From Ilex aquifolium (lineage: Eukaryota > Streptophyta > Magnoliopsida > Aquifoliales > Aquifoliaceae): a stretch of 64,000 nt of DNA. The notes below the pieces were generated by a model, which did not search any database, was not told the DNA's origin, and was given only the letters and a program-made list of their open reading frames with translations. Positions 1 to 64,000 of this stretch are shown here, piece by piece. A program made the position numbers and the translations under genes. Numbering within the stretch: the first letter of the stretch is position 1; each line of letters opens with the position of its first letter. The stretch lies in NCBI GenBank assembly GCA_951799425.1, contig OX637394.1:4599501-4663500 (forward strand). Reading direction: 5' to 3'.

Positions 1-120
1 TTAACATTAGGTCGACATATTTATTAGGAAAAATTTCAGTCATACCCTTCTAGTTTATCATACCTTCATGAATGTTTTTTCTATTATCAAAAACATTACT
101 GACACCCTCTACTATTAAAC

Positions 121-240
121 CACCATTTATAACAAAAATAAATTATCTAAAATATCAATTGCCCCTACATAAACCACCATCACCATTTATAACAAAAATA
201 AATTATCTAAAATATCAATTGCCCCTACATAAACCACCAT
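121..240. repeat. 60-bp perfect tandem duplication
   Basis: Positions 121-180 and 181-240 are identical. The following bases begin another partial copy (accaccatttataac). The small open frame running through it encodes the same peptide twice and is only a by-product of the repeat. Confidence 0.95.
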
Positions 241-249
241 TTATAACCA

Positions 250-720
250 TTAAATTTGTTTTTCTACATATTAAATTTTGAGTCGATTAAAATTCGATTT
301 GAAGTGATTAAATTTTATTTTTTTACATATTAAAATTCAAACATATTAAAAGACTTTTTTTATGTATTAAAATTCGAACTTATTTGAGTTGTTAGTCCTG
401 ATTAAAATTTTATTCGAGTCGATTAAAATTTATATATTTTTATTTATTAAAATTCTATTCAAGTTAATTAAAATTTATTTTTTATGTATTAAAATTTGAG
501 TCGATTAAAATTTATATTTTTTTATGTATCAAAATTCGGGCCGATTAAAATTTAACGATAGTTGATTAAAATATGATTCGAGTCTCGAATAGAATTTTAA
601 TCGGCTAAAATTTTAATAAGTAAAAAAAATATAATTTTTAATCAACTCAAATTTTAATATATAAAAAATAAAATTTTAATTATTTTGAATCGAATTTTAA
701 TATGTAAAAAAAAATTAGAA
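250..720. repeat. AT-rich degenerate array of a GATTAAAATT motif that flips orientation
   Basis: Variants of (g)agtcgattaaaatt recur many times from about 275 to 575. From about 590 to 700 the complementary form (aattttaatcg) takes over. The switch is centred on the dyad attcgagtctcgaat at about 575-590. No coding potential is seen. Confidence 0.6.
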
Positions 721-739
721 AATAGAGGGAGTCTCATTG

Positions 740-3700
740 AAAATATGTCTATCTAGAGGGGGTGTGGATGAAGTTTTTCCTAAAATAAATCATGAGTAAT
801 TTAGTAAAATTGCATTCTAATTAACACCTTTAATCTGACAGAGGGTGTTAGTCAAGATTAAAAAAATAAATAGTGTCTTTGAAAATATGATAAATTAGAA
901 GGAGTATAACTGAAATTTTCCTTATTTGTTATTGCTAACAAACTTAAGATCATTGCATGATATGATTGTCATTTGGTTGAGTTAACGTGAACCTAACCCA
1001 AGCCTAACCTCAACATAATTAGTATTTAAGTAGAGATTTATATTATTTAGATTGATTTAAGAAAAAAAAAAAAAACACTATCCAAATTTAAACGCTGTTC
1101 ATATACAAGTTGGAGTCTTGAATTTTCAGACCCAATCAAAGCCCAACTCTGATTGATCATGAATTTCAGCCTAATTTGTGTGAACTTAAATTTGCATCGA
1201 ATACTTAAAAGTCAAATTTTAGGAAACGTCTCGTAAAATCAACTAAAAAATTGAAGTGAAAACGATATTTGAGTTGACGATCGGGTCTGGAGATCAATTT
1301 TCTTTTGTAACTTGGATTGAGTCCAATTAACTTGTTGATCTACCTGAGTTACACCCTATTATTTGATGGATCACATTGATTTACAGTTCAATTATTGTCT
1401 TAATTAAAAGCCCCCTCAAAATGAAACAGTTAGCTGAATTCAGACAAAGAAATAATTTGCATGGGTCCATGAAGAACCCCACGTAGAAGTAGAAAGCAAA
1501 GAGGTAGAACATAGGATGCCTTACATTCATTCCATCATTCTAAAAACTAAAAAGTTTAAAAAAAAAATAATATTCCGAGTTCAGTGGGCCAATTACAGTC
1601 AACTGGTCAAGTAAAAATATATCGGAAGGAATCTAATTTTTTTTTTTTTACTTGAGAAAAAGATGGTCGGAGATGATCAGACGTAGTAACCTCCTCATAA
1701 CGTTATTTTGAGATTTTCATCTGTTATATAATATTCAGTTTGAGTCATAACTATTGACCTGAGATGGTTGAACCCGTCACCACAGTACCACCGAGGACGA
1801 ACAAGATATTCAATCTTTTCAACAGTATCTAGTTCACAGGAATTACTACCACAAACAAACAGGTTTGAACCCATGACTACTAGAAGAGGGCGAGACTTTC
1901 GCCTTTTACTAAAGCCAACTACCTCGGTAGTTGAAGGAATCTGGATTTATTCTAAAACAATAACTATTGAGTTTTAGTCGCCTATCAAATTCAATTTTAA
2001 TGAATGTGCATGATTAATAGATAATTGAATATATCGAAATTTTACATTATAAGCGTGGATTTAAACAACACATTATTAAGAAGGATGTGAAATGTCCCGT
2101 GCATTGTATGTACTAAATAAATGAAACAACGAAGTAAGCGACGTGAAATGTGTAGTGCATTGAACATCCATTTCCCAAGTTGTGAGGGAACTTGACCACT
2201 CAGAAACAAAGAATCTAGGTCAAAGGGTTTTAATTATGGTACCATATTGACCGACGGACTTGTGGTTCAATAGTATTTTTTGTCTTATAAAAACTTAATT
2301 TTTATGAGGTTAAGGATTCAAGTTCTTTGGGCGACAAAAATATGATTGATTGGTAAGACGAATCTTTGTTGTTTGAACGAACAGTATCCAAGTTTTTTGT
2401 GTGAGTTTGAATTCCCATCGAAAAGCAAGTCCTGATTTAACTAGTGAATGTGTTGAGAGACCGGTTCATGTACCCAAAGTTTGTCCTCCGTTCTACTCAA
2501 ACTCACGAGTTTGGACGACTAAGTCACCTTTATCCTGCCAAGAACAGGCTAGAGATTTCTCCTGTGATCTAAAAAAAAGACTATGGTACACTATTTTTTT
2601 TTAATTTAGTGTATTTTTTTTATTTTCATCATCAGTAGGTATATATAAATGAAATTGATTTTTGTGTGATAGCAAAAAATTTCGCTATTATTATCTTATC
2701 TTATGCTCCGCTTGGTACGACAAAGAAAATAAAATGATGGAAAAAGTGAAAAAAATGAAAAGTTGGAATAATAGGCAAAATATCATAGGTAAGGAAGAAA
2801 AATAGTAAAGACAAAAAAGAAAAAAGATTAGTCTTTCTTTCATCTCACTAAAATTTATTCCTTCAAAATTAGAATGAAAAATTAATTATCTGGGTTTAAA
2901 TGTATGTTATTTACATTTATATCCTTAATATATACATATATATTTTATTTATTGATTATATTTTATATACACATCAATTTCATATATAAATACAATGATA
3001 AAATATGTATTTATATTTTTTATCCATATCAAATACAAAAAAAAATAAAAATTAATTATTTTTACTTTTTATTCCTCATACCAAACACAAATGATAGAAA
3101 GAAGAATTATTCTCATGAAGAAGTCGTACTTTCTACTTTTTAGTTTTTCTCATTCAGCTTACCAAACACTCCACGCGTTTGAACACTCTAATCAATGAGA
3201 AAATATAATATCACGCCGTTATTGTTATGTGGTGTTACCATCTAATAAAAAATTAATAAATAAATTAATTAATTAATTAATGTAGATAATTTAACAAATA
3301 CACCATGAATTGATGGTAATATAATAACTATCACATATTAAAATACACCATCAAGAAGTGGTATTTACTTGACACGTTAATTTTATTGAATAATGACACC
3401 GAAAAGAAGATTGGATGTTGGGCAGGATTGGATTAGAGTTTCTCTTGTCTAGTGCACATTGCATTGGATTAGATTGAAAATATCATATCCATGTTAAATA
3501 AACTTGGATCAATGACACTTAGTCCATGGAAGTTTGTAGCTATTTGCTTTTGATCCCCTCAAAAACAAAAACTTTGACGTTGACCGTTTAACTTTACCAA
3601 AGTGTTGCTCTTTGTCCGATATAGAAAACACAGTCAAATTTACCATTACGAGAGAGACAAGTCTACAGTACCGAAAAAAATAATTTAGTAATGTACCATT

Positions 3701-4320
3701 ATTTATCGTTTTTGTGGATGTTTTTATAATATTTTTTGTGGTAATTATTTTTACTATTTTTGTGGTACTTGCGATCAATCTTAACAACAAAAGTAGTAAA
3801 AATTTCCACAAAAATTATAATTTTTTTGTTATAAAATAACCCACAAAAAATAAAAAAAAATCATTAAAATAATAAAATTTAAAGATACAATACTATTTTT
3901 TTTTTAACAAAGCCAGCATCGTCTGCTATTTTGGACAAAGTGCAATTATTCTATAAAATTAGAGGGCAAAATGTCATGAACCTAGTAATTTTTAATATGA
4001 ATTATTGCAATGTAACATCAGATTTGGCCAGAAAATAATGCTCCGTCCGAGGTATTATTCTGTCCTTCCATGCGGACCAAATGTTTCAATTTCGTTTTCA
4101 ATAGTCCAATCTTTCATGCTAAACGTCCGACATCTATCTATCCAGTCCTTATCAAAAAAAAATAATCTCTATCCAGTGGAATTAATCCTGCATCCAAACA
4201 TCCCCCATCACACCCCATTGTTATGGGTCCTTATTTGCATGCATAAGCATGATGAGTACCATTCATTCCATACAAAGCTTTGAGTTCACTCAACTCAACA
4301 CTAGTCCACGGAAACAGAGA
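740..4320. other. Gene-free AT-rich intergenic DNA
   Basis: No frame here has a recognisable domain or credible splice structure. The stretch contains poly-A/T runs and a possible miniature-transposon relic at about 2,703-3,175, which begins atgctccgcttggt and ends near ttaccaaacactcc. A related sequence lies at about 24,770-25,465, where the end reads atcaaacggagcat. The relic call is weak. Confidence 0.5.
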
Positions 4321-4881
4321 CGAGCCGTAAATCTAAATGTTTAGAGTATAAATTTGATAATTTTTTTGGGATCAGACCATAACGAATAATTCTTTTGGGG
4401 TCAGATCATGATTTATTTTGATTGAATCTAAAAAAATTAATTAAAATACACATAAATTGATCCGAACAACTCTAATAACGATAAAAGAAATAAAAACTTT
4501 GACTTAAAAGGGTAAAAAAATTGTTGTGATTTACATGAAAGCAATGGTAGCAGTAGTGGTTGGGGGGAAAAATATGATATCATTATAAACTTTCATGATA
4601 ACTGGCATGGGGACACTTGGACCCACCCCACTAAGCATATATATATCCAACATGACCCGCCCGAGGTGGGTGGGGTAATCATCATACAAAATTATCAAAA
4701 AAAGTGGACCACCGTCACTCACTCACTCCTCCAAATTTTTTTGATTATGCTGCTTTCTCCTTTTTTGAAAAATTTCTTTGTTTTATTTCTCCCATGTGGA
4801 AAGTGAATAACTTTGAAGGCCAAGAATTTCACACTTTTTACTGTCACAGTTTGATATGATTTTTTATTTTTATTTATTTAT

Positions 4882-5093
4882 CCGTGAGGGTGTCTAGATT
4901 AATTTATATACACTTTGACTAATTCTTTTTTCGATTCTATTAAAGACAGGTCAATCATGCTACGACTAAAGTATTCATGAGGGATAAATTTTATATGGTC
5001 TGACCCCAAAGAATTGTCAAGATTCAAACTTAGGACGTCTAAATTTATAACTCGCCTATATTACCATTTGACCTATCCCTTCGGATCGGGGGC
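4882..5093 (-). repeat. SINE-like dispersed repeat, copy 1
   Basis: Read on the minus strand it starts with ggataggtcaaatggtaata, which resembles a tRNA A box. It then has a B-box-like agtttgaatc followed by ttgacaattctttgggg, a block around catgaatactttagtc and a tail around ttagtcaaagtg. The same order of blocks occurs at 7,155-7,360 (+), 20,255-20,470 (-) and 62,172-62,390 (+). Partial copies lie at about 4,325-4,480 and 6,020-6,180. A tRNA-derived SINE is the best guess; the copies are strongly diverged. Confidence 0.5.
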
Positions 5094-5885
5094 GAACCCA
5101 CATGAGGACTAGGGTGGGCACTCCCCCCCCTCCCATTTTTGGGTCATCTTTGATGAGGACCCATAAAATTATTTAATACATTATATTTGCCTCTTAAATT
5201 TTTAAAAATTTCAATAATAATTCTAATTTTTTCTTTTTTCAATAAATTAGTGATTTACTAACCCTTTAAAATAAATGTTTTATTTTTGAATTGAGTAAAT
5301 TAGATGTAACTATCCTAATCTATTTATATATTGACCAAAAATCAATATCTCTCTTTATCTAACATAATGTTTGTTATTTTTTAAGAATAATTTTTAATTT
5401 TTATGTATCATTTTTTTAGTAATAATAGTTTATAACTCAATAAAATATGATTATATACAAAAGACAAAAGTTTGTAACCCAAAAATATTTCAAGCTATTT
5501 TGAATAAGAAAGAGAATTTCTCTATAAGATCGATAATGATTTCAACTTTGCAACTAAATGAAGAATAATTTTACTACGAACTTGTGATTGTGCGCATTAA
5601 TAGAAAATTAGTGAAAAATTAATTTATATTTAATTAATATACAAAATTTTAGAGATTTTAAAGAACGTTTATTGAAATATATAATTATGTTAAAATGTAC
5701 TAAAAAAATTATTTTGTGTCTTTTTGTTCAAATTTTGTTTCAGCTAAATAAAAATTGAATTTATTGTTTCACAATAATTTTGTCTTGAGCTTTATTATTG
5801 AACTTAATTTTTTTGTATCAACTAGTGAATTATTTTCAATTATATTTCACCCCCCTCTCATAGATATTCCTGACTCCTCCTCTAT
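5085..5885. mobile_element. Possible decayed non-autonomous DNA transposon
   Basis: The left end (gggggcgaacccacatgagg) and right end (cctgactcctcctctattgg) are loosely complementary. They bracket about 800 bp of AT-rich sequence with no usable frame. This resembles the relics often seen in plant intergenic DNA. The boundaries and superfamily are uncertain. Confidence 0.3.
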
Positions 5886-6383
5886 TGGGTTGATATGAAA
5901 TTATTAAACATATGCTTGATTTCAATTGATCGATCAAAATTGCTTAATAAATTGATCAATACAAATTTAGATACACGTGACACAAGTTAGATTATATTAC
6001 GATATGAACTTAATACACATTATGCATTAAGTTCCTTAGGGCTGTATTGCCCCTTATGACTAAGTTATGAGAAATTTATTTTTTATGAATATCTTAGTCC
6101 TAGAGTGAATAATTTGTTTTTTATTGGACTGGAAAAAAGATTAGTCAAGTTGTACATAAATTGATTTACACACTTGACCGTTAAAAAAAAAGTCAGAAAT
6201 GTTGTGGCTTTTTTTTGAAGAACAGATCTCTGGTCCCTTCAAAAATTCCTAAAAAAAAAAAGGGCTCCAACATTTTAGAAGATTATTTAATATGATCAAT
6301 TGTCCTAGTCCTACCATACTAGTACCTCGTGCCTTGTCGGATTTAGTAGTTAAGATAATCTTTAATAACTTCATCCCCTTACA

Positions 6384-6385
<2 letters not shown>

Positions 6386-6424
<39 letters not shown>
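6386..6424. repeat. Poly-A followed by (TA)n microsatellite
   Basis: A run of A is followed by roughly a dozen TA repeats, visible directly. Confidence 0.9.
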
Positions 6425-7154
6425 AAATTGATATAAGACCTTACATACAGTCATACACTTTTAAGTATACAATTCTCAGTTATAATTAAATTTTAAAATT
6501 CACCACAATTGGCCTCAAATAACATAAATCATTTTCCTACATTAGAATTTTATCATAATAGCAAAAGTTATCTTCTATTTTTTCTTCCATTCATTTCCTT
6601 TTACTTCTTTATGTTCCAATCTTGGGTTATTTTTTGTTATATGAAGCCAAATTTTAGAACTGAAAAAATAAAATAAAAATTGAAGTTCTAACACTCACGT
6701 ATAGTCCAATGGTGTAGAAACGAATTATAAATTCAGGCATTATAAGTTCAATCTTTGTTAGTGAGCAAGTATTTTAAATCTATTTGAATGTGATCTTGCC
6801 TTGAAGAGGTTCTTCATTATTAAAAAAAAATTATAAATGCCTCTTGTTTTGCCAACCAATCGAGAAAAAACTGGTCCGACAAATACATGTTTTAACAAAC
6901 TTCGAAATCCATAGAAAATTGCTAATGCAACAAAACATACGAATTCAAGAGAGATAACTAATTACTAATCTCATTCTTATTTCAAGAGATTGATTTTAAA
7001 ATTTTAACTTATAATGTGACTCTTGGACAAACATTATTATAAGTATATACTATATATATATAGATATATTCATATACTAAATTTTAAGAAAACATATGCT
7101 AAATTTTCTATGTTTTCTTAAAATTTAGTATATGAAAATTTTAAGAAAATTAAC

Positions 7155-7360
7155 TACAAGGGGGTTGCACAAGTGGTAATAGGGGACGAGTTGTAAATTC
7201 AAACGTTTTGAATTCAAATTTTGACAATTTTTTAAGGCCAAGTCACGAAATATTTATTCTTCATAAATATTTTAGTTTCAGCATGGATGGTTTGCATTGA
7301 CCGGATTACGAAAAATATTAATTGTGTTGTGCGTAAACTGGTCCGAACACCTCAAACAAT
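7155..7360 (+). repeat. SINE-like dispersed repeat, copy 2
   Basis: It starts ggttgcacaagtggtaat (A-box-like). It then has ttgaattcaaattttgacaa, catggatggtttgcattg and gcgtaaactggtccgaacac. The blocks appear in the same order as in the copy at 4,882-5,093 read on the minus strand. Confidence 0.5.
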
Positions 7361-7549
7361 AGAAAAAAAATAAAAAAAATTCACCGCCACTTAAAAAATA
7401 ACAAACAACATTGGGGTAGGCAGGTCAAACAAGCGCGTGATAAAAGTAACAACAGCGCAATGATTTGTTTAAGGGAGCAAAGAGTAAAATACGTCAAACC
7501 GAATAACGACCTTTCTTCCCGCTTTTTTCCCTCTTTTTCTGTCTTTAGT

Positions 7550-7569
7550 GAGAGAGAGAGAGAGAGAGC
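7550..7569 (+). repeat. (GA)n microsatellite upstream of the NPH3-family gene
   Basis: About ten GA repeats lie roughly 400 bp before the start codon at 7,963, so they may fall in the promoter or 5' leader. GA/CT runs are common in plant leaders. Confidence 0.8.
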
Positions 7570-7962
7570 TCTTTTCTTGACTTTGTTTTATGAGCAAACA
7601 AAGTTACAAACCTCTCCTTTCTTTACGCCCCTTTATCAGCTTAGATTTAGCAAAATCAGATCTCCAACAGTCGTAGAGGCAATTGAGGTGATTTTATATT
7701 AACATGTTATACAGAGTTATTTGGAAACATGACCCACAAAAGAGGCCCATTTGCTTTGGACGATTGCAATCTATGATTTGAACTCAAACTGTTTGACAAA
7801 AATGGCCAAAGAACCATTCCTCTACCACCAGCAATATCTCCAACTGGATCTCTGTCTTTGTCTCTGTCTCTCTCCTCTGTTAGCTAAGTCCTTAACCCCA
7901 CATTCTTTTTTTTCTATCTGTTATAATTCCATTGCACTCTTTTGGATTTCTTTGCTCTTTCC

Positions 7963-10900
7963 ATGGAAAAGCACCACCAGCAGCTGTCACTGGCCAAGTG
8001 TTCTCGCCAGCGTTGCAGCGAATGGTTTGTTTCTTACTCTCCCTCTATGTTCTTATTCTCTGTATTAGCTCAATTGAAGATCTTCTTGGTGTTAGATTTG
8101 TGGGGTTCTGACATTTTTATATTTGATGATGTCTTTTGTGGATGCTTCAGTAATTTGATTACTTTTTATTTCTGGCGAACTTGTCATTTTGGTTTCTCTT
8201 TCTCATGGGATTTCTAATAAATCTTCTTGGGCTCTAAACATTGTCTGATTTCTTTTCACTTGGAAAGATGGACAGTGTGTATTATAGCAGTTGTTTACTT
8301 GTGTTATGGTTTTTAGCTGTTGTCTGGATGTGTTTATGCTTTTTATGTTTTTATTCTTTTCTCTGTTTATTTGCTTCCTTGTGGGAAAAAGGGTCGCAGA
8401 CAGGATGGGAATATGAGTGATAGGCATTGATTTATCTCAATTACAGACTATTATGAATTTGTTGGAATGCGAAATAGCTCTTGCTTCAGATCCCATGTTG
8501 AACCAAATTTTTTTTAAGAAGATTTTGAGTATGTTTTTGGTTTCCACGTTGGTGCTACTGCTAGCTCTAAGATCTTTAAAAGATGAATTTTCTTTACTCG
8601 GGTGATGGACCTCTATGCATCTTGATGTAATGCCAACTTTGTCTTGTAATTTCTTGTCAAAGCTCAACTTGCATGTAAAAATTGGATCACCGTCTTCTTA
8701 GATGGAAGTTCGTCCGCATCATGCTCAACCGAGTTGTCGCTGCTAGGACATCCTTTCATCCAGTACTAAATCCGTATCTCTGCATCTGTTGTAAATGTTA
8801 AATATTAACATCTTTGACGCTATCGCTACATCTAAGCTGCCCATGAGAGAAATATATAAGCATTAAGATCTTAAGTTTCTTTGGTTGTGAATTCTCAGCT
8901 CATGTTCCATTTCACTGAGAGCTGAATTTAGAATCTAAATTTAGAATCTTATACATTTCACTGAGGGCTGACAAAATGAGAAAGTCTAGTAGATTCAGCC
9001 TCATAGAATTAATTGTGATTGCAAAGTATAGTTTTCATGTTGGAGAAAGGAAAGCATGTGAAAGCATATCAGAATGTTGTTTACTTATTTTCCCTCCATT
9101 TTAGATCACCCAAACAGTGCCTGCAGGTTGCAATGTTTCCTGACACTGGAACTGTTAGTCTGAAATTGCATTCTGCAACAGTCAATGCATGTATTCCATA
9201 TCTTTCTTGTATATAGTTTTATTTCTGGCTTTGCCTATTTCGTTTCCCCCACTTCCTCTAGTTGTTAAAACATCATTACGTGTCATAGCAAACGTCAAAT
9301 ATTGTTCTGATCTTGAACTGATGTATTGACTCATAGTAAATGTCCATATTCTTCTATTGGTAACTGGCTGTTGATCATTTTCAGGATATTCCGAGATGTT
9401 CCTAGTGATATAACGATAGAAGTGGATGGTGTTACATTTGCATTGCATAAGGTAAATGCCAGTATTCCACATTTTGAATAGAATTCTATTTTTCTGTTTG
9501 TGTTCTATGTAAGTGCCTGAGTCAGTTAAGCTATCAGACCTGAAATACTTTTATTACATATTGAAATTTGCAAATTGTGAATAATATTCACCGTCCAAAA
9601 TAAGGTTTAGTGGGTAAGAAGAAATCAATGTAATCAAGACCGAAAGACCATAATTTTATGGCCCTCTTTTGTGGGAGAAATGGTAGTAGACCCTACTTTT
9701 AGGCTTCATGGTCAAACCCTGTTCTCATGCTTAATGATGTGGTGTTACATTTGCATTGCATAAGGTAAATGCCAGTATTCCACATTTTGAATAGAATTCT
9801 ATTTTTCTGTTTGTGTTCTATGTAAGTGCCTGAGTCAGTTAAGCTATCAGACCTGAAATACTTTTATTACATATTGAAATTTGCAAATTGTGAATAATAT
9901 TCACCGTCCAAAATAAGGTTTAGTGGGTAAGAAGAAATCAATGTAATCAAGACCGAAAGACCATAATTTTATGGCCCTCTTTTGTGGGAGAAATGGTAGT
10001 AGACCCTACTTTTAGGCTTCATGGTCAAACCCTGTTCTCATGCTTAATGATGTGAGCTTGTACCCTAATATAACCCTGTTCACATGTTTTTAAATGTGAA
10101 ACGCCCATTTGAGCCTCATGAATTGTTAATAATGTTCTATCTTCCCCTCCAGCTTCCCAGCAACTAAATCAAGCTTCAAGTGATTCTTCTTATTAGCCCA
10201 CTGGTGAAGCTTCAGCATCAATATCAGACTTCTTATGTTTATTATTTCTCTGCATTAATGTGATGTACACAGTGAATTTTCTTAATGATTGTGTTATACG
10301 GCCCTTTTAACAGAATCTTCTTCCAAGTTTGTAATGTGTAAATTTGTTCCATAAGTAGCCACTAATTTCTTTTCCGAGAGGAACGGTTCTCACATGTTAG
10401 GCACTTTTCTTTTCTTTTTTCCATGAAGTGTGTTTATTTAAGCAATTGAATATAATTAAAATACATGGTGAGATACTAGAATTCTTATTAACTTAACTAC
10501 TACCTGCAGTTCCCTCTTGTCTCTCGGAGTGGACGAATCCGGAAGTTGGTAGCAGAACACAGGGATTCTGATATATCAAGGATTGAGCTTTTGAGCCTTC
10601 CTGGAGGTGCCGAGTCATTTGAGCTGGCAGCCAAATTCTGCTATGGTGTTAACTTTGAGATTATATCTGCAAATGTTGCTCAGCTTTGTTGTGTGTCAGA
10701 TTACCTGGAAATGAACGAGGAGTATTCTAAGAATAATCTTGGTTCCCGTGCTGAAGAATATCTTGATAGCATTGTCTGCAAGAATCTTGAACTGTGTGTT
10801 GAAGTCCTGCAACATTGTGAAAATCTAATTCCTCTAGCTGATGAGCTGAAAATTGTTGGCCGATGTATTGATGCTATAGCCTCTAAAGCTTGTGTAGAGC

Positions 10901-12531
10901 AAATTGCTTCGAGCTTCTCACGCTTGGAGTATAGTAGCTCAGGAAGACTTCACATGAACCGGCAGGCCAAATGTGAAGGAGACTGGTGGATAGAAGATCT
11001 CTCTGTTCTTCGGATTGACTTGTATCAGTTAGTTATAACAGCCATGAAATGTCGTGGTGTCCGACCTGAGAGTATTGGAGCATCACTTGTGAACTATGCT
11101 CAGAAGGAGTTGACTAAGAAATCCAGCTTATGGAATCAATCTAGCCAGCCAAAAGTTGACTTGGTTTCTGGTTCAAGTGGGCATGAGAGACTTGTGGTTG
11201 AGACAATTGTTAGCCTTCTTCCTGTTGAAAAATTCACTGTGCCCATCAACTTTCTCTTGGGGTTGTTGCGAAGCGCTTTGATGCTTGACTGCACAGTTGC
11301 TTGTAGGCTTGATCTTGAGAGGCGGATTGGGTCACAGCTAGATATAGCTACTCTTGATGATCTTTTGATCCCCTCCTTTCGCCATGCTGGTGATACTTTA
11401 TTTGATGTTGACACAGTTCACAGAATCTTGGTTGACTTTGCTCAGCAAGATGATAGTGAAGATGATATGGAAGATGCCTCAGTATTTGAATCTGATAGTC
11501 CTCCTTCGCCCTCCCAAACTGCATTATTCAAAGTTTCAAAATTGGTTGACAATTACCTTGCTGAAATTGCACCTGATGCAAATCTCAAGCTCACCAAATT
11601 CATAGCCATAGCAGAAACTTTACCAGCACATGCACGTACTATTCATGATGGACTTTATCGAGCCATTGATGTTTACCTCAAAGTACGTACTACGTCTATT
11701 CTCTTGTAATATGTATCAACTCTTGCATTTTTGTTATCTGAATCGTGTCACTGGAAGTGATTGCGTGGATATGAATCAAAACTTCACAAAAACTGCTTTA
11801 AAAAATTTCTATACTGCATGTTTCTTAAAGCTTGTAATGTTTTCTTCATTTTGAAGCACTTAAATCACTTTCATCCCTGAAAAGCAGTGGTGTAAAAGCA
11901 ACTAATCCAAGGAAAAGAACTTTTAGCTTGTATTCTAAATTTACCTACTTCTTGAATAGTTGAATCAAGCTTCAGAAATATCTGTCTGATTGTCCATGTC
12001 TGCATATTGCAGGCTCATCAGGGTTTATCAGATCCAGATAGGAAGAGGCTCTGCAACCTGATCGATTTTCAAAAGCTTTCACAAGAAGCTGGTGCACATG
12101 CTGCACAAAATGAACGCCTTCCTCTCCAGTCAATTGTGCAAGTACTTTATTTTGAACAATTGAGGCTCCGAAATTCCTTATCCTGCTCTTATCCTGAGGA
12201 TGACCACAAGCCAATGCATCAATCATGGCGGATCAGCAGCGGTGCTCTCAGTGCTGCAATGTCTCCCCGGGACAACTATGCATCACTAAGGCGAGAGAAC
12301 CGGGAGCTGAAACTTGAGCTAGCTCGGCTGCGGATGAGATTAAATGATCTGGAAAAAGAACATGTTTGTATGAAGAGGGATATGGAAAAATCTAATTCTC
12401 ATAAATTCATGAGTTCCTTTTCCAAAAAGATTGGCAAGCTGAACTTTTTTGGTCATAGTTCTTCAAGGGGATCAAGTTCTCCCTCAAAACAGTCACAAAG
12501 AACGGATTCTAAACTAACCGAGAGAACGTGA
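7963..12531 (+). CDS. NPH3/BTB-POZ family protein (NRL family, At5g48800-like)
   Basis: Four coding exons join in frame: 7963-8024, 9385-9451, 10510-11682 and 12013-12531, giving 606 codons plus stop. The start is the ATG of MEKHHQQLSLAKCSRQ. A codon split between exons 1 and 2 gives the Trp before IFRDVPSDITIEVDG. Domains in order: BTB/POZ at about residues 25-125 (LHKFPLVSRSGRIRKLV), NPH3 domain from about 200 (GDWWIEDLSVLRIDLY) to about 483 (QSIVQVLYFEQLRLR), and a C-terminal coiled coil at about 525-555 (RRENRELKLELARL). Family members act as substrate adaptors of CUL3 ubiquitin ligases and often work in phototropism or auxin-related signalling at the plasma membrane. The sequence most resembles Arabidopsis At5g48800 from memory; the specific function is unknown. 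Intron 2 contains a perfect 313-bp duplication that copies the exon 2 donor. An upstream ATG at about 7,802 opens an overlapping frame in the probable leader. Confidence 0.9.
9427..10052. repeat. Perfect 313-bp tandem duplication spanning a splice donor
   Basis: Bases from 9,427 onward repeat from 9,740 onward with an offset of exactly 313 and no mismatch seen. The unit starts inside exon 2 (tggtgttacatttgcattgc) and includes the donor aag/gtaaat, so a decoy donor lies at about 9,765. No acceptor lies just before the second copy, so the extra exon piece should be spliced out as intron. Confidence 0.95.
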
Positions 12532-14285
12532 ACAAGCACAATTCTTAGGTAATCCACTTTGCTTAATTTTTGTTAAAAGCTTCTGTTGTGTAACTATGAG
12601 GCATGTTGTCAGTTATGTTTATTTTGGGTTTTTTTCCCTTTGGTTCCCTTTTGACACTTTTCTTTTCTTACTCCCATGTTGTACATGAGTTATGGGCTTT
12701 GCTTTAGCAACAGAAAGAAGTTCTTGTTTTAGTCACAGGGGTCCATTTTCAGTGAGTAAGACTTTGATATAGTTTATGCAAGATTGTATAACCTAAACAT
12801 GTGGGACATCCTAATTTCAAGTTTTTTACAGCCTTAATGTTCCAATCATCTCAAACTAATATTCTGGTTATCTAATCTTTGGGTACCATAGTATTCCTAA
12901 TTGTTACTAATTTTTTCTTGTGCTCACAACCCAATTGAGTCACTTACGTTGTAAGTTGTCTAGCGTGCTGCAAGCAACTGATATCCAAATGACTTGTGGG
13001 TTTTTTTCTGGAAGTTCCATGATTCTTTGACTTAGTGTCTGCTGCCTTCACCCAAGCATTTCATCATCTTCAATTCCAATGGCTTCTCTGTTTTACATTA
13101 TAACTCCCCAGTCTAGTCATGAATTCCAAATTGCTTGAATGGACAAAAAAACTTCTGAATCTTACTATGATCAATAGCAACGGAGATAAAACAGTTTAGA
13201 CTCTCGAAACTACACTGAAACCAGCTCATTGTTTACTCTTCAAATGATCAATGGACCAACTTTAGCACACCTTTGTTTGTCTGTGTTCTGTACCATGTAC
13301 TGTGAGTCAATGTATTGCATGTTACTAAACTAGAAGTTCTTGCCGAAGAAATTAGAAAAGTAACAGATGGAAGAAGGCTAATGATTTAGAATATTTTTAC
13401 TGTATTTCATGCTTGCATAAATAAAATATCACAGGACAGAACACAGACAAACAAATTGATGGTACAGTGTAAAGGTAAAAAGAAAATTTGATAGAAAACC
13501 ATTGATCTCTCAATTAACAAGTTTCTGATACGTATTTCTGTGATTTAAAACTTAAAACTTTTTTGAAATGTTAAACCTATAGCAACAATTGGAAAGCCTG
13601 AAGTATTTCATTATGTTTTGTTTTTAGTTCTAACTTCTTTGAATTTGACATTTTATAGATATCGTCAGATATAGTCATATGGATTAAAATGCTTAAACTG
13701 CTGAATCATGTTATTCCCCTTATTCTTCTCTTCCTGGCTGAACTTCGAGAGAAAAGAATGACTTTTCATTAAAAAGTTGAAGTTGCTGAACTCTGACTTT
13801 AATTCCATTAACCTAGGCCTCTTGATGCCAGCATGATATTAGCTAAGATTTTGCATACCATTTTCTCTTCACCTGTCTTCTTGGTGTGAAAGATTGGTGA
13901 AAAACTTTTCACATGATTCTTCTGTGCTGCTATTTTAAGGTTGTGATGTTGAGTGGATTTGTGTTTGTCCGAAAGGCTTTGAAATTCTCCTCATCTTGAC
14001 AAATGTAAATGCCTTGTCTCAAATGTAAAGTTTAGTTCGGATTTAAGATTTAGTGAGTTGATTACTGTGCTCCTTTCAACATAAGAAAGAGGGGAGTCGA
14101 AAAATTTTGCTAGCAACTGACCTCGAAAAGAAATTAGATGGACAACATATGGCGGAACAAATTAATGACAGCATCTGTACTGGAACAAAATACATCTTCT
14201 AAAGAGACAACCATGACCATATAGAGAGTCTAAGCAAAAAGCATGACAACATGTTATAGTTCAAAATTTTACAGTTTCACTAGTG
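12532..14285. other. Intergenic space between convergent genes
   Basis: It lies between the NPH3-family stop codon (+) and the tail of the PADRE gene (-). Both 3' UTRs must lie here. No further coding exon, RNA gene or clear repeat was recognised. Confidence 0.6.
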
Positions 14286-14500
14286 TCAACGAGCTAGCAA
14301 ACTCTCACATCCTGTTGGAGACTCTCTTTGACTACTTGCACTTGTAATTGACAAAGAAAAAGTTACCGTAAGATTGAGCGATTTACGAACACTGTCTTGC
14401 TTCCTCAGGCAAGATTTCAAGTTAACTACTTGTTTACAACTTTTGTACTGTAGATTACTAAGCTTGTTTTTAGGCAATGCTGCACCAATTTCATTTCCAT

Positions 14501-15112
14501 TTAAATGATATTCCTTAGAATGAAGAGGTCTAATGTAAGCTGATGAATCGACTTGATATTCGTGATCAAATTCTTGGTGGGTGTTTCTGGTCTTAATGAT
14601 TGGCTCAGGACGTGACTTAATGTAGAATTTTTTAGCGAGAATTCCACGGTATTTCCACCAGAGTCTTCTTCATGTGAACTTGTCCCATCCTGTGGCATAC
14701 ATTGAAATTGTCTCTGAAGGCATTGGTCATGGTAATGGTGCTTGGGTGTCATCCCAGCCCCTGAATGGGAAAGTGAACTTGTTTTGGGAGCGCAATGATG
14801 GTCCTGATTCTTTGGAGACTGGTACGGTTGTGAAGAAGGTTGGTTACACTGCCCTCTGGCCTTTAACAAACGATGGATTGTGCGATTAGGAACAATGTAG
14901 AACACTTCCCCTGGAATCAAAACAGACTCTGGTCGAACCACAATCCATGGAAACTTAAACACATCAGGACGTGCAACACAATGCCTCGGGTTCTTTCTCG
15001 TGACTTCAGCTGCAGTTATGGGTTCTTTGTGAATCTCCACATATCCACCTGGATGCACCAACTTTAGCACACCTTTTTCCCTGGTAGAAACTCTCATTGT
15101 AGGTTGCTTCAT
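14501..15112 (-). CDS. PADRE (DUF4228) domain protein with a displaced C-terminal frame
   Basis: A single open frame of 203 codons starts at 15,112 (MKQPTMRVSTREKGVLKLVH). The N-terminal PADRE signature is clear: LVHPGGYVEIHKEPITAAEV, NPRHCVARPDVFKFPWIVV and GEVFYIVPNRTIHRLL. PADRE proteins are plant-specific, often stress- or pathogen-induced, and have no known biochemical activity. The family usually ends in a basic motif near SCLRK-DSVRK. Here that motif (NLKSCLRKQDSVRKSLNLTV) lies downstream in a different frame that stays open to a stop at 14,286. The annotated frame instead ends at 14,501 with an atypical tail. A one-base loss, or a sequencing error, between about 14,570 and 14,700 would explain this; a short intron is less likely. 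The N-terminal assignment is firm; the true C-terminus is not. Confidence 0.75.
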   Translation of the reverse strand: MKQPTMRVSTREKGVLKLVHPGGYVEIHKEPITAAEVTRKNPRHCVARPDVFKFPWIVVRPESVLIPGEVFYIVPNRTIHRLLKARGQCNQPSSQPYQSPKNQDHHCAPKTSSLSHSGAGMTPKHHYHDQCLQRQFQCMPQDGTSSHEEDSGGNTVEFSLKNSTLSHVLSQSLRPETPTKNLITNIKSIHQLTLDLFILRNII

Positions 15113-16250
15113 TCTGGCTGTTAGGTAAACAGAACAACCAAAGGGGAAGGAACATAAGGCAACCTATTTACCCTTTTGTAATTTGCCTTCTTTACTAACT
15201 AACAAAAACATGGTGGAGAATTCTATGAAAGGATCATTGGAGGTATCAGGTATGGCCCACTTTGTTTTAAGAAGTTGTTGTGATTGGATAATCCAGTTTA
15301 AATATCAGATAAAGGTGGAAGGATCTTAGAAGGTCCCTTTGTCTTCTTTTGGTGTTTTATGAACTAACTCTATGTGCAATAGCCGGAGTTGTTCACCAAA
15401 TTATGACACTTTCAATGTGCTGTAATTTCTATCTTATTTGACTCACGGTTTTCATTGCAAAGTATGTTTTGCAAACACACTTTGACATTGAAAAACGTGG
15501 GTCAAATTAACGCTTTCATAAAAACTATCGTAGGTAAGTAAATAAGTTCAAAAGAACGTCTTTGGGAGGGAGGAAGGTTTAAAAATCACAGTAGTTTGAT
15601 CATTGATTCTATCTTAACCCGCCCCGCCGAGGCCAAAAGAAAGGGCACATTACATTCAAAACACATTATTGAATTATAAAAAATGGTTTTGCAGATAAAG
15701 AGGCGCCATGGCCTAGTCAAAGAGCCTCAAATGGATTACGTAGGAAACTTGAGCAATGACCAAAAAACAACTCATTGCAATAACAGTAATTTAAGAGGAA
15801 AAGCCGCAAACAGCAGCTTATGGACAATGAAAAAGCTGTAATGGGAGACCTAGTTAATAACTATCCCTTGGAAAAAACGTGATCATTCACCTTATTAGTC
15901 CCTTTTGTTTTCGTGAAGATCATGTTGAAAGCTAAATGAGATTCCTCTTTAGCAGAGGTTTGTTTTATAGAGTCAAACAACCAATAAACACCTGACAAGC
16001 CTTTGGTCCAATAGTACTCAGAGTTCATGGTTTCGTTGATAGAGCAAAATTCACGAGACAAACAAATAAACGAAGTCATATAAAAGATACAACTTTCCCA
16101 ATGGCATACCAACGATGAGGAAAATCTCGTGTCTCAGAAAGTAAAGGCAAGAGAAAACAAGCACATAATCGTTACCACTTCGAAGTTGAAATATTCTACT
16201 ATCCCCAGAATCTTCAAATAGAGTCGAACCTGACAATAAGTTTTTTTTTT
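15113..16250. other. Intergenic region between the PADRE gene and cytochrome b5
   Basis: It should hold the PADRE promoter (read leftward from 15,113) and the end of the cytochrome b5 transcript. The two short minus-strand frames at 15,861-16,236 have no recognisable domain. No tRNA or transposon was identified. Confidence 0.5.
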
Positions 16251-16288
16251 TTTGGGTGGGGAGGGAGGGAGGGGGGGGGAAGGGGGTT
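16244..16288. repeat. T-run followed by G-rich tract with quadruplex potential
   Basis: About a dozen T are followed by gggtggggagggagggaggg and a longer G run. There are well over four G tracts of three or more within 40 bp. The tract lies just past the cytochrome b5 stop codon. The b5 transcript would read it as C-rich. Confidence 0.8.
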
Positions 16289-16350
16289 GTTAAGTCACTT
16301 GGACAAACTTATTTACGGATTGCATTCCAATTCTCTCATATGCTCGAATA

Positions 16351-19300
16351 TTAAGCTGAGGATTTGGTATAGAAACGGATACCAACAGCCACACTCAAGA
16401 TAAGCATCGGAACTAAGAACTGGAGCAGCTTGATGATGAAATCTGATGTCTTGTCTTGGTTGTAGTGAGGCTGGTTGGGAGGAGTATACTTGGTCGAGCT
16501 GGGGATGGTTTCTGAATTAATGTCACCAACATAGAAGTCATCTATCAGCGCTCTTGCACTGCCACTGTGGCCGACATCCTCAAAATCATCAGTTGCATCC
16601 TTCCCTGCAACAGATAAATCATCAGGAAATCAACCAGGGTCCATGTATTGTATTGCTTAGCCCCAAATTTTGTATTCTGGGTCTCTGATGCTACAATAAA
16701 CTTCCAACTTAAAAGTTTACTGCTATGTGTAAACTTTCCCTACAACTCAAACAGCAACACAAGGAAGTCACCATAGCTATTCGTAATGTGACAAATATTG
16801 CAAGTTTTTGTTGTACCTGTGGCCGACAACAAAACCTCGTCACCACCAGGATGGTCCTCCAAGAACTTTGTCACATCATATACCTGTTCCAACATATTAA
16901 TGCATGGACGGAATCAGAACACTGAACTCGTGTGCATGAGGTGTTGTAGAGTTGCACCTTCTAAGCACAAGTTAAAATCCACATGTATAGCTTTCGCTAA
17001 TAGCATTCAAAAATATCCATCCTTGTAAAAATCAAAAAGATCAGGCAAGAAATCAAAACATGTTAAGGAGGCGTAAAATCTAAGTCTGGGTCCATTTTAA
17101 ATATATCATTCATTATATCTCATCCCACAGGAGTCAATATTGGACAAGCGATCTTATCAAAAAAATTCATAAAAATCATACAGTAATTAAATAAAAAAAA
17201 TTGTAAGCCAAGCAATAGGAATTCAATCATTTGATGATATGAAAATTTATGACATTCGCGGAAATTTGAGAACAGGCTAAAATCATAAGTTACAATAAGA
17301 CCTAAACGAAAATTCTTCCCCAAGTGGGAATATTTAGACCCCCAATCAAATATTATCATGCATTCAACACATATATCTAACAAACTGATACGTGGCCAAG
17401 AAGAAAAAGAAAGAATACAACATCCACAATCAGAGGATAACCCCCATATTGACCTGACATCAACTTCCCATAAAACACTGATCAGATCAAAGGCACTAGA
17501 ATAACTCAATGGCGCAAAACAGTTAGTTTTCAAGTGATCTGAGCATGGAATGGAAAATTATGACAAAATTCATCATTTCTTTTAATGAAATCCACATGAA
17601 AGGTAAAGGGCAACTACTCCATATAAGATAGTGGTAAATAAGATTTATGCTAGATGCAAGAAAAAAAAAATAAGGGAAAAAGATCTTTAAACAGACAATC
17701 ACTGCATATCAAGTGAACAAGCAATTGAAACAACGCAACAATGTTGAACCAGTAACACAGCAAAAAATGTAATTACAAGTTCAAAAACACTAGATCACAT
17801 AATCATATTGATAATGACAACAATCAACCATCTCAAAAGATTTTAAAAATTGTGAACATTTTCCCAGTATTTAAACCACAAAAGGAGAATCCACCATTTG
17901 ATGTGTTTAACCACAATTGTATTCCCTGTATTGGATCATTAAAGGCGGATCCTTCCATTTTCACCTTGTAATCTCATGTTGGTATTCCTGATATATTAAG
18001 AAAAGGAAAATCTTGCATCTGAACCTAAGGGTCCAACATGGGTTTTCCTGATTTTAAGTTACTAACAGGGTAATCATGCATCAAAAGCTCCCCATTTGAG
18101 TACTCCCAATACTGAATAATTTAGCAAAATCCCGCATCTAAACCACAGAGCGGCAACTCCAATATCAAATAGTTTGTCAAATCTTGCATCTATACCTCAC
18201 CTAGGCAAATAACATTACACTTCCCCTCAATTTCACTCAATGGTAGTAACCACCATATATGGGTGAGGGGCCATTTATAAATGGGAGGTCCTACTTAAAT
18301 CCATGGTAAATGGCATAAATTGAGAGTGAAAATTGAGTGAAAACGTAATAGAGATGGTCTCAATCTTATAAACATCACAACTTAATTCATGCAAGAATCA
18401 AAAGGTGTCCCACATCTAAGAAGCACGGACATAGACACGGATACGACACGAACACGATATCTCTCAAAAAAGTAGGACACGGACCCGTTGTAAACACGTT
18501 ATAAATAATTGTGTTATCTGTATAAAAGTTAATAATTTATTCCAAATATAGTGATAATGATACATTATTCATAAAAAACTCAATACTTTATGATAGGTAA
18601 ATGTTATGTCTAATTTTGTAGTGTGAATTTTTGGACCAAAGCATCATAATAGTCAATAATCATCAATTTTGTGTGTAAAAAACGTGTACCCAACATATAT
18701 AATGTAAATGATTGTTCTCATTTTCTCAATTCTTTTTTTTTTTTTTTAACTTTTATGCATCTTTTATTTTTATTATTATATTTTTAATATAACTTCAAAA
18801 TGTCTAGTGTTGGTAGTTATATGTTTTCTCATATAAGATACTTATTAGTCAAACTTTTGAGCTTCGTTAATCACAACACATGTTTATTGTTTAGTAGTAG
18901 ACATGACCTAAAGTATCAAGAAGTGTTAGATAAGTGTCTGAAATTAAAAATTTATTATTTAATTATGGACATGGATAACAGAGTGTCAGACACGTGTCCG
19001 AGAGAGTCTGGTGAGTGTCTGGTGAGTGTCGGTGTCCTACACGAATACATCACCTTCTCGAGAAGTGTCCATGCTTCATAGTCCCACATAAATAAAAGGG
19101 AATGTTTGGCTGAGTTTATCAACTAGAAACTTCAGGATCCAGAATTATCTTTAAAGTATCTAGGCTTATTTTAATTTTTACCAGAATCAATCGACTGAAG
19201 TGCCTATATAGAGAGATCTAAGCATTTAGATTCAAAATTTTTATCACTGTCAAATAGGCAAAGTCTCAGAACTCTGCTACAACACAAATCTATATAAACT

Positions 19301-19677
19301 GGTAAAGAGAGCTATACCAAATAATTGATAAAAAAAAAAAAGCTTTACCAAATAATCAAAAAGAAGGGAAAAAAAAACCCAATTGTCAAATAGAGAACAG
19401 AGTATCTAAATCAGATTAGATTCATCTTACCATTCAAAAAAAAAACTCGGTGCACACAACAAAATCTATAACCCAGATTAAGAAAAAAGAAAGATAATGA
19501 ATATTCTGGATCTTTGACGGATCTGGTTAGTAAAGGCATGTGGTAGCATTGACTAATCGAACCACATGTAAGAAACTGAAAAAAATATACCTTTCCACCG
19601 ATGACGAGCCAACAGTCCTTGGGATTGTTGTGCTCGGAGACCTCGGCTAAAGTAAAGACCTTTCCGTGGGCACCCAT
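16351..19677 (-). CDS. CYTB5: Cytochrome b5, tail-anchored (endoplasmic reticulum type)
   Basis: Three exons on the minus strand, 19677-19591, 16883-16817 and 16604-16351, join in frame to 135 codons, the usual length of plant microsomal cytochrome b5. It starts MGAHGKVFTLAEVSEHNNPK. The heme-binding core is intact: DHPGG gives the first axial His (about residue 40) and VGHSGSA the second (about residue 64). A C-terminal hydrophobic segment (LLQFLVPMLILSVAVGIRFY) is the tail anchor. The short polar end (TKSSA) suits ER rather than mitochondrial targeting. The protein passes electrons to membrane desaturases, hydroxylases and some P450 enzymes. Intron 1 is long (2.7 kb) and hosts at least one MITE. 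A GA-rich stretch lies at 19,797-19,812 in the likely leader. Confidence 0.95.
18215..18360. mobile_element. Possible small fold-back MITE in cytochrome b5 intron 1
   Basis: CTCAATTTCACTC on the left pairs with a near-complement (gagtgaaaattgag) on the right. A perfect 14-bp palindrome, ccatttataaatgg, lies between them at 18,271-18,284. No clear target duplication was seen. Confidence 0.35.
18416..19080. mobile_element. Mutator-like MITE with perfect 9-bp target duplication
   Basis: The element begins ctaagaagcacggaca. Its right end, read on the other strand, begins tatgaagcatggacac, so the ends are imperfect inverted repeats. GTCCCACAT lies directly outside both ends (18,407-18,415 and 19,081-19,089), a perfect 9-bp target duplication typical of Mutator-like elements. 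The interior has no transposase and contains gtgtctggtgagtgtc minisatellite-like repeats. It sits in cytochrome b5 intron 1. Confidence 0.8.
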
Positions 19678-19689
19678 TTGGGGAAAAAA

Positions 19690-21900
19690 AACAGAAAAAT
19701 TGAGAACAATGGAGGTAAAGATCTGTGCTTTTAGCTCTTCAAAGCCTGTCAAAGGGCTTGAAGAGGGTGAGAGATGTGTAAATTACAAAGGAAACAGAGA
19801 GAGAGAGAGAGAGGAGGGGAGTGTGTAGGGGATTGGGGGTTGTTGGTGAGTCAATAATTGAAGGTGGTAGATTTAAGTGGGTATGGGGTTGGTAAGCGAA
19901 GGAGGAGACATGTGCTGTACTGTACAGTGTCAGAATTGGAACAACAATGCCATATTTTTCTAAAATATTTGTTGAATTTTATAATAATGTTGTAGGTAAA
20001 TAATTAACAAAATCTCGATTCAACCACTCATATTAATTTCAAATTATTGAATTAGCTATTTTTATAACTTTGTTGTGTGCTATTTTTGCACTTGTGTCCC
20101 TCCTATATGATCTAATTGCTCTTTGCCCCTATTTTTCTTGAAAATTGGTATGAATTTTATTAATCGATGATTAACACGATATCAAGATTATCATAGTCAC
20201 GCCGAACGTCTCAATCTCTTGCGTAATAACTTAACTGTTTGTGGTTTTTTTTTTTTGGTTCAACGGTCAAAAGTGTTCAGTCTAGTTTATACGTACTTCG
20301 ACTAATCTCATTCTCGATCCAATTAAAGGCAGGTCATCCACGCTGAGATTAGGGAATTCACGAGGGATTAATCCATCATAGTCTGGTTATAATGAATTGT
20401 CAAAATTCGAACTCAAGACGTCTGACTTTACATGTTATTTCTGTTACCATTTGAGTTATCCATTGGGATTAACTGTGTGTGACATTCACACTAAAAGATT
20501 TTGGCAAATATGAATGAGAAAATCTTTGTGTTTTTTTAGGAATAAAATGAAAAGGATTATCTAAAAAAATAATTTAACATTATAACAACTCATAAAAGCT
20601 AACAATCATGGCTTTTGTTAATTTAGTAAATGGTTGATAAGAGAATGAATAAGTCCCCATCAATTGTTGTCCAAAATTAAGTCCAACCAAATGTTAGTTA
20701 TGAAGAATATCAGTTTATTGATGTTCATAGTTTGTACCTAAGAAAGAGGCAAAAAAAAAAAAAAGAAAGAAAGAAAATGAGATGGGGATATATAATAAAG
20801 TAATTATGGCAGTCAAAAAGGAAAGGAAAACAAAGGAATATAGTCTATTGGCCGTTGTGACTTGAGTTAAATTAAAGTACGTCTTTAAGGACATGTTTGG
20901 TATAAAGGTTTAGATGAGGTTGAAAGAGTGAATTTTGTGAAAATTGTACAATAAACCTTCTAAACTCGTGTGAGAAATGATTGAACGTAAGATCTCTGCA
21001 CTACCAAAAATCAAACTCAACTACAATACCACTCCTAAAGATTATCTTCGTCTTGTTAGAAGTATGCACAAAGATGCCAATGTAACTATGTAAGAAATGT
21101 TGAAATCAGAGGGCCATGTGAAAAATTATTAGATCACATTTAGAACCACTAAAATATTCAATGATTTCCTCTCGGGATCATCATGTTGGACAACAGAGCG
21201 ATGTGTGGCTACCACACGTTAAGCAAAAACGATAAATTATAATAGGATAGTACTCCGTTAAAAAAAAAAATGGTATCGTATTGAAAATAAAATGAAATTA
21301 CAATGTTTGGGTGTAATTTCAAAAATATTATGAACAATCATGAATTACTTTAGTTTATTGTAACTTTTCTTTTTTTAGTTATACTTTAATTTTTAAAAGT
21401 TATAACTATTTTTGATTGATTATGTTCTTTTGAGTTGTAAGTAATTACATCTCAAAAAATGATAACTTTACTTTAAAATTTTATGACTTTTAGTACAATA
21501 TTTCATTCCTATCATAGTCTTCCTTGATATAATAACCTCTTGAAATTATAATTTTTTTTGTTATTGGGTGTTCAGACTTGTGTTGAGTATTTTCTCGTGA
21601 TTTTAAACCGATCATCATAACTCGAACTAGTTTAAGAATATATCATTTGAGGAATGAGGGTGACCAATCCTTAAAAAGTATGAAAAGTATTGAATAAATT
21701 TGACCACTAGATCATCCATAAGAGTTCTAGGTGTGTTTGTTTGAGTTAATAAGCCTAGCTGCTAAAAAAAAAAAAAAAGTTAATAAGCCTTAAAGATCTC
21801 TCCTTTGTGAACTAATGAGACAATTGCCAACCCTACTACCAATTTATTTTTGGCCTTTTGTTTGTCCTAAAGTTAAATTCACATGTCATAGGCCACACAA
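19690..21900. other. Gene-free AT-rich DNA upstream of cytochrome b5
   Basis: The cytochrome b5 promoter should lie just right of 19,677. Beyond that there is only a SINE-like copy, poly-A/T tracts, an AAAG-rich run near 20,750-20,775 and no recognisable coding exon. Confidence 0.5.
20255..20470 (-). repeat. SINE-like dispersed repeat, copy 3
   Basis: On the minus strand it reads ggataactcaaatggtaaca (A-box-like), then ttgagttcgaattttgacaa (B-box-like), cgtggatgacctgcctttaa and gtataaactagactgaacac. It is the best preserved of the four main copies. Confidence 0.55.
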
Positions 21901-21926
21901 GGACAAAAAACTTTTTTCAAAAGCAG

Positions 21927-22112
21927 AATATTATACAATTCAAATGAAATTTAAAATTTTTTAAATCAAATGCATATCATCTCTTCTACGAGTGTTCGAG
22001 TAGTGGGTCTTATTAAAAAAATTAATGGGACCCACTCATCCAAAAAATGATATACATTTGAATTACAATTTTTTGAATTTTATTTAAATTGTATAGCATT
22101 ACTCAAAATTAT
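21927..22112. mobile_element. Fold-back MITE-like inverted repeat
   Basis: The left arm (attatacaattcaaatgaaa, with atgcatatcat, to gtagtgggtcttatt) and the right arm (aatgggacccactcatcc to tttaaattgtatagcatta) are extended reverse complements with scattered mismatches. Arms are about 85 bp around a short centre. Confidence 0.6.
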
Positions 22113-23213
22113 AAATGAATTTGTTGATATTAATAAGGTACATAGTCAGGCCTTGTATTTTTTTTTTCAAATTTTAATCAGAAATGTCCGAATTATCTTA
22201 CCTACACTTCGACTAACCTCTTCTACAAATTAGTTAAAAGTACGTCAATCTCACCAAACCAGGCCCTGTGCCAAAAGCAGAGAGTACCCAACCCAGGTCC
22301 CAAAATTTAAATCATGATGGTGGGGTAATGAATTTTGTCTTTCAATAGTTTGCTATGCATTCACTTTCTGCTCCACCACTTTATTAATCAATGAAGAAAG
22401 ATGGTTGGCTGGTTGGTTGGGCAGTCCCATTCAAAGACCCCATCGTCTGGAAACCACTTTTGCATTATTTCTTCATTAAATAACAATAACGAATGATACT
22501 ATTTTTAGAGTAAACGACAGGATGAGACGTAGATTATACCTTTTTATGAAAGTAATACAGTACAAAAAGTAACAACGTGTAATTTCAATAATACAACAAT
22601 TCAGTCTAGTCGACTATTGTTTCACTCAGATTTACACAATCGAATAAAACAGAAGATTCACACGACAATTTTTTATATTGTCCAGAAAAATAAAACAGTA
22701 GTGAAGAATATAAAAGTGTGCGAGTCTCGATATCTCACTTAACTCAATAATTAGATAGCACTAGTAGTGTGATCCAAAACTAAACGTTCGTTACTTTGTT
22801 CGTAAATTTTTTTTTGCTTTATTTTTAATATTTTTTCTTATTTCTGTACATGATTATTTGTTATTACCAAATCTAAATTGTTTTACATGAAAAATCTGCA
22901 CCCAATTTTATTAAAATAGACAACATTATTATTTTTTCTTTAATTAAGGGTGTAATTTGGAAATTTATAATTTTTTTGACATATAAATTGAAAATTTAGG
23001 ATCCTTCACCCAATAAGGAAAAATAAAAGTACTAAAAGAGCTGTCGCTACAAACCAAAAAAAAAACAGAGCTGTCGCCACAAAATCTCAGATCCAACCAA
23101 GAATTCAGATTGCCTGACAGATAAAGAAATTAAATGCAGAGTAGGTGGGTGACGAAATGTGTGATAATTGGGGGGTGTAGGTCAGCATTCGTTTTGCTAT
23201 TTAGGGTTAATTG

Positions 23214-23375
23214 TATTTGAGGTCATCAAAATATAAGATTTGTCTTATTTTGGTCCTCAATATTTCAATTGTGTCATTTTAGTCCCTAAAATATTGAATA
23301 TGTTTTTATGCGGTCCCACAAACAGATAACGTCCAGATTGCTAACTATTTTTTATCATAAATTTCGACAGAGTTC
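23214..23375. mobile_element. Half copy of the long-TIR Mutator-like MITE family
   Basis: It starts gggttaattgtatttgaggt, continues through ttattttggtcctcaatatt and cctaaaatattgaatatg, and ends near tttttatcataaattt. This matches the left arm of the elements at 37,728-38,259 and 45,037-46,154. The right arm is missing. The copy keeps the uninterrupted site (ttgaatatgttttta) at which a Helitron inserted into the 45-kb copy. Confidence 0.75.
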
Positions 23376-23570
23376 CATAGCCTTATCCTTCAATTATAGC
23401 ACTTACTAAATATTTGGACAGAAGGAGTGTCATTGTTTTGCTGGTATGAATAAATCATTTTACATGACTTTTTTTTTTTTTTTGGTTTACTTAACTCGTG
23501 TTTTGATATTTTGATTTATATAAACACTTAACCAATTGTGATACAGAGTCTTTACTTCATCTAGGATATG

Positions 23571-24157
23571 TGATGTATATGCTGATGGACCACACCCAAT
23601 GACCCAACTCATGTTGAAAGCCCGATTTAAATTAAGAGCCCAACTTATAAAGATCAGTATCCAGTCCAAAGGAGTTCACGCCCAATCAAGCTCGCCAAGG
23701 GAGTAAGCAGGATCATTCAAGAGCCTCATCCACGCCGTCTGGGAAAGAGTCAACCCCCACGTCATCTTTTGACCGAATCTTATAAAAAGCACCATAACTA
23801 TCTCGTCCGTTGAGAATAGGTCGTCAGCTCTACTAGATTAGTCGTTTAGTTACTAATAACTCGCCTCAATCTGTTATGAGGCGATTATAAATTGTAAGTC
23901 CCACTAACACTTGAGAGACATCACATTCAGTCGAGCACATCTCTCTTATCTCTCTCAGCTTATAATTCTCTGCTTTCCCTATACACCTGAAGTAATAAAA
24001 TACCCTGACGACCCTAGCCATTCAAAGTGGACGTAGGTCACGTTGACCGAACCACTATAAATCCTTGTCTTGTCTGTGTTTCTATCTCTCTACTTTACTA
24101 CTGTATTTATTACTATTTACTTGATAAATGGTGTGCAAACTAATTTGTACATCATCA
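23571..24157 (+). mobile_element. Solo LTR (587 bp)
   Basis: The sequence starts tgatgtatatgctgatgg and ends tttgtacatcatca, so it has TG...CA ends with an inverted TGATGTA/TACATCA. TATG flanks it directly on both sides (23,567-23,570 and 24,158-24,161). Inside are a TATA-like tataaaaagc at 23,781 and an aataaa signal at about 23,994, in the right order for an LTR on the + strand. No internal retrotransposon sequence is attached, so this is probably the product of LTR-LTR recombination. Confidence 0.65.
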
Positions 24158-24380
24158 TATGTCATTTCGAAGTGATCTATTAATAAGTCATTTCATTAGA
24201 AGATTTTTTAGAAGAAATATGGGATTATGTTTTTGAAGATAATATTGCTATTAGATGATGATTCTATTTATAAAGTCAAATCAATTCGCTCTAAGAAGGA
24301 ATATTTGAATATCTTAAGACTCTTGACAGATTTTTGGTCAAGCATTATTATAGGAGAAGAGAATTATGAAATTCAAACCT

Positions 24381-24745
24381 TTAACTTTAAAGTCCAACTG
24401 CAATAGCAATGGTCATCCGCTGACAAAGTCCTCGTGTAGTCGTATTGACCGTTTAACTCCAAAGTTATTATGTAGCATTTATGACGGTGACTTTAAGACT
24501 GCAGTTCTTTAAAGTCCCAACCACAAGAGCGTTGGTCATCCTTCCACTAACCTCATCGTACTGATAGTTCAACTCCAAAATTATTATGCAGCATTTATTA
24601 CTGTGAATTAAGACTGCAATTCTTTAAAGTCCAACCGCAAGAGCGGTTGGTCATCCGCTAACCTCCTTGTATTCTTTTGAAAGTTCAACTCCAAAGTTAT
24701 TATGCAGCATTTATTACAGTGAATTAAGACAGTAGTTCTTAGATT
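24381..24745. repeat. Three imperfect tandem copies of a 115-122 bp unit
   Basis: Copies start near 24,389, 24,511 and 24,626. Each carries ctttaaagtccaac, gcaagagcggttggtcatcc, caactccaaagttattatg, cagcatttatta and gtgaattaagac, with small differences. No coding signal is seen. Confidence 0.85.
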
Positions 24746-25740
24746 TGGCAACAGTCTCTCTAGTGTACTGTTTGGTAGGAATGATGAAAAATAAAAATAA
24801 TAGAAAATAAGAGGGATACACTTTCTATCTTTCAAGGAAGAAAAATAAGAATGATATACTTTTCTTCTTTTATGTTTAGTTGGATGGATGGATGAAAAAT
24901 AAAAATGACTAATTTTTTTTTTTGTGCTGGCTAAAATTAGGAGTTGATGGTGTCAATTTTGAGTTTGACTGGTAGAATTGAATATGAGTTTTTTATATTT
25001 CTTATTCGCGTATTAGGTCATTTTTAAGTTCGTGTCATAAAATTCGTGTCGAGTTCGAGTCGTGTCATCGTGTTGAGTCGAAAATTTTCACCCTTAGTTA
25101 AGATGAAAAAAATAAATTTTTGAATTTTTGAATTTATTTTTGAATTTTTTAAAATATATATATAAATACATATTTTATCATTGTATTTTTATATGAAATT
25201 AATGTATACATAATATATGTATATATCAAAAGATATATAGACAAATAAGATACATCTCAATACAAATAATTAACTTTCCATCCACTTTCCTTCTGATTTT
25301 GGAGGGATTGATTTTTGTGAGTTAGAAGGAAAGTTAATCTATCCACTTTTCCATCCTTCCTATTTTTTTTCCTTACCAAACATAATGTTTTATTTATCCA
25401 TCCAACTTTTCATCCTTCCAACTTTCCATCCTTTCATTTTTCCATCATATCAAACGGAGCATAAGTCTAATTGGATTCGGTGGAAAGAAGTTTGGGTGAG
25501 ACTATTCAGACGCCTTAAATCTCATTTACCACTCTATTTAATTCTCTTATTTCAAGTTATTAAGTTCAATTCATTTATACTCACCTCATTAATGACTAAG
25601 TTTATCCCATTTGTACCAATCCAATTAAATTATTAAATATATATTTTAAAGAAAACCAAAACAAAAATAGTAATTGAAGCAAAATTTCAATGTTATGAAG
25701 TGATCTATAATATTTCAAAGTGTTTTGAAAGTTTTTGACA

Positions 25741-25846
25741 TATTTCTACCAATATTTTCAGAATATTTTGAGGTGTTTTAAGATATTTTGGTATATTTTT
25801 ACCAATGTCTTCGTAATATTTTGAGGTGTTTTAAGATATTTTGAAT
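25741..25846. repeat. 53-bp tandem duplication
   Basis: Two adjacent units share tattt(c/t)taccaat and taatattttgaggtgtttta with few mismatches. Confidence 0.8.
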
Positions 25847-25849
25847 AAT

Positions 25850-27240
25850 ATTTTAAAAATAAATTATTTATTATTTATATATTTTTATTTTGTTTCTAAA
25901 ATATTTTTGCACTAAAATAATACACTGAAACGAAATTTTGATCATTGTATATATAGTAGGTTGAAATAAAATTGAATGAATTTAATTTTTAATTAGTGAA
26001 TATAGACGGGATGAGTTTAATAATTTGATGGAATGGGTATTGATAAGGTAAACTTACTAGTTTAAAGTAAGCAGATTAAGTGGAGGTGATAAATGAGATT
26101 TAAAGGGTAAGAATAACCCCCAATAAGGTTTTGGGCTCAAATATGGAGTTAAAGATCCATTGTAGGTCAAACTAATACAATTGGACAAAGGCCAAAGTTC
26201 ATACGATGTAGTTGGTCGTAAATGGGATTAATGGCTTTTCAGCCCAATCTGCTTGTTTGGTTGCCCCATTGTTAAAGAAATAATCAAATTATAGAATTTA
26301 GAGTAAGAACCGGACAATAATGTCAAACAAATCAAAAAACTAAAAACACTCTTTAGAGTTGGTCGACAGTGGTCTAGTCAGTTCATCTCGCTCTTTGATA
26401 GGCGTGATATGTTTCAACTCTTGGTCTTGTTCGATTAATAACTTTAAGTTCTTATTCTTTATTTTATTATTTCTCGTAGATTCTCGCTTTCCCAAGTTGA
26501 AAGAAAAAAAATAAATTGTACAATACATTTTGAACAATGTTATTGAGACATAATTTACTGACCTAATTCACTATGACCTTTGGATTGAGTGTGAGCTCTA
26601 TTAAACATTGAAACTTGGTGTTGATTCAATGGTTCCACTAAAACCACATCATTATGTCAACAAATTAAGTCAAATTTTTAGGTCCAAATAGTATTATTCA
26701 TACATTTGTCACTCGTTTTATGGGACTAGTGTCCAATGAAATTGTTACACCATCTGGTCTCTTTCATGGTTTGGGGGCAGGCCTGTCAATGGTTTGGATT
26801 TTGATCCGAATCCAAACCAATTAGTTGGATTTGATTTGATTTTTTTTTATCGATAATTTGAACTAGAATTTGAATCCGATATCTTATATTTCACGGATTT
26901 GAATTCGAATTCAAATATATATATATATCCGACTTGAATTATTTATATATTTATATATGAATATTAAAGAAATTAAGTGATTATTTAAAGAAATTTAGGT
27001 ATAATTTGTTAAAATTTAGTTAATTAAGTTATTTGGGTCAAATTCAAATTATTAATAAATTTGGATATGAACTACAAAAATAAAACCGTTGGATTATCAA
27101 ATCAAACTTTAAAAATTGAATTCGGATCAATCAAAAATCGAATTCGCGTCAATTTGGATCTTGGGTTTGTCTCTTGCAATCAAAAACCATTAGCAGGTAG
27201 CATCTTGCCACATTGCAGGGATGCTGGTATGAATTCTGTT
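25850..27240. other. Gene-free AT-rich DNA
   Basis: No gene is seen. A block at 26,535-26,700 (ggtgttgattcaatggttcc, ccacatcattatgtcaacaa) recurs at 44,815-44,990, so it is a dispersed repeat of unknown type. The strip at 26,790-27,060 is a low-complexity run rich in gaatc and attt. Confidence 0.5.
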
Positions 27241-27259
27241 CACAATTCCTTTTAATTCA

Positions 27260-27460
27260 TGGGCTTTGGCCCATTAAAATGTCACTTGTCGGTTTCTCAA
27301 CTGGGCTCGACCTTGCAGAAGCCCATTAAATGTCACTTGCCGGTTTTCTCAACTGGGCTCGACCTAACCGAAACCCTAATCTCCTGAAAAACAACCTACC
27401 CTGGGGGTGTTTTGGTTATTTTAAACTGTCAACAATTACTAAACCATGAAGAAACCCTAG
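27260..27460 (+). promoter_or_regulatory. Telo-box plus Site II promoter elements of the L13a gene
   Basis: Five TGGGCY Site II motifs on either strand lie at about 27,260, 27,267, 27,302, 27,320 and 27,354. A telo-box AAACCCTAA lies at 27,371-27,379 and a variant AAACCCTAG at 27,452. This combination is the established signature of plant ribosomal-protein promoters (TCP and telo-box binding factors). About 45 bp around two of the Site II motifs (gcccattaaa, ctcaactgggctcgacc) is present twice in tandem at 27,268-27,312 and 27,320-27,363. Confidence 0.8.
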
Positions 27461-27514
27461 CTCCCTAGTACCTCAAACACAGTTACTCCGTCGTAGACAG
27501 AGAGGGGAGAGAGA

Positions 27515-29340
<1,826 letters not shown>

Positions 29341-29988
29341 ATTTTCTGGACATAATTGCTGAGATTTTTCGGAGGTTTGTAGCATGAGGAGAGTTTCCTT
29401 TTCCCTTTTTATGTTCTTGCAACTCCTAATTTTAATGGATATTTTTTCTGCTACTGGCTGTAGCTTGATTCTTACAAGATACATTATGCATACTGCGTCT
29501 TTGATTGATGTTGGGAGCCAAAGCATCAAGATTATGAAAAAAACTTTCAAGGGTACGACTGTGTATGTACGCGTTGAGAACTTCCTTGAGTTTGGTTACA
29601 ACAATCAATGTGTTATCTGTAATATTATGATAATGCGCTTCATCCATTTATCTTGAAAGGCTTCTGAAGGAACTTCCAGTAATTTTCAAATTGTCCAAAT
29701 AAACAATGATTAAAAGATGTTGTACGCAATAAGTTTGTTCGCATTGACATGGTATTGCCCAAAAAGGGAATCAGAGGACAGGCTAGAGGGAGTCAAACTA
29801 AAAGCCTCCCTCCGAATTGGGTCCTCTTTTCACTGGAGTTATCCAGCACCCAATTGACAGTGATAGGACTGATGATGCTTGCTTGCATCAACGCCTCAGG
29901 CTGTTGCGAGGGGTGGCTTTTCTACTTTGAATCGAGAGAAATTGTTGTGCATTTTTGGATTACATGCTTCTTACCGGTAAGTTAAACT

Positions 29989-30041
<53 letters not shown>

Positions 30042-31439
30042 GTACAATTGAAGAAAAAGAAAATATTGAATCAGAATATTGGAGGGGTGAAAGTTTAATT
30101 TGAATTCAACCCAAATTGCAAAATAACCAACCTAATGTCAACTAGAGACTTGGACTGACGTTCAATTTACGGATTCAATTTATGGTCTTAAAATTTGGCT
30201 TCAAATTGAATTTGATTCTTATGGTGGTTGGTTCAGAGCTTGAAAGAGTAGTTGTTGGTTCAGAACTTGAAAGAATAGTTGACACAAGCGTGAACATCTT
30301 GTAACTAAAAAAAAATTGATCATAACCCGAATATTGCAAATCCCTTCCACGGCCTAAATAGTGCAAGTTAAACTGGGCTGAGATATAAAGTCCATTTCAC
30401 CAAAATTAGACTCCTATCTCCTAAGAAAAAGAACAAAAAAATGCTTCATCAACATTGATAATGATGCATAATGATAACTAGAGTATCATCATCTTTGCGT
30501 TTCTCTAGGCTGTGGAAAGAGTTGATTTTTGGGCAGTTGAAATTGATTTAGCTTGATCAGGAAGACAGTTCTACTAATGGAGTATGGACTTAAAAGCAAA
30601 GCTAAAAAGGGGGCTTACAAAATCAATCATTTCTCCCTTGCTGGACTTATAAGCATCCTATGCATCATCCCACCAGAGTCTTGAGCAAGAATTGGCCAAT
30701 CTTCCTGGTGGGCCCAACATCTGTGGAAAAAAATAGTCTTACTCTTCAGCTGACCAGCTGCTATGCACTCTTCTATCTTTTCTCTTTTGCTCATTTGGGA
30801 AGAAAAGTGAAAATGAAAGCAAATTGAATACAAACATGGGTACTTACCAATATAATATTAGATATATATATATATGTTGCCATTAGTGATTTCTGGGTAT
30901 AAGTGATAAATGTAGTTAACGGGTGATTTCAATTACTCAACAGAATGAAGAGGACAGTGATTTGGTCTTTCTAACCGTAGCAATGACTTAGCCTGTTCGA
31001 ATCAAAAACAAAAAACAAGAAAGATTTGAGAGAGAGAGAGAGAGATAGAGGTTGGTGTAATTCTTGCACATCATCTGCATGGTGGCCACTCTGGTTCTCA
31101 TTCTGCTTCTACTTTTGTCCTATTACTACTGTTACTATCACCTAACGGAGACAATCATCACCTTGTTTCATGATTACCTTCCCCGCCTTCATGATAACAG
31201 ACTCTCTCTCTCTCCAAAGCTCACAGAACCGCCATCATAACTCTCCTCCACTTATTTGCTCTCATCAAGTGGTCACCCAAGAAGCATAACCCATTTGTCT
31301 CAATCCCATCTTTCTCTTATTCTTGTTGTTGATGTTGTGCAATATTCACCTGTTCTTTCAAGACATTGTTCTTCTCACGAAACAGTTCATTTCAGAACTT
31401 CGTGACCAGTTTCTTTGGCATTGTTGAGTTGCCCACTTC
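29341..31439. other. Intergenic region between L13a and the receptor kinase
   Basis: It contains the L13a 3' UTR, a long (CT)n microsatellite at 29,992-30,039 and a (GA)n run at 31,028-31,046. It should also hold the receptor-kinase promoter, with a pyrimidine-rich leader at 31,190-31,420. The short frames here (29,749-29,985 and 30,627-30,833) have no recognisable domain. Confidence 0.55.
29992..30039. repeat. (CT)n microsatellite
   Basis: About 24 uninterrupted CT units, visible directly. Confidence 0.98.
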
Positions 31440-34400
31440 ATGGAACTGCATTGGGGTTTCTGGTTTGGGTTCTTACTATTCTATTGCTTAGGCAAAGTTG
31501 CTTTCTGTGATCAAGACGGTATGCATTGTTTGCCTTTTACTTTCCCTTCACATTCAATTGCATTTTGCAGCTCTTTCGTCCATCAAGTTTCCAAATGTAG
31601 TCTAAATTACCCCAGTTTAGACTTGGGCATGTGTTGCTTTGTGTTAATGGATAATGTTAATAGTAGGACTTACAAAGCTTCCTGTCCTTGCTTTAGCTCT
31701 CTCTCTCTCTCTCTCTCACACAATTCTCACACACACACACACACACACACATTCTTTAAGGCTCGGATGTTGCTTATGAGGTATAAATGGAACAGGATTC
31801 TTGAGTTTGTCTTGCGGAGGAACTTCGAGTTTCATCGATTCTTCCAACATTTCATGGGTACCAGATAGTACTTATGTGACAATTGGCAACACAACTACTG
31901 TTGATTACACAGAGGGCACTTCCTCGTCTCGACTTCCAGTCCGGTTCTTCCCCGATTCCCAAGCTCGAAATTGTTACAGGCTGCCCACAAAAATTGTATC
32001 GTCTTCGCTTCTTGTTAGGACCCAATTTGTGTACAAGAACTATGATGAACTTGGAAAACCCCCTGCCTTCTCTGTTTCTCTTGGTACTGCTGTTACTACC
32101 ACTGTGAACCTCACTGAAAATGATCCGTGGATCGAAGAGTTTATATTGCCTGTTAATAAGGATAGTCTCCCTCTGTGTTTTCATTCGATCCCCAATGGTG
32201 GATTTCCTGTTATTTCATATCTTGAAGTTCGGCCACTTCCTCAAGGAGCTTATAACGAGGGCATGGAGGATTTCCCCAATAAGTTACTTAGGAAGAGTTA
32301 TCGAATCAACTGTGGAGACACAAATGGTTCACTGCGGTGAGAATTTTTTCTCCATTATTTCATTTGATTTTGGTTTGTGTTATCTATAAGGCCTTAGTGT
32401 ATTGGTAAGGTTGCTACCATGTGGTTGCGCTCGGATTTGAGTCGCAAAAACAGTAATTCTGTATGTGGGGTGAGGTTGCGTGCATCTGGTACATTGGGAT
32501 GTTTTTTTTTTCTCTTTGCATATCTGCTGAAGTTTTGGAAATTGGTTTTTGTAATGACAGGTACCCTTTGGATCCTTATGATCGTATATGGGATGCTGAT
32601 GAGAACTTTTCTCCCTTTCATTTATCTACTGGCTTTGTTGTTCAAAGCACCTTCAATTTGTCAACTCTTCAAGAGAATCCTCCCATGGCTGTTCTTCAAA
32701 CTGCTAGAGTCTTGTCAAGATGGAAGGAATTGGTGTACAACTTTCCTCTTGATAACACTGGAGACTACTACATTGTTCTCTATTTTGCTGGGATCCTTCC
32801 TCTTTCCCCGACGTTTGATGTGTTGATTAACGGGGATGTTGTTCAGCCAAACTATTCGGTGAAGAGCGGGGACGTCAGTGCTCTATTCTTTACTCAGAAG
32901 GAAATCAAAAACTTGAACATCACATTGAAGACTATCATCTTCAACCCAATGATCAACTCAATTGAGGTGTATGAGATTGTTGATGTTCCCCCAGAGTCTT
33001 CTTCAACTACAGGTTCAATTTTTCATGATTTTGCATACTTGCTTGGTTTGTTTCCACTGCAAGAGTCCTCCGATCTTACTTGTCTCGATATATTTTGACA
33101 GTTTCAGCACTTCAGGTTATTCAGCAGTCCACTGGTTTAGATCTGGGATGGCAAGATGATCCATGTTCTCCTATGCCATGGAATCACATCAGCTGCGAAG
33201 GAAGTTTGGTTACTTCACTGTATGCAAATATTATATAGGTCGTTTTCTAGTTTTTTATTGTCTTCTCTCTAAGCGTTATTGCTCTTGGTTTCAACCTCAT
33301 CTTAGGGAACTTTCTAACATCAATTTGAGGTCAATCAGCCCTACATTTGGTGATTTGTTAGATCTTAAAACACTGTAAGTTTGTTTTTACAGAATTTACT
33401 GTATTGATTATGTTAATAAGTTAGTTTACGCTGCTTTGATCGTAGTCAATTCATACTCCCTTTCCTGCATTTATTTTTTGGGTGTCATGCTTGCAGAGAT
33501 TTGCATAATACATCACTTGCTGGAGAGATTCAGAACTTGGGTGGCCTGCAGCGCCTTGAAAAACTGTAATTCTTTGTGGAGTACTTTTTCTCCAAATTTG
33601 TTTCTTTATATAGCATTACTCGAACATTCATGAACTGAACATCGCAGGAACCTGAGTTTCAATCAGCTGACATCCTTTGGTTCTGAATTGGAAGACTTGA
33701 TTAATCTTCAAATTTTGTAAGTTTTCACTCTTCACCCATATCTGACAGAAATTAACTGTCGATTGGTCCATTATTTCATTACACCACCAAGAGATTTTAG
33801 TTAAAGGCAATACTAATGTGTTGTCTAAATGAAGGGACATGCAAAATAATAGATTACAGGGAATGGTTCCTGATAGCTTGGGAGAGTTGAAGGACCTTCA
33901 CTTACTGTAAGTGAACACAATCCAATTATCCTATGATGCAGTACAGTTCTTTCCTACTGTTGGAAACTTGTCTGGAAAACTTAAGCGACTTCACCTAGTG
34001 GAGAGCGTGAAACTGGATCAACAATTCATGATTTTATATGACGTCCTCTTCAGGAATCTGGAACACAATAAATTACAAGGCCCCCTCCCGCAGTCTTTAA
34101 ACAGAGAAAGTTTGGAAGTTAGGTATGGGATTGATATTCTTGCTGTCTATGCTTCAGATTTATTGTTGTTGTTTCTGCTTCAGATAACAGCCTCTTGATG
34201 CACTAATTCTGTGCAGAACATCAGGGAATTTATGCCTTTCCTTCTCCACAATGACATGCAACGAGTTTTCAATAAATCCTTCAATCGAGACACCACAAGT
34301 CACTATATTTACCAAAAGGAAGCATAAGAAGGGCCAAAATCACTTGGCAGTTATACTTGGTGCAGTTGGAGGAGTCGCACTTGCTCTTTTTGTTATTTCT

Positions 34401-37362
34401 TTTTCAGTATTCTTGTACACGAGGCGAAAGAAAACTGAAGCCACATACACAGCAAGTATGAAAAACTTGATATCCTGTTCACAATGGAATATCATTGCTT
34501 TATTCTTACACAGGATCGTGTATCAATGTTTAGGATCAGTGTCAGAGATGCGGAACTGGAATGCAGCAAAAGTCTTCTCCTACAAAGAAATCAAAGTAGC
34601 TACAAACAACTTTAAGGAGGTTATAGGCCGTGGTAGTTTTGGATCTGTTTACCTTGGAAAACTTCCAGATGGAAAACTAGTAGCTGTGAAAGTGCGGTTT
34701 GATAAAACTCAACTTGGGGTTGATTCTTTTTTCAACGAGGTTCATCAGCTTCCTTCCTTAAGCATCTTATTTTATTGATCTTTTACTCATTAGTAAGTGC
34801 AAGCTGATTATTCTTGCCAGAATATTATGGATGAATTTGCAGATCTTTTACAGATTCATTACTTAGTATGATGTTATCTTTAACAGGCTCAGAGACTGCC
34901 CTTTACATTTATCGGTCATAGGAAATTGTTAGACTATCGTGAGTCATCTCAATATAATTGGTATTGGTTATACTTGGTCTTGCAGCCGTTTGCAATCATA
35001 TATATGTATTTATCACTGGGCATTAGGTAATCTGGCTTGTAAACACGAGGCCAAATTTGAGTTCAAATCACATGGCGGGGAGATTTTTTAAAATTCCCAC
35101 GATTGTTTGGTTTGCATTGACAATTGTCCTGAGCTGCCTTACTTACCATGTCATGGATTGTTACCTAGGTGTCTCTTTTGTCCCAAGTTCGTCATCAGAA
35201 TCTTGTATCTCTAGAAGGCTTTTGTCACGAAGCAAAACAGCAGATACTAGTTTACGAATACTTGCCTGGTGGATCGTTGGCTGATAACCTTTATGGTAAG
35301 TGAACAAAAACTTGACTTCTATTTTCTGTGGTTCTGTTGTATTCTGTTGTATCCAGTTACTAATATCAAATTCATTTTCTTATTCTGCCTGTATATCCTC
35401 CATTACATTGTTTATGATTCTAATAGGTATTTACAAACTGTCATTTCAGGTTCAAATAGTAAAAGAATAACATTAAGTTGGGTCCGCAGACTGAAAATTG
35501 CTGTTGATGCTGCAAAAGGTATGTAGAAAATATTCTATTTTCAACCTCCAGGCAGAGCCAGGGAAGAGTAGAAACAGAATAAAAAGAAAAAAAAAGGGAA
35601 AACCTTCTAGTTTCTTTAAGTTTATCAACATGCAATTGATTGTCTTATATTTAACTAGGGGGGTTTGGGGTGGATTTCACTCAATCGTTCTTTGCCTGTG
35701 AAATATCTGAATTTTTTTTTTTTTTTGGAGTTATTGTCTCATTTTCAATATCTTTGACAGGGTTGGACTACTTACACAATGGGAGTGAGCCACGAGTCAT
35801 ACACCGGGATGTGAAGTCCAGCAACATACTTTTGGACACAGAGATGAATGCTAAGGTCTGTGATTTTGGCCTTTCTAAACAAATAACCCAAGCTGATGCA
35901 ACTCATGTGACTACTGTTGTCAAGGGCACTGCTGGCTATCTTGATCCTGAGTACGTTTTTAACATTGTGTTTTACTTGATTCTTGATGACTCTGAACCTC
36001 AGGCTCACCTTCACTATTCAATATGTGCAGATATTATTCCACCCAACAATTGACAGAAAAAAGTGATGTATACAGTTTTGGGGTTGTTCTTTTGGAGCTC
36101 ATTTGTGGTCGAGAACCATTAAGTCGCTCTGGAACTCCAGACTCCTTTAATTTGGTTCTATGGGTAATCCAAATTCCTTTTCAAGTCTGCTAATAATCAA
36201 TGGTTTCAATGTTATTGATAGCATGCTTTGTTCTGCTTCTTTACAGTTTGACATATACTTTTACTCACTAGAATCAGAGTTTTTATGTGCCTTTAGCTGT
36301 ATTTATAAATTCTATGGATTTCTTGATAAAAAACGCAGTTTGACATATACTTTTACTCACTAGAATCAGACTTTTTATGTGCCTTTAGCTGTATTTATAA
36401 ATTCTATGGATTTCTTGATAAAAAATGGGCAATTGTAAAGTTTCCCTAAAAACGCTATTATATAGACCTTCTTGACTTCTAGTTGTCAGTCTTCTTTCAG
36501 TAGAAAATCTTAAAGAGAGAACAAACACCGGGAGTGTTCTATTTTGATCATTTTTCGGGTGGTGTTGATGGGGAGGAATGTAGAATCTTTGAAGGTAAAG
36601 AAGAGAAAAATGAATTGTTATTTGATAGAGTGAAGTTCTTGGCATCTTTTGGGTATCAACTTTCTAATGAATTTTGTGATACTACTTTTATTGGTTCTTC
36701 AACATAATTGGAAATCCATTTGTGATAGTTTCTTTTATTTATTGTAATTTTTTCCTCTCCTGGGTGGAATTCTTTTCCACTTTTTTTTGTACATTTGCTT
36801 ATTTTCTATGAAATAAAAGGCTTTTGTTGATCTATCTTGCAAAACGTCTTAATTATGTATATTTTTATACAGCTAGATGTAGTCAATGATTATTAAAACT
36901 ATCTTCCTAGATGTATATTTTAATTATGTATCTTGTCTGACTTGTTTTTCTACAATATAGACTATGACGATTTTCTAGGAAGATAGTTTAACAGTCGTGT
37001 TTTCAGTTTTTTCTCGAGTAATTTATATTGTATTACCGAAGAGATGCATAGAATTCTGATTTGAACATTTCTTTAGACATCTAGATAGTGCAACATTGAT
37101 GAGCAAAAAAATATGGTAGTGTCATTTACTTTGCCAAATGCAGGCCAAGCCATACTTGCAGGCAGGAGCATTTGAGATAGTGGATGAGAGCTTGAAGGGA
37201 AGCTTTGATGTCGAGAGCATGAGAAGGGCAGCTCTGATTGCTTCAAGGTCTGTAGAGAGGGATGCATCGCGAAGGCCTAACATTGCTGCAGTATTGGCAG
37301 AGCTGAAAGAATCCTACAGCATTCAGCTCTCATATCTTGCTTGTGGTGGACTTCTAAATTGA
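31440..37362 (+). CDS. Malectin-like/LRR receptor-like protein kinase (At1g67720-like)
   Basis: Sixteen exons join in frame to 906 residues: 31440-31518, 31796-32336, 32561-33012, 33102-33219, 33306-33374, 33497-33565, 33648-33716, 33835-33906, 34054-34122, 34217-34455, 34534-34739, 35169-35295, 35450-35518, 35761-35950, 36031-36163, 37144-37362. The product has a signal peptide (residues 1-23), a malectin-like ectodomain (about 27-360, exons 2-3), about five LRRs with most encoded by one 69-72 bp exon each (exons 5-9), a transmembrane helix (about 556-580, [20 protein letters not shown]) and a Ser/Thr kinase from about 607. Kinase motifs are intact: [18 protein letters not shown] (Lys about 645), the RD motif in [15 protein letters not shown] and [10 protein letters not shown]. 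An active plasma-membrane kinase of the LRR-I type is expected; the ligand is unknown. Intron 10 is 78 bp, in frame and stop-free. The exon 11 donor (gag/gttcat) is weak and inferred from family alignment. Confidence 0.88.
31697..31753. repeat. (CT)n and (CA)n microsatellites in receptor-kinase intron 1
   Basis: A run of CT is followed by acaattct and a run of AC, visible directly within the intron. Confidence 0.9.
36246..36429. repeat. 92-bp tandem duplication in receptor-kinase intron 15
   Basis: The block from 36,246 (gtttgacatatacttttact) repeats from 36,338 with offset 92 and one or two mismatches (cagag/cagac; the end aaacgc/aatggg). Confidence 0.95.
36500..36835 (+). mobile_element. 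3' end of a LINE retrotransposon in intron 15
   Basis: One frame reads [20 protein letters not shown] and then [15 protein letters not shown] before a stop. This pattern ([13 protein letters not shown]) is typical of the C-terminal end of plant LINE ORF2 proteins. It is followed by ttgtacatttgcttattttc and an aataaa-like tail, as at LINE 3' ends. Only the 3' remnant is present, in the same orientation as the host gene. Confidence 0.6.
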
Positions 37363-37727
37363 TATATCCAATCAGTAATGTGAAAGTTATTTGTCAATTT
37401 ATATTTTCTGTATGGTTGTTTTCCTTGTGTATATGTAAAAAGTAAGCTGCTCTTAATAGAGCTTTGAGGTATAATTTATCTTGTAAAATGCTTTTGAGTG
37501 GATATTTAATTAATTTATATAAATGAATATCTTTTTTTGTTCATATTTGATCTGAAGAATTTTACGCTGACTGTCAGCTACCTAACACAACTCTTTTTCT
37601 TTATCGGGACTTGGGACCGGCTGTGCACAGAAGTACACAGGCAGATATAAGTTGAAGTGGGATAAAACTTTGTTGATTTGAGTTGAGAATATCCCTCTTG
37701 TTTATTACAAAACCATAAAAATTATTT

Positions 37728-38259
37728 GGGTTAATTGCACTGGAGGTCCACAAAGTATGATATTTATCTCATTTTGGTCTTCAATATTTCAATTGCATCA
37801 TTATAGTTCTTGAAGTATTAAATATATTTTTATGTGGTCTCTCAAGTAAACAGTATTTAGATTGTTAACAATTTTTTATTATAAATTTGTCCCCTAATAC
37901 CTAAATATGAGCCAAAAAAAAATAATTTAGATAACTTTTGACCAAATTTCTACCAAAATTTTGATTGAAGAGCTACTCAAATTACACAGTTTTGATAATG
38001 AGTTATCCAAATTTTAGTCAAAAACTACCTATAGTACACATTTTTGGTCAAGAGTTACCCAAATTTTGGTCAAGTACAACCCAAATTATTTTTTACCCAT
38101 ATTTTGATATCACGTGACAAGTTTATGATTGTTAGTAATTTGGATGTTGTCTGTTTGAAGGACAACATAAAAACATATTCAAAACTTTAGCGACCAAAAT
38201 GATGCAATTGAAATAATGAAGACCAAAATGAGATAAACTCTATACTTTGCAATTAACCC
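37728..38259. mobile_element. Long-TIR Mutator-like MITE, intact copy
   Basis: The ends are gggttaattgca and tgcaattaaccc. Similarity between the arms, read as reverse complements, extends about 170-190 bp inward (ttatctcattttggtcttca on both). The flanks are AAATTATTT and AAATTACAT, an imperfect 9-bp target duplication that suits a Mutator-like origin. It lies between two convergent gene ends. Members of the same family are at 23,214 (half) and 45,037. Confidence 0.8.
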
Positions 38260-39209
38260 AAATTACATATAAGTAACAACTGTGTCAAGCAAGTTGAGAA
38301 CTTTCAGGAAAAGCACATATTTGTTCTGAATGGAGCAGAACATCAAACTAAGAAATAAAGACAAAGGGCTTGGCTTGTTGCTTCTTGATTGGTAATTCTT
38401 ATCCTCCAAACCAAGTAAGAAGAGTTGTAGATTCTACAAGAAAAATGGTTCACCTTGTCATAAACCACCAGTGCTAAGAGATAAAAGAAGATTGCTTGTA
38501 AAAAGAAGATTGCTTGTAACTCTGTTCACTCATCCAATGTCTGCACATATACATTAGGAGCCTGTCTTTGTAGGAATTAAATAGCGATGAGGATTTTATA
38601 TTTGCATTCACATTCCTTAAAGCTTGGAATTTTCCTCCAATCAGATTAATGGACCCGACCCGCTACAGCTTCATTGAGCAAGATAATCCAGAGTAAGATA
38701 TTTTACCTGCTGCACCTAATGTTGCATATGGGGCTAGATTCTCTCCAAGCATCTGCATAATCCCAGATTCATGTTAAACAAAGAGAGTGAAACAGCAGTT
38801 GGGTAAAAGCACAATGAAGAATACTTGATAATTGTCACATTTTCAGATGTGAAATGACGTATTGGTACAAACTTACAACTCTTCGTATTTCAAAAATCAT
38901 AATACAAAGAGAGACGGACATCTAACCTACAATGAACAAGGGGAAATTTTCCTTGATAAAATGGCAACACTACTTAGCTATACATCAATTTGTAAATCAT
39001 TCTAAGTTGGTTCCTATCACCACTACCTATCAGTAAAACCAAAGAAAAAGCAAGAATAATTAATCAACAAGTAATTGCAAAATCATCTGAACTATTAATA
39101 AAAAGTCCCTCCAGACGAACAAATCCATAGTCCCTATCTACCAAATCCATAGCTCTTGTCTGCTTCATACCCAGGGACTAATAAATTCCGCAAAAACTTA
39201 CAAGCAGGA
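38260..39209 (-). other. Likely 3' UTR region of the DedA-like gene with possible extra exons
   Basis: Read leftward, a strong donor (gtaagt at about 39,202) follows the stop codon at 39,210. A segment at 38,707-38,753 has a clean acceptor (tgcag) and donor (gtaaaa) and could read MLGENLAPYATLGAA. It is out of phase with the annotated last exon, so it is either an untranslated exon or part of an alternative transcript. Confidence 0.3.
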
Positions 39210-42200
39210 CTAGCTGGAGTAGAGGCGTAGCCTTAGATAAAGGAATAATGCTGTTGAAGCAGCCACAGCATAGGGGAACACAGTCCAAATTCCCTGTACA
39301 ATTCCAAAGATTAGATTCCGTAATGCATATGGCAAACAATTTCCAGAACATGAGCACAATTATATACCACAACGGTTGCAACAGTTGCAAGGGCGAACAC
39401 AGGACGCTCTCTCAATAAGAATCCAATCCCCAACTGAGCTTCAAAAGAGAAGAGAACAAGAAGGCATTAGCTAGCCAGTTACTAGCCGCTTAAGGAGTGT
39501 TTCTACGGCCTTCAAAAACTAAGAAGAACAAGGCACCAAGTTGGAACCAATATTTGAAAAATGAAGAACTGTGCTAGTGCCTTCCTTCCATAGGCATTTT
39601 GTAGAATATACTCCAAACAAAAATTTGAGTACTCATCAGAAGATCCACAATCTGCACTTGAGTATGCATCTTCTTACTTAAATTAACAGATATGCTCAAG
39701 ACTCAATATCTCATCTGGAAACAACCTAATCGTCTAAACAGTAATGATAAGAAGTTTTCTTTTTTATGCTCGTGTGTCTATGGGTGATATTTTCAGCAAA
39801 ATATTACAATTAAACCCAATCACCTGAACTGGAAGAGTGATCAAGCCACCACAACAGACACCAGCAAAGAAACATTCTGGAGATATGTCCTGCATTAAGA
39901 CAAAAAATAAGACAAAAAAAAATTCAGCAAGTGTGGATGCAATAAACAGTCTAGACAATAGTTGAATTTTATCTGACATGACAATAGCAAATTTTTTTTT
40001 ATCTGACATGTCAAAGAATCAGACGGGGAAAAGAAGTTCAATAATCAAATGCACATGTATGATAGATCACTATAGAATGCTTGAAACTGAAGTAACTGTA
40101 CAAAAGAAAGTGCTGTAGGTGGTGCAAACAGAAGATTAAAAATGTCATCAAAATGAGATTGCTTTGAGGTTTAGAGAAAATAGACTAGTTACATAAAAGA
40201 AAGGCTTAACAACTCCCACTACACAGATGGTGTACATTTTACAATTCGGCAAAGGTTAATGCAAGTATCAGATCCCATCAAAATACTTCAAACAAGTGCT
40301 TTATCAGCGTACAACATTAAATTGCATGTATGTGTATATTAGGCACTAACAACCACCTGGCTCAGATGGAAATAAGTGAATAGTGCATTGAACACAAAGC
40401 GACTTACTCAACCACCAATCATAATAGAGTTAAACAAGACTGAAGGTGATAAGACAACAAAAAAGGAACTTATATTGCAGGCTTGCAGCAACAAGGACTT
40501 ATAGAATGATTCAAGTGATAGTAAAATGATGGAAAAGTAACATAGTCTCAAAGACATAGTTACTAACCAGTGCTCAAAGACATAGTTACTAACCAGTGCT
40601 CCTGCTAGGAATGCTGTCGGATTTCTCACTCCAAGGGAAAATCGTTCTACTGTACATCAGAATGCACAAATCATGAAACAAGATGTGAAGTCCAAGGAAA
40701 AGCAAGCATTGTATGCACATGTTGATGCACTAGCTGCATTGCATAAGACGGGCAAACTAGGCACTTATAACTGATAAAGCACTCTATCAGAACTGTTGAC
40801 AATGCTGCAGTGTTTATTATTCAGGACTGTAGCATTTTTTGGGCGAAGTAGCAATTACTGTCCACGCTACTATAATTACTTAATTTAGGTTTGTTATTTT
40901 TCATTTAGAAGGAAATCAACTGTTAAGTTTTCTAGAAAGTTTTGTTTTATTTAAGGTCTTGGAAATTAAGCAATATATTGCTTGGGAATTAACTCATCTA
41001 GGTTCTCTGAGTCTCTCATACAAACAATAAATGTTGAATGTGAGGACAAATGGAGAGTCTAGGACTTTATCTTTATTGGAACTTGTTTGTTCTTTGGGCA
41101 TCTAATCCCCTAGTAAAGCAACCACTTGGTTGGAACAGGTTTCTTTAATCTCTGTTTAGAATTGTTAATTGAATCCACCTCTTGATTATTCTCATGTCCC
41201 TTTACTATGTAGTCTGGTCAGTCAGCTGCACAGACAGCATCAAGATGCATCGGAGCAGGTTTTCCTGTGTAGGCATTTAAGATTGAGTGATCAAGTTAGA
41301 AATATGAATAATTTGCAATTCCTTATGTAAGAGGACAGCGAATCATTCCAGAACGAAGGGAAGCATGTTGTTGCAGATTACAAATTGCCTATTGCTTAAA
41401 CCTTTTCAGAAAGACATTATTCTTATAGAATTACCTCAAAATTTTATGTTCTACATAGATTTCTTTGATCTTCAGCCAGGTAAATAGTATCTTATCAATT
41501 TCCAGCAAGAAAGAAAGTTAGATAAAGAGGTATTTGTCATTGTCAATGCAAGGAACTCAGGCCAATATTGCCATCTACCAAGTTTATTAATTAAGTCATT
41601 TTAAAAACACAAGTTCGCATAAGATTTACCATCTTCTCATCAAACTAATGTTGAGAAAACCAAAAAACAACGTAAGTGGTGCTATACTATCATCTCGAAA
41701 GGAGAGGTAGATTTCATTAGTGTAATATGTCCTCAGATACACGTAGGAGGCAATATTTACTTGGAGACACTATAACGTCCAAGTAATTTGTTTCCTAGTA
41801 AGTACCAGCACCCAAATGAATACTGATGCAACAATTCATCAAACTTCCATGGAATGCAAAATTATGACAATATCTCGTTGGCATGAATTTACGTAGTATA
41901 TATGAATAAGTTTGTTGACTAACACATTACAACCATGCACACAAACAAAATAGTCCAAAGAAGAGAAACATGCACAAAAATAGAAAGCAAAAAAAAGTAA
42001 GCAGCTTTTTTAACTTACCAAAACCTACGAGATTCCCATATTGTTGAACTACAGATGTGATATTCATTGCTCTCTCCTTGCCGATCCCCAACTACAGTTC
42101 TCATCACTAATAAGTCCACCAAAGTGCAAGTAGGTTGAACTATATGTGTACATGTGTTAAAAATGTGTGGCAGAACATACCTTTGAACAAACATCATCAG

Positions 42201-44617
42201 ATGCCCCAGATTGCCTAAAGAGCTTCCCCATGTAAAATGGAATCAAGTCACTAAGACAAACACCCCTGAAGTTTTGTACCACCAATTAAGTCTTACAAAT
42301 ACAAAATGTAGAAAATTATAATAGTGCATTGCCCAAGCCCTTGAAGGCTCCATTATCAAAGTAAATTTTAGGCAAAAATTGGTAATGGAGCATTGGTTCC
42401 TACACAACTATGAAAATAAAATAAAGTTGCCACTAACCAGTATACCCACAAAATTGTGGATATTATGTATGAAGCATTTCTGGAGAATGACTCAACAAAG
42501 GACTGCCATGTCCCTTCCAAAGAGAGCATCCTTGCTATGGAGATGCCAACCTACACCATTAACCAGCAAATGACATTATATTCAAAAGATAACCTGTTGG
42601 TGAAAAAACAGAAAACCCAATTCTAGAGAGGTAAGAGTTCTAAAGTCTGTGAAACAGAAATACCAGTACAAAAGGACAGACCCATATATTTAGAGCTTCT
42701 TCACTAATGAAAAGTCCACAACCTGCAGCCATCAGGAGCCAAAAGTAGATCCATCTGCAATAATGAAATCAGGAGAATATTCAAAAAAAATTCCATGTCA
42801 GCGAGAAGAAACATAAGATGCAAAAAGGCAAGGCAGTTTTGCTTGCATTAAAATCATAGGGTGAACATGAGAGAAATAAAACATTTGGGGCGGACACTCA
42901 ATTATTCAAGCATCAAGTAAACTATATCACATTACATTCTAGTGTAATAATTCTAACATGATCAGTAAAACTTGACTGGAAGAGGGGAAAGAATAGAAAC
43001 TATAGTTTATAGAGTTGAACAAACTAATAGTCCAAAAGGATAGAAGCAATGTGTCATATCAGGCAGGCTCAAGAGCAAATAACTGAGGTTCGATAAAGCG
43101 CAGAAGAGAACTAGGTGCATACCCTGGGGCATACTCTGGGAGTACAACTCTGTATCCAAAAGCTTTAAAAGTGAAACCAACAGCAGGAGCAGCAACAGTG
43201 GAAGAGGACGAAGCATCAGCAAGATATGGAAATCCAAGCAACCTACCTTGATTAGGCTGCTTGAGGCCAATAGATACTAATGTAATTGTTGCAGCTATGC
43301 CCAGCACTATTGCTAATTTTGCCAGGAATGAACTTTCTGTACCGGCAGTTTTATTTTCCAGATTTTCAAATACCTTGTCAGTAACCTTATTTTGTCCCTC
43401 TGGAGTATTCCTTGATATTGCAGCTTCATAATTTTCTGCATCTTCACCCTGAAAGCTTTTAACTCTACAAATACCGAAGGGAATCTATCACACAAACATA
43501 CATGCCACATGTGCAATAAACTATAGTCAATGGCTTACTGCTCAAAAATGGATAGACCCAAGGTCTCATACATGCTCTTATTTAATTAGATAAGGTTTTT
43601 TTTATTGCTGATAGTAAATCCTATTTTCGGAAAACCCGAGAGATACATCCACACATTAGACAACAAACGAATTACAACGCACATAAAATGTTACAAGCAG
43701 AGTCCCACTAAGCAAGACAGCTGAACCATATCAATGTGGCAAACAGTTTTCACATGCAGATCATACCAATTTTAACCATAACTGTGTCAGATCATGCCCC
43801 CGTTGGTCCAATATGAGGGTTTGAAGAGGGGTACCAACTACCAACGTAACCGAAGTTTATGATGAGATGTTTTGTATTTCTGTAGAAGTTAGATGCCTGT
43901 ACATAGCATTACGTAGTACTGGTCCAGAAGGTGTTGTTTTTAGATTCAAACTAAATTCCAGTGCATTTATGAGTTCAATAGGAAGGCGGTATCTTTTTTC
44001 TTTGTGAAGCTTTTCCCAGGAAAAGTACTTGGGAAAAGGACTATGTTATGTTATGAACAAAGCATTTTAATAAGGTATTGTGGTGAGAAGGGATAATTGT
44101 TGTTTTAGATCAGAGACTATTACAAAGAGGGGACGATGACATTCGAACTTACGAGAGTGGCAGTTGCCAACGCTAACCTCATTCGCTTGTCAGCCTAGCA
44201 ACAAGGTTGTAGCACCTTGCCTGTGCCCTATCCTTCAGGACTTAATGACACACAACGTTTGGCATTGACTACGACTTTCTTAACATTACAATTCTACTCC
44301 ATCTATGTAATCTTTTCTCTGAGAAAACTAATTGAATTAAGGAAACAATATGGCACATTAATATATATATATACATGTATAGACATACAAACATATAGAA
44401 GCAATAAAAAGAGAAGAGAGATATAGAGAGAGAGAGGATGAGATTACAGTAAAGATGAGGATTTGAAGAATTGGGGCAAATTTGTGAGTTTTGAATCTTC
44501 TGAGAATGCTCTGCGACGAACAATGATAATGTTCGAATGGTTCAAGTGTCGTGGTCTGGAGGATTGGCACGTTTGTAGGGGCGGGCGTAACGAAGACCCA
44601 TACGTCAGGACCGCCAT
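39210..44617 (-). CDS. Plastid-targeted DedA/VTT (SNARE-associated Golgi type) membrane protein
   Basis: Ten exons on the minus strand join in frame to 375 residues: 44617-44448, 43464-43123, 42754-42682, 42550-42438, 42265-42181, 42091-42019, 40649-40594, 39889-39824, 39433-39368, 39293-39210. The N-terminus (MAVLTYGSSLRPPLQTCQSS, then Arg/Ser-rich) looks like a chloroplast transit peptide. Several hydrophobic segments follow (LAIVLGIAATITLVSIGL, WIYFWLLMAAGCGLFI, YIISTILWVYWGVCLSD). The core resembles DedA/VTT proteins: YMGKLFRQSG, then FVERFSLGVRNPTAFLAGAL, where family members have an Arg-rich GRF-PG-R loop. DedA/VTT proteins are membrane proteins linked to lipid scrambling or proton-coupled transport. 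The substrate here is unknown and the family call is by pattern only. A 26-bp duplication copies the exon 7 donor. A 28-codon upstream frame overlaps the start. Confidence 0.8.
40549..40600. repeat. 26-bp tandem duplication that duplicates a splice donor
   Basis: caaagacatagttactaacc plus agtgct occurs twice head to tail. On the coding (minus) strand each copy contains agcactg/gttagt, so exon 7 of the DedA-like gene has two identical donors 26 bp apart. Using the distal one would shift the frame. Confidence 0.95.
40800..41180. mobile_element. Possible LTR remnant in DedA-like intron 6
   Basis: The stretch has the texture of a plant gypsy LTR: ctgtagcatttttt and gcaattactgtccacgctac near the left, aattaagcaatatattgctt in the middle, and aataaatgttgaatgtgagg further on. 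No ends or target duplications were found, so this is a tentative call. Confidence 0.3.
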
Positions 44618-45036
44618 TGCAGAAGTTTGGGAGGTCTGACTGGACCACTGAAACCTATGCTGCTGCGATAAGACTTAGGAGGTAGTTCCATTCCACTCCA
44701 TGTGTTTGGGCCGTTGGGCGTGAATGGTCAGAGAGGGAATCAGTGGGATATTCTATTTTTAATGGTGAGATACCCATGGAAAAGGAAAGCTCTCAATGGA
44801 TTTTTTTTAGCAATGATCGGAACTAATTTATTGATATAATTTATGACCTAATTTATTGTGATCTTTGTATTGATTTTAGACCCTATCAAATATTAGAATT
44901 TGGTGTTGATTCAATGATTTCTATGAAAGCCACATCATTATGTCAACAAATTAAGTCAGATTTTTAGGTCTAAATAATATTATTCTTTTTTTTTGAGTGT
45001 CCCGATATAAACCCGCCTTGTGTGATATTGAAAAAT
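44618..45036. other. Promoter region of the DedA-like gene and flanking repeat
   Basis: The gene reads leftward from 44,617, so its promoter should start here. Bases 44,815-44,990 match the dispersed repeat at 26,535-26,700 (ggtgttgattcaatgatttc, ccacatcattatgtcaacaa). Confidence 0.5.
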
Positions 45037-45133
45037 GATTAATTGTACCGGAGGTCTATAAAGTATGGAGTTTTTTTTTATTTTGGTCCCCAGTGTTTTA
45101 ATTTTATCGTTTGGGTCCCTGAAATATTGAATA

Positions 45134-45702
45134 TCTATATAATAAAGTAGCTTACAATTCAAATTTCAAAAGATAAACAAAATGACTTTTACTTTTCGCG
45201 GTTGAGATCGCTTTAAATTTTACTTTAAAATTAATCTAAGGGTTAATATTAACACCCTAAATTTAATAGGAAAAATAGGACCCTAAAAGTGTGTTTGGAG
45301 TGATTTTTTAAAAGTACTTCTATAAATTATTTCTCATAAATACTTTAAAAAAAATAATAGTGTTTGAAACCGCTCTACCACTACCTCTACCTCTACCCCC
45401 ACCCCCACCACCACCACCACCGTCGTCGCCGTCGCCGCCGCCGTCGCCACCGCCGCCGCCACCATCGCCGCTGCCCTTGCCGCCATCACCGCCACCACAG
45501 TCATTGCCACCCACCACAACCATCACCGTCTCTTACCACCACCACTGTCGTCCACCACCTCTCACCCCCCACTACAAACCGATGCTTAAATTCATTTATC
45601 TCTTCTTTATGTTTGTGATTTGATTTTGGATATAAATACAAATATGTTTATTGTTTACCATTTTTTTATTACACTGTGCCTTCAGGCACAAACAATAACT
45701 AG
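45134..45702 (+). mobile_element. Non-autonomous Helitron (569 bp)
   Basis: It starts TCTATATAATAAAG and ends CTAG. The perfect hairpin GTGCC-TTCA-GGCAC (45,676-45,689) lies about 10 bases before the terminal CTAG. It sits exactly between an A and a T of the host MITE: ttgaata before, tgtttctatatgg after. The related MITE copy at 23,214 shows the empty site, ttgaatatgtttttatg. All four hallmarks of a Helitron are present: TC start, CTRR end, 3' hairpin and A/T insertion without target duplication. There is no Rep/helicase. Confidence 0.9.
45375..45560. repeat. GC-rich CCACCG-type repeat tract inside the Helitron
   Basis: A block of cc(a/g)cc(a/g)ccg triplet repeats is far richer in GC than its surroundings. 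Open frames on both strands give poly-Pro, poly-His or poly-Gly/Asp strings. This is typical of low-complexity DNA and not evidence of a gene, though it may derive from a captured exon. Confidence 0.85.
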
Positions 45703-46164
45703 TGTTTCTATATGGTCCATTAAGCAGACAGTGTCCACATTGCTAAAGATTTTTTATCATAAATTTATCACATGATACTTAAATATGGACAAAAAAATAA
45801 TTTGGATAACTCTTGACCAAATATTTACTCAAATTTTGGTTAAATACATACCTAAATTATACAGTTTTTTATCATGAGCTATCCAATTTTTTGTCAAAAA
45901 CTATTCATATTATACATTTTTTTGTCAAGAGTTACCCAAATTTAGTTTAAGAGCTATCAAAATTATTTTTTGTTCATATTTAGCTATTATGTGATAAGTT
46001 TATGATAAAAATCGTTAGCAATCTATACGTTGTTTACTTGAAGGACCATATAAAAACATATTTAATACTTTAGGGATTAAAATGATGTAATTGAAATATT
46101 GGGGACTAAAATGAACAAATCTCATACTTTGGGGACCTTTAGTGCAATTAACTCATTGAAAAAT

Positions 46165-47488
46165 AGTCCTTTTTTTCTAATTTCTTTTTAAAAATAATTA
46201 TTGTTGTTAGAACGGATCAATATTAAGTTTTTTTTTTTCAATGTATTTTTTCTAAATTTCTTTTAACAGTAGATCACCACAATAAATTGACCTGTGTCTC
46301 ACTATATATAAACATATCCCCTAGGGTCATGTTTGTTTCGAGTATTACATGGTATTATAAGGTGGGATAGAAGGAAATAATATGTTTTTTTTGTATTATG
46401 TTTAAGCATACGGTATCACCGATTTTTTTTTTACGGTATCACTGATTCATAGCATCAGATTCTTTATTTTTTATGTCGATTTTTTATATTATTCGGAATT
46501 TTTTTGGTATAAATTGTTATATCATGTATTATTGCGTTACACAAACGGAATAATGGAATTGATGATGTTAAAGGTAAAATAGTATATTTGTTATATAAGA
46601 TGTGATAGAATATATGGTTGTTTGTGGGACCTACCATAGTACATATTGAACAAATAAACATGAGAGGGAATTGAAATACTTTCTATTATTGGTACTAATT
46701 TCTATTAATATTAAAAATGTAAAAAATACATTTTCAATACCACCCATATTTAATCCCCTAAACAAACATGCCCTACAAGTATATGGTGAGCAATGTACCA
46801 ACCATTCTACCGAATTCCTTTTCACACATCCATTGTGACTTATTTTGGCGCATGCTTTTGTGTAATGGAATGCAAAAGCAATGTTCATAATTTTAATACC
46901 AATGGTACGACTTATCTATCGTGTGTTTATTGTGAGGCTAGTGGTTAGTTTAATGATCATTCTTCTATTATTAGATCTTAAAGTCACATGTTTAAACTTC
47001 ATAGCCTCTTATAATAGTGTTTGACAAAAAAAAAAAATAGTGCACTATTGAAAGAAGGGGGTATATGTTCTAATTTATATAAAACTTGAAAATCCAGCAG
47101 TCATGCCTAAAACTGTTAACCAAACCGAACTATTCGAACTCGGTTCATTTTTTGCTCGTTTAAGTTTAACTCGTTTTCTAATGAGCAAAATTTGAATAAT
47201 TTTTTAGACTTATTTGAAAAACGAGTCCAACAGACTCGCCTCGAAATTCAACACACTCGACTAGTTTATGTGCAAATACTTGGACTCGGCTCGGTTTCGG
47301 CAAGTTTTGGACTCGTTCAAGCTTGACTCATTTTCTAAACGAGCCGAACTTGAACAATTTTTTAAACTCAATTAAAAAAACAAGTTTGTTAGGCTTGGCT
47401 CGAACTTGTTTGAACTTGTTCGACTATCAGGCCTAGCCGTGCCATTATGTTAACTATTGATGTATATCACTAAAAATTATATCATGTT
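46165..47488. other. Gene-free DNA with a dispersed repeat of actcgg/gagccg motifs
   Basis: No gene is recognised. Bases 47,110-47,440 carry alternating motifs such as gaactcggttca, gactcggctcggttt, aacgagccgaacttgaac and ggcttggctcgaacttg. This is a style of non-coding repeat common in plant genomes, and its class is unknown to me. Confidence 0.4.
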
Positions 47489-48204
47489 TGATGATGCCTA
47501 AAATAAATAGACACGAGCTCAGGAAATAAGCTCAGGTCAGGAGCTCCGGTAGAATAAGCAGAGTTCATCCAGCAGTGGTCAGAGCTCGTCTAGTCAGCGC
47601 TAAGAGCTCCCAGCCGGGGACACATGTTGGGAAATGATGAATGGACAGCAAGATGACAACGGATACAGTTATAAAGGAAGTAGAACCAATCCAAGGCATG
47701 AAACCCGTATTCAACTGCGATCCCCTCTTAAAACTAAGGAGAATCCCACGAAAGAAGGCAAAGATCTCTCCATTTGAAGCCAGCCATAAGGAGTTTAGGT
47801 AACTCCGGAATTATGGATGAAGATAGGGCACGATCCCTTCAATATAGGAAGTAATTCCGGGTTAGAAGTAAGCAGGAGGCCATAAAAGGGGAAGGCAACC
47901 TCCATCACAAAAAAGAAAAAAAAAGGCTAGGAACCCTAATACCCTGAGTATTCGACTGTAACACGTTCAACTGATGAATAAAGAGAAAGGAACAAGAGCC
48001 TCCATTGGAGAGTGGACTAGCCGAGCTCACTAGCCGGTGAACTACTATATTTCTATCGTATTTCACACATTATACATGACTAGAAAAAGCATTCATTCAC
48101 CACTTCATGAGCCTCGTAGCTCAGATGTCATATCAATCCCCATGCAAACTGTTCATGCCAATTAATTTAGTTCCATAGCTCATCTCCGAAGGTTTACACC
48201 ATCA
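47489..48204 (+). repeat. 5' LTR (716 bp)
   Basis: It begins TGATGATGCCTAAAATA and ends TTTACACCATCA. A TATA-like cataaaaggg lies at 47,881 and an aataaa polyadenylation signal at 47,977, in the expected U3-R order. Confidence 0.97.
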
Positions 48205-48206
48205 GT

Positions 48207-48229
48207 TTGGCGCCGTCTGTGGGAACGAC
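48207..48229 (+). other. Primer binding site
   Basis: Directly after the LTR lies TTGGCGCCGTCTGTGGGAA. TGGCGCCGT matches the complement of the 3' end of plant tRNA-Asp (ending ACGGCGCCA) for nine bases and then diverges. The tRNA assignment is tentative. Confidence 0.6.
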
Positions 48230-48266
48230 TGTTCCTTCTACAAATAAGCTGGTCTTTCAGTGACTG

Positions 48267-50465
48267 ATGGTAACGACACGAAATATGAGCAGAAGTCAAA
48301 CAAACCTACCGCGAATGCAAGACCCACCGGAAGCTACCAACGGCAGACAACCCGGGAATATCCCAGAGGTCAATTCCCCCATTAATAACGAGTTGGAGGC
48401 CCTTCGCCTCGTCAACCAACGCTTACTAAAAGAAAATGAAGAGCTATCAAAGCTCGTACAACGCCCACAGGAGGCACGACCGGCCCAAGAAGGCCAGAGT
48501 AATCCCCCTTACAGAGAACGGCGACACTGGGACCTCCTTAGAGAGGTCGGCGAAGGAGGAGAAAGCAGCCATACCAGGGGGTATGCTCCTTTTGTACCCC
48601 CTAGGAATGGCCATAACGACGAGGTGCAAAGTCAGAACGACGGGGGGGATAGGGATGATTTTTTCCCTTATCCTCAGGACAGGAAAGAGCAGCGCTGGGA
48701 ACAACGCTTCAAAGACATCCAGCAAGAGCTCAGCCACATGAAAGAGGCTGTAAAAAGCAAGGCTCCGGTTACCATGGATATCTTGGTTCAGCAAACTGAG
48801 TCCCCATTCACCACGGGAGTGCTACACTTCCCTCTCCCACCTAAGTTCAGAATGCCTCAAATAGAGGTCTTTGACGGAACGAAAGATCCCGTGGATCACC
48901 TCAACACTTACAAGAACCAGATGGAGTTGCATGGATACCAGGATCCTGTACGTTGCAGGGCCTTTGCCATTACACTGAAAGGTTCTGCCCTAGCTTGGTT
49001 TAACAGGCTCCCACCAGCCTCTATCTCATCCTTCAAAGAGCTCTCCATAGCTTTCGTATCTCACTTTATAGGAGCTCGGATATACAGAAAGCCGAGCTAC
49101 CACCTACTAAATGTGAAACAGGGGCCCCAAGAAAATCTGAGGTCATACGTGCAAAGGTTTAACTCGGAGACATTGAAAGTAGACATTACAGATGAAAAAT
49201 TTGCTATAACGGCTTTCATTGCTGGATTGGGAGTGCAGTCAAAGGACTTGATGTTCTCTATATCGAAGAACCCTCAGGCAAGTATGGCTGAAGTATTAGC
49301 CAAGGCAGAGAAATATATAAATGGAGAAGAGGCACTCCTTTCTAAGGTAGGAGGTACATCTTCACGAAAGGAGAAGGAAAAAGAAGAAAAGAGAAGGGAC
49401 CGGAGTCCCAGGAAGGAGAAAGGGCGGGAAAGGTCCCCAAGAAGGGATAGAGACCGCTCACCCAAGAGGAGAGGAAATGTCAGAGATCGTTTGGGTCCCA
49501 TGCAGCCAGAACTACAGCCCAGATACGGACCTCAGCGATTTACCCCTCTCACTGCCGTTGTGTCACAAGTATTGTATGAGGTCCAAAACGAAAGGTTCTT
49601 GAGATGGCCACCTCGGATGAAGGCAGACCCGGCAAAGAGAGACCCCACGAAGTACTGTGATTATCACAGGGATCATGGACACCACACTGATGATTGCATT
49701 CAGTTAAAGAAGGAAATCGAGTTCTTGATCCAGCGAGGTCAGCTGCGTCGTTTTGTCGCCAACGACAACCAGAACCAAGCTCTTCCACCTCCACCACCTC
49801 GGCAGCCGGCACCTGCGCCGCACCAGCAGCCTCTAGGGGAAATAAGGGTGATATCTGGAGGGTTCGCAGGAGGTGGAGAGTCAAGCTCAGCTCGGAAGGC
49901 GCATCTCCGGCGGATCAGAGCCGAAGAAGCTCTCGAAGTGTACGCTGTATCCAAGGCACCACGCTTGGATACGGCTATCACTTTTTCAGATGCTGATTTA
50001 GAAAGGTGCCAATACCCCCATGATGATCCACTGGTGGTACGAGCTGTGGTGGCAAATAGAACAGTTCATCGGGTTCTAATTGATAACGGGAGCTCGGCTG
50101 ATATTATTTTCGCACCTGCGTTCGACAGGATGGGCATAGGAAGGCAGAAACTTGAGCCAGTAAGCACTCACTTACTGGGATTCTCCGGGGAAAAGGGTGC
50201 TCCCCCTGGGTTCAATCCAGCTCGTGCTCACCCTGGGGGACCCACCTTGCCAAGCCACTACCACTGTCAAATTCCTAGTAGTCGATGCACCATCTGCGTA
50301 CAACATCTTGCTTGGAAGGCCATCCTTAAATTCTATGAAGGCAATCCCATCTGCCTATCATTTAGTCGTGAAGTTCCCTACAGAAAATGGAATCGGAGTG
50401 GTCCGAGGAGACCAGCGCGTAGCACGGGAATGCTACATGGCTTCTATAAAAAGGAAGGAGGTTGA
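48267..50465 (+). CDS. gag: Retrotransposon Gag and start of protease
   Basis: The frame starts 62 bp after the 5' LTR (MVTTRNMSRSQTNLPRMQ). An N-terminal coiled-coil-like stretch (NNELEALRLVNQRLLKENEE) precedes the retrotransposon Gag domain at about residues 180-350 (IEVFDGTKDPVDHLNTYKNQ). A basic Arg/Lys/Ser-rich segment (about 365-415) follows, then a zinc-knuckle-like Cys/His cluster (CDYHRDHGHHTDDC) and the aspartic protease motif VLIDNGSS at about residue 602. After about position 50,195 this frame leaves the family pattern, and the protease continues in the next frame. The last 90 or so residues are therefore frameshift product. Gag forms the cytoplasmic particle that packages the element RNA. 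Confidence 0.85.
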   Translation: MVTTRNMSRSQTNLPRMQDPPEATNGRQPGNIPEVNSPINNELEALRLVNQRLLKENEELSKLVQRPQEARPAQEGQSNPPYRERRHWDLLREVGEGGESSHTRGYAPFVPPRNGHNDEVQSQNDGGDRDDFFPYPQDRKEQRWEQRFKDIQQELSHMKEAVKSKAPVTMDILVQQTESPFTTGVLHFPLPPKFRMPQIEVFDGTKDPVDHLNTYKNQMELHGYQDPVRCRAFAITLKGSALAWFNRLPPASISSFKELSIAFVSHFIGARIYRKPSYHLLNVKQGPQENLRSYVQRFNSETLKVDITDEKFAITAFIAGLGVQSKDLMFSISKNPQASMAEVLAKAEKYINGEEALLSKVGGTSSRKEKEKEEKRRDRSPRKEKGRERSPRRDRDRSPKRRGNVRDRLGPMQPELQPRYGPQRFTPLTAVVSQVLYEVQNERFLRWPPRMKADPAKRDPTKYCDYHRDHGHHTDDCIQLKKEIEFLIQRGQLRRFVANDNQNQALPPPPPRQPAPAPHQQPLGEIRVISGGFAGGGESSSARKAHLRRIRAEEALEVYAVSKAPRLDTAITFSDADLERCQYPHDDPLVVRAVVANRTVHRVLIDNGSSADIIFAPAFDRMGIGRQKLEPVSTHLLGFSGEKGAPPGFNPARAHPGGPTLPSHYHCQIPSSRCTICVQHLAWKAILKFYEGNPICLSFSREVPYRKWNRSGPRRPARSTGMLHGFYKKEGG

Positions 50466-53400
50466 GAACATCCAACTGGATGAGCTCGACATGAGAGATG
50501 AAATGGAGACAAGACCAATGCCATCGGAAGAGCTGGAACCAGTTCAGCTTGATGAGAAGCCAGAACACCTCGTTTATGTGGGTTCCAAACTGAACGCTGA
50601 GCTCAAAGGACTCCTCATCCAGTTCCTAAAAGAGAGTATATGAGTGTTCGCTTGGAAGCAAGAAGACATGGAAGGAATTGACCCATCGGTTATTACCCAC
50701 AAGCTATGCGTGAACCCAACTTGCAAACCCATCAAACAGAAGAGGAGGAGCTTTGCTTCTGAAAGGCAAAAGGCAATCAATGAAGAGGTCAGCAAACTCC
50801 TCCATGCCAAGGCTATCAGGGAGGTTCATTACCCCACTTGGTTAGCAAATGTAGTTCTTGTAAAGAAAATCAATGGGAAGTGGCGATTGTGCATCGACTT
50901 CACTGATCTCAACCGAGCATGCCCCAAGGACAGTTTTCCTTTACCTCGGATTGACCTAATAGTGGATGCCACTGCAGGGCACGAGCTCCTCAGTTTCATG
51001 GACGCCTTCTCAGGCTACAACCAGATCAGGATGGATCCCAGCGATCAGGAGAAGACCTCCTTTGTTACTGAACAGGGAACATATTGTTATCAGGTCATGC
51101 CCTTCGGATTGAAGAACGCTGGAGCCACTTACCAGCGGTTGGTAAATAAAATGTTCCAGAAGCAAATATGAGCATCCATGGAAGTTTACATTGATGACAT
51201 GCTAGTGAAGTCACTGAAAGCAGAGCTCCACATCGAGCACTTAGCTGAGTCATTTCGAATTCTAAAAGAGTACAAAATGAAGCTAAACCCTGCGAAGTGC
51301 GCATTTGGGGTCTCGGCAGGAAAATTTCTGGGCTTTATAGTCAGCAGCAGAGGGATTGAAGCCAATCCAGAAAAGGTTAGAGCAATGGTGGAAATGCAAT
51401 CACCATCCAACACGAAAGAAGTGCAACGTTTGACAGGCAGGATAGCTGCACTGAGCCGTTTTGTGTCTAGGTCCAGCGATAAATGCCAGCCATTTTTTCA
51501 GATCTTGAAGAAGGCATTCCGCTGGGATGCCAAGTGTGAAGAAGCATTCGAAGACCTAAAGAGATATATGAGCTCTCCTCCTGTTCTGGTGAGCCCTCTA
51601 GAAGGGGAAGTCCTCACCCTCTACCTAGCGGTTTCAGATTTTTCAACAAGTGCAGCGCTAGTTAGGGAGCGAGACAGAGCTCAGCAACCCGTCTACTACT
51701 GTAGCAGAGCTCTGAGGGGGGCAGAGGAGAGATATCCAAAGATGGAAAAACTCGTTCTAGCTCTGGTTACAACAGCTAGGAGACTTAGACCTTATTTCCA
51801 GGCTCATACTATCGAGGTTCCAACAGATCAGCCAATGAAGCAAGTGCTACACAAGCCGAAGTCCTCAGGGAGGTTGGTTAAATGGGCCGTAGAGCTCAGT
51901 GAGTTTGATATCAGGTACAAGCCAAGAACTGCCATCAAAGGGCAAATTTTGGCAGATTTTATTGCAGAATTCACAGCAGCAGCGCCTATGGAAACCACGG
52001 ATTTAGTACCGGACCTTCCCATATGGAAGCTTTCAGTGGATGGAGCTGTCAATGCTCAGGGAAGCGGTGCAGGAATGATCCTGACCTCTCCAGAAGGAAT
52101 AGACGTCGAATATGCCCTCAGATTTGGGTTCAAAGCTTCAAATAATGAGGCAGAATATGAAGCCGTTATCGCTGGGCTTAATCTTGCCTATTCTATGGAA
52201 GCAGAGCAGCTGGAGATCTGCAGTGACTCTCAACTGGTGGTGAAGCAGATAGAAGAGTGTTACGAGGCAAGAGGCAAGAAGATGGTCCTGTACCTCAAAA
52301 AGGTACGAGAACTAATGAAACAGTTTGTGCAGGTTAAGGTCAGACACGTGCCTAGAATGGAGAACTCACGAGCAGATGCTCTGGCAAGGTTAGCAACTGC
52401 CTCGCAAGAGGATTTGGATAGGCTAATTCCAGTAGAGCACCTTCCAAAGCCCTCGGTAAGCATCGAAGAAGAGGAAATTCTATCAATTGAAGCTCAGCCG
52501 AGCTGGATGGATCCCATCGTAGAGTACCTTCAGAATGGAACTCTGCCAAGTAATGCCAAGGAGGCATCCAAGCTAAGGGCCAGGTCAGCCAGATTTTCCC
52601 TGATGCAAGGGAAACTGTACAAACGTGGATTTTCAATGCCTCTCCTTAAGTGTATAGGAGACGAAGATGCTAATTATATACTCAGAGAGGTACATGAGGG
52701 GATATGTGGCAATCACATAGGAGCTCGGGCCTTGGCAGGAAAAGTACTGAGGCAAGGATATTATTGGCCCACCATGCTCAAAAGCGCCACCGACTTAGTA
52801 AGAAAATGCAAAACTTGCCAAGAGCATGCTAATATGTCCCACTGTCCTCCCGAGCTCCTAACCTCGGTGGTAAGCCCATGGCCTTTTCAGCAGTGGGGGT
52901 TGGACATTCTGGGACCCCTTCCCACCGGTGTGGGGCAGTGTAAGTTTGCCATCGTAGGAGTGGATTACTTTACTAAATGGGCAGAGGTCGAACCTTTGGC
53001 AACGATCACAGAGCAAAAAGTTCAAAACTTCGTTTGGAAGTCGATAGTTTGCAGGTTTGGAGTTCCCAGAGCGTTCGTATCTGACAATGGAAAGCAGTTT
53101 GATAATTCAAAGTTCAAAAGTTTTTGTGCTGAGCTTGGAATCAAGAACTATTTCTCAGCTCCTGCCCATCCCCAGTCTAATGGGCAGGCAGAGGTCACAA
53201 TAAGAACCATAAAGTCAGCTTTGAAGACCAAGCTAGAAAACCTAAAAGGCAAATGGGTGGAGTACATTCCGGAGGTATTGTGGGCCTACAGGACCACCGC
53301 CAGATCTGCGACTCAGGAAACCCCCTTTGCTTTGGCCTTTGGGACCGAGGCAGTGGCCCCAGTAGAGATAGGGCTCCAATCACCAAGGGTGGAGTTTGCA

Positions 53401-53739
53401 GATTCCGAGCACAATGATGAATCTCTCTTGCTGAACCTCGATCTCTTGGATGAAAAGAGGGACAGAGCTCTGCACCGTGTCCGCACTTACCAAAAGAAAA
53501 CTGCGAGGTATTATGACAGGAGGGTAAAACACAGAAGTTTCAAGGCTGGAGATTTGGTACTTAGGAGGCTTCTGCTTGCAAGAAAGGATCCCACGCATGG
53601 GAAATTGGGACCTAATTGGGAAGGGCCCTATATCGTGTCAAGGGTAATCAGACCGGGGAATTATGAGTTGCAAACAGAGGAAGGAAAGGTTCTACCTCAC
53701 TCGTGGAATGCCGAGCACCTTAAGAAGTTTTTCCAGTAA
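50197..53739 (+). pseudogene. pol: Retrotransposon Pol, interrupted by two stop codons
   Basis: One frame carries the end of the protease, then reverse transcriptase, RNase H1, an archaeal-type RNase H and integrase. Visible signatures: LANVVLVKKINGKWRLCIDF and YIDDML (RT active site), YLAVSDFSTSAALV (first RNase H), LSVDGAVNAQGSGAGMIL and SDSQLVVKQIEE (second RNase H), a HH-CC zinc site ending CKTC, and the integrase D-D-E set in WGLDILGP, FVSDNGKQF and NGQAEVTIR. The frame is entered by a one-base shift near 50,195 within a run of G. It is broken by TGA at 50,641-50,643 (before RT) and TGA at 51,169-51,171 (inside RT, just before the YIDDML region). Both could have arisen by C-to-T change at CGA. 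The copy therefore should not make full-length Pol. Confidence 0.9.
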
Positions 53740-53822
53740 GTGTTACTTGTAATATAGCTATTTTTGAATAAGAAAGAGCAAGTCTTTTATTCACCCTTCA
53801 ATGGATTCCAAAGTAAAGAGAT

Positions 53823-54369
53823 GGGCTCTTCAGCTCATAAACAAACGATAAGCTTCAAAGCTTATAAATACAAGATGAGCTCTTCAGCTCATAAAACAAA
53901 CGATGAGCTTCAAAGCTTATAAATACAAGATGAGCTCTTCAGCTCATAAAACAAACGATGAGCTTCAAAGCTTATAAATACAAGATGAGCTCTTCAGCTC
54001 ATAAACAAACGATAAGCTTCAAAGCTTATAAATACAAGATGAGCTCTTCAGCTCATAAACAAACGATGAGCTTCAAAGCTTATAAATACAAGATGAGCTC
54101 TTCAGCTCATAAAACAAACGATGAGCTTCAAAGCTTATAAATACAAGATGAGCTCTTCAGCTCATAAACAAACGATAAGCTTCAAAGCTTATAAATACAA
54201 GATGAGCTCTTCAGCTCATAAACAAACGATAAGCTTCAAAGCTTATAAATACAAGATGAGCTATTCAGCTCATAAACAAACGATAAGCTTCAAAGCTTAT
54301 AAATACAAGATGAGCTCTTCAGCTCATAAACAAATAATAAGCTTCCAAGCTTACCAAAAGCAAGATGAG
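53823..54369. repeat. 54/55-bp tandem array (about ten copies)
   Basis: The unit runs gagctcttcagctcataaac - aaacgataagcttcaaagct - tataaatacaagat and recurs with only one-base length changes (an extra A) and rare substitutions. The last copy is degenerate. Each unit holds two small dyads, gagctcttcagctc and aagcttcaaagctt. It starts just past the pol stop codon and ends before the antisense gene ends. The 18-residue repeat encoded on the + strand (FKAYKYKMSSSAHK) is probably incidental. Confidence 0.95.
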
Positions 54370-54922
54370 TTCTACAGCTCCTCGGCGCATACAAGCTTCT
54401 AGGCTCGTAAAATTCAAGACTGGTATCTTCTTGGAGACACCAACAGTCAAATTAAAGAACGAGCTCTTCTTGGAGACACCAACAGTCTTTCCTCCGCGAC
54501 TAGTGGTCCTTATGCACCCTCGAAGACCCTAAAATGTCCAGTACGGCAGAGAGCACTCACAAAGTCAGATGGGAAGTGAGGTCAGTACCAACATGACATT
54601 TTGTTTTCCATCAACGCCCGTGGTGCGACCTATGGAAATCAGTTGGGAATTGAGGTCAGCACAAACATGATCTTCTGTTTTCCATCGATGTTCGTGGTCT
54701 GATCTCTGGGACTAGTCAGAAACTAAGGTCAGTGCAAACATGATCTTCTGTTCGTGTTCCGAACACCAAGAGCTCGTATATGGGCATGCATGCTCAAAAA
54801 TGAACAACCTAGAATTCAGAATATCCAAGAAAATAAACGTGCGGAAAAGTATAAAAAAAAAAGGGGGTCATAGTCTGGCATCGTTCAAGAAAAGAAAGAA
54901 AGATACAAGGGAAAAATCCTAG

Positions 54923-56007
54923 TCTTTCTTAAGTTCAGCTTTCAGCTCAGCAACCTCTCCCTTCAGGCTAGCATTCTATTTTTGCAGCTCATCCCTTTCT
55001 TGCTCAGCCTTGTGAAGCGAGTCAAGAAGCTTCTGACCAATGGAGGTAAGGAAGATGGTGGACAGAGAGTCAGGAGAAGGAGAGTCATCCCTCTTACGCT
55101 TCCTTGAACTCGTGACGGTGTTTCCATCCTTGTTAGAATCCCCGTCCTCGTCAGAATCAGAGAAAGAGGTCCAGGAAGAGTAAGGAATAGTGGAAAACTC
55201 AAACTCAGTAGCCTCAGCCCCAAGCAAATAGAGGTTTGCGCTCATCATCAGCTCGGAATAAGTCTTAGACTCCACAAGCAACAACTCGTTGATATTCACC
55301 ATCCCTGGTAAACCCAGGTCAGGTGGATCTGCACAGCAAGGACATAATAAGAGCATATCTTTAAAAGGAAAATACTCAAAAGAGCTATGCTCGAGCTTAC
55401 CAATACGAGAGAAGCTCTTCCAGGACCGAGGAATCCTAGCTTTACGACAGCGATCCTCAGGAGACCTCCAAGCCTCTCCAGAAGCAAAAAAGAAACGCTT
55501 AGACCACCCTTCAGGGTTGGAGGGAAGATCTAGAACCAAAGGGCGTAAATTGAAATCCCTCCAACGGAAGAAACTGAAGCAGGGAGCATCATCTTCCTCA
55601 ATCTCGAAGAAGTATAGAAACTCAGAGACAAAGGGGAACCTGCCAAGAGCATGCAGGCGGCAGAACAAGAAGAAGCTTACCATAGCACCCCATCCTCGTG
55701 GAGAAAGGCGAGAAGGGCACAGGCCATAATAGGCAAGAACTCGCCCAATGGCCGGATGAATGGGAAGGCGAAGTCCCATGTCCATAGCACCTTCAAAGAA
55801 ACAGACTTCCCCTCGGGGGAGGTAGTTACAAGGCTCGTCGGAGGAAGAGACTCGCATAGGCAAGTCAAGATCAGGGAAAAACCGTTTTTTGATGTCCACC
55901 AAATCAGAAGATTCAAGTATTGAAGGGGACAGATAGCGACAATGCCACTTCCATTCGATTCCAAAGGAGGATCGTTCCTGGAACAAAGAAGAAGCGGAGG
56001 CAGCCAT
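54923..56007 (-). CDS. Antisense ORF 2 of the retrotransposon (Transposase_28-like)
   Basis: The frame starts at 56,007 (MAASASSLFQERSSFGIEWK) and runs 343 codons to a TAG at 54,976. It stays open past that stop for about 17 more residues of the same coiled-coil character (LKGEVAELKAELKKD), so the TAG looks like a late interruption. The core (GEVCFFEGAMDMGLRLPIHP, VLAYYGLCPSRLSPRGWGAM, FEIEEDDAPCFSFF) parallels the core of the other antisense gene at 57,199-59,837. Both resemble the Pfam 'putative gypsy type transposon' family from memory. A probable intron lies at about 55,300-55,400 (gtaagc...tgtgcag). A nuclear-type basic stretch SSRKRKRDD precedes the tail. Function is unknown. Confidence 0.6.
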
Positions 56008-56153
56008 CGAAAATGCTGGTAAGGAAAAAGACGCAAGAAATCAAGAAGAAAGTCAAGAATAGGTCATGCACTTGGGAGCTTTTCAGGAAACTAATAGCCA
56101 AGAAAGAGGGAATCAAGTGTCCTGTTTAGTTTCTTAATTAATGAAGGTAGCAG

Positions 56154-56236
56154 CGGTTATGGAAAGTGGCTACGGTTATGGAAAGTGGCTACGGTTATGG
56201 AAAGTGGTTGCGGTTATGGAAAGGGGAAAGACGTGG
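56154..56236. repeat. 19-bp minisatellite
   Basis: cggttatggaaagtggcta repeats with starts at 56,154, 56,173, 56,192 and 56,211. A shortened further copy lies near 56,237. Confidence 0.95.
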
Positions 56237-56299
56237 CGGTTATGGGAAGCGGTTGAGAGAAAAACGCGGGAAAAGAAATCAGATATTACCCCTCCTATT

Positions 56300-57198
56300 T
56301 GCACTCAAAACAACCAACGAAAATTCTGACCCCACCAAGCAACGTATCCTCCATATTTGAGCCCAGCCCAGTCAAAAACAGAACACTTGTATAGCAAGTC
56401 TTTAAGGCCTACAATTCTAAGAGCCCTGCTCGCGTTAGAGAGGAAGAATTCATCAAAGGAACTTAACAGCCTCTGAAAGTTCATAACCTTGCTTAAAGAA
56501 GGTCTGAAGCATCCCTCAAAACAAGATGGGGGAAAAAGAGAGGTAAAACGTAGAAGAAGGTCTTCTATTTTTCGGACCAACGAAATTTTTTCATTCCAGA
56601 AAGGGATCCGTCGAAAGAGCAATGAAGCTCAGAAATAACCTTTAAGGTCAGACAACAGAGCAAAGTAGCTCAGAAGGAGCTCTTAAGATACAAAAAGAGC
56701 TAAAAAAGCGCAGTAAGAGCTCTTAGGTTCAGAAGAAGAGCTGCATAGCTCAGCAGGAATTCACGAGCACAAGCTATGCAACTCAGAACGAGCACGCCAG
56801 TTCAGAATATCAGACTAAGCAGCTCAGAACGAAGAAGGATAAGTAATGGATCCTTAGGGTACCAACCACTGAGCTTAAAAGGCTTAGGAGAAGCAGTTGA
56901 GCATAGCACCAAGCCTCCTGTCTTCTTCAAATCTAGTAATTTTGCTTCAAGAAGTGCATAGCACCCCTCAAAGCAAAAGGGGGCAAGGGAAGTATACAAA
57001 GTTGAATACATACAGGTGCGGAAATTCAAAGATATATTCAAAAATATATATGTGCTGAAATTCAAAGGGGCATATGAATATGATAAACCAACAATGAAAA
57101 AACAAAATGACGAACGATCGCAAAGTAGCACAAGGTCCTAGCCCAAGTCAAAGTTACATCTCAAAAATTCTTTACAAAGAAATTACAATTAAAAAGAC
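56300..57198. other. Spacer between the two antisense genes
   Basis: Low-complexity, with recurrent agctcag / gagctc motifs (56,620-56,830). No gene is recognised. It would hold the promoter of antisense ORF 2 and the 3' end of antisense ORF 1. Confidence 0.5.
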
Positions 57199-59837
57199 CT
57201 AAGTTTCTGAAGGGGGAGTGGACAGAAGACCCTGCAGCTCGGCAGACACAGCATCAGCAGGAGAAGCAGAACCCAGGAGCTCAGGGGGCAAGGATCCTGA
57301 TGCTGGAGGAGTGGAATTTCCGGGAACACTGACCCCAGGAGCCTCTGCCGTACCAGGCAATGATGTTTGTTCGAGTGCCTCAGTCACCAGGTCAGCAGAT
57401 GAGGCCACTGCAAGAACAGTAGAGGGGGAAGCAGAGGCATCTTGGAGTAGAGCTCCAGGAGGAAGAGCTGAGGTGTCTTCCTCACCACTAGAGTCAGATT
57501 CTTCCATTTCCTCCTCAGTAGGGATAGGAAAATTGAATTCGAGATCTGGGTAAGCTTTGATAGCTTTACGCCTAAAAGCAAGCCATCCAGTAGCCCACAA
57601 AGTGGTGGCCTCATCCTTAAGCTCGGCAATCTCCTTGCCTTTCTGTGTGACCAAGTTTTTCTGCTCCTCAAGCTCCTCGCAGAGCTTGCCATTTGCTTCA
57701 TTGAGGGCGAGATAGTCTTGCTTGGCCTGGCTGAGCTCTTTCTTGGCGTCAAAGGCCTCTTGACTGGCCTTGGTCCACGCATCAACCTTAAGCTGCAGGT
57801 CCTCCTTAACCAGCCTCAGCTCGTCCTGAGCTTTCTTCTCCCCTTCCTCAGCTCTGACCTTGACGGTCAATGTATGCTTAAGGTCGGAAGCTTGCTTCAT
57901 CGATTGCTCTTTGAGATTCTCCACTTGAGCTCTGAGGTCTTCATTCTGAGTTCTAAGGCCTTCGTTCTCAACGGACAATTCGGAAATTTTGGCCTTATAT
58001 GTCTTCAAGACCTTAAAGGAGCTCTCTTGAGATCGGACTCGGTGCAGCAGACCTTTCGTATGAAGGGCAGCCTGAGAACATAAGAAAAATACAGCAAATC
58101 ACATCAGACCACGAAATGCGAACAAGCAAATAGGAACAGGGGCGAGCACTTACAACAGCCCCCCCTGAAGAGCTGAAGAGATGGATTCCTCAAGGGGCAT
58201 GGAAGCAGCCTTCAGAACATCAGATTCAGAAAAAATAGAGGAAAGAGCTCCAGCAGCAAGGTCCATGTTGTCAAAAAAGGAGTCCTCACCTTCCTCCTCA
58301 GATTTTCTCTCCTTCTCAGTCGCCTTCCCAGAGGCACTGTATTTGAAATTCCCGGGTTGGAGATCGGGAATCAATTCCAAAGCCTTCTCGACCTCAGAGG
58401 AGGAAGGGGAAGCCTGACCCCCCTCTTGAGCAGGCGCCAACCTAGAAGGGGCCACTGGAGGGGAAGAGGTGTTTGCAGTTTGTGGAGTCCCAGAGGAGGA
58501 GGGCGGAGCCTTGCTTGGAACCTGTTCTTCAGTTACAGAAGGGGGAGAAGACACCTCCAATCTGGGGATTTTAGCCCAGATACCTGGACCACTCCCAGAA
58601 CTAACCCGGGACTTGCGCTTGCTGGATCTACCACCTTTCATCAGCTCATCCACCTTGGCCTTGAGCTCTTCTGGAGTAGACTTCATGGTAGAAGAACCTG
58701 GAATGTCTGGGGGGGAGTAGGAAGATGTAAGGAGAAGAAGAAGGGAAGGAAGCGCAACGAAGAGGAAAAGAAAGAAGGTACCTTCGTCAGCCCCTAAAAT
58801 CGATAATGGAATCGCCAAGGTCACCACAGGGGGACTCAGACCTAGCCGCACCAAATTTCGTGACTCAATCAGGTCAGCGTACCTCTCTGGCTTGATCTTC
58901 TCCAACTCCTCTAGCACTTGCTTATCCTCAAGGCTGAGCTCAAGACGATCACCTGAAAAAAAAGAAAGTGTGCCAATAAGGAAAAGGCTAAAGGTTTGCA
59001 AGTTCCAGATTAGAGCTCAGTTGACTTGAGGAAAGACTCACGCAAGTTGTCTGGTTCAGCCCAAGCTGTTGGGATACCGAGAGTATCCGTCTTATCAGCA
59101 GGATTATACTCCCAATTGGTGCCCCCGACAAAAAAGAAGTGTTCCTTCTAGTGCTTATGAGAGGTCGGAATGTTAGAGATAAACTGCCTAGCGTTGGCAC
59201 GCTTAGAGGCATACAAGAAGCCTCCAGAGGTCGGCTTAACGTTGAAGAGCTCCAGAAACAAAGAAATACTAGGAAGCCCAAGTTTATGTTTCCTAAAGAT
59301 GACTAGAAGACCAACCATGACACCATAGAAGTTGGGAGAAATCTGGGAGGGGCACACATGGAAATGTTGCAGAATAGCCTTGATGAAGGGGTGCAGAGGA
59401 AAGCGAAGACCGTTATCAAAGGAGGCAAGAAAGAAGCAGACCCTATTGTGTACTTGTTCTACATAGTAGACTGATCTGTCTGGGCACCAGGGTTCGACCC
59501 CAGGAGGAAAGCCGTACCGAATCTTATAAACTTTCATTAGCTCAGGGGCCTCTTTGCTGTAGCCCACAGACTCGGCATGCTTAAAGGCAAGCCCCAAATA
59601 TGTGGTCTTCCCTTCAACCCCAACTCCATTGACCTTGCCTTTGCCTTTGTCTGGCTTAGGAGCCAGGGAGGGGGACGTTGAGGGAGGCTCTTCGGTATTA
59701 ACCACAGAATCAACGGCTTCCACCCCAGGGAAGTTATCTATCTCGTCACCTACCTCCCCTAATTCGGAATCCTCTTCGGCTGACCTAGACCCTAAAAGTG
59801 AAACAGAGGAGCGAGTGGCTCTAGAAGAGGCAGACAT
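57199..59837 (-). CDS. Antisense ORF 1 of the retrotransposon (Transposase_28-like, spliced, coiled coil)
   Basis: Probable exons on the minus strand: 59837-59042, 58952-58782, 58706-58154 and 58071-57199, each with GT-AG signals. Exon 1 (MSASSRATRSSVSLLGSRSA) holds the core YGFPPGVEPWCPDRSVYYVE and GLRFPLHPFIKAILQHFHVC. It is interrupted by a TAG at 59,148, and sense resumes beyond it (EHFFFVGGTNWEYNPADKTD). Exon 2 gives LSLEDKQVLEELEKIKPERY. Exon 3 is Ser/Pro/Glu-rich (MKSTPEELKAKVDELMKGGR). Exon 4 is a long coiled coil (ENEGLRTQNEDLRAQVENLK) with an acidic Ser/Pro-rich tail. The exon 3-4 junction does not keep frame as read, possibly because of a run of seven G at the exon 3 end. Antisense genes of this family are reported in Tat-lineage elements; their role is unknown. 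Confidence 0.6.
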
Positions 59838-60316
59838 GATAGGAAGAGAAAAAGGAAGGTTAAAGGAACGGTAAAGCAGAGGAGCACAGGACAGACACTC
59901 TTTGATAACCCTTGGGTCGGCACAGTAACTCCTGACGGCAAGGATGTGAACTATAGAGCTCCAATCAACGAAATGAGGAAGGGGGGCTAAGCAACGGTCA
60001 CGATTCTAAAAGTAAAAGAATCGAAAAGCCCAGAAATGTAGCAACCACCTCGAACTCGAGGGATCCAGAGCAAAAGGGGGAAGAGAAAGGGGCAAAGGAC
60101 GTACCTAACTCAGGAATAGCTGTGAGTGGAAGCCTGGAGCACTATCGGAGGAAGGAGGCGATGCGAATCTTCGAAACGAGGGCAGGGAATTCGATTTCAA
60201 GCAAGAAAGCAGAAAGGCTCAAGTAAAACGATCCGAAATCGCAGAGAAAATGGAGATGAGGAGCAGTAAGGGAGATGAACAGTGTGAAGAAAACGGTTCA
60301 TGTAGCTGTTTCTGTG

Positions 60317-60324
60317 TATTTAAA
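60317..60324 (-). promoter_or_regulatory. TATA-like box for antisense transcription
   Basis: On the minus strand, tcaagctttaaatacacaga is followed about 30-90 bp on by a pyrimidine-rich leader (ttcatctcccttactgctcc), and 480 bp later by the antisense ORF 1 start. Inferred only. Confidence 0.35.
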
Positions 60325-60471
60325 GCTTGAAGGGCGTGGGCTGAGACATGCGCGGGAATCGAGGAGAAGTCATGATTACTGCAAACCGTCAAAAATCTCC
60401 AAGTCACGTACTAGCCACGTGAATATTTAACTCAGTCTGGAATGCAGGTCAGCCCTTACCTAAGCCAGCTT

Positions 60472-60493
60472 AAGGCAAGAGCTGGGGGGCAAC
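60472..60493 (+). other. Polypurine tract
   Basis: aaggcaagagctggggggca lies immediately before the 3' LTR, where plus-strand priming occurs. Confidence 0.6.
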
Positions 60494-61209
60494 TGATGAT
60501 GCCTAAAATAAATAGACACGAGCTCAGGAAATAAGCTCAGGTCGGGAGCTCCGGTAGAATAAGCAGAGTTCATCCAGCAGTGGTCAGAGCTCGTCTAGTC
60601 AGCGCTAAGAGCTCCCAGCCGGGGACACATGTTGGGAAATGATGAATGGACAGCAAGATGACAACGGATACAGTTATAAAGGAAGTAGAACCAATCCAAG
60701 GCATGAAACCCGTATTCAACTGCGATCCCCTCCTAAAACTAAGGAGAATCCCACGAAAGAAGGCAAAGATCTCTCCATTTGAAGCCAGCCATAAGGAGTT
60801 TAGGTAACTCCGGAATTATGGATGAAGATAGGGCACGATCCCTTCAATATAGGAAGTAATTCCGGGTTAGAAGTAAGCAGGAGGCCATAAAAGGGGAAGG
60901 CAACCTCCATCACAAAAAAGAAAAAAAAAGGCTAGGAACCCTAATACCCTGAGTATTCGACTGTAACACGTTCAACTGATGAATAAAGAGAAAGGAGCAA
61001 GAGCCTCCATTGGAGAGTGGACTAGCCGAGCTCACTAGCCGGTGAACCACTATATTTCTATCGTATTTCACACATTATACATGACTAGAAAAAGCATTCA
61101 TTCACCACTTCATGAGCCTCGTAGCTCAGATGCCATATCAATCCTCATGCAAACTGTTCATGCCAATTAATTTAGTTCCATAGCTCATCTCCGAAGGTTT
61201 ACACCATCA
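60494..61209 (+). repeat. 3' LTR (716 bp)
   Basis: It is the same length as the 5' LTR and differs at six positions seen by eye, all transitions. It is followed by the target duplication ATGTT. Confidence 0.97.
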
Positions 61210-61476
61210 ATGTTCTTAAGAGAAGGGAAATTCACAACTATTTTTTAAACGATTTCAAAGTTGTAAATTTTTTTTTTTTTGCGAATATTTTGTTAAACAC
61301 CATATGTCATTGAATTAAAACATTTTGAGACAAATTTTTTGTGACAGTTGTGTTCACAGTCACAAAAAGTTTATTTGCTATCACAAGTACTATTTGAGAT
61401 TAGTCATTGCTACTATAAAGACTTTATCACCATAATAAATAGAGTTTCAAAAATTTTTTATGGTAGTAACAAAAAT

Positions 61477-61541
61477 CGATAGACACGCTGGTCTTTAGGA
61501 AGTAGTGCTAAAGCATTTCGGTTCGAGTCCAAATAGCAGCA
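61477..61541 (+). pseudogene. Decayed plastid tRNA-Leu (UAG) fragment
   Basis: From tagacacgctg through agtgctaaagcat, ttcggttcgagtcc and tagcagca the sequence follows plastid trnL-UAG, known from memory, from the D-loop to the CCA-less 3' end. Most differences are G-to-A or C-to-T, plus one extra base in the anticodon arm (gtctttagga). The 5' acceptor strand is missing, so it cannot fold as a tRNA. It probably marks a nuclear insertion of plastid DNA. Confidence 0.65.
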
Positions 61542-63450
61542 TCATGGCATCTTCAAATTAAGAGTAAGGGATTCAACCTACCTCAATCGATTTGTGGTGG
61601 TAGATTTTAATGATATTATAGTTTATAATTGGACACTTGAAGAACACGTGGAACACTATAGAACTCTCTTTATGAGAAAACCAACTTTAATCGGTCACAA
61701 ACAAACACATTTGACTTTATAGTTGAAAAAACAAAAAATTCATCATCACATTCTCAAAAGATCAATAACTAGTCATGGTTCTAGAACAAATTGAGGGTAT
61801 GATTGTACCTATATCACCCCTTATTCCTCATACTTTCTTTGAATATTTGCACATGCTTCAATGATGGATCAACAATCACACAATAAAAACTTCCAAGTCC
61901 TCTGAATTACTAAAAGGTCTTTCACTCATATGATGCATTGCTTTTTTTAATAAATAAACTATGCATTGATTTGAACTAGGGCCCGTTTGTTGGTGGAATG
62001 CATTCAACTAGAAGAAGCGTTTTCAGTTGAAAATTTGCCTTTCTAAGTGGTCATAGTTTGGCCAAACGGAAGCTTTATGATGGAAAAATGGAAATTAAGC
62101 AAACAGTGACCTAACTCTCTATAAAGGAATTTTTTTTATGGCGCGATTTGTATTAGTTATTGACTCGTTTGAATCTTAAAGAGTAGGTCAAGTGATAATA
62201 TAAATGAACTACAAACTTAGACGTGCGATCGAATCTTTACAATTTTTTGAGGATAGGTAACGAGCGATTTATCTTTTATGAATATTCTAGTCCTGACGTG
62301 GATGATCTGTTTTTGATCAGATCAAAAAAAAAATTAATCAAAATGCGCATAAATTAACTCAGACATTGAGCGTCGAACGAAAAAAAAAAGTCATATGGTT
62401 TGGGGACCCCATTTGACAAAATGGTTGTTTGGGGGCGGTGACAACAAACATGGAAGGAATTATTCTCCAAAATCTCATCGAATGAACCAATAACTTCAAT
62501 GCCACCTCCTCGTTCCCATAGAAAAGAATGTTTCACAAAATCACCCAAAAAAAAATGTTATAAAGAAACATACCCTAATAATTAATAACAAATAATGTTT
62601 TTATTGTAGTAGATGATTACCATATCTAAAAACTTTTTCGGAAGAATTATCTCCTAAAGCTAACTCTAACTCCTTTCAAGAGGTAATTCCTATTCAGAGT
62701 ATTACATGCATCGGCCTCTCAACACGTGTAATAGGGAGTCGGGCCCACACCCAAAACTTAGATACAGTTCGTCTAATCTAAGATTACCATATCTAAGAAT
62801 TAACTTGTACCTCTTTAAATATAAATAAATATTGAATATAATCGTTACATCACGTCAATAATGTCACGTTGTTTTATCGTCTACTAATACATAAACAAGT
62901 CTACAAATGAGTCCCACAAAATTTTATAACTACTCAGCTATGTAATACATAATCACAGCTACGATATGAAATAACCCCCAAGTTTTTTTATTGAATAGTT
63001 ACATTACATCAATATTACTGATGTGATGTAACTGTTACACTTAATATTTACTCAATATGAAAAAAATCTATAAGTTGAAAAAGAAAAAAAACTTGCCCAA
63101 CTTCTATAATAAATTTCGGTTAAGACCCAATTAATTTTTTTGCCCTTCCACCCAAATCTGGTTTCCTAAATAAATGAAGCATCAAAACAAGTGGAGACAT
63201 TACACATACACGCTTTGCACAACACTTCACACCGAATTGGCCACGCATTGAACGCCTAATAACCTCCGTCACATTACTGACGGCAACGTACAATCACAGC
63301 ACATCAAACAAATAGAGCAGCTGACTATCGCCGGTGTTGAGCTTCGTCACGGCGATTTCACCTCAACGCCACGTCTCTCTCTCTCCCTCTGTGTGTCAAC
63401 GACATTGCACTTGCTACCAGAAACATACCCCACCAGCAATTCTCTTTGTA
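61542..63450. other. Gene-free AT-rich DNA
   Basis: No coding exon was recognised. It contains a SINE-like copy at 62,172-62,390. The right end should hold the promoter of the gene starting near 63,714. Confidence 0.5.
62172..62390 (+). repeat. SINE-like dispersed repeat, copy 4
   Basis: agtaggtcaagtgataatat is A-box-like. Then gatcgaatctttacaatttt, tgaatattctagtcctgacg and gcgcataaattaactcagac follow in the same order as in the other copies. Confidence 0.5.
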
Positions 63451-64000
63451 TATATATATATAAATATATATACAGAGAGAGATAGAGAGAAAGTTCTCTC
63501 GTGACGAGAAAGCAACATCTACGCTTTCACGACTCGTGGAATTTTATATTTGGAGAGAAAAAGGGAGTATCTAGAAAGCAACCTCAAAGGTCCTCAATTA
63601 AGCCCCCACTCTTCACAGGAATTATATATGACAGAGTCTAGAGAGAGAAAGTAACGTATAGAGAGGGAAAGAGAATCATTGGTTCTGTGTGAGTCCGATT
63701 ATAGTCATTCTATATGAATGTGGCTTCTCATAAGGTATGTACATTCGATTTATTATTCGTAAGTGTGATTATTAATCTTTTTCACGTTCTTGATCTTCGG
63801 TTTTTGATCTCTTGTGCTCTGTCACGTGAATGTGTGAGGAGGTCGTAGCACGGTTGTGCTGGATTTTTGTCGTTTTTTTCTTATCAATCTTTGCGTGAAT
63901 TTTAGTTTAACTTGACTGGTTAAATAAATGGCACTGAATTCGAACTGAGAATCTCGTAGATCTAAGAATTTGTTGCACAATTTCTTTAAAGATTTCACAA
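63450..64000 (+). CDS. 5' end of an unidentified gene (truncated by the window)
   Basis: GA-rich, leader-like sequence (63,470-63,700: agagagagatagagagaaag and similar) ends in an ATG at 63,714. The short coding exon MNVASHK is followed by a strong donor, aag/gtatgt, at 63,735. The rest of the window would be intron. Nothing identifies the product. The leader-like sequence plus a good donor is the only support. Confidence 0.4.

Follow-up and report, generated by a model that had tools for sequence, protein, structure and literature searches.

A Retand-type Ty3/gypsy element in the genome of Ilex aquifolium keeps two TRP28 genes, here called A and B, between pol and its 3′ LTR, both on the strand opposite to pol and both held in frame by purifying selection. 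The element spans positions 47489–61209 of the window, a 64,000-nt stretch (GCA_951799425.1, OX637394.1:4,599,501–4,663,500, forward strand) to which all coordinates refer, and has a 5-bp target duplication (Table 1). Our preferred reading, held tentatively and at somewhat short of even confidence, is that this is a Retand element with two ancient, diverged antisense genes, both having a start and introns of their own, whose products may act as nuclear accessory regulators.

The element is assigned on sequence features to the Retand lineage of the Tat clade. The last ORF of the pol frame holds RT, RH, a second RNase H (RVT_3) and integrase, with Pfam placing RT_RNaseH at 147–243, RVT_3 at 287–405, H2C2 at 499–550 and rve at 569–665 of that ORF; the second RNase H (aRH) thus lies between RH and integrase, an arrangement used as a criterion common to Retand and Ogre (PMC6317226). 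The Retand feature of an antisense TRP28 ORF in the region from pol to the 3′ LTR is present twice over, and the LTR length and the 12,289-bp internal region fall within the published Retand ranges (LTR 315–1,194 bp, internal region 7,380–12,869 bp; PMC11963269). The distance from pol to the 3′ LTR, 6,754 bp, lies above the 2,933–6,566 bp reported in the same source. The window copy is damaged, with stops in A, B and pol and a frameshift in A.

Table 1. Features of the element and of genes A and B (positions in the window).
Feature	Position	Strand	Remarks
TSD ATGTT	47484–47488 and 61210–61214		flanks both LTRs
5′ LTR	47489..48204	+	716 bp; 99.16% identical to 60494–61209 (6 mismatches, no gap)
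gag ORF	48267..50465	+	PF03732, 54.9 bits
pol frame	50197..53739	+	in-frame stops at 50641 and 51169
54-bp tandem array adjoining pol	53819..54380	+	10.3 copies, 96% matches (TRF)
Gene B	56007–54919	-	two exons, between pol and 3′ LTR
B exon 2	54919..55328	-	basic patch (RKRKR), short coiled-coil-like tail; in-frame stop 54976–54978 in window copy
B intron	55329..55400	-	phase 1; same site as A intron 1; open in window copy
B exon 1 with TRP28 domain (PF04195)	55401..56007	-	Pfam match
Five clustered CCATAACCG boxes, upstream of B	56154..56245	-	
Gene A	59837–57199	-	four exons, between pol and 3′ LTR
A exon 4	57199..58071	-	coiled-coil-like
A intron 3	58072..58153	-	GT..AG in 18/18 aligned sequences
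A exon 3	58154..58706	-	Ser/Pro-rich; basic patch SSKRKSR; frameshift near end in window copy
A intron 2	58707..58781	-	AG in 13/13, GT legible in 12/13 aligned sequences
A exon 2	58782..58952	-	
A intron 1	58953..59041	-	phase 1; six codons + one base past conserved W; GT..AG in 12/12 aligned sequences
A exon 1 with TRP28 domain (PF04195)	59042..59837	-	in-frame stop 59148–59150 in window copy
3′ LTR	60494..61209	+	716 bp; purine-rich tract GAGCTGGGGGG just before

The initial annotation had described two minus-strand genes between pol and the 3′ LTR with a common core layout. Both are present where it placed them, and the layout can be read as VCFFLASFDNGLRFPLHPFIKAIL..CPSQISPNFYGVMV in A and VCFFEGAMDMGLRLPIHPAIGRVL..CPSRLSPRGWGAMV in B; the ORF of A exon 1 is 34% identical to the B ORF over 97 aa (BLASTP, E=1e-17), and a search with PF04195 (Transposase_28/TRP28), proposed as a check, gives 33.6 bits for A and 38.5 bits for B, above the curated Pfam cut-off of 26.2 bits. 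These matches rule out a chance motif. PF04195 is also matched (E≤1) by all 29 aligned domains of A, B and a third TRP28 type, C, which comes from an element of a far more distant Tat family with 53–59% pol identity. The likeness of A and B extends beyond the motif first quoted, through W-x-x-x-FFF..W..IP..W up to the intron, and their first introns share an identical codon position and phase; among the 17 genes checked, the donor lies six codons past the W in phase 1 in 16 (4/5 A, 4/4 B and 8/8 C). The predicted TRP28 structure reaches a mean pLDDT of 62, a middling confidence, and a fold search with this model gave no convincing match to any solved fold; DNA binding by TRP28 is a prediction in PMC11963269 rather than an established trait.

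Mean distances in the TRP28 tree are 2.45 for A–B, 2.59 for A–C and 2.58 for B–C, and distances within A types do not exceed 0.73, against more than 2 substitutions per site between A and B. Four domain fragments were excluded from the tree, and the frameshifted L050 B, the two L018 A fragments and L049 from the comparison of distances. Because A and B are about as far from each other as each is from C, the pair is ancient, and the idea that A was recently duplicated in tandem to give B is ruled out by the 34% identity together with tree distances above 2. The internal duplication within the element that had initially been suggested is not specifically borne out, since A and B separated at about the same depth as either did from C; the depth of the tree would fit duplication and acquisition of B alike.

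Comparison with aligned relatives gives three GT..AG introns in A, in agreement with the initial annotation, and adds one in B (GT..AG in 9/9 aligned sequences, the window copy among them); the frameshift towards the end of A exon 3 is seen when the window copy is set against 17 other aligned loci. The coiled-coil C terminus initially ascribed to A is supported as a coiled-coil-like end. In the L029 homologue 5 of 1000 shuffles reach the heptad score of exon 4; in the window copy, where the score is not striking, 55 of 500 do so. For the B tail in L029 the figure is 38 of 1000. Basic patches and coiled-coil-like tails occur in both genes, and we counted them for the preferred reading. The B frame closes at 54919, slightly past the end coordinate first given for this region (54923). 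All seven relatives read have one or more TAACCG upstream of B. Many of the 118 B matches listed have one in-frame TGA, but general decay of B across copies was rejected, because in L016, L019 and L026, the three aligned relatives carrying the TGA, it falls within the B intron.

Both genes are under purifying selection in their annotated frames, and the expectation that other copies would keep them in frame is thereby upheld. In diverged copies dN/dS for frame 0 of A and B is 0.09–0.37, compared with 0.78 and up for shifted frames; shifted frames and the opposite strand served as controls, and the 'A_ex1' row of L054, in which A had been paired with a B gene, was omitted. For A exon 1, dN/dS is 0.10–0.27 against 10 diverged loci and 0.78 against the close copy L010, and for B exon 1 it is 0.09–0.15 against eight loci. 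This codon-level constraint bears on the rival view that the proteins are irrelevant and that the element is controlled by the act of antisense transcription, by way of double-stranded RNA and small RNAs (a possibility named in PMC7264820); constraint in the frames of both genes contradicts this as the sole role, and we regard it as very improbable.

The pairing of the two genes across copies holds in large part. A lies upstream on the same strand at 110 of the 118 B places listed (it is absent at three, and five were not examined), and A and B also occur together in the diverged families L029, L030, L050 and L048/L054; the pairing fails in a related A lineage, where both loci read (L031, and L041 continued as L053) lack a B gene in the stretch from A to pol, and A is lost in L028. 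The absence of B there agrees in part with an outcome that the initial annotation had named as refuting its reading. Neither gene is therefore strictly needed in cis. A B-only subfamily, suggested by 15 equal-scoring B places with A absent from the first lists, was rejected when A proved to lie upstream in L055, whose sequence was read, and, by a second A search, in the 14 others. The A of L009, inverted relative to B, is not a simple inversion, as another copy adjoins there in the opposite orientation. The absences of one gene or the other would suit an ancient internal duplication followed by divergence, with A and B redundant and loss of either tolerated, as would their membership of one family, their common intron, their common orientation and their position side by side. 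Full redundancy would not maintain parallel purifying selection on both genes, however, and with the A–B distance about equal to those to C, a duplication within this lineage is not specifically supported; we consider this history rather unlikely.

Gene A has moved between elements separately from B and pol. In four copies (L015, L018, L016 and L024) synonymous distances are 0.4–1.6 for A and 0.05–0.2 for B and pol; against L016 the window element has dS of 0.103 in pol, 0.109/0.155 in B and 0.84/0.44/0.84 in A, and against L015 the values are 0.045, 0.118/0.067 and 0.89/1.53/0.74. The B tree places L015 and L018 among L010, L013 and L014, the A tree sets them on a branch of 0.59, and the borders of the exchanges were located by sliding identity. 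Hypervariability of A through selection alone is rejected for the same four copies, since A diverges at synonymous sites and B and pol do not. The A introns diverge too, in a comparison made without L024. Because synonymous sites jump as well, the large divergence of A among otherwise similar elements reflects module exchange in these clear cases; by synonymous distances no clear exchange of A is seen in L026 or L010.

That modules are exchanged in the family of the window element raises the alternative that recombination (template switching) brought B in from a different Tat element, so that the pair joins accessory genes of two elements, and B is indeed no nearer to A than to C. Among the loci read, however, there is no donor with an undamaged lone B-type gene, and the most diverged A family examined, L048/L054, already has B, so that any such event would have to be old; we hold acquisition to be possible at low probability.

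The initial annotation had also raised a two-component antisense system, with possible effects on silencing or on protein complexes. On the preferred reading, A and B would form a nuclear regulator pair, both proteins serving as accessory regulators of the element and joined through their coiled coils. B would be the constant partner, staying with pol, and A the exchangeable one, which could set the target of the complex, whether LTR, repeats or a host factor. The introns would survive retrotransposition thanks to the antisense orientation, since a genomic RNA transcribed from the opposite strand would not have antisense introns spliced out. By analogy with VANC of VANDAL elements, where rapidly changing anti-silencing proteins of certain DNA transposons track their own repeat motifs, A and B might constitute a two-part recognition system with B as core and A as specificity subunit. 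Elements would swap A through template switching and so evade recognition by the host, or cross-regulation from sister families; the tandem repeats beside pol and the CCATAACCG boxes before B would then be candidate targets, but we think such a system improbable.

The window element resembles Retand elements with an antisense TRP28 ORF (Vicient 2025, PMC11963269) in position, antisense orientation, PF04195 and the tandem array next to pol. That study reports 104 antisense ORFs in 63 clusters, 57 with TRP28, so that elements with multiple antisense ORFs are already known; we saw none described there as having a pair of TRP28 genes. Further extra antisense genes 3′ of pol are gene23 of maize Grande, rice RIRE2, ORF4 of Silene Retand and ORF2 of bean PvRetro13 (PMC7264820), and nuclear localisation is reported there for the Grande antisense protein, which we counted in favour of the preferred reading. 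In that account TRP28 (Retand ORF4) and an SMC match (PvRetro13 ORF2) occur in different elements, whereas A combines TRP28 with a coiled-coil-like part and is accompanied by a second TRP28 gene; the plural 'aORF-3Rs' used there for Retand may imply a second antisense ORF. HBZ of HTLV, described in PMC11963269, is also an antisense accessory gene of a retroelement and is nuclear in HTLV; it is a single gene rather than one of a paralogue pair, and we draw the likeness without claiming a sequence relation. As far as we have seen, one antisense TRP28 ORF per Retand element was known, and the retained TRP28 pair is new.

Extra ORFs have been considered either to evolve very fast or to have been acquired independently, and whether they are functional has been asked (PMC6317226). 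Retand antisense genes are widespread, and here, in one family of one genome, their protein frames are under selection and the place of the first intron is common to three TRP28 types. The TRP28 gene thus exists as at least three old types, of which one element can keep two, and this makes tests of partners, binding and complementation possible.

The window, 64 kb of an 800 Mb genome, contains an LTR retrotransposon whose 716 bp LTRs differ by six mismatches and which is flanked on both sides by the target duplication ATGTT. It is assigned to the Retand lineage from two features, pol domains that run RH, second RNase H, integrase and the antisense TRP28 genes A and B, on criteria in the available text of PMC6317226 and PMC11963269; its pol–3′ LTR stretch, at 6,754 bp, slightly exceeds the range in PMC11963269. 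Elsewhere in the window, ORFs at 10546–12531 and 31801–34778 resemble host genes, named by eye as a BTB/NPH3-type protein and a malectin-like receptor kinase.

Features of the Retand-type element in window coordinates
Feature	Position	Strand	Remark
LTR retrotransposon	47489-61209		single element over the whole span
gag + pol		plus
54-bp tandem array			after pol
Gene A exons	59837-59042, 58952-58782, 58706-58154, 58071-57199	minus	GT..AG borders kept across aligned loci
Gene B exons	56007-55401, 55328-54919	minus	GT..AG borders kept across aligned loci

The exon models of both genes are predicted from conserved splice borders: GT..AG is present in every aligned sequence at A introns 1 (12/12) and 3 (18/18) and at the B intron (9/9), and at A intron 2 the AG is present in 13/13 and the GT legible in 12 of the 13. 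BLASTP (E=1e-17) and Pfam agree that A and B are related, as the initial annotation had proposed, and belong to PF04195, and an alignment of 29 TRP28 domains, all matched by PF04195, has twelve invariant columns. The first-intron site, a conserved W, six codons and then a phase 1 donor, recurs in 4/5 A and 4/4 B genes checked, and in 8/8 genes of a third type, C, judged from the donor side only; the exception is the A gene of locus L050, which differs by one base. We take this common position as a strong further sign of homology.

A tree of 37 TRP28 domains (after removal of four fragments) contains three groups, A, B and C, with 100% support for the B and C stems and A parted from B+C with 99%. 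Mean distances are 2.45 for A–B, 2.59 for A–C and 2.58 for B–C (18 A, 7 B and 8 C sequences), and A–A distances do not exceed 0.73. Lacking an outgroup, the tree is unrooted and fits an acquisition as well as a duplication inside the lineage. Type C comes from elements like L032, which has a single TRP28 gene within 9.9 kb of locus and a pol 53–59% identical to that of the window copy. One C-type match (G000:C24:180967-181503) lies within an open frame given as 2,209 aa, far longer than the others listed with it.

Genome searches, taken as best-scored candidates, place A exon 1 in at least 150 places and B in at least 118. The expectation that other copies carry both genes holds in 110 of the 118 listed B places, with three lacking an upstream A on the same strand and five outside the count. 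Among the matches listed, 78 have an A or PF04195 match upstream on the same strand; 15 more pair with the A gene kind typified by L055 (a sixteenth such pair overlaps with the individually retrieved loci and enters the total a single time); and in 17 of 20 other B loci, retrieved individually, a TRP28 A gene lies in the same orientation, damaged in some of them. As for the other three, L012 is without the A core, L028 is without A, and L009 is interrupted by a reversed second copy. That copy (L009:4156-9031) is of the same family, and its LTR end abuts the first copy's region upstream of B. At L028:4064-4081 B adjoins the 3′ LTR region with neither gene A nor the spacer present, and the two matches overlap by 18 bases at the join. 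At the family level, both genes are present in L029, L030, L050 (B frameshifted) and L048/L054; the pairing does not extend to L031 and L041/L053, which are without B and have A adjoining pol.

Conservation of the reading frames in other copies is upheld: dN/dS in frame 0 is 0.09–0.37 wherever measurable, versus 0.78–5.6, with stops, in shifted frames (five loci, one mismatched row excluded). Against the window copy, with loci of common families not independent, values are 0.10–0.27 for A exon 1 across 10 loci, with 0.78 for the close copy L010, 0.12–0.73 for the short exon 2 (5/6), 0.19–0.38 for exon 3 (11/12) and 0.15–0.44 for exon 4 (9/11), and 0.09–0.15 for B exon 1 (8/8) and 0.11–0.37 for exon 2 (7/8); in the remaining loci saturated synonymous sites preclude a ratio, and several dS values exceed 1, which makes the ratios of the farthest pairs approximate. 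In the five-locus comparison, one frame of the opposite strand has 0.15–0.50, as expected where the third positions of codons fall together, and its other frames have at least 0.53.

L015 and L018 match the window copy at 96–99% over B, the array and pol, at 92–94% over LTR and leader, and at 47–74% across the parts of gene A; the main replaced stretch lies within A, between about 59.7 and 57.6 kb, and identity dips again at about 57.2 kb. L016-type copies reach 95–97% identity in B exon 1, 94–95% in B exon 2 and roughly 96% in pol; identity is mostly 70–90% from the LTR to the A–B spacer (lower at 57.1–57.5 kb), steps at about 56.4 kb, and is about 70% in the spacer behind B. In L016, L019, L020, L026 and L027 the spacer between B and the array (54381–54918) is about 71–73% identical, the B exons and array 92–97%. 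Synonymous distances from the window copy are 0.045 (pol), 0.118 and 0.067 (B) and 0.891, 1.53 and 0.735 (A) for L015, and 0.103, 0.109 and 0.155, and 0.835, 0.438 and 0.84 for L016; L018 and L024 follow the same pattern. The divergence of silent sites in A shows an exchange of A apart from B and pol, which selection on the protein cannot explain and recombination, most simply template switching, can; in L016 the replaced side could be either that of A or that of B and pol. Synonymous distances give no clear A exchange in L010 or in L026 (A 0.13–0.23, B 0.14–0.16, pol 0.12).

Retand elements with a single antisense TRP28 ORF are already published, and elements with two or more antisense ORFs are on record; in the main-text passages and literature listings covered, no element is described as having a second TRP28 gene.

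A and B share the order TRP28 domain, basic patch, coiled-coil-like tail. On a simple heptad score, 5/1000 shuffles equal A exon 4 of L029 and 38/1000 the B tail of L029, and 55/500 equal A exon 4 of the window copy; B exon 1 as modelled by AlphaFold (mean pLDDT 62) gave no usable fold match. Upstream of B lies a CCATAACCG cluster, with five boxes in the window copy and at least one TAACCG in 7/7 relatives, which may be a regulatory site. In the available text, a related antisense protein is localised to the nucleus (PMC7264820) and DNA binding is predicted for TRP28 (PMC11963269). The architecture of the pair, the constraint on both genes and the exchange of A are matters of observation; as to mechanism, A and B would be putative accessory regulators in the nucleus, paired through their coiled coils, and B may be the constant and A the exchangeable partner.
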